Below are positions 1 to 27,694 of a stretch of DNA of 27,694 bases, piece by piece. Numbering within the stretch: position 1 is the stretch's first letter; each line of letters begins with the position of its first letter. The notes below the pieces were generated by a model, which saw only the letters and a list, made by a program, of their open reading frames with translations, searched no databases and had not been told where the DNA came from. The position numbers and the translations under genes are program-made. Source of the DNA: a virus. The stretch is taken from the IMG/VR virus record IMGVR_UViG_3300021165_002197, positions 1 through 27,694 of that record; one strand, written 5' to 3'.

Positions 1-445
1 CACCTTCATTATTATCTTCTACATGATTTGCCCAATACTTAATAAAGCGAGAAATAGCTTCTTGATGTCCTTTAATTGTAGGTTCACCACCAGTCCAAAT
101 AATATGGATAGTACCGTTCTTAATATCTTCATAGATACCTTGCTCTTTCCATTGATCAATCAGATATTGAAACTCTTTATTCTCACCTCTCCATAACCAT
201 TGACTTATAGAATCACAAGTCCATGTTGCTTTACCTTCTAATTCTAAATCGCCTTTAAGTATTTCACCATCGGCTAATAGTGTTTCTTTTAATAGGGTAT
301 TAGTGAATTTTCTACTCATACCGCAAGTTAGATTACATAATCCTAAGCGAACGAAGTATGATGGTATTCCTGTTGATATACCTTCTCCTTGTACGGAATA
401 GAAGTCACTACTTATTAATAGCTTATTTGGATCTATTTTACTCAT
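1..445 (-). CDS. queE: QueE-like radical SAM enzyme (7-carboxy-7-deazaguanine synthase), C-terminus cut by window edge
   Basis: About 148 codons are present from an ATG at 445; the gene runs off the left edge. QueE converts 6-carboxytetrahydropterin to 7-carboxy-7-deazaguanine (CDG) using SAM and a 4Fe-4S cluster. The N-terminus has the QueE signature FYSVQGEG (15-22), then PSYFVRLGLCNLTC (28-41) and, further on, the radical-SAM glycine motif WTGGEPT. The third cluster cysteine expected soon after CNLTC is displaced: the likely equivalent is the WTCDS stretch at residue 77, so the cluster motif reads CX3C-X35-C. The ATG overlaps the stop of the upstream 40-residue ORF (ATGA), suggesting coupled translation. 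It belongs with queC, dpdA and queD to the right. The family call is firm; the unusual cluster motif is my alignment by eye. Confidence 0.9.
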   Translation of the reverse strand, partial: MSKIDPNKLLISSDFYSVQGEGISTGIPSYFVRLGLCNLTCGMSRKFTNTLLKETLLADGEILKGDLELEGKATWTCDSISQWLWRGENKEFQYLIDQWKEQGIYEDIKNGTIHIIWTGGEPTIKGHQEAISRFIKYWANHVEDNNEG

Positions 446-564
446 TTAAATATTGTTTTTATATAATTAAATATATAACTAAAATTGTGCCATTCAGAAA
501 TGATAGCTATAATACTTGGATGTCTTTCACCACATACTCCTAGTATATGAAATAAATCATGCAT
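442..564 (-). CDS. Tiny conserved-looking ORF (40 aa) coupled to queE
   Basis: A 40-residue ORF not long enough for usual ORF callers. Its ATG overlaps the stop of the preceding 59-residue gene (TAATG) and its TGA overlaps the ATG of queE (ATGA). This double coupling is the main argument that it is real. The protein starts MHDLFHILGVCGERHPS, with three His and one Cys in the first 15 residues, followed by a hydrophobic, aromatic-rich half that could be a short membrane or amphipathic segment. I do not recognise a function. Its position between a small phage protein and queE suggests that it is part of the same transcript, not necessarily the same pathway. It could still be an untranslated spacer. 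Confidence 0.55.
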   Translation of the reverse strand: MHDLFHILGVCGERHPSIIAIISEWHNFSYIFNYIKTIFK

Positions 565-743
565 TATTTAACTTTTTTAGATTTTTCTTTTTCTTTAACA
601 GGTGTTGGTTCTCTTTCCTGTGATTTATATTCTGATTTTGCTACGTAAGACCAAGTTGAGCCAGCCATTTGGTTGGCTTGTTTATCATCAATTCTAATAA
701 TATTTCCTGTTTTTGTATTTTTTAAACACTTCATGTTGTCCAT
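564..743 (-). CDS. Small conserved-type phage protein (59 aa), function unknown
   Basis: A 59-residue ORF starting at ATG 743; a second in-frame ATG lies three codons later at 734. The sequence has a compact N-terminal half (MKCLKNTKTGNIIRIDD, then a QANQMAGSTWSYVAKSEYK stretch) and a charged tail ending in KEKEKSKKVK. The pattern of a short basic strand pair followed by W-x-Y-V-x-K-S-x-Y/W resembles small proteins I have seen repeatedly in marine and Bacteroidota phages, but I know of no assigned role. It lies directly after the terminator that follows the HTH gene, so it may start a new transcript running into the 40-residue ORF and queE. The stop overlaps the next ATG. Confidence 0.7.
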   Translation of the reverse strand: MDNMKCLKNTKTGNIIRIDDKQANQMAGSTWSYVAKSEYKSQEREPTPVKEKEKSKKVK

Positions 744-763
744 GTTTTATAAGATAAAATAAA

Positions 764-792
764 AACATCCACCTTTTTTAGAGGCGGATGTT
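764..792 (-). terminator. Rho-independent terminator after the HTH gene
   Basis: Read on the minus strand, AACATCCGCC pairs with GGTGGATGTT across a 9-base loop (10 bp, one G-U wobble), followed by TTTTATTTT. The U-tract is present only on the minus-strand side and the wobble pairs only in minus-strand RNA, so the terminator acts on the minus-strand transcript leaving the HTH gene. Confidence 0.8.
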
Positions 793-809
793 GGGGGTTT
801 GGTATTGAA

Positions 810-1046
810 TTAAGCTGTTGCTAATTCAATATTTTTAGTTCTACGTCTTGTTAACATATACATTGCATTAGCAATAGTATCATTTACACGACGAACACCA
901 CTAGTGATGTTTGATAGATGGCTAACTGAATAACCTGTTTCTTCTGCTAAGCGGCTAACGTCACCTTGGCGTTTGCGAGCTTTAAAGAATGACAATTTTG
1001 CTGTGCTGTTTAAATAATTAGCACGCACTTTAGTTTGATAACTCAT
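810..1046 (-). CDS. Small helix-turn-helix DNA-binding protein (XRE/Cro-like)
   Basis: A 78-residue basic protein. Residues about 28-55 read as a Cro/CI-type helix-turn-helix: GDVSRLAEETGYSVSHLSNI, with helix 2 LAEETG, a turn, and recognition helix SVSHLSNITSG. The C-terminus is arginine-rich (MLTRRRTKN). Proteins of this type are usually dimeric repressors or activators in the host cytoplasm. It sits 19 bases after queC and is followed at once by a strong hairpin terminator, so it is the last gene of a transcript. Targets are unknown; the paired dyads before the gp32 gene are one candidate. The fold call is good, the role is inference. Confidence 0.75.
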   Translation of the reverse strand: MSYQTKVRANYLNSTAKLSFFKARKRQGDVSRLAEETGYSVSHLSNITSGVRRVNDTIANAMYMLTRRRTKNIELATA

Positions 1047-1065
1047 AACTATATTGGGTTTTTGT

Positions 1066-1917
1066 TTACTTATTATTGTGTTCAGCTAATATTTTTTCTA
1101 CGTGGGATTTAGCTACTTCCCATTTAACGGGACCAGATTCATTTGCATAAGCTACTGGATCTCTGCGTCCTAGTTTAATAAAGGCTTCAATACGCTCTAC
1201 TGATGATGCTGATTTATAATCACTATACCATCTTGGTCCTATAGGAGTCTGAAATTGAATAGGTTTATAAGATGTGTTTGTACGAACATATACTTCATTA
1301 AAATCAAGACCTAATTGTTCGCAATATTTAACTCCATCTTCTAATATACCGAATTTATCAGTATTAAGGTATGGGGTGTAATGGTATATTAAGTCACTAT
1401 CCCAGTTACCTAACTTAAACGCTTCCATATCAGCATCTCTGAATTCTTGTCTGCAATCAGGATAAATAGCATGGTCACCTGCATGGATACCCATCGCAAT
1501 AGCTACATCTCTTTTTTCTAATTGTCCGTCTCCTAAATCTTTAGTTGCAACTGATAATGCTACTGCTTGGATTAATGAACTGAATATTTTGTTACGGTTT
1601 GGTACTACTGTTTCCTTCATATTAGATTGCTCATAGTGACCTTCTGGTACGTCTGCTCCACCTGTTACTAATGATGAATGAAGTAAATCTGATAGTCCAT
1701 CTAAATGAATTTTTTGGTATCTTACTAATGGTTTATTTTTTGATAATAAAATACCATTAATATATTCAATTAATTGTTGTGCACGTTGTAATTCAACACG
1801 ATGTTTTTGTCCGTAATCGAAGGATAATGCTGTTACTTGATAATCGTTGGCTAATAAATGCAATAATAATGTACTACTATCCATTCCACCTGATAATGAT
1901 AAAACTGCTTGCTTCAT
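1066..1917 (-). CDS. queC: QueC-like 7-deazaguanine ATPase lacking the zinc cysteines
   Basis: A 283-residue member of the PP-loop ATPase family. QueC normally converts CDG through an amide (ADG) to the nitrile preQ0 in two ATP-dependent steps. Visible landmarks: the PP-loop SLSGGMDSSTL (7-17), FDYGQKH (33-39), TVVPNRN (103-109) and YPDCRQEF (152-159). The C-terminal region ending in SVERIEAF (239-246) matches the family, but the usual four-cysteine zinc site (C-x8-C-x2-C-x2-C) is absent: the stretch 214-239 has Ser, Tyr and Lys where cysteines are expected. The only cysteines in the whole protein are C155 and C199. The enzyme may therefore make a different end product or use a divergent fold. 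The length is slightly above the usual 220-240. Family call firm; altered chemistry is inference. Confidence 0.9.
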   Translation of the reverse strand: MKQAVLSLSGGMDSSTLLLHLLANDYQVTALSFDYGQKHRVELQRAQQLIEYINGILLSKNKPLVRYQKIHLDGLSDLLHSSLVTGGADVPEGHYEQSNMKETVVPNRNKIFSSLIQAVALSVATKDLGDGQLEKRDVAIAMGIHAGDHAIYPDCRQEFRDADMEAFKLGNWDSDLIYHYTPYLNTDKFGILEDGVKYCEQLGLDFNEVYVRTNTSYKPIQFQTPIGPRWYSDYKSASSVERIEAFIKLGRRDPVAYANESGPVKWEVAKSHVEKILAEHNNK

Positions 1918-1932
1918 GTTTTATTTTTATTT

Positions 1933-2256
1933 TTATTTTATTATACAATCTCTACATTCCCATGAACTACCTACTGTACTTTTAGCCTGGTCATAATTGA
2001 ATGCTTTATCTACTTTTTCATGTCCGTATTTTGCTTCTAGTTCATTTATATTATCTTTCCATATTTCACCTGGTTGAGCTTCGGAAGTATATTCATCTAA
2101 TATTTGCTCATATTCATCTATTTCAGGACCTTCATATAATGCTCTATAAACTTTAACTAATTTTTGTCCTGTAAAATCACCAACTAGTGGATCACCAGGT
2201 CCACCAAATGGTTTTAATTCATTTTCATCTTTATCACAAATATAACATTTAGACAT
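1933..2256 (-). CDS. Small putative zinc-binding protein (107 aa), unknown function
   Basis: An acidic 107-residue protein with a CYIC pair at residues 4-7 and a CRDC pair at 101-104, so the two ends could be joined by one zinc ion. Between them is a conserved-looking GGPGDPLVGDFTGQKLVK segment and a Glu/Tyr-rich middle. The tryptophan just before the second pair (WECRDC) and the K-x-C-x-x-C start are typical of small zinc-ribbon modules. It lies 15 bases before queC and 2 bases after the 93-residue gene, within the queC-to-dpdA block, so involvement in base modification is possible but only positional. I do not recognise a named family. Confidence 0.75.
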   Translation of the reverse strand: MSKCYICDKDENELKPFGGPGDPLVGDFTGQKLVKVYRALYEGPEIDEYEQILDEYTSEAQPGEIWKDNINELEAKYGHEKVDKAFNYDQAKSTVGSSWECRDCIIK

Positions 2257-2258
2257 AA

Positions 2259-2540
2259 TTAAAATATTTTTTCTGACTCTTTAAAACTATCTTCTGTTAG
2301 TGCTGTATTAATTTCTGTATAATCTACTGACGGTGTTTGAAAGAATTTCTGTACTGTGAAGAATTCATCAAGAAATTCTTTATCATACAACATTATATGT
2401 CCTGTGTATTTAACGTTGGAAATATGACGTGTTTCGTATTTTGAATTTTTTATTTTAGCATATTCTGCTACTTGTTTACCAAGATCTCTACCTGCTGACT
2501 TTCCTAAATAATCATATAATGATATTTTATTAGTTTGCAT
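2259..2540 (-). CDS. Conserved-type hypothetical protein (93 aa) downstream of dpdA
   Basis: A 93-residue soluble protein beginning MQTNKISLYDYLGKSAGRD. It is rich in Lys, Tyr and Phe and has no cysteine, signal peptide or membrane segment. The ISLYDYLGK start and the central HISNVKYTGHIMLYDKEFLDEFF region look like a compact alpha/beta fold. Its start lies inside the last codons of the dpdA-like gene (11-base overlap), and the zinc-protein gene begins 2 bases after its stop, so the three are probably co-translated. I cannot assign a function. A DNA-binding or accessory role for the transglycosylase is one untested possibility. Confidence 0.75.
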   Translation of the reverse strand: MQTNKISLYDYLGKSAGRDLGKQVAEYAKIKNSKYETRHISNVKYTGHIMLYDKEFLDEFFTVQKFFQTPSVDYTEINTALTEDSFKESEKIF

Positions 2541-3324
2541 AACTCTTAAATTTATTTACATTAAATATAATATCTTCCATTTTATCTTCCAAATTTATTC
2601 CAAATAAATCTTCAATCTTTTCTTTTGGTTTAAAATTAATTCCATTATCTCCATATCTCTCACCTTTATATCCTACTATAATTGGATTAGAAGTGTCAAT
2701 TGATTTAATCCAATCAAATTCAGAATAGGCTGTTATTTCCTGAGGTAAGGAAATACCAAGGAGATGATGATATATATCTTTTCGTATGATATTCTCTGCT
2801 ACTAATTTTCTAATAAATTCCATTCTACCATACATTGATGCTTTTAATGGTTGTGTTTCGGCAAATGTAGGATACATTTCTTGATATGCTATACTTGAAT
2901 GATTAAATGCGATATGTTTATATCCTAGATCAACTAATGTTTGATATGTTGTTAATAATTCATTTAAATCTTTACCTTGACATACCGCCATTAATTCAAC
3001 ACCTTCTGGTAGACTTGGTTTATAATTATATATCCAGTGTTTAGCGCTTCTAATAGTTGTTGTTGAGTCATTCCAAGCATCTGGTACAATGAATATGTTA
3101 GGGTTGATTAATTTAATTTTACTTAGTAAATCTTTATTTGTGTGGATTTCTCCTTCAAACAATCCATTATCGCAGATTATAAAGCGCTTGTCTAATCTTG
3201 CCTTTTGAAAATATAGTCTATATTGAGTATATTTGTCTATTAAATGGGGGAGACAATAGTCTATATCATTCCATTCATAACTATAATGCATTAGTGAGGG
3301 GGGGAGCTCATGTGAAATTTTCAT
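2530..3324 (-). CDS. dpdA: DpdA-like guanine transglycosylase (7-deazaguanine insertion into DNA)
   Basis: A 264-residue protein with the order of motifs expected of the tRNA-guanine-transglycosylase/DpdA barrel: CDNGLFEGE (51-59), IVPDAWNDST (79-88), LMAVCQGKD (111-119), HIAFNHSS (137-144), HHLLGIS (186-192) and SIDTSNP (208-214). By family analogy, D52 and D210 are candidates for the two catalytic aspartates, and C115-Q116-G117 plus the HLLGI loop form the base pocket. DpdA exchanges guanine in DNA for a free 7-deazaguanine base. It lacks the CxCxxC zinc motif of tRNA-specific TGT and is shorter than bacterial DpdA, as phage versions are. Flanked by queD and queC, its context fits exactly. 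The DpdA subfamily cannot be fixed by eye. Confidence 0.8.
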   Translation of the reverse strand: MKISHELPPSLMHYSYEWNDIDYCLPHLIDKYTQYRLYFQKARLDKRFIICDNGLFEGEIHTNKDLLSKIKLINPNIFIVPDAWNDSTTTIRSAKHWIYNYKPSLPEGVELMAVCQGKDLNELLTTYQTLVDLGYKHIAFNHSSIAYQEMYPTFAETQPLKASMYGRMEFIRKLVAENIIRKDIYHHLLGISLPQEITAYSEFDWIKSIDTSNPIIVGYKGERYGDNGINFKPKEKIEDLFGINLEDKMEDIIFNVNKFKSYAN

Positions 3325-3369
3325 CGTAACTGTATTTATATTTATTTTTTAATTATTCTCTATACCTTT

Positions 3370-3828
3370 TTACGCTTCATATATAGCTGTATTTTTAGCG
3401 TGCTCCATAAATTCAACTCGTCTTACTTTTACTCTACCGCTTGTTTCTTCTTGAACGAATGTATTTAATTTTTCAAAGATATATTTTGAAAATTGTTCTG
3501 CTCCAGTGGCAGGGATTATTCTTACTTGGATTAGTCCATGTTCACCCATTGCTTTAAATCCTTCTACATATGGATCATCTTCTGCTACTATTGTAGTATG
3601 ATCAAACATATAATCCATCCATGCTTTTGGACTCATACCATCTATAGTTCCTTTAGCACGTTTCATCCCTCCAAAATCCCATACCCAATTACGTTCGTCT
3701 AGTTCGCCTTCGAACCATACTCTAAAGGATATTCCGTAACCGTGTAAGAAGCGACAGTGTGTACCTTCTGCTTTCCATTGGCGAAACACACAACTGAAGC
3801 CGTCGAATAGCTTTGTTGATTGAAACAT
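3370..3828 (-). CDS. queD: QueD-like 6-carboxytetrahydropterin synthase, divergent metal site
   Basis: A 152-residue member of the PTPS/QueD fold, which turns dihydroneopterin triphosphate into 6-carboxytetrahydropterin, the first dedicated step towards CDG. Recognisable: the FSCVFRQW strand (11-18), THCRFLHGYG (23-32) containing the likely catalytic Cys and His-Gly, VWDFGGMK (49-56), MFDHTT (73-78) with the Asp-His pair, ATGAEQF (108-114) and VEFMEHAKNTAIYE at the end. In classical QueD the zinc ligands are His in FxAAH and both His in HGH; here these positions read F and HGY. Similar sequences occur in phages and some bacteria, so this is probably a genuine subfamily with another ligand set, not a dead enzyme. 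No folE is present in the window. Confidence 0.88.
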   Translation of the reverse strand: MFQSTKLFDGFSCVFRQWKAEGTHCRFLHGYGISFRVWFEGELDERNWVWDFGGMKRAKGTIDGMSPKAWMDYMFDHTTIVAEDDPYVEGFKAMGEHGLIQVRIIPATGAEQFSKYIFEKLNTFVQEETSGRVKVRRVEFMEHAKNTAIYEA

Positions 3829-3834
3829 AATTTA

Positions 3835-4050
3835 TTATTTATTAATTGTTATTGGTTTAAATAATAGTGTTGCTAGTAGTTGCAAACCACATGCTTGCCA
3901 GAATGTTATTTCTGATAGACCAAACATTGTTGGCATTAACCAGTTCCATAGCACCATTAATGGTCCTCCAAATAGTATACAAGCCAGTATTAATAGGCCT
4001 ATAATAAGTAAAATGTTATGAATTGTCTGTTTCGGTTCTTTCGGTTCCAT
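3835..4050 (-). CDS. Small membrane protein with two predicted transmembrane segments
   Basis: A 71-residue protein with a short charged N-terminus (MEPKEPKQ), hydrophobic segments at about 11-36 and 46-66, and a lysine-ended tail. The linker contains WNWLMPTMFGL and the second helix begins SEITFWQACGLQLL. Both ends are predicted on the same side of the inner membrane. The start overlaps the end of the upstream 63-residue gene by 35 bases in another frame; the next in-frame Met is far inside the first helix, so this start is the only sensible one. The size would fit a holin or a membrane-modifying early protein, but there is no lysis neighbour and I do not assign a role. Confidence 0.65.
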   Translation of the reverse strand: MEPKEPKQTIHNILLIIGLLILACILFGGPLMVLWNWLMPTMFGLSEITFWQACGLQLLATLLFKPITINK

Positions 4051-4207
4051 CGAGTTGATATTTAATTTCTTCGTTTAATAAATTTTCTCCTTCTTCAGCT
4101 ATACTTAATAACTGATCTATTACTTCTTGTAATTTTTCAGGAGGTAAGTTTTTTAAATCCATTAATTGGATTTCTTTAACTTGTTCTTCTAATTTTTCTA
4201 ATTTCAT
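4016..4207 (-). CDS. Small acidic helical protein (63 aa), unknown
   Basis: A 63-residue Glu/Lys/Leu-rich protein. Residues 1-45 show a heptad-like spacing (LEKLEEQVKEIQLMDL, then LQEVIDQLLSIAEEGENLL) that suggests a helical hairpin or short coiled coil. The tail is polar (DGTERTETDNS) and overlaps the next gene in a different frame. Its ATG overlaps the TGA of the DUF5522-like ORF (ATGA), supporting this start. No family recognised. Confidence 0.65.
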   Translation of the reverse strand: MKLEKLEEQVKEIQLMDLKNLPPEKLQEVIDQLLSIAEEGENLLNEEIKYQLDGTERTETDNS

Positions 4208-4386
4208 GACTTAAATTTAATAAATTCTTCTGCCAATACCACATTTCCTTTTTTATGTTTGGGATCATAAGGGCAATTCTTGCACCCATTACCGCAACAT
4301 TGTCCACGTTGAATGTGGAATAAAGCTGTGAATATGACTCTATCTCCATCCAGATAATAATGTATATCTTTTATATAATTTTTGAT
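4204..4386 (-). CDS. DUF5522-like small cysteine protein without a canonical start codon
   Basis: An open frame of 64 codons after an upstream in-frame TAA, ending in a TGA that overlaps the ATG of the 63-residue gene. The translated sequence has HYYLDGDRVIFTALFHIQRG followed by QCCGNGCKNCPYDP, which matches the pattern of DUF5522 proteins (Y-Y-x-D/N-x-x-G, F-T-x-x-F/Y-H-L/I-x-R-G, then CCG/C-x-G-C-R/K-x-C-P-Y) known from Bacteroidota and other bacteria. Function of that family is unknown; the four cysteines suggest metal binding. There is no ATG, GTG or TTG before the conserved part. I place the start at ATC 4386 (60 residues), where IKNYIKD begins, but ATA, ATT or a sequencing error are equally possible. 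The coding nature is convincing, the start is not. Confidence 0.65.
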   Translation of the reverse strand: MKNYIKDIHYYLDGDRVIFTALFHIQRGQCCGNGCKNCPYDPKHKKGNVVLAEEFIKFKS

Positions 4387-4416
4387 GAGTGTGAGTCTTT
4401 ATTTTATTTATATATT

Positions 4417-6270
4417 TTACACTACTTCGCAAGCTCCTGAAGCGCAAGCAACTTGATCCATCAACGCTGTATTATCATCAAATTCAATTACTTTAGCTAA
4501 GTCTATTTCATGAAGATGTTTAACCATTTTCTTAAATGTTTTTTCATCAGTTGTTTGAAATGGTGCTTGAGTATAACTATGTCCATCGTAAGGTAGGACT
4601 GACAGGCCATTATAATATTCTTTATTTTTCCACATCCATTCACCTACTTCTTCCCATTCATTTTCCTTAATAGATATAGTGGCACTAACGTTATTTGTAT
4701 TTTCTCCTTTACGATGACCGGATTTTACCCATTCTATATTGAATTTTTTAACACGCTCTAGTAGATTTAATGCTGTTGTATTGTTTCTTAAAAACGCACC
4801 TTCTGGCGCTTTTTGAGGCACTGATACAATAGATTGAATGCTTGGTTTGAAATAATCATCTTCTAATAATTCAGGATGATGTATTTGTAGATGGGTATAT
4901 AAAGATTCATTTTTTCCTAAACGAATAGTTCTAATATAATATTCATCATGCCAATCATGAATACCACTTGATGTTCCTAATACTAATGAGCTAGTGCCAC
5001 TTGGTTTAATAGTAGTTGTTCTTGCTGCTTTATTTATTCCTATTAATTTAGCAATACGTTCATTTTCTACTTTAACTACTTCAGCTGCTTCTTCTAAACT
5101 ATAATTAATTATTTTACCAGAAGCAATACCTGTCATTCCAACACCTATTAATGCATCTTTTTCAGTTGTTTTACGCCATATATCTCTAAGATAATGGAAA
5201 TTAGTGTATGATGCTTGTAACGTGCCTATAAACGCTCCTACTTTAACTCTTTCATTTAAATCTTCTTGTGATTCAATATTTGAAACGTTTACTTCACATA
5301 AATTACAGAATTGGTAAGGACGTAAAGCAATTTCACAGCACGGATTAGTACCGTAATCTTTATCATTACTGAAGTATATTCCTGGTTCTCCACTGTTTGA
5401 TGCTTCTACTTTTTTCCATAGTTCTAAAAATTCTTTTTTCTTAATCTTATGACGAAGAATCATCGCACTGTTGTTTGCTCTTCCTCTTTGTGGATTTAAT
5501 TCCCACCAACTACCAAATTTACATGTTAGCATTTCTTCATCATTTAAATCAAATAATGCTATTAATGCTGCTCTTCTAATACCTCCACTCAATACTGCAT
5601 CCGCTATGTGACATACAATGTCATGACATTCTAATGATGTTAATTTAGAGCCATTTACTTTACGATCTAATATTTTTTGAATCTGGAATAAGCATTCTTT
5701 TAATGGTTCTGCACCTGGTGCTTTACCTCCTGCTGTTATTAGTCTTGCTCCTTTTGGTCTGATGTCTCTAAAGTCAAATTCTGGTTTTGCTATACCTGTA
5801 AGATATGATTTCATTAACATTCTAATAGCATCAGCCCATCCTTCAATACTATCTCCTATAAGATAACGTCTTGTTTTTAATGGAACTTTTATTTCTGGTA
5901 ATTGATCAACATGATTTGTTTGAACACTATATCCTACTCCTGTTCCACTTAATAATAAAAACATTATTTCAGAAAAACAACGATGATCGTCAATGGGTAG
6001 ATAACAGCAATTATATATTCTTGCATTATTTATTTCAATTGGTTTACCACTAAATTGTAGGGCACGCATTGAAGGTAATATTTTCTTTTCATATACTAAT
6101 TTATAGGCATTTTCAATTTCATCTTTTAATTGAGGAAATTTTTCCTGGTGCATTTGCTTATTTCTTGTTACTAGTTCATTCCATGTTTCTCTTCTATTTA
6201 ATTCTGGGTTGAATTTAGCGTATTTTAGATATACGCTAATGTCTGATAGAATGCTCTGTTCTATGTTCAT
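4417..6270 (-). CDS. nrdJ: Adenosylcobalamin-dependent (class II) ribonucleoside-triphosphate reductase
   Basis: A 617-residue monomeric class II reductase of the Lactobacillus leichmannii RTPR type, making dNTPs from NTPs with a B12-derived radical. Visible: RIYNCCYLP (84-92) with the first active-site cysteine; LLSGTGVGYSVQ (106-117); NPCCEI (309-314), giving the catalytic Asn309, the thiyl Cys311 and Glu313; FCNLC (321-325) with the partner cysteine 11 residues after Cys311, as in RTPR; and a C-terminal C609-x4-C614 pair that would reload the active site. RTPR is 739 residues, so this version is trimmed. It lies 24 bases after thioredoxin, its likely electron donor. Being oxygen-independent, it works in air or anoxia but needs host or imported cobalamin. 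C-terminus intact. Confidence 0.92.
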   Translation of the reverse strand: MNIEQSILSDISVYLKYAKFNPELNRRETWNELVTRNKQMHQEKFPQLKDEIENAYKLVYEKKILPSMRALQFSGKPIEINNARIYNCCYLPIDDHRCFSEIMFLLLSGTGVGYSVQTNHVDQLPEIKVPLKTRRYLIGDSIEGWADAIRMLMKSYLTGIAKPEFDFRDIRPKGARLITAGGKAPGAEPLKECLFQIQKILDRKVNGSKLTSLECHDIVCHIADAVLSGGIRRAALIALFDLNDEEMLTCKFGSWWELNPQRGRANNSAMILRHKIKKKEFLELWKKVEASNSGEPGIYFSNDKDYGTNPCCEIALRPYQFCNLCEVNVSNIESQEDLNERVKVGAFIGTLQASYTNFHYLRDIWRKTTEKDALIGVGMTGIASGKIINYSLEEAAEVVKVENERIAKLIGINKAARTTTIKPSGTSSLVLGTSSGIHDWHDEYYIRTIRLGKNESLYTHLQIHHPELLEDDYFKPSIQSIVSVPQKAPEGAFLRNNTTALNLLERVKKFNIEWVKSGHRKGENTNNVSATISIKENEWEEVGEWMWKNKEYYNGLSVLPYDGHSYTQAPFQTTDEKTFKKMVKHLHEIDLAKVIEFDDNTALMDQVACASGACEVV

Positions 6271-6294
6271 CTTTTTTGTTACTCTTTAAATTGT

Positions 6295-6555
6295 TTATAA
6301 ATGCTTTTTAATAATACCTGCTATAACTGATTTTGGTAATACACCACTGAAACGATAAACGGAAACTCCATTTTTTTCTAAGATAACTGTTGGTACAGAT
6401 GAAACACCATTATGTAATGCTGCTTCTTTATCCATATCTACATCAATTGTTTGAAATTGCACTTCTGTAAGTTCTCTTTGTAATTCTTCAAAGATAGGGG
6501 CGAGCTGCTTGCAAGGTTGACACCAGCTTGCAGTATAACGTTTTACTATTAACAT
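6295..6555 (-). CDS. trxA: Thioredoxin
   Basis: An 86-residue cytoplasmic thioredoxin, shorter than bacterial enzymes (about 105) because the N-terminal strand and helix are missing. The active site is WCQPC (11-15), with Gln in place of the usual Gly, and SVPT carries the cis-proline. The remaining beta strands end in VYRFSGVLPKSVIAGIIKKHL. Gln in the redox loop should shift the potential slightly; this is inference. It lies directly before the class II ribonucleotide reductase, and the pair is very likely a functional unit in which thioredoxin reduces the C-terminal cysteines of the reductase. A late-promoter-like motif lies 21 bases before the start. Confidence 0.93.
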   Translation of the reverse strand: MLIVKRYTASWCQPCKQLAPIFEELQRELTEVQFQTIDVDMDKEAALHNGVSSVPTVILEKNGVSVYRFSGVLPKSVIAGIIKKHL

Positions 6556-6575
6556 AAATTATTAATTTTGTAGTT

Positions 6576-6584
6576 ATAAATATA
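6576..6584 (-). promoter_or_regulatory. TATATTTAT motif before thioredoxin
   Basis: TATATTTAT on the minus strand, 21 bases before the thioredoxin ATG and inside the short gap after the helicase. It is one of seven copies of the same element ahead of genes in this window. No clear -33 box is visible. Confidence 0.35.
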
Positions 6585-6591
6585 GTATATA

Positions 6592-7971
6592 CTACGCTTC
6601 TTCTTCATATTTTAAAAATTTATTTCGAAGAACATACTTATCATCCGCCCCTACATCTGAAAATGAAGTTGTTTTATTATTTTTCGATTTATCTTCGAAA
6701 TTATCACTCATTGGTTGTTCATTTATATTTATATATCCGTTTGCTGTATTGATTTTAGAGCTAAATGTTAACCCATCAGCACCATATCTATTTTTAATGA
6801 AATGCCAATTGCCCGTTCCGTTTACTTTATCTTTTCTTCCACGAGCTAATGATATAATTATATCTCCAATCATAATTTTATCGTAAGATCCAGCAGCATT
6901 TTTAGCTTGTAATATATCTTCATCTGCTCCTGTTCTATTTGCTTGGGATGGGGATACGATGGGAATACCTAGTTCTTTAGCTAATCCTTTAGCATCGGTG
7001 TACACGTCATCAATTTCATCTTTACGTTCTTTTCTACCTTTAGTGCGTAACATATCTAAATAATCAATAATAATTATATCTGGTTTGAATTCGTTTTGAT
7101 GTTCTAGTTGTTGGATATGTGATTCAATTGTATCTAGTGATGCCCGTTTTGGAGCGTATTCTTTAATAATAATTTTACCTTTTACTTTAGCAATTGCTAC
7201 TTCTACTTCAGGGCGATGTTTATCTAATTTATCTACATCTATACCTGAAAATACAGCATCATATCGTTTACCTACATATCCTTCTGATAGTTCTAATGTG
7301 TAATGGATTACATTATATCCTAAGGCAGCAGCATAGGCTCCCATAGCAATTACTCCCCATGATTTACCTCCACCTGGGTTACCGAACAATAATACTAGAT
7401 CACCTTTGCCATAGCCTCCTTGTGTTAAATCGTTAAATGTTTTCCAAGGGAATGGTATAACTTTTCTATCATCATCTCTATATCTTGCTTCTACATCTGA
7501 TTCATATATGTGACCTATATTCTTTTCCTCACCCGCTTTCATAGCGTCGTTAATTAAACCTCTAATCCCATCATAATCGCCTAAGTTGAGTAAATCAACA
7601 GATGTCATAATGGCTTTTTTCATTTGTTGGTTTCGACAGAAGCTACTAAATTCTTCTTCAACCCATTCTAAATCAGCTACATCAGCCATTTTATACGCTT
7701 CACGTAATGCTTCTGTAAGTGAAATTCTTAATACTTCATTGTCGATTTTTTTAATTTCAATCGATAGTGTTTCTATAGTTGGGTATGTGTGGTATTGGTT
7801 GAAATATTTTATAATATATTCAATTATCCATTTTGCTGCTTGATTATCAAAATATTCACTATCAAGCGAATCTGCAAGATTTAATAGGAAATCACGTTGT
7901 GTTAATAAAGCACCTAGTACTTTTGTTTGAAAACTATGTCCATATCTAGCAAGAGAAGAAAGTGTTGTCAT
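6592..7971 (-). CDS. 41: Replicative DNA helicase, DnaB/T4 gp41-like
   Basis: A 459-residue hexameric 5'-3' helicase. The N-terminal helical domain (1-150) is followed by a RecA-like motor domain: FPWKTFNDLTQGGYGKGDLVLLFG leads into the Walker A GNPGGGKSW (197-205), the catalytic Glu region YTLELSEGY (224-232), Walker B DIIIIDYLDML (298-308), and PSQANRTG plus SLARGRKDK for the later motifs with the arginine finger region. It lacks a primase domain, so a separate primase is expected outside the window. It sits between the FEN nuclease and thioredoxin in a replication cluster. The polar tail (SDNFEDKSKNNKTTSFSD) is probably flexible and may contact partners. Confidence 0.92.
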   Translation of the reverse strand: MTTLSSLARYGHSFQTKVLGALLTQRDFLLNLADSLDSEYFDNQAAKWIIEYIIKYFNQYHTYPTIETLSIEIKKIDNEVLRISLTEALREAYKMADVADLEWVEEEFSSFCRNQQMKKAIMTSVDLLNLGDYDGIRGLINDAMKAGEEKNIGHIYESDVEARYRDDDRKVIPFPWKTFNDLTQGGYGKGDLVLLFGNPGGGKSWGVIAMGAYAAALGYNVIHYTLELSEGYVGKRYDAVFSGIDVDKLDKHRPEVEVAIAKVKGKIIIKEYAPKRASLDTIESHIQQLEHQNEFKPDIIIIDYLDMLRTKGRKERKDEIDDVYTDAKGLAKELGIPIVSPSQANRTGADEDILQAKNAAGSYDKIMIGDIIISLARGRKDKVNGTGNWHFIKNRYGADGLTFSSKINTANGYININEQPMSDNFEDKSKNNKTTSFSDVGADDKYVLRNKFLKYEEEA

Positions 7972-7990
7972 ATAACCTATTTTTTTAAAT

Positions 7991-9016
7991 TTACTTACTA
8001 AAATTCAGAGGACCAAATACTTGATTTATCCAATTTGTTGTGTTGGGGATTGATTCACCTAAGTGATCTACAATATACATCTGCATAAACATATGTGTAT
8101 TAAGCGTATAAGGGCTATTAAAACTGCTTTGTATCTGAGATATATTACCATCCGATAAAGGTATACTTTGTAGATTCATTAGCTTACTATTAATTTCTAG
8201 TTGATGTTTACGTTCAATTATTTTACCGTATAGTTCATGTTCACCTACCTTACCAGCACATTTTTCCAATATTTCCTTTAGTGTTGTTGGTTTAGTATCT
8301 GCTAATTCAGGAAACATTTTAATTATTTTTTTAGGGCCTAATCCAATTATACCAGGCAGGTTATCTGATGCGTCTCCCATTAATATTTTGTAGTTAATGA
8401 AATTATAGCTACTAACATTAAATTCATTTAATACGTCTTGTGGTTTGTATATTTTCTTTTTTGTAGGGGAATATACTTTAACTTTATTACTTACTAATTG
8501 AAGAAAATCACCATCAGCAGACATTATATTTACTTCTTTAGTAGCTTCATATTTTTCAAATTTACCTACTAAATAGCCTATAACATCATCTGCTTCAATT
8601 CCATCTATACAAACTATTGATATTGGTAGACATTGAAGATATTGAATTAATCTTGCCATCTGATTATTTATAGACTCTCGTTCTTCTTCTTTATTAGTGA
8701 AGATAGAGTAGTTAGTCATACGATTCTTATTCCGGTTTGCTTTATATTCAGGGTATAGATTCCGTTTACTATTTGATCCACCTACTCCATCAAATACAAT
8801 AATAATCTTAGTTGGTTCTATCATTTTAATAGCATAACCTATTGATTTCAAAAACCCAGTAAGGCCACCTATGTGGTGACCTTCTGGATTGATGTGGTTT
8901 ATCATAGTGAATGCTCTTAGAAAACAGTTTAGGCCATCAATAATCAAAACGGAATCTTGAATTTCGCGTTGAGTATTATTTACACTTGCTAGTAAACTAG
9001 CATATTTGTTCTTCAT
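7991..9016 (-). CDS. rnh: 5'-3' exonuclease / RNase H of the FEN family (T4 Rnh-like)
   Basis: A 341-residue flap nuclease that removes RNA primers from Okazaki fragments. The metal-binding acidic residues are all in place: D27 (VLIIDGLN), D76 (IIVFDG), the D138-x2-E141-x-DD143-144 cluster (DGIEADDVIGY), D168 and D170 (SADGD), D215 and D218 (GDASDN), followed by the helix-hairpin-helix LPGIIGLGPKKI. Length is close to T4 Rnh (305) with a somewhat longer C-terminus. Its ATG overlaps the stop of uvsX (TAATG), so the two are translationally coupled, and the helicase begins 19 bases downstream. The N-terminal 20 residues before the first strand are extra and polar. Confidence 0.92.
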   Translation of the reverse strand: MKNKYASLLASVNNTQREIQDSVLIIDGLNCFLRAFTMINHINPEGHHIGGLTGFLKSIGYAIKMIEPTKIIIVFDGVGGSNSKRNLYPEYKANRNKNRMTNYSIFTNKEEERESINNQMARLIQYLQCLPISIVCIDGIEADDVIGYLVGKFEKYEATKEVNIMSADGDFLQLVSNKVKVYSPTKKKIYKPQDVLNEFNVSSYNFINYKILMGDASDNLPGIIGLGPKKIIKMFPELADTKPTTLKEILEKCAGKVGEHELYGKIIERKHQLEINSKLMNLQSIPLSDGNISQIQSSFNSPYTLNTHMFMQMYIVDHLGESIPNTTNWINQVFGPLNFSK

Positions 9017-10110
9017 TATTCTTCTTCTTTTTCAATTATATCCACTACCATTGATTTATCTTCTTCCCATTCTGAATTATCTTCAACAACATCAAACTTA
9101 CCTTCTCCTAATATTGGTATCCATTCTGATGAGTGTTCTTTCTTGTATTTATCTATGAATTTTTTATCATCAGTTATGAAACCATGAGATGTCATTACTA
9201 CTGTTGCTTTAGTAGTAACATTGTTGATATGGTTTTTGTCGCAGGATATTTTTGTTTTCTTTGCGAATTCAACCTCTTTACCATTTTTAGTTGCTTTTAT
9301 CTTACTAACACCACTATTTGATATATTACCAAACGTCAGTATTAGAGTAGAATCGTAAAACATAGTATCGCCCCCTTTATTCTTCATTTTTGGCTGAGCG
9401 AATTTATTCTCAGCTGGAGCAACCCATATTTTATTAATAGCAACCATTGTATTGGTGTATGGTTGATTTTCTTTACGTGATAGTGTAATCTTCTGATTGA
9501 TGAAGTTTCCAAATTGTTGAGACATAGCACCAGCATTCCATTGTGGATTATTGTTATTAGCTTCTACACTCATTCTACAAGGAATAGAACCAATTGAATC
9601 CCATAAGAATAATAAATCATAAGGCAATTTACCTAATGCTTGTTCATTTAATAAATCAGCCATAAATGCAGCTACATCTTCAATTGTGTTTAGTGAACCT
9701 CTATCTACATATAGGAAGAATCCTTTATAATCTATTATTTCACCTGTTGTTTCATCTACTACCGGATCCATTTCAAAACCCATCATTTGAGCGTGTTCCC
9801 AGTTCCATTTCATCTCTGTGATAATGAATACAGGTAATATTCCCATTTTTTGGGCGTTGATTGCTACCTCTAGTAAAGCTGTTGTTTTACCGGTATCGGA
9901 ATGGCCTCTCAATAAATTGATATGACCCATTCCAACCCCAGGTATAGATAAAGCATCTTGAAGAGCAGAGGAAAATGGAATCCATTTTTGTTCTTTAAAT
10001 TTAACCGTTTGGTCTAGAAATTTACTCTTTTTAAATGAAGATAAATCAAATGTTTTACTGTTAAGTGAATTACTTATCACCTCACTAAGTGAGGATTTTG
10101 TCTTAGTCAT
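9016..10110 (-). CDS. uvsX: UvsX-like RecA-family recombinase
   Basis: A 364-residue strand-exchange ATPase. Walker A is GHSDTGKT (69-76), preceded by GVGMGHINLLRG. The FIITEMKWNWEHA region carries the catalytic Glu, and Walker B is DLLFLWDSIGS (165-175). A loop with QWNAGAMSQQFGNFINQ forms the L1 area, followed by MKNKGGDTMFYDSTLILTFG around L2. The tail is very acidic (VVEDNSEWEEDKS to EKEEE), as in T4 UvsX (391 residues). UvsX loads on gp32-coated ssDNA, and the gp32-like gene lies 14 bases upstream; the FEN gene overlaps downstream. This is the order expected of a T4-type recombination-dependent replication module. Confidence 0.92.
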   Translation of the reverse strand: MTKTKSSLSEVISNSLNSKTFDLSSFKKSKFLDQTVKFKEQKWIPFSSALQDALSIPGVGMGHINLLRGHSDTGKTTALLEVAINAQKMGILPVFIITEMKWNWEHAQMMGFEMDPVVDETTGEIIDYKGFFLYVDRGSLNTIEDVAAFMADLLNEQALGKLPYDLLFLWDSIGSIPCRMSVEANNNNPQWNAGAMSQQFGNFINQKITLSRKENQPYTNTMVAINKIWVAPAENKFAQPKMKNKGGDTMFYDSTLILTFGNISNSGVSKIKATKNGKEVEFAKKTKISCDKNHINNVTTKATVVMTSHGFITDDKKFIDKYKKEHSSEWIPILGEGKFDVVEDNSEWEEDKSMVVDIIEKEEE

Positions 10111-10124
10111 AAGATATTTTTATT

Positions 10125-10949
10125 TTATGAAAATAAATCATCAAACTTATCAGAAGCACTAGTTTTAGCTGCTTTAGTATCAAGTTTGTATGTTTGTTCA
10201 ACTGGTTTTTGCATTTCAGCTAGGAAATCATCTTCTTCATCTTCTGTTTTAGATGCTATTGGTGTTTCAGTATCTTCTTCGCTATCTGGGTTTAGCCATT
10301 TGTCTAATAACTCTTTCAATTCATCGAATGAATAGTGTTTATTAATTGAGAAAATATCTGGCTGATCGTTTAATGCTTTTTCTACTATAGTAGCATCTTC
10401 AGAAATAGCTGATGTTTTAGGCTTAACACGAATATTACATTTGATACCTTTTCTACCAGCAACCATATCTTCAGTAGCTTCAATAGTAAAGTCACGACCA
10501 TCAGTAATATCTGTAAAGTCACCATAATCTTCGTCTGATGCTATTCCTAGTAATTGTTCATAGACTAATTTACCAAATTCCCATAGGCGAGCACCTTGTG
10601 CTTCTTCACCACGTACCAATACTGGAACGAAGTAACGTAATTTTGGTTCAATTTTCTTTGCTAATTGCCAATCTTCTTTGTCAGATGATTTGCGGAGATT
10701 TTTTGCAAAGTCTGCAATAGGATCTTTTTCATTCCAATTAGTCAATGCTAAGATTGGTCCTTTTGAAAAGCCATAGTGAAAGTAAATTTCGCGGAATGGA
10801 TTTGATTTGTCGAATTTGCTGGGGAGGATTCTAATCTGGTATTTACCAGGTTTAGGTTTGAAAAAAATAAGGCTGTAGTCTATTTTTTCACGCTTAACAT
10901 TTTTAGACTGGGAAGCGGCCAGTTTGTTTTTGATGAGACTTAAGTCCAT
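10125..10949 (-). CDS. 32: gp32-like single-stranded DNA-binding protein
   Basis: A 274-residue ssDNA-binding protein similar in plan to T4 gp32 (301). The N-terminal basic segment (LIKNKLAASQSKNVKREK) would mediate cooperativity. The OB core starts at IDYSLIFFKPKPGKYQIRILPS and includes ARLWEFGKLVYEQLLG, matching the gp32 FGKKIWDK region. The C-terminal tail is acidic and Ser-rich, ending KFDDLFS, for partner recruitment. The gp32 zinc ligands (one His and three Cys) are not present: the protein has a single Cys, in IKCNIRVKPK. The leader carries two dyads around a TATAAT box, suggesting tight control, as is known for T4 gene 32. It is first in the gp32-uvsX-rnh run. Confidence 0.9.
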   Translation of the reverse strand: MDLSLIKNKLAASQSKNVKREKIDYSLIFFKPKPGKYQIRILPSKFDKSNPFREIYFHYGFSKGPILALTNWNEKDPIADFAKNLRKSSDKEDWQLAKKIEPKLRYFVPVLVRGEEAQGARLWEFGKLVYEQLLGIASDEDYGDFTDITDGRDFTIEATEDMVAGRKGIKCNIRVKPKTSAISEDATIVEKALNDQPDIFSINKHYSFDELKELLDKWLNPDSEEDTETPIASKTEDEEDDFLAEMQKPVEQTYKLDTKAAKTSASDKFDDLFS

Positions 10950-10970
10950 GTTATGTTTGTTTTAAGTGAG

Positions 10971-11009
10971 GTGTTCTATGAACACAATATTATAGTGAAT
11001 CTATGATTC
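10971..11009 (-). promoter_or_regulatory. gp32 leader: TATAAT box flanked by two related inverted repeats
   Basis: GTGTTC-TAT-GAACAC (10971-10985) and GAATC-TAT-GATTC (10997-11009) are perfect dyads sharing the core TCTATGA, with centres 25 bp apart. Between them, on the minus strand, is TATAAT (10994 to 10989). The first dyad lies 21 bases before the gp32 ATG and would fall at or just after a transcription start. It could be an operator pair or an RNA hairpin for autoregulation. No matching -35 box is seen. Confidence 0.45.
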
Positions 11010-11060
11010 TTATTTTGATTTTCAAAACTTATTTTAACCTTTTGTAAAGATTATTTATTA

Positions 11061-11480
11061 TTATATTTCTTCTACTTTATTTCTTTCTCCCATATAGTCT
11101 GGGTATTTTGCGTCTCGTTGATGATATAATCTTCTAATTGGTTCTTGAAACCTATCTAAATACCCATCTAGATAGGCACCAAATAATACTGTTTGTACTT
11201 GATTAGCTGTTTCTTCACCAAATTTATCTACTAATTCTTGATAACTTACATCTAAATTTTTAGGAAAAAAATCAGTTATAATAGGGATAAGTTTTGATAT
11301 TACTGATGGATCTTTTGCTTTGTCACCAAATAAACTTTTCATATTAGCATATCTAGTTACAAGTGATTTAGGAATAATTGTATCTGATTCTTCACCTATT
11401 ATTGATTCTTGATATTCACTTTCAGTAATTAATCCAGCTAATTGCTGCATTCTTTTTATTTCGTTAATTTGTTTTTTCAT
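11061..11480 (-). CDS. Small protein with capsid-targeting-like leader (139 aa)
   Basis: A 139-residue protein whose first 20 residues (QINEIKRMQQLAGLITE) are almost identical to those of the next gene upstream. The leader forms an amphipathic helix and ends I-T-E before Ser, matching the (L/I)-x-E/(A,G,S) site cut by T4-type prohead proteases. The rest (IGEESDTIIPKSLVTRYANM onward) is a different helical domain with LIPIITDFFPKNLDVSYQELVDKFGEE and a Tyr/Arg-rich end. By analogy with T4 internal head proteins, it may be packed in the capsid and trimmed; this is inference. Eleven bases separate it from the upstream paralogue-leader gene. Confidence 0.75.
   Translation of the reverse strand: MKKQINEIKRMQQLAGLITESEYQESIIGEESDTIIPKSLVTRYANMKSLFGDKAKDPSVISKLIPIITDFFPKNLDVSYQELVDKFGEETANQVQTVLFGAYLDGYLDRFQEPIRRLYHQRDAKYPDYMGERNKVEEI
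11434..11480. repeat. 47-base direct repeat, copy 1 (encodes shared leader)
   Basis: Matches 11691-11737 at 46 of 47 positions, the difference being T/G at the third base from the start codon side. It covers exactly the shared N-terminal codons, and identity stops where the two proteins diverge. Confidence 0.9.
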
Positions 11481-11491
11481 TTTATTTTATT

Positions 11492-11737
11492 TTATGCTAA
11501 ATAATCTTGATTAGCAGGATCTGCTAATTCTTGTTCATTATCAGCAATGATTTCTCTTAATACATCATTTAACATATCTAATTCAGCAATATCTTCTGTT
11601 AAATTTTTTTGAATGAAGTTAATAAGAGCTGGTTTCCATTGCTTAAATGGTATACCTTCTCCATCATATTCATATTCTTCTTTAATCATACCAGCTAATT
11701 GCTGCATTCTTTTTATTTCGTTAATTTGTTTTGTCAT
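11492..11737 (-). CDS. Small acidic protein with capsid-targeting-like leader (81 aa)
   Basis: An 81-residue protein starting with the same leader as its neighbour (QINEIKRMQQLAGMIKE), followed by a different acidic body: EEYEYDGEGIPFKQW, then a helical NFIQKNLTEDIAELDMLNDVL and a tail rich in Glu, Asp and Asn. The leader ends I-K-E, again fitting the P3-P1 part of a prohead-protease site, though the next residue is Glu, not a small one. Removal of the first 20 residues would leave a 61-residue acidic peptide, similar in nature to T4 internal peptides. A TATATTTAA variant of the late motif lies about 20 bases before its start. Function not known. Confidence 0.75.
   Translation of the reverse strand: MTKQINEIKRMQQLAGMIKEEYEYDGEGIPFKQWKPALINFIQKNLTEDIAELDMLNDVLREIIADNEQELADPANQDYLA
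11691..11737. repeat. 47-base direct repeat, copy 2 (encodes shared leader)
   Basis: Second copy of the leader-coding repeat at 11434-11480, with a single mismatch, placed at the start of the 81-residue gene. Confidence 0.9.
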
Positions 11738-11786
11738 TTGTTTTTATATTTTATTAAATATATGTAATAAGTTGTGCCAATAAATA

Positions 11787-12209
11787 TTAATTCCTACTAA
11801 AGTCTACGATTTTGAAGATTGCTGTATCTAACTTACGCAATTCCGGGCCATTAGTTAATAGTATGCAATTTTTGTAGTCTTGCCAGTTTACCATGAAATC
11901 TTTATCTAATCTACCACCATTTAATGACATTATCAATGTATTTAATGCATTAATAGTGTATAGTGAATTGCTTTCCTTTTTGCGATGCAATAGGATAGTA
12001 TTAGCCATTGGGTTTGTTGTCATATTACCCGTATCAATATTATAAGTGCATATTAATTCATCACTTTGTGGTGATTCCAATACAAATATCTTATTAAATA
12101 ATATTGAATATTTGCGATTAATAGATGCTATGGTTTCGTCTAAAGCGGCTGGGGTAGTAAATGTTGCGAATAGTTTGTTCAACTGGTCAAATAAATTATA
12201 TTGTTCCAT
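11787..12209 (-). CDS. Hypothetical protein (140 aa) after the polymerase gene
   Basis: A 140-residue soluble protein, MEQYNLFDQLNKLF at the start, with alternating strands and helices, an LLHRKKESNSLYTINALNTLIMSL centre and a GPELRKLDTAIFKIVDF end. It has a single Cys in the CTYNI strand, one more in CILLTNG, and no membrane segment or catalytic motif that I recognise. It begins 9 bases after the stop of the polymerase gene, so the two are probably co-transcribed, and it may be a polymerase accessory protein; that is positional only. Codon usage is like its neighbours. Confidence 0.7.
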   Translation of the reverse strand: MEQYNLFDQLNKLFATFTTPAALDETIASINRKYSILFNKIFVLESPQSDELICTYNIDTGNMTTNPMANTILLHRKKESNSLYTINALNTLIMSLNGGRLDKDFMVNWQDYKNCILLTNGPELRKLDTAIFKIVDFSRN

Positions 12210-12218
12210 TATAAATAT

Positions 12219-13514
12219 TTATATTTTGTTTAAACCATGATATGTATTACCCTGCTTTATGTTTACCGGATATGATATCATATTTTTAATGTCAGTTAAT
12301 AATTGTTTATTGTCTTCTTTACTATAATCTAAAAGTATACTATCGTAAACATATAGTATTAATTTTGTTTTTTTATTTTTTAAATAATTTAATATGTTGT
12401 TTAGTATATTAACATTAGTTGACGTTTCTTTACTCTGAATAATATAATTCAGTAATTTAGATTGCGTCATTTCAGCGTCACGTATAAATATTCGATTATG
12501 TGTTGAATAGTGTCCATTATATTGATATTCATTCCATATATTATCAGTTAATGTTACTATATCTCTGAAGAATGGTTGGTCACGATAGTCTTTCCATACA
12601 CCACCATATAACTGTTTGAATGTTAATTCCTTAGCTTCCTGTGCTGTTACGCCTAATAATTTACTTAGTACTTCGTATGTGTTTTCATTACCGAAATTAA
12701 AATTAATCATTTCACCTATTAAGCGTGGGTGGTAGCCCTGTATATCGTATTCTACAAACATATCATTTTCTGGTATGTAACATTTGCGCTCCCCATCATT
12801 CTTATTTAATGCTGCAAAATTAATACCATTGTATGTGTTTGATGGTCTGCCCGTTAGTGTGTATAGGTTGTATTGGCTGTATATTTTACCTTTAGCTAAA
12901 CTAAATTCAGGGTGCAATAAGTTGGCATCGTAACAATCAATAAAGCATTGTTTATCTACTTTAATACCTTGCGATTCTATTTGGTGGAATGTGTGCGTTA
13001 AAGGGCCGTTATTAAACGCATAAACGGCGTTATTTGAGCGGTACTGTTGTATTATGGGAAATATTACGCTAAATATATTTTCGTTTTCTTCGTAGTGTTT
13101 ACTAATTGGAATTAATTTATTTACTATTGGGCTAGCCGGGTGATGTTGGTAATAGAATGTAACGGCTGGTATGTTTATTACTTTTGTTAGATCTGGCTGT
13201 TCAATGAAGTTTATATCATATAATTTATCAGCGTGTGGGAAGTGGTATAGTGCTTCTTTTTTGTTTAATATAAATATTTTTTGTGTATTTTGTATAAGCC
13301 AATCGAATACTTCATCTTGTGATAGTGAAAATGATTCGTTGTGGTCTAAACACAATATATATCCTTTGTGTTGAGTGATATCACGAACATAAATTAAGCT
13401 TAGTGGGCTTAGTTTTGGGTGGAAGTTGTCATTTCCTTGAATGAATTTAATAAAGCAATCTTTAAAAGGACCTAGTTGTTGGAGCTGGTCTTTGCGCTCA
13501 ATAATATAAAACAT
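12219..13514 (-). CDS. Compact, divergent family-A-type DNA polymerase
   Basis: A 431-residue protein. The C-terminal 230 residues show family A landmarks: YTLTGRPSNTYNGINFAAL (218-236), equivalent to the TGR-S...NLQNIP segment; motif A VEYDIQGYHPRLIG (254-267) with Asp257; an O-helix-like K295-x7-YGG (303-305), where Lys295 is spaced from Tyr303 as in Pol I; and motif C YVYDSILLD (388-396) with Asp391. Unusual: the motif A Glu is His262, motif C HDE reads YDS, and the first 160 residues show no 3'-5' exonuclease Asp pattern. T4-like phages normally carry a family B polymerase, which is not in this window. It may be the replicase, a repair polymerase or a degenerate one. Confidence 0.7.
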   Translation of the reverse strand: MFYIIERKDQLQQLGPFKDCFIKFIQGNDNFHPKLSPLSLIYVRDITQHKGYILCLDHNESFSLSQDEVFDWLIQNTQKIFILNKKEALYHFPHADKLYDINFIEQPDLTKVINIPAVTFYYQHHPASPIVNKLIPISKHYEENENIFSVIFPIIQQYRSNNAVYAFNNGPLTHTFHQIESQGIKVDKQCFIDCYDANLLHPEFSLAKGKIYSQYNLYTLTGRPSNTYNGINFAALNKNDGERKCYIPENDMFVEYDIQGYHPRLIGEMINFNFGNENTYEVLSKLLGVTAQEAKELTFKQLYGGVWKDYRDQPFFRDIVTLTDNIWNEYQYNGHYSTHNRIFIRDAEMTQSKLLNYIIQSKETSTNVNILNNILNYLKNKKTKLILYVYDSILLDYSKEDNKQLLTDIKNMISYPVNIKQGNTYHGLNKI

Positions 13515-13555
13515 ATTTCATAACCTTTTGTTTGCTTTAAGATATGAAAGGAGAT

Positions 13556-14068
13556 TTAGCCTATCAAGAAAGTAGTTATACCAGGCATTTGTTTTTCTGC
13601 TTGATCTAAATTTTGAGGAATCCCGTTTGCATAACTAGGAGATGATACAAATTGAATAGATACTGTTTGATATATAGGGTTGGTTTGAAGAGATTTAAAA
13701 TCATCTTCATTAATCTTTTTTATAAGATTAGGTTCATTTATTTTTTTGCAATAAAATCTAATTTCATTGTCTCCTCTAGCAAACCCATCAGGAAGACTAG
13801 TGATTTTTGGTGTTGAGAGAGTTTTGGATGATATTCCTGACACTAATGAAAATATAGCTGTTGATAAGCCTCTATTTAATAATGTGTTTCTATCTTTTAT
13901 TTTTATTAATTTAGGAGATTTAATATCAAATGTTTTACCAGCATATAAATTATTATTTAATTCATAATAATATCCTTGATATACAGCATTTGTTAATTCT
14001 ACTATAAATTCTCCTCCAGAAGTATATTTACTTGTTACTATTTGATTTGATGGTATTCTTATAGCCAT
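13556..14068 (-). CDS. Small baseplate/tail-associated protein (170 aa), unknown
   Basis: A 170-residue protein whose ATG overlaps the stop of the hub-lysozyme gene (TAATG), so it is translated together with it. It begins MAIRIPSNQIVTSKYTSGGEFIV and has a beta-rich first half with GYYYELNNNLYAGKTFD, a Ser/Ile-rich hydrophobic middle (TAIFSLVSGISSKTL), and a strand-rich end QTVSIQFVSSP. No enzyme motif, signal peptide or clear family is visible. It may be a small wedge or spike component or a chaperone for the hub protein. It is the last gene of the tail block before the polymerase. Confidence 0.7.
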   Translation of the reverse strand: MAIRIPSNQIVTSKYTSGGEFIVELTNAVYQGYYYELNNNLYAGKTFDIKSPKLIKIKDRNTLLNRGLSTAIFSLVSGISSKTLSTPKITSLPDGFARGDNEIRFYCKKINEPNLIKKINEDDFKSLQTNPIYQTVSIQFVSSPSYANGIPQNLDQAEKQMPGITTFLIG

Positions 14069-17000
14069 TATTTATATTTTTCTACTGCTTTTAAATAAAT
14101 ATTATATACATCTTGAGTTGTAAATCCAGCATTTTGACCCGGATATTGATATATACCTGATCTATCTGGTATAGAAGCCCATTCTCCTGCTAATTTACTT
14201 TGTCCATTTCCTAATATCTGAAGGAAAGGATCATTTTTAGTAACATCTATTATTCCACTTTCGGCAAGGCTGAATGCTGATTCTAATTGGGTGTCTGGTA
14301 TGTTTCTTTTAACTGTTAATAATTTATATCCTGTCTTATCTTGATTAGCTTTGTTTATAGGTTCATTTTTGTTTTTATTATATTCTACCCAAGTGGTATA
14401 TAAAAATTGATATCTTCCTGTTGCGTCGCTAGTTAATGTTCCTGAACTAAAAGAAATGTTAGGGTGTCCTCCTGTGTAATATTCGCTCCAACCAGGTACT
14501 AATGCATAGGTAAAGCTTACATCATATCCATTATTACTACCTTGCCCAGATGTTCCCTCGGTATATGCACACATATCTAAAATAGCAGCTGCCCCTTTTG
14601 GTACTGATAGATCTATTTTTCCAAAGCCTGCAATTCTTGCTGCATCGGTTGCTTTTGAGGTACTACGGATAGTTGGGATGATTGCATTTGCTATAGCCTT
14701 TGCAAATAAAGTACCTAAAGTCAATGAACTGAATAATGATGTTTTTAAAGGATCATCTAGTACTATATTTAGTGTATCTATCTTAGTTACCCAATCTCCA
14801 TTAGATATAGTATGTCCTATACTTGTAATAGTATTACCTAATTTAGATCCAATACCATTAATTCCTCTATATCCACTAGGCATTATTTCATCTGGTAATT
14901 TAAACATATGTCCTATTACTAAACCTCCTATACCATCCATTTCACATGAAAATTTAGTTGGTATTAGATTTCGGTTACTACCTGGTGATTTTACGATTGT
15001 TTGAAAATATGCTATTAAATCATGTAAAGAGGTTTTAGCTTCTTGTTCAAAGTGTACTGCTGATCCGGACGTTAGTGAACTAAATTCCTTTACTATTGTA
15101 GATAAACCATTAGTAATTGTTGGGATACCATTATTGATACTAGGTGTTGGAGAATTTATACCATCTTTCTTTTCAGGAATAATTCTATCTGTTATTTTTC
15201 TATTAAAATCAATCATGGTATTGTTTTGCATACCTAATTGACCTCCTTGTGCTTGAGAACCAATAGCTATCAAAGCGGATTGATTTGGAAATATTTGAGA
15301 TTGTAATGAATAGGATCTTACAACTGATGATAGATTATGTACTTGTAAAGGAAATAAATTATTATACGTATTAGTATTATTATCTTTTTCTGTATAATTT
15401 ACATCAATTATTCTTGCTACATTATTATCTACAGGATCTACATGAATTTCAAAACTACTAACATTACCTATAGAAGCTTGAATATCTGATATTACTTTTT
15501 TTAGGTAATTATATAAATTAATTTCATTTTTATTACTAGGGTCACTAGATTGAAGATTAGTATCTAATGCCTTTAGATATAGATAATTAACATTTACAAA
15601 AATGTTTTTTATAATTCCTATTTCTGTATAGGGGTCATCTTTTAAAAAATACGGTTTAACAAAGAAAGTTATAAATTCTAAGTTAGTAATTGCTTGTTGT
15701 CCTTGCGATGCTATTGTTGCTGTTGCTGCTGCTGTTGATGCTTGTGAAGGAGGGACTGTTATTTTTATATCTGAAACATCTCTATTAAGTAATAAAGATG
15801 AAATAAATGGTATTTTAGTTCCTGCAGGTGGTGCTGGTGGTGGTTGAAAGGTACTAATAGTACCATTAGTAATAATATCATCAATGTCTCTTACACTCAA
15901 ACCCGTGCCCGTGGGTAATTCCACCTTAAAATTAACTTTAAAACCACTAATACTTTCTAAATGTATTTTAATCTCGTACATATATTGAGCGTCATTATCA
16001 CCAAATTCCTTATTAAGTAATTCTTCTATAGTGTCATAAGTATTATTGTTTTTTCTTTCTTTCAATAATCTTTCAACTTGTTCATAAATAGCAAAATCTG
16101 TAATAAGTTTTATTCCATTTACAATATCTATTTCAATGGTGTTCATAAAAGGCCCGGTGGTTCCTGTTGCACCTTGTATTAATAAATCATAAGCGGCTTT
16201 TGCAGTAGTTACTGTAGGACTATTAGCAGATGCTGTTATAGCAGGGGTAAGAATGGATTTTCCATTATTATACCATACCGTATTTGGTATTACGCATATA
16301 CTAGGGTCTACGGATACTTGTAAGGGATGGGCAGTGCATAATAATTCTGACCCTATAGATGGTGTGCCATCATATGTATTTGAATAAACATCTAATTTTA
16401 CTAGTGGTTGACCATCTGATCCTTTTGCTATAATATATTTATTAAGAATATTAAACATTACTTCTAACGTAATATATACTTGATCCCCATTTACACTTAA
16501 AGATCCTTCAGGTAGGTTTAACCAAAGATTCTCTAAGGGCACTCGCACACTAGAATCTATATCTACATTGGCAGATTTAGAAGAAAATTTAATAGAATTT
16601 GTATCATCTATATAATTATAATAGAATTCCGCCCATATTCCAGCTAATATATTTTTTTCATAAGATATAATCCACTCATTCCTATTTCCTGGGGTAAATT
16701 CATCCTTTAATAGTCCAGTTGATACAGTAATCTCTTGTGGAAGGGAATAATTTATTTTTAATGATTCAATTATTTCACCTGTAGTAATGATTGTTGTTTG
16801 GCAATCATAACCACCATCCATTCTAGCTGACCATTGGTAATTTTTTACATATCCAAACATAGCATCATAATTACCACCATATTCTATTGATTTATCATAT
16901 AACTCTTTAAATAATTCAGTTCTATTAGTTGATGTTCTATTTATTATATCATAATAATCAGTAAAAGTTGGTTTATATTCACCTTTATTATTTAAATAAG

Positions 17001-17478
17001 GTGCCCATCCCCACTCTAATAATACGGTATATCCAGGGCGCATATATAATAGTTCTAAATCTTCTAGTTGTTTAATGTCCCAACATTGAAAATTTACAAC
17101 TGCTTCTCGTAATGAACCATATGCTGTTTTGGATTTAATATCTACTGATGTAATTCCGGGCATTGGACGAATACCTAAGCGATATGGAGTTCCTTGATAA
17201 CTTTTATTGCTATAAGCGTTATTAAATTCTCCTACACCAGATTTTGGTGTTCCTATTATTGACTTATTTGTTATATCATTTAAAGTACCACCTTGCAAAA
17301 CGTAATTTTTTGCTAAGTCATTTTTTCCATCTACATTAACGCTAGATGATAATCTTATCCACGCATTGCGTGAATTAAAGTATGATAAATTTTGAGGAAT
17401 ACGATTATTTATAGCGTCTTGGCGAGCTTTTAGTTGCTTTTGTACAGTAGGAGAAAATGAACTTTTAAATATTGACAT
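14068..17478 (-). CDS. Baseplate hub protein with C-terminal GH104-type lytic transglycosylase domain
   Basis: An 1136-residue virion protein. The N-terminal part (about 100-260) has hub-like features, including MPGITSVDIKSKTAYGSLREA and MRPGYTVLLEWGWAPYL. A central beta-rich region with Ser/Thr linkers follows. The last 186 residues resemble phage lambda endolysin R (GH104): ILDMCAYTEGTSG with the presumed catalytic Glu974, GYDV, a GGHPN segment, DATGRYQFLYTTW, and AGEWASIPDRSGIYQYPGQ, matching R's WASLPGAGYGQ. It would cut peptidoglycan as the tail tip enters the periplasm, as T4 gp5 does with an unrelated lysozyme. It lies 4 bases after the gp53-like gene. The enzyme domain is clear; the hub assignment rests on motifs and position. 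Confidence 0.82.
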   Translation of the reverse strand: MSIFKSSFSPTVQKQLKARQDAINNRIPQNLSYFNSRNAWIRLSSSVNVDGKNDLAKNYVLQGGTLNDITNKSIIGTPKSGVGEFNNAYSNKSYQGTPYRLGIRPMPGITSVDIKSKTAYGSLREAVVNFQCWDIKQLEDLELLYMRPGYTVLLEWGWAPYLNNKGEYKPTFTDYYDIINRTSTNRTELFKELYDKSIEYGGNYDAMFGYVKNYQWSARMDGGYDCQTTIITTGEIIESLKINYSLPQEITVSTGLLKDEFTPGNRNEWIISYEKNILAGIWAEFYYNYIDDTNSIKFSSKSANVDIDSSVRVPLENLWLNLPEGSLSVNGDQVYITLEVMFNILNKYIIAKGSDGQPLVKLDVYSNTYDGTPSIGSELLCTAHPLQVSVDPSICVIPNTVWYNNGKSILTPAITASANSPTVTTAKAAYDLLIQGATGTTGPFMNTIEIDIVNGIKLITDFAIYEQVERLLKERKNNNTYDTIEELLNKEFGDNDAQYMYEIKIHLESISGFKVNFKVELPTGTGLSVRDIDDIITNGTISTFQPPPAPPAGTKIPFISSLLLNRDVSDIKITVPPSQASTAAATATIASQGQQAITNLEFITFFVKPYFLKDDPYTEIGIIKNIFVNVNYLYLKALDTNLQSSDPSNKNEINLYNYLKKVISDIQASIGNVSSFEIHVDPVDNNVARIIDVNYTEKDNNTNTYNNLFPLQVHNLSSVVRSYSLQSQIFPNQSALIAIGSQAQGGQLGMQNNTMIDFNRKITDRIIPEKKDGINSPTPSINNGIPTITNGLSTIVKEFSSLTSGSAVHFEQEAKTSLHDLIAYFQTIVKSPGSNRNLIPTKFSCEMDGIGGLVIGHMFKLPDEIMPSGYRGINGIGSKLGNTITSIGHTISNGDWVTKIDTLNIVLDDPLKTSLFSSLTLGTLFAKAIANAIIPTIRSTSKATDAARIAGFGKIDLSVPKGAAAILDMCAYTEGTSGQGSNNGYDVSFTYALVPGWSEYYTGGHPNISFSSGTLTSDATGRYQFLYTTWVEYNKNKNEPINKANQDKTGYKLLTVKRNIPDTQLESAFSLAESGIIDVTKNDPFLQILGNGQSKLAGEWASIPDRSGIYQYPGQNAGFTTQDVYNIYLKAVEKYK

Positions 17479-17482
17479 AACA

Positions 17483-17788
17483 TTATCTTGCTTGATTAAA
17501 TTTATTAAATAAGTTCATTACATCGGAAACATTAGATGGTATTCTTAATTGGGTTCCGGGTACGGGAAATAATGAACCTTTTGTTGCATTGTTATTTGCG
17601 GTTGCTATTATCCACCATAATTCTGAGTCACGGTAATAAGTATAGGCCAGGTAATCAAGTCTATCTCCTACAGTTGTAATAATATATACATCGTTTTCTG
17701 ATAACGGTATATTAGGGTATTGTTTACCCTTGATATATGGTTTACTTTGTGGTGTTTTTAATGTTGTATAGTTGTCGTATCGTGCCAT
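17483..17788 (-). CDS. 53: Baseplate wedge protein, gp53-like with LysM fold
   Basis: A 101-residue protein. The core NDVYIITTVGDRLDYLAYTYY, followed by SELWWIIATANN and VPGTQLRIP, is the LysM-like pattern found in T4 gp53-type baseplate proteins and in small 'LysM' tail proteins of other myoviruses. In T4, gp53 fastens wedges together around the hub. It sits 1 base after the 645-residue baseplate gene and 4 bases before the hub-lysozyme gene, which is the expected neighbourhood. The N-terminal 25 residues are polar and likely extended. Confidence 0.8.
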   Translation of the reverse strand: MARYDNYTTLKTPQSKPYIKGKQYPNIPLSENDVYIITTVGDRLDYLAYTYYRDSELWWIIATANNNATKGSLFPVPGTQLRIPSNVSDVMNLFNKFNQAR

Positions 17789-17789
17789 T

Positions 17790-19727
17790 TTATTGTAATA
17801 TGCTACTTGTTGATGGATTTATATAATTACCTGCTGGGTCTGCTGCACCATTATAGTTTTGAGCTATATTGGATATCGTATCTGATTTTTGAGGAGTGTA
17901 ATTAATATTTTGTGTTTGAGAACCAATAGGAGTAAATCCTAATTGTACTTCTATAATATGTGGTAATATTAATTCAGTATCATTTATTGATATTTCCCAA
18001 GGTGACTCGTTTGGAACTGTAATAGATAATGAATCCAATTTACATAGTTGTCCATCAATATAATTACCTATAGTCATTCTAACAAGTGGGCCTCTCATTA
18101 CATTTCCTGCTCCATAATCAGGCATTAAATTACTCATTAGATAATTTAATTTTTGATACATTGGTCTCATTTCTTGTTCAGATAATGCTGCTACTTTAAA
18201 ACTAACACTCATTTTCCTAGTAAAACCATTATATATATAAAATGAATCACCTCTACCAGCATATTTTACATCATTCCAGGATGCGTCAACATTATCTGTT
18301 AATGCTGTTATGTATGCTCTGAATATCATCCAAACTGAATTAGTTGGGGTGTCTGTTTCTACGGCTTGTATTCTAAATTTAACTAGATCGTTTATATTTT
18401 TATCAGGGTTGGAAGGTATTGTTAAGTTGATTAGAGTATCTTTAATACTTCCTCCATTATCTTTAAACAAAGGTGTTAAATTAATTAAATCTGTTTTACC
18501 ACTACCTATTCTTATTTCACGAGATGCTTCACTCCAGTTTGGTTTATTGATAGTAACAACATCACCATATGAATTTTTATAGCCTATTTTACCTATATCT
18601 TTTGATGAATATGCTTTTTTATCTGTATCGTATATTCCAAATTGGTTAAGATTTACTTTAACTGATGAGCTACCAGATTGAATAAATGTTACTTTATTTA
18701 TATTAAATAATTGTTGTTGTTCATTTACTTGTTTTTGTAAAGCAGCATATGTTTTAAAAGAAGGATTATTAGATGTTGGTAAATTATTTACGTCTAAATC
18801 AAAATATATATCTAATAAATCGGGATATTCAGTAATTGATTTATCTCCTAACCCTAAGCCCCTATTATAATCTATTGATTTACCTGCTTCATTTCTAGTA
18901 TAACCGGCAAATTGTTTACTAAAATTAAGAGATGAATTTATTTTTAATCCATCTTCAGTATTATAGTATCTATTGATTGTAGTACGACCTAAAATACCAT
19001 AAGTAGAACCAGGTCCTCCTTTATAATCATCAATAATAAGATCTTGAGGATTAACCTTTATTGGAGATGTTGGTATTCCAGTAACAGCACTAAATGTTTG
19101 AAGTATTGTATTGATAGTACTAGTTACTCTTCTATCAATAGTTGCATTAGGCTTTCTATCACCAAGTTGAAATTTAGTAGTTAATCCTACTAATCTATTA
19201 TTGCTTTTATTATTAGCTGTAACTACAGCTTCATATTTACTTGCTTCATTTTGAACAGGTAATATACCGTGTCTACTAAAATGACCACCAAATGCATTTA
19301 CTGGGATTTGAGCTATTGTATTAATACCTAAATTATATATACGTGTTGGTTCTAATAAACCATTAGTTGAAGCTGCTAATGCATTAGCTGGAGAACCAAT
19401 AAGTATATTAGCTCGGTCTTTAGGTACCTCTAAACGAGGGTTAGATAATTGTAAGCCAACTTGCTTTACAATGAATAACGGACCTTTTGGAAAGTCAGTT
19501 AAAAATTTACTAATACGAATTGTATCGACAATAGATGCGTTAAGAGCACCAACAATTCCACCTCTAATTAATCCATCATCAAAATTAGTTAATCTAAGTC
19601 GATTAATACCTTTATCAACGGTATTAATATCTGTTTTGATGTAAGGTTGATTACTATCTCCTCCGCCAGGACGGTCATGTCCATACTTAATGGATTTAAG
19701 ATCTGTTTTTAAATCTAATAATGGCAT
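17790..19727 (-). CDS. Large baseplate / tail-tip structural protein
   Basis: A 645-residue soluble protein rich in Asn, Ser, Gly and Thr. The middle (about 440-600) holds the most recognisable part: FRAYITALTDNVDASWNDVKY, then GRGDSFYIYNGFTRKMSVSFKV, MRPMYQKLNYLMSNLMPDYG and PLVRMTIGNYIDGQLCKLDSL, typical of tube-initiator or baseplate-centre proteins of contractile tails. The C-terminus (YTPQKSDTISNIAQNYNG) looks like the start of a LysM repeat. Located between the tape measure and the gp53-like gene, it may serve the role of T4 gp48/gp54 at the junction of tube and baseplate. I cannot decide which by eye. Confidence 0.75.
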   Translation of the reverse strand: MPLLDLKTDLKSIKYGHDRPGGGDSNQPYIKTDINTVDKGINRLRLTNFDDGLIRGGIVGALNASIVDTIRISKFLTDFPKGPLFIVKQVGLQLSNPRLEVPKDRANILIGSPANALAASTNGLLEPTRIYNLGINTIAQIPVNAFGGHFSRHGILPVQNEASKYEAVVTANNKSNNRLVGLTTKFQLGDRKPNATIDRRVTSTINTILQTFSAVTGIPTSPIKVNPQDLIIDDYKGGPGSTYGILGRTTINRYYNTEDGLKINSSLNFSKQFAGYTRNEAGKSIDYNRGLGLGDKSITEYPDLLDIYFDLDVNNLPTSNNPSFKTYAALQKQVNEQQQLFNINKVTFIQSGSSSVKVNLNQFGIYDTDKKAYSSKDIGKIGYKNSYGDVVTINKPNWSEASREIRIGSGKTDLINLTPLFKDNGGSIKDTLINLTIPSNPDKNINDLVKFRIQAVETDTPTNSVWMIFRAYITALTDNVDASWNDVKYAGRGDSFYIYNGFTRKMSVSFKVAALSEQEMRPMYQKLNYLMSNLMPDYGAGNVMRGPLVRMTIGNYIDGQLCKLDSLSITVPNESPWEISINDTELILPHIIEVQLGFTPIGSQTQNINYTPQKSDTISNIAQNYNGAADPAGNYINPSTSSILQ

Positions 19728-19736
19728 CTAATAATA

Positions 19737-20078
19737 TTAATATCTTCCAGGCTGTGGTCCTAATTGCTTATATTGGCGTCCTACTGGTGATTTATAAATT
19801 TGAGATACTACTCCACTAGGGGTGTTGTTTGGAGCATTAATATCTAATTCATCTAATCTTGCTTCTGGTCTTACAACGGTTGAACCATTTCTGTTAAAAT
19901 TTTTTAATCTAACGTTAGGTATAGAATTAACAGAGTAAGTGTTTTGTAATTTACTAGTGGCAGGATTTAAATCATTTGTAGCGTCCGGATATCCCCAGGC
20001 TGGTTGGTTTGATTGTGGGTTAAAGCCATTGCCTAATAGGCTTAATGTGCTTGTTGGTAATTGATCAATGATTGGCAT
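19737..20078 (-). CDS. Small tail-block protein (113 aa), unknown
   Basis: A 113-residue protein rich in Pro, Asn, Gln and Arg with few hydrophobic runs; it is probably extended or partly disordered. It starts MPIIDQLPTSTLSLLGNGFNP and ends GRQYKQLGPQPGRY. It begins 38 bases after the tape measure stop, with a late-promoter-like motif in the gap, and ends 9 bases before the 645-residue baseplate gene. The sequence suggests a small linker or staple protein of the tail, but this is not established. Confidence 0.65.
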   Translation of the reverse strand: MPIIDQLPTSTLSLLGNGFNPQSNQPAWGYPDATNDLNPATSKLQNTYSVNSIPNVRLKNFNRNGSTVVRPEARLDELDINAPNNTPSGVVSQIYKSPVGRQYKQLGPQPGRY

Positions 20079-20101
20079 GATTATATTATTTATTATTTGA
20101 T

Positions 20102-20110
20102 ATAAATATT
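20102..20110 (-). promoter_or_regulatory. AATATTTAT motif before the 113-residue tail gene
   Basis: AATATTTAT on the minus strand, 24 bases before the start. The 15-base context CTTTTAATATTTATA is identical to that before the tape measure gene. Confidence 0.4.
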
Positions 20111-20116
20111 AAAAGA

Positions 20117-22192
20117 TTATGCTAGTTTATATGTATTTTTTGATTGTTGTGTGCCGGTTTCTTGTTGTCTTCCAACAACATTACCTAACTGTTCACCAGC
20201 TACATTAAGAGAGAATTGTGGTGTTGGTGTTGGTTTTGACATGGATGTTGCTAGATTATTAATAGCTGCTACCATTGGTGTTAAATCGGATCCTCCACCT
20301 CTATTAATATTAGGTGAAACTGCTAATCCATCACCTTCTGCAGTTATTGCTGTTGCTCCATAATCATCAGTAATAGTAAATGGACCTCTACTTGAAAATG
20401 CTGTACCATCTTTAACTTGTTGAGGCTTTTGAGACATTTCTTCTTTCGATTTATTCATAGAAGATGATATAGCTGCTATACTTCCTAAAATAGCTATAGC
20501 ACCAATACCAAGAGTTAAAGCACTCATCATAGTAACAGAAGCAGCAGCACCCGTTATTAATGGAATCACCATTGCTGCTAGACCAGTTACTAATCTAGTT
20601 ATAGACATCCCCACTAAAGCTCCCATTACTATTTTAATAAGAGTTGCATTACCTGCTATGCTTGCAAATCCATCTATTAATTGTCCAAAAGGACCTGCTA
20701 CTAAATTACCAATTAAATCTTGTAATTTTTCAATAGCATTATTAAATTTTTCTTGTGATGATTGTTGTTGTAATGATTGGTATAAGGAGTCTTCAACAGA
20801 TATGCCTTTTTCTTTAGCTAATGCTAATTGCTCTTGAGCTGTCATTGAAGAAACATCACCTAAGCGGTTAAATTTCTCTTGGTCCATTAACATTTTACTC
20901 ATTTCATCCCTATTCATTCCGAAAGCTTCAGCTAAGGATTGTTGAGCAATAACATTCATTTTACTAAAGTCATTTAAGTTACCTACTTGAGAGGCTACTT
21001 CTGCAGCTAATGCTGCTTGATCTCCTGTTAATGCAGCAGCTCTAGCTTTTTCTAGATTAATTTGCTTACCAGTTATTAATTCTGCTTTTAATTCATTTTC
21101 AATTGATGATTCAAAGTTTAATAAAGAATCACCAATTTTATCTACTTGTTCTAAATTAAGACCTAATGCTTTAGCTTGAACTACTGCTGCTCCTAATGCT
21201 TCAGGATTACCCTGAAATTTAACTAAAATACCTTCACTTAAATTAGCAACTTCTTTTAGTATTGTTCTTTGATCTACTGAAAGTTTATTTGTTCGTCCAG
21301 CAGCAAATGAACCTTTAATAATAGATTTAGTTGTATCTTCTATTGAGGTACCATTAATAACAGATAAACGAGCTAATTTTCCTGCTTCACCAACGGATAA
21401 ACCCAATAATTTAGTTAAGCGAGAAAAATCTTCTGTTTGTTTGCCTGTATAGGTTCCTGCAACCCCTAGCTCTTGTGTAAGATCACCTTGAGCTTCCATT
21501 AATTTTTTAGTAGTAACAAATGCATCTCCTGTTGATTTGGCATATGAGGCAAAATTATCTCTTATTCCTCTTGCTTGATCTTTAGAAAGTCCTAATGATT
21601 TTGCTAATTCTGTAACCTGAGTGTCTGCTGCTAATACAAAATCTAATAATTGTTTAAATATAGCAGCTAATGTAAAAGATTTAGCTATCTCTTTAATTTT
21701 ATTTTTAGCTAGATCAACTAAACTATTTTGTTTTTTCTTTTCTGCTGTTATTTTAGCTTCTTCTTCTGCTATTTTTAACAATGTCCTTAATTCATCCTCA
21801 GTAGATTGATGTAGTTGTAAAGCTAATGAATTTTTAACAAGATCATTTTTTAATTTTCTAATAGCACTGTCATAAGATTTTTTATCTAAGGTGGACCCTT
21901 TTGTTAAAAGATCATTCAATTTTTGTTGAGCAATATTTTTTTCTATACTAAGCTGAGTGTTTTTTATATTAGACTTAGTTAATTCACTTGAAATTTTACT
22001 AATATCTTTAGAAAGATCTTTAGACTTTAATAATTGTTCTGCAAATTGCCTTGTTTTTTCTGTAGTATCTATTAATTGCTTTCGCATACCCATTCCTATA
22101 CTACTTCCAATATCTTGTACTTGTTGAAGAGTTTTATTCAGTTCTTCATTTAAATCGTCTATCTGTTTTTTTAATGCTATTGGATCTGCCAT
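20117..22192 (-). CDS. Tail tape measure protein
   Basis: A 691-residue protein. Residues 1-170 are strongly helical and charged with coiled-coil spacing (MADPIALKKQIDDLNEELNK). The middle resembles tape measure repeats (ADTQVTELAKSLGLSKDQARGI). A hydrophobic stretch of about 64 residues (516-579) could insert in the host inner membrane during ejection. The tail ends in a Gly/Pro/Gln-rich segment. At roughly 0.15 nm per residue, it predicts a tail near 100 nm, about that of T4. It follows the gp26-type gene and its frameshift extension, the classic place for a tape measure gene. A terminator and then a late-promoter-like motif lie immediately upstream. Confidence 0.88.
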   Translation of the reverse strand: MADPIALKKQIDDLNEELNKTLQQVQDIGSSIGMGMRKQLIDTTEKTRQFAEQLLKSKDLSKDISKISSELTKSNIKNTQLSIEKNIAQQKLNDLLTKGSTLDKKSYDSAIRKLKNDLVKNSLALQLHQSTEDELRTLLKIAEEEAKITAEKKKQNSLVDLAKNKIKEIAKSFTLAAIFKQLLDFVLAADTQVTELAKSLGLSKDQARGIRDNFASYAKSTGDAFVTTKKLMEAQGDLTQELGVAGTYTGKQTEDFSRLTKLLGLSVGEAGKLARLSVINGTSIEDTTKSIIKGSFAAGRTNKLSVDQRTILKEVANLSEGILVKFQGNPEALGAAVVQAKALGLNLEQVDKIGDSLLNFESSIENELKAELITGKQINLEKARAAALTGDQAALAAEVASQVGNLNDFSKMNVIAQQSLAEAFGMNRDEMSKMLMDQEKFNRLGDVSSMTAQEQLALAKEKGISVEDSLYQSLQQQSSQEKFNNAIEKLQDLIGNLVAGPFGQLIDGFASIAGNATLIKIVMGALVGMSITRLVTGLAAMVIPLITGAAASVTMMSALTLGIGAIAILGSIAAISSSMNKSKEEMSQKPQQVKDGTAFSSRGPFTITDDYGATAITAEGDGLAVSPNINRGGGSDLTPMVAAINNLATSMSKPTPTPQFSLNVAGEQLGNVVGRQQETGTQQSKNTYKLA

Positions 22193-22210
22193 ATTATATT
22201 AGTATATAGT

Positions 22211-22219
22211 ATAAATATT
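22211..22219 (-). promoter_or_regulatory. AATATTTAT motif before the tape measure gene
   Basis: AATATTTAT on the minus strand, 19 bases before the tape measure ATG, overlapping the U-tract of the preceding terminator. Confidence 0.4.
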
Positions 22220-22220
22220 A

Positions 22221-22246
22221 AAAGCGCCTATTTCTTAGGCGCCTTT
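22221..22246 (-). terminator. Hairpin terminator at the end of the frameshift extension
   Basis: Minus-strand AAAGGCGCCTA pairs with TAGGCGCTTT around a 5-base loop (10 bp with one bulged base), followed by a U-rich run. The stop codon of the frameshift extension (22228-22230) lies inside the stem. Confidence 0.7.
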
Positions 22247-22497
22247 GTAGTATAGGTTGGTGATGGTGTTATGTTCGGTCGTGCTATTTCTTTACTTTTA
22301 CCGTTATTCTTCATCATATTTGATTGCTTTTCGTTTGCTTCATTTTCTTTATCAAAGTGTTCTTTTAATAAATTAAATGTAGTTCGACGTAACCATATAG
22401 GCATGTGATAAACTGTTTCCCAATCATAACCACCACCATGAAATACAATTTCGTGTATTTGCTTGAATAGATGTGGTCTATATTCCGGCGTCAGGCC
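22228..22497 (-). CDS. Frameshift-expressed extension of the tail assembly protein (no start codon)
   Basis: An open frame of 89 codons from GGC, in the +1 frame relative to the gp26-type gene, ending in TAG within the terminator stem. It encodes GLTPEYRPHLFKQIHEIVFH, GGGYDWETVYHMPIWLRR and a polar tail ending TKAPKK, and looks clearly like protein: this segment is familiar from small genes next to gp26-type genes in marine T4-like phages. In frame upstream, there is a TAG and then no ATG, GTG or TTG before the conserved part, so it cannot start normally. The 7-T run at 22498-22504 would let tRNA-Phe slip +1 and join it to residues 1-246 of the upstream gene (335 residues in all). A homopolymer indel is the alternative. 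Confidence 0.7.
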   Translation of the reverse strand, partial: GLTPEYRPHLFKQIHEIVFHGGGYDWETVYHMPIWLRRTTFNLLKEHFDKENEANEKQSNMMKNNGKSKEIARPNITPSPTYTTKAPKK

Positions 22498-23236
22498 AAA
22501 AAAAGTTAAGCGAAATTGGAATCGCTATACCCTCCCCTGTATAATTTTCATCCTCAGGTATAAATTTAAGATCAATATCTGGCTGTACTTTACCATAATA
22601 TTCACGTAATGATCTAGCATCGGGTGCTAATAAGTAGTTATCTACAAAATCGCGTACTGCTTTTGCTTCTCTATCACCATTTATTGATGTAATGATATAC
22701 TTCATACGAGTTGTTATATCGGATGAACTGTTTGGGTTTATTTTTTGTAATCCTTTAATTTCAGCTTCGATTTTCTTTTCATCGCCGTGTGTTAATAATT
22801 TGAATGTAATAACATTAGCTGATTTAGGTAGATTAAAGGTAAATTCATTTATACCAGCTTTGTATAATGATTCATCTATTTCTTTTTCCTTTAATTCAGA
22901 TAAATTTACAGTAGTATTAATTTCGTTTCCGCGTTCATCGGTATATTTAAACGAATAATCAGCACCATATCCAAGTATGCGAGCTGCAATGAGTATCGCG
23001 TTTTTATCGCCTACTAATAATTCATCGTAGTCGATTTTTGTAATGATTAGCGCTTGTAATAATTTATCTATTACTGTACCATTTTTAATGAAGTTGCTAT
23101 TGGTAAGAATGTCTTCTTCACGTGCAGTCATGTACTTCATTTCAATTTCGCCTTTGAAAAGTGGGTTTTCTTTAGAATACAATAAACCTTTTGATGGTAA
23201 TGTAACTATTTCTGTTGGTAACTTTAATTCTGCCAT
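22478..23236 (-). CDS. 26: T4 gp26-type baseplate/tail assembly protein
   Basis: A 252-residue protein matching the T4 baseplate hub assembly family: LPSKGLLYSKENPLFKGEIEM (12-32), then KYMTAREEDILTN and IDKLLQALIITKIDYDELLVGD, and AARILGYGADYSFKY. It ends SLNFFWPDAGI. Positionally it lies between tail tube and tape measure, the slot of tail assembly chaperones that in many phages are made in two forms by a programmed frameshift. Here a run of seven T at codons 245-247 precedes a +1 frame ORF without its own start. A late-promoter-like motif lies 27 bases upstream, after the tube terminator. Family call firm; chaperone function is inference. Confidence 0.88.
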   Translation of the reverse strand: MAELKLPTEIVTLPSKGLLYSKENPLFKGEIEMKYMTAREEDILTNSNFIKNGTVIDKLLQALIITKIDYDELLVGDKNAILIAARILGYGADYSFKYTDERGNEINTTVNLSELKEKEIDESLYKAGINEFTFNLPKSANVITFKLLTHGDEKKIEAEIKGLQKINPNSSSDITTRMKYIITSINGDREAKAVRDFVDNYLLAPDARSLREYYGKVQPDIDLKFIPEDENYTGEGIAIPISLNFFWPDAGI

Positions 23237-23262
23237 AAACTTGTTTTATTTTTTGTTCGTAT

Positions 23263-23271
23263 ATAAATATA
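23263..23271 (-). promoter_or_regulatory. TATATTTAT motif before the gp26-type gene
   Basis: TATATTTAT on the minus strand, 27 bases before the start and just after the tube terminator, so it can restart transcription. Confidence 0.4.
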
Positions 23272-23279
23272 TGCAGAAA

Positions 23280-23310
23280 GAGAGCATCTGCCAAATAGGC
23301 AAATGCTCTT
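23280..23310 (-). terminator. Terminator after the sheath-tube unit
   Basis: Minus-strand GAGCATTTGCC pairs with GGCAGATGCTC over a 5-base loop (11 bp, one G-U wobble, extendable by an A-U and a G-U pair), followed by TCTTTCTG. It lies 21 bases beyond the tail tube stop, where many phages separate highly expressed sheath/tube mRNA from downstream genes. Confidence 0.75.
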
Positions 23311-23331
23311 CTTAAGAATATAGAATAAGGA

Positions 23332-23820
23332 TCAGAAATTGAGGACGCAATAATCCATAGCAATTGTTATAGATATACTAATTGCTGTATCGCCTGATGA
23401 CCAATCATAATCTCCAAAAGTTGCTGATTTACAATAAGCACCTTTAATAATCCACTCACTTACTACATCACCAACTGGTCCTAAAATATTTAATGTAAGA
23501 TCTTTTTTATAAAAATCAGAATAACCATCACGGCCTGTTACTGATTCATGTGCCAAACGAGCCCATTCCATTACAGATTGTGCACCACTTGGAGTGATTG
23601 GGTCATATAATTCTAAAGTCATGTCATTCCACTTTACTTTACCTTTTACTTTACGGTAAACATTAATGTGGTCTAATATGATTTCACTAGCATCAAATCC
23701 AGGAGCAGCGGCTTTCTTAATTAGGTAAGCTGGGATACCATCTATATACATGATAAAGCGATTTGATACTTTAGGTTCAAAAGCAGTAAACATGATTTCA
23801 TTTGGGGATAATACAGGCAT
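23332..23820 (-). CDS. 19: Tail tube protein (T4 gp19-like)
   Basis: A 162-residue protein of the contractile-tail tube family. Typical parts: SNRFIMYIDGIPAYLIKKAAAP, a FDASEIILDHINVYRKVKGKVKW beta stretch, MTLELYDPITPSGAQSVMEWAR, GRDGYSDFYKKDLTLNILGPVGDVVSEWIIKGAY and SWSS-like SSGDTAISISITIAMDYC at the end. It is nearly the length of T4 gp19 (163). Hexameric rings of it form the inner tube through which DNA and the tape measure pass. It follows the sheath gene, as usual, and is followed by a strong terminator. Confidence 0.92.
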   Translation of the reverse strand: MPVLSPNEIMFTAFEPKVSNRFIMYIDGIPAYLIKKAAAPGFDASEIILDHINVYRKVKGKVKWNDMTLELYDPITPSGAQSVMEWARLAHESVTGRDGYSDFYKKDLTLNILGPVGDVVSEWIIKGAYCKSATFGDYDWSSGDTAISISITIAMDYCVLNF

Positions 23821-23843
23821 TTTATATTGTGTTTTATATATTA

Positions 23844-23852
23844 ATAAATATT
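23844..23852 (-). promoter_or_regulatory. AATATTTAT motif before the tail tube gene
   Basis: AATATTTAT on the minus strand, 24 bases before the tube ATG, in the gap after the sheath stop. Confidence 0.35.
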
Positions 23853-23867
23853 AGGAGCTATAATTCC

Positions 23868-26042
23868 TTATGCAGGAAATTCAGCGCCAGTTGGTGTTAA
23901 GTTAAAGTTTAATATAATAAATTCAGCAGTCTTAGTTGGTTGGATATAAATCTGACCTACTAATTGGTTTCTATCTATTACATCAGGTGTGTTATTAGAA
24001 TCATCCATTACTACCTTATAAGCATATAATCCTTGACGTTGTGTTACTGATTCAAGATATGGATTAACTTGGCTTAAGAATCTATTACGAGTTACAGTTG
24101 TGTTTTGTTCGAATACTAAATTACGAGCAATACCTCCAATAAAATCTTTTAATGCAATCAATAAACGACGAACGTTTACGCGATCTAAAGATGTTGGTTT
24201 GCGTTGTAGTGTTTTCTGACCCCATACACATACTCCAGTTCCTGGGAATGTGGCTAATGGGTTAACATTACCTGTATATAAATTATCTCTATCTGTTTGT
24301 GATAAACGACGTTCTGCCATTAATACTGAAGGAATACCACCACGATTTAGACCTGCTGGAGCGAACCATTCAGCACCTACTTGATCGTTAAATGCTAATA
24401 CACCACCTATTACAGTTGATGGAGGGCACCATACTGGTCTGCCTGTATTGTTACTAAATAATTTAATCCATGGGAAATAAGTAGCACCATAATTACTTGA
24501 TTGGCCAGCTGCGTTTGTAGTTGCAGCTGTTATTGAAGTTCCATATATTCCGGCATCTAAAATTGCAATTGCATCACCACGATTTTCACAAACAGCAATC
24601 ATATCATCTGCTGCTGTTGTATCTAAACCAAGACCTGGTGCTAATAATACATTATAGCGATATTCATCTTTATTTGTTAGTAACGTGAAAGCATTAATAT
24701 AATCGGCTACTCCAAATCCTTGAATGTTACCTGTAGGGCCAGTTGAATAATTAGCACCTGTACCAATATTTTCATTCATTTGTTTAGTAGCTGTTGTATC
24801 TGCTACACCACCATCAAATGAACCACCATATGAACCACTACCTATTTGAGGTAATGTAGTAGCATAAGAGCCAGTTTTAAAATTACCATTATTATCTATT
24901 GAATCTACGTTTGGTGTAGTAACTGAAGCAACACGTACATATTGTGATGCGTTTGCAAATTCACCTGTAAAATTTACATAGCCATTAGTTAAATCAGCTA
25001 CTGGTTTTACATCACCAATGATGCGAGAAATATAGTTAGGTAATTGTGGGTCTAAACTTACGTTTGCCCATGTTTCTAAAATATTCTTTTGAGATTGAGT
25101 ATCATCACCACGACGAACTACAATTGTAAATGTACCACCGTTGCTACCTGTATTTACGTTAGTTACTTCCCAACGTACATTGTATTGAGAGCCACTAGCT
25201 AAAGCACCAGCATTCATACTTGATGTATTATTCATTTGATTACCCCAAGCTAATGTTTCGAGTGTAAATGATGAATTTACAGTACCATTAGAGCCATTTG
25301 CAAATAATTGTACTGTACCTCCTGGGTCAGTTACATAATCTAAAGATCTACTAACAAACCAATTAGCGTTAGGAGATTCATTTAAATTAGAAGGTACAAG
25401 AGCCTTAATGGTTAAAATATCACTAGTGGTATTATAAGAAGATGTAAAGTAATTATTAAATAAACTACCACTATTATTAATAGCTCCTGTAATAGAGTTA
25501 CCAAAAGTATCTATTGATGGACTTGCACCAACTCCAATATAGATATAATCATTCCATGCATAATAATTACCAGGAGCTAACCAATCAGCTATTTGTAAGT
25601 AATAATTATTTACTCCTGGAATGCCTAATTGCATTACTTTATTTATAGTACTACCTGTATCACTTCCTACTAATTGAAAAGAAGCAGAAGATAAATTTCC
25701 AGAGGTACTACTAACAGAACTATTTACACTAGCTGAAGCATAAGTACTAATATTTGTACTACCACTAATAATTCTTGTTACTAATAATGATTGACCACCA
25801 TTATTAAAATATTCACGAGCTGCTTGTGAAGTAAAATATTCATAGTAGTAGTTACCACTTTTAAATACATCACCAAAAAGCGACAAATATTGTGAATATG
25901 TATTTACATACGTTGGTACAAAGGGACGACCACCTACTGTAGGACCTACAATAGCGGCGCCTAGAGCTGCTGGAGCTGTGGTATATATACTTTGATCTGA
26001 TTCGATCTGAAATACGCCGGGACTTAAAATTACTTCTGCCAT
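23868..26042 (-). CDS. 18: Contractile tail sheath protein (T4 gp18-like)
   Basis: A 724-residue sheath protein. The N-terminus (MAEVILSPGVFQIESDQS) and the GAAIVGPTVGGRPFVPTYVNT segment, with YFNNGGQSLLVTRI, are standard for sheath subunits. The conserved C-terminal domain includes YFPWIKLFSNNTGRPVWCPP, VIGGVLAFNDQVGAEWFAPAG, NLVFEQNTTVTRNRFLSQVNPYL and IYIQPTKTAEFIILNFNL, which forms the interlocking arms. The middle (about 90-440) is a Ser/Thr/Asn-rich insertion, likely the exposed variable domain. Size is near T4 gp18 (659). A TATCTTTG box, an AATATTTAT motif and a 13-base dyad lie in the 93-base leader, in keeping with strong late expression. Confidence 0.95.
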   Translation of the reverse strand: MAEVILSPGVFQIESDQSIYTTAPAALGAAIVGPTVGGRPFVPTYVNTYSQYLSLFGDVFKSGNYYYEYFTSQAAREYFNNGGQSLLVTRIISGSTNISTYASASVNSSVSSTSGNLSSASFQLVGSDTGSTINKVMQLGIPGVNNYYLQIADWLAPGNYYAWNDYIYIGVGASPSIDTFGNSITGAINNSGSLFNNYFTSSYNTTSDILTIKALVPSNLNESPNANWFVSRSLDYVTDPGGTVQLFANGSNGTVNSSFTLETLAWGNQMNNTSSMNAGALASGSQYNVRWEVTNVNTGSNGGTFTIVVRRGDDTQSQKNILETWANVSLDPQLPNYISRIIGDVKPVADLTNGYVNFTGEFANASQYVRVASVTTPNVDSIDNNGNFKTGSYATTLPQIGSGSYGGSFDGGVADTTATKQMNENIGTGANYSTGPTGNIQGFGVADYINAFTLLTNKDEYRYNVLLAPGLGLDTTAADDMIAVCENRGDAIAILDAGIYGTSITAATTNAAGQSSNYGATYFPWIKLFSNNTGRPVWCPPSTVIGGVLAFNDQVGAEWFAPAGLNRGGIPSVLMAERRLSQTDRDNLYTGNVNPLATFPGTGVCVWGQKTLQRKPTSLDRVNVRRLLIALKDFIGGIARNLVFEQNTTVTRNRFLSQVNPYLESVTQRQGLYAYKVVMDDSNNTPDVIDRNQLVGQIYIQPTKTAEFIILNFNLTPTGAEFPA

Positions 26043-26069
26043 TTTATTTAAGATTGTTTAATTTAATAT

Positions 26070-26104
26070 TAGATATTATCTAGTAATAAATATTTACAAA
26101 GATA
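26070..26104 (-). promoter_or_regulatory. Sheath leader: dyad, AATATTTAT and TATCTTTG boxes
   Basis: On the minus strand, in order: TATCTTTG (26104-26097), a perfect match to the Bacteroidota -7 consensus TAnnTTTG; AATATTTAT (26094-26086); and the 13-base palindrome TAGATA-A-TATCTA (26082-26070). The sheath ATG is at 26042. Either box may be the -7 element; no convincing TTG is seen 19-21 bases further upstream. Confidence 0.4.
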
Positions 26105-26135
26105 TGTAAACGACAGAAATATTTAAAAAAATAAT

Positions 26136-26426
26136 CTAATCTTGTGGAGCCTGTGGGAATGGTGTAATGTCTCCAGTTTCGATATCTATATTACCTATAC
26201 CATATTTTCCTTGTAGAGTACTTACTACTTCTTTTTCACGATCACTTAATTTCTTAATATCTTCTAAAACATTAGATTTTTCGGTTTCGATTAAAACTTT
26301 AGTTGCAAGTAGATTTTGTAGCTGTGCTTCAACACTACCTAGTTCAAATACGAACTTGTTAAATTGTTGTTGCATGTCTTTAATAGATTGTAACTCTTCT
26401 GTTGTAAGTTTTTTAACTTCTGACAT
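26136..26426 (-). CDS. Small coiled-coil protein (96 aa)
   Basis: A 96-residue protein with a long helical, heptad-patterned body: MSEVKKLTTEELQSIKDMQQ, FVFELGSVEAQLQNLL, then LIETEKSNVLEDIKKLSDREKEVVSTL, ending with KYGIGNIDIETGDITPFP. Proteins of this design (coiled coil followed by K-Y-G-x-G-x-I-x-x-x-T-G) are frequent in marine and Bacteroidota phages upstream of tail genes; their function is not established. No membrane segment. Its position just before the sheath gene suggests a virion or assembly role. Confidence 0.75.
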   Translation of the reverse strand: MSEVKKLTTEELQSIKDMQQQFNKFVFELGSVEAQLQNLLATKVLIETEKSNVLEDIKKLSDREKEVVSTLQGKYGIGNIDIETGDITPFPQAPQD

Positions 26427-26453
26427 AATTTTTATTTTGTTTTATTTTGTTTT

Positions 26454-26687
26454 TTATTGTTTCCAGCGTTTATCTGGGCACGCTTGTTCGCCTGGTAAAG
26501 GGCTAAAGATCTTTTTACTCAATGGACACCCACACTTACCACAGGTAAATGTGTTCATTGTTTCTATATAGTTTCTATGTGGGCATTGATCACATATTGC
26601 AGCGCGATATTCTGCTATCGCTTGCTGTTCAGGAGTTGGATTAGCTGCATTAATCCATGCTTTAGCTATTTCAACAATCTTAAGCAT
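26454..26687 (-). CDS. Small zinc-ribbon protein (77 aa)
   Basis: A 77-residue protein from ATG 26687. The longer ORF upstream of this Met overlaps the preceding gene heavily and reads as low-complexity LLKKL, so the inner start is preferred; it overlaps the preceding stop by 8 bases (ATGCTTAA). The sequence MLKIVEIAKAWINAANP leads into CDQCPHR, FTCGKCGCPLSKKIF and a final CPDKRW, giving two CxxC pairs plus extra cysteines for one or two zinc ions. Such proteins are common in phages of Bacteroidota; their role is not known. It could bind nucleic acid or stabilise a virion protein. Confidence 0.78.
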   Translation of the reverse strand: MLKIVEIAKAWINAANPTPEQQAIAEYRAAICDQCPHRNYIETMNTFTCGKCGCPLSKKIFSPLPGEQACPDKRWKQ

Positions 26688-26910
26688 TTTTTGCTTTTTT
26701 AGGAGCTTTAGATGCGTTAGATACTTTAGGTTTAGCAGTAGTTTTTTTAATTGGTTTTGCTTCAACTATTGGACTAAATGAACCTGTTTCATAACCAATT
26801 AGTTCTTCTTCTTTAGTTTCAAATTTAGAGGCAGTTGGTTTTTTTGTAGTTTTAGTAGCCCAAAGAATAACACCAGCTACAACGGCAATGGCAATAATAG
26901 TTGCTAACAT
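26680..26910 (-). CDS. Small membrane-anchored, lysine-rich protein (76 aa)
   Basis: A 76-residue protein with an N-terminal transmembrane helix (MLATIIAIAVVAGVILWATK, about 2-18), a short acidic region (FETKEEELIGYETGSF) and a Lys/Ala/Pro-rich tail (KKTTAKPKVSNASKAPKKAK). The tail is basic enough to bind nucleic acid or surface charge. The topology would place the tail in the cytoplasm if inserted as an N-out anchor. No known family. A TATATTTAT motif lies 25 bases upstream with a TTTG 20 bases before it. The stop overlaps the next gene's start region. Confidence 0.7.
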   Translation of the reverse strand: MLATIIAIAVVAGVILWATKTTKKPTASKFETKEEELIGYETGSFSPIVEAKPIKKTTAKPKVSNASKAPKKAKNA

Positions 26911-26934
26911 AATTTTTGTTTTTGTTTTATATAT

Positions 26935-26967
26935 ATAAATATACGATATTTTTAGAAAACAACCAAA
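26935..26967 (-). promoter_or_regulatory. Probable Bacteroidota-type promoter before the 76-residue gene
   Basis: TTTG, 20 bases, then TATATTTA on the minus strand: close to the Bacteroidota TTTG/TAnnTTTG promoter with one change in the last base. It includes the TATATTTAT motif at 26935-26943 and lies 25 bases before the start. It is in the longest gene-free gap of the window (26911-27053), which shows nothing else clear. Confidence 0.45.
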
Positions 26968-27053
26968 TTTATTTTAATTGTTTTAGTGTTTATTCTATGT
27001 GAAATAAAGTACTTATGTTAACTATATATTTTTACCATAGGTACATCTACCAT

Positions 27054-27494
27054 CTAACATAAAACATAACTATCACCTTTACCACCACTAAGTACATAAA
27101 CCTTAATTGCTATGTTTTTATTTACATTACCTGAGTTAAAACTAAATTCTGTTCCTTCACATGTATCATAATCAAAACAATAATTACCCTCATTTGCAGG
27201 GCATGTATCTGTATCATCAGCAGCATTGAATTGAATAAATGTAGCAGTACATTCTTTTACAGTTACATATACTGTAGTATTTGATAATACTGTTATTGTA
27301 CCATATTCTGCACATGGAGTACTATTAGGACAACTTGAAGAAATTGCCGATGTAAAATCACTATATCCACTACAAAGAGTTGTGCTATAATAAACATTAT
27401 AACCATTCAATCCTGCAGATCCTTGGCTACTATAAAGAGTAATATCAACCAAATTATTTTGTTTTGCTACAACTCCTTGTCTTGCTGCTATCAT
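27054..27494 (-). CDS. Cysteine-rich virion-type protein (146 aa), unknown
   Basis: A 146-residue protein with eight cysteines spread over a Ser/Thr/Asn/Tyr-rich beta-type sequence: TTLCSGYSDF, SSCPNSTPC, VTVKECTA, DTCPANEGNYCFDYDTCEG and a terminal Cys. There is no signal peptide; the start MIAARQGVVAKQNNLV is mildly basic. An even number of cysteines suggests disulfides or metal binding in an exposed virion protein such as a fibre, head decoration or adhesin. It starts 4 bases after the stop of the partial structural gene to the right, and both are probably on one transcript. No family recognised. Confidence 0.65.
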   Translation of the reverse strand: MIAARQGVVAKQNNLVDITLYSSQGSAGLNGYNVYYSTTLCSGYSDFTSAISSSCPNSTPCAEYGTITVLSNTTVYVTVKECTATFIQFNAADDTDTCPANEGNYCFDYDTCEGTEFSFNSGNVNKNIAIKVYVLSGGKGDSYVLC

Positions 27495-27498
27495 ATTA

Positions 27499-27694
27499 TT
27501 ATGTTAAATTTCCATATAAATACCACTCATTTGTATCTACCTTCACCAAGGAAGCAGCTCCATATTGTGTTGAAATTGTATTTAAACTACCTGCACTATT
27601 AACTGTAACTGATCCTGCAAATCCAGAATCACCTAATATTTGCACAAGCTCAAAGTCGGGGTCTTGACCCGAGCCCAAGTAGCGAGGGTGGTCG
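27499..27694 (-). CDS. C-terminal end of a structural protein, truncated by right edge
   Basis: The last 65 codons of a gene that begins beyond the window. The translated end, ILGDSGFAGSVTVNSAGSL followed by NTISTQYGAASLVKVDTNEW and YLYGNLT, is a beta-strand pattern with Gly/Ser/Asn turns, seen at the C-terminus of phage fibre, neck or decoration proteins. The stop lies 4 bases before the cysteine-rich gene. The first 20 or so visible codons are much richer in G and C than the rest of the window, but stay in frame. Function beyond 'structural' is not assignable. Confidence 0.6.
   Translation of the reverse strand, partial: DHPRYLGSGQDPDFELVQILGDSGFAGSVTVNSAGSLNTISTQYGAASLVKVDTNEWYLYGNLT

Follow-up and report, generated by a model that had tools for sequence, protein, structure and literature searches.

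The tail assembly chaperone (TAC) gene of the T4-like phage described here very probably contains a programmed +1 ribosomal frameshift, by which a short and a long protein would be made from one locus, in the manner of the lambda pair. The window, by which we mean the whole stretch of DNA analysed, is the IMG/VR viral contig IMGVR_UViG_3300021165_002197 (27,694 bases; AT-rich, with 31.5% GC). The arrangement of the frames, its conservation, the direction of the shift and the homology of both domains are supported by the comparison of related sequences set out below.

Two overlapping frames and their neighbours

On the minus strand, a 252-codon open reading frame ends CTT AAC TTT TTT TGG CCT GAC GCC GGA ATA TAG, and is overlapped by a +1 frame that has no ATG, GTG or TTG ahead of its conserved part and is open back to a TAG at 22527-22525. 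When one T is skipped the two frames are joined into exactly 335 residues; the coding strand of the window contains a single copy of the sequence TTTTTTTGG. A preliminary description of this DNA had given the coordinates and lengths of these features (252 residues, 89 codons, a fusion of 335 and seven T), all of which were right on re-reading, and the upstream in-frame TAG and start-less 89-codon frame that it described are seen in the sequence. The features are as follows.

22478..23236, minus strand: gp26-type gene in the zero frame (TAC-N, the short form of 252 residues; PF12322, phrog_150 and an AlphaFold2 model)
22478-22480, minus strand: TAG, stop codon of the gp26-type gene
22498..22504, minus strand: slip site, seven T in AAC TTT TTT TGG, with the last TTT plus T as minimal core
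22231..22497, minus strand: second open reading frame, +1 frame, without start codon (TAC-C, gp51 C-terminal type), 89 codons
22228-22230, minus strand: TAG, stop codon of the second open reading frame
22525..22527, minus strand: in-frame TAG that bounds the +1 frame on its upstream side
22530..22537, minus strand: GGGGAGGG element, fixed throughout the close clade and located 25 nt ahead of the seven T
20117..22192, minus strand: tape measure gene, directly downstream of the gp26/second-frame locus (alignment to the immuto tape measure protein)
23332..23820, minus strand: tail tube gene (gp19-type), directly upstream of the gp26-type gene (phrog_4542, E 2e-22)
23868..26042, minus strand: tail sheath gene (phrog_23, E 1.5e-69; PF04984/PF17482)

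The genes follow in the order sheath, tube, gp26, gp51 domain and tape measure. The position before a tape measure gene, as originally proposed, is borne out by alignment of the 20117-22192 product, which matched no family, to the annotated tape measure protein of the Flavobacterium phage immuto (29% identity over 563 columns, E 7e-49), which occupies the corresponding place in its own genome. Elsewhere on the minus strand, 14068-17478 encodes a 1136-residue protein that adjoins the tail hub genes and has an endolysin-like domain near its C-terminus (residues 958-1131), and 4417-10949 is a T4-like replication block with a DnaB-type helicase, a 5'-3' exonuclease, RecA-like and gp32-like proteins and a partial match to B12-dependent ribonucleotide reductase.

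The gp26-type identity first suggested for the 252-residue protein agrees with its matches to PF12322 (E 2e-7, above the cutoff) and to phrog_150, 'baseplate hub' (E 3e-12), and by these sequence matches the short form belongs to the gp26 family. A profile of the second domain aligned with the gp51 domains of KVP40, cyanophages, T4 and jumbo phages (hhalign probability 97.1, E 6.8e-11), and the second frame is therefore read as a gp51-type domain. Weak matches linked 5 of 29 second-domain members to phrog_634 and 6 of 29 to eCIS DUF6760 pairs (best E 3e-5); seven very distant fusions, once aligned, diverged too far to serve for scanning. The short form and the second domain were folded separately, as plain translations. 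The AlphaFold2 model of the short form (pLDDT 90) resembles, to a modest degree, the only solved structures reaching at least Z 4 in a second-look alignment: YqbN (Z 6.0), which we take to be a TAC-type protein, the HK97 structure 2ob9 (Z 4.9), a tail assembly chaperone by its title, and ORF19 of a PICI-like element (Z 4.0). The second domain is modelled as three helices, and neither sequence nor Foldseek searches found a solved relative for it; Foldseek alone gave nothing significant, and the sequence search of solved structures no match, for the short form either. Gene order and domain homology make a TAC with short and long forms the best reading of the locus.

Conservation of the slip site and of the second domain

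A search of IMG/VR recovered a close set of 80 relatives (74-86% identity), 79 of which have the second part on the contig. The +1 offset, the overlap and the seven T recur in all 79, as do the motif A(A/G)C-TTTTTTT-GGCCTGA and the upstream stop in the +1 frame, so the proposal of a +1 slip at the T run stands up to comparison, with the site and both frames conserved when aligned. The phages with seven T provide no example of a six-T run within a single continuous gene, which the preliminary description had named as a contrary outcome, or of the other it had named, a separate ATG-started second gene in place of a conserved run; two loci that do have such a gene, L180 and L183, have also lost the run. 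A distant set of 100 further loci, extending to approximately 40% identity, came from searches seeded with Mel-JY01 and a huge-phage homologue, and nearly all of these share the +1 arrangement, mostly as TTT TTT TGG CCT. It was also found in six contigs within bacterial or archaeal metagenome-assembled genomes, three of them labelled Winogradskyella or Flavobacteriales. Once duplicates are removed, 146 genes remain, of which 144 have the frameshift arrangement, and the signal is kept in hundreds of related phages.

In a joint codon alignment (146 distinct sequences), 144 genes encode the second Phe, and without exception they use TTT for it. Of 26 conserved two-fold columns, no other is free of synonymous change; at other conserved Phe columns upstream, TTC accounts for 15-23%. 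The slip site is conserved at the synonymous level. The seven T are retained even where the A site encodes Tyr or Phe in place of Trp (TAC or TTC for TGG). The second frame is open for at least 65 codons in all 138 distinct genes in which it is complete, and its median dN/dS of 0.17, against 0.16 for the gp26 frame, indicates that it is under purifying selection. Conservation of the fused protein runs across the joint, the residues F-G-L directly after the slip being invariant in 63 sequences. In a small number of relatives the +1 frame does contain an ATG, which lies either ahead of the slip or some 12 codons inside the second frame.

Further upstream, the GGG and GAG codons of GGGGAGGG, followed by GGY, are fixed in 67 of 67 close relatives, wobble positions included, in an AT-rich genome. 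This element was considered as a stimulator of Shine-Dalgarno type and rejected, since it lies 25 nt upstream, off the known spacings, and is not found as such in other groups. No element at a classical stimulator spacing is common to all the groups compared, and no conserved downstream stem or pseudoknot was found: single sequences folded against dinucleotide-shuffled controls yielded weak mean z values of -0.4 to -0.9.

In GenBank, the second domain of four phages is filed as a separate hypothetical gene, mostly truncated and with an implausible start.

immuto (L082), 4339-4449: annotated second-domain gene
Mel-JY01 (L083), 4237-4473: annotated second-domain gene
SP-15 (L085), 4309-4428: annotated second-domain gene
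BRock (L189), 3276-3458: annotated second-domain gene

It is absent from the annotation of LIS04 (L188) and SagM-GXN1 (L086). The present reading would correct these records, in which the domain is misfiled as a separate gene (immuto, SP-15, Mel-JY01) or missing.

Variant sites, mechanism and alternatives

Outside the seven-T phages the site varies. Ten distinct genes have TTC TTT TGG and three have CTT TTT TGG, and further forms come from the phages immuto (TTT CTT TGG), SP-15 of Bacillus (TTT TTT CAC), SagM-GXN1 of Streptococcus (TTC TTT CGT C), LIS04 of Listeria (TTT TTT AGT, with the slip on the first TTT) and BRock, pSt2308 and LuckySocke of Streptomyces (CTG TTT CGC or CTG TTT CAG). Common to all is one P-site codon, YTT, followed by T or C, such that the +1 overlap is TTT or TTC, both Phe. 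The seven-T run from which the site was first recognised is present and conserved, but the core that is needed amounts to four bases, YTT plus T or C.

We propose that most ribosomes would read AAC TTT TTT TGG in frame and stop seven codons past the last TTT, producing the 252-residue form. In a fraction, the peptidyl-tRNA-Phe on the second TTT would release and re-pair one base forward, on T5-7; reading would then go on through GGC CTG ACG and add the 89-residue, helical gp51-type domain, producing the 335-residue form, for which the predicted window-type junction peptide spanning the slip is ...SLNFFGLTPEYR. Both the slip of tRNA-Phe and the product ratio implied here are what we infer for this locus. 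By analogy with lambda gpG and gpGT, the two forms may act as chaperones, the gp26 part as a coat on the tape measure protein and the long form, which would be rare, in the recruitment of tail tube subunits. The CTT T variant of immuto counts against the scheme, in that a tRNA-Leu would have to form an imperfect new pairing with TTT there, as happens in prfB.

Because YTT plus T or C is all that the variants share, they fit a single peptidyl-tRNA slipping +1, and disfavour both a -2 slip and transcriptional slippage. A -2 slip, with the tRNA re-pairing on T2-4 and one extra Phe incorporated, leads to the identical frame, and the window's own seven T would permit the move; at TTC TTT TGG, TTT CTT TGG and CTG TTT CGC, however, it places the tRNA on TCT, TTC and TGT, where proper pairing fails, and we give it a slender chance. 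We put slippage of RNA polymerase on the T run, with the fusion read from mRNAs of altered U number, at a similarly slender chance: a seven-base homopolymer in an AT-rich genome would suit it, but the arrangement is shared by relatives whose T runs are just three or four bases long, and while six T would suffice for a genomic fusion, an in-frame fusion of that kind occurs in no relative.

It is improbable that the second frame is instead started separately, whether by re-initiation at a non-ATG codon (e.g., the CTG beside the slip) or at a downstream ATG. The joint in the window does read GGC CTG, and the versions in cyanophages, KVP40, L180 and L183 have an ATG near the stop. Against this, the Leu codon at the joint varies (CTG, CTA, CTT, CTC), a usual start codon is lacking in most relatives, and no change is seen in the residues that immediately follow the slip; invariant residues encoded with a variable Leu codon speak for continuous translation rather than re-initiation. 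Finally, homopolymers are prone to sequencing and assembly error, and a true run of six T would make one continuous gene, but seven T or equivalent non-homopolymer sites are found in more than 150 assemblies and in isolated phages, and an explanation by error is refuted by the relatives, leaving it a negligible probability. A programmed +1 frameshift is the reading we retain.

Changes of decoding and known systems

The exceptions to the +1 arrangement are L180 (a contig of 188 kb) and L183, in which the second domain is a separate ATG gene shortly after the gp26 stop and the T run has given way to TTC TTG TAT and TTC CTT TGG. On a tree of 57 gp26 proteins, calculated with the slip region excluded and with long, in part uncertain, deep branches, these two share a single branch nested in the +1 clade; its sister is immuto, where the run is already interrupted. 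A -1 site near the end of gp26 reads T TTT TTC in KVP40, cyanophage Bellamy, Vibrio phage 2.275.O, Atu_ph07 and Munch, and T TTT TTT A in RAS14 and XacN1, and in all seven the second domain continues in the -1 frame. When the labels +1, -1 and separate are placed on the same tree, three changes are required, against a mean of 13.9 when shuffled. T TTT TTC is present in 79 of 79 distinct cyanophage-type contigs, and in nearly all of them a start codon, ATG or in rare cases GTG or TTG, follows closely on the stop. Combining a perfect -1 heptamer with, in most cases, an ATG that lies at the gp26 stop or closely behind it, these contigs and KVP40 could make both a fusion and a free gp51. The 595 kb uncultured phage LR756511.1 (L087) has a -1-type heptamer, GGT TTT TTC, in the end of its gp26-type gene, and lies on a long branch near +1 Thornevirus-like sequences.

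We think it likely that, within one homologous family of chaperone genes, frameshifting has changed direction between -1 and +1 while staying in every case at a single Phe position close to the gp26 terminus, and that the family contains a very large, widespread clade using +1 slippage of a single tRNA. The hosts of the +1 lineages include Flavobacterium, Microcystis, Bacillus, Listeria, Streptococcus and Streptomyces. The tRNA would start on UUU, or in rare cases on CUU, and slip to UUU or UUC; the A site would hold a sense codon, and no stimulator is evident. If true, this would be a class of bacterial +1 recoding site not described so far. So large a +1 clade makes testable the rule that it is the two chaperone forms that matter, not how they are made, and its natural series of sites, TTT T, CTT T and TTT C, lends itself to the study of forward slippage in bacteria when no stop codon occupies the A site.

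Frameshifting in TAC genes is already known, including at -1 poly-T sites in T4-like phages, and since these sites and the gp26/gp51 TACs themselves are published, the novelty lies in the +1 direction and its breadth; the conservation of +1 across a large clade and the change of direction within one family, as the alignments indicate them, are new. Of the preliminary view that a +1 event would be unusual in a T4-like phage, the direction survives as new, to which its breadth is added here, but poly-T sites in such phages were known. Similarly, the G/GT-like pair that it proposed holds comparatively, but had already been named in the literature as the gp26/gp51 TACs of T4-like phages. In the literature that we searched, no +1 site is reported for this family, Vladimirov 2022 being covered through its title and citing statements.

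Vladimirov, Gautam and Davidson (2022, Virology 566:9) reportedly identified the chaperones of T4-like phages, under a title that points to a mechanism other than frameshifting. Statements citing that work describe, in some T4-like phages, a short gene together with a longer fusion gene (PRFect, PMC10885494) and, in TAC-N genes of T4-like phages, -1 poly-T signals (PMC12846349). The window is like the T4-like gp26/gp51 TACs, so far as these partial accounts describe them, in its homologous domains, its place before tape measure or hub genes and its short and long forms. It is unlike the -1 poly-T or separate-gene versions in that the window and its clade use +1 with a start-less second frame, so that decoding differs while homology stays; compared with the short and fusion gene pairs, as cited, no second gene copy is seen here. 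T4 itself, listed as an exception to the conserved frameshift (PMC5009743), encodes gp26 and gp51 in separate, oppositely oriented genes, the first of which ends without a slip site. In the KVP40 record the short gene is described as resembling the last 40 residues of T4 gp51, and the same is described for cyanophages (PMC3037559).

More widely, TAC frameshifting is classical in dsDNA phages and mostly -1, and in lambda gpG coats the tape measure protein while gpGT recruits the tube (PMC5009743). The present locus is like lambda in encoding a short chaperone and a frameshifted long form just before the tape measure gene, but unlike lambda and most others in that one tRNA would shift +1. The TAC shift of the archaeal virus HSTV-2 is described as very likely +1 (PMC5009743). 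SPP1 was considered as a +1 TAC precedent and ruled out, since its gp17.5* site, UUUUUUC, is -1 and its +1 shift is in the tail tube gene (PMC6316719). GTTTTT sites in the TAC genes of Vandenendeviridae and Andersonviridae are also -1 (PMC12846349). These -1 sites, of SPP1 and of the two families, are T-rich and at the same locus, but opposite in direction to the window's +1.

The closest parallels to the slip itself are in unrelated genes. The +1 site of prfB is CUU_U, and the CTT T of immuto is the same sequence in a different gene and host, without homology. In influenza PA-X, UCC_UUU_CGU is an experimentally proven +1 core (PMC3498833). The SagM-GXN1 site coincides with it in the UUU_CGU part; again, genes and hosts are different and not homologous. 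As in PA-X and prfB, a single peptidyl-tRNA on UUU (or CUU) would move +1 onto UUC or UUU, but the A-site codon of the clade, unlike the CGU of PA-X or the stop codons of other sites, is usually UGG, a sense codon.
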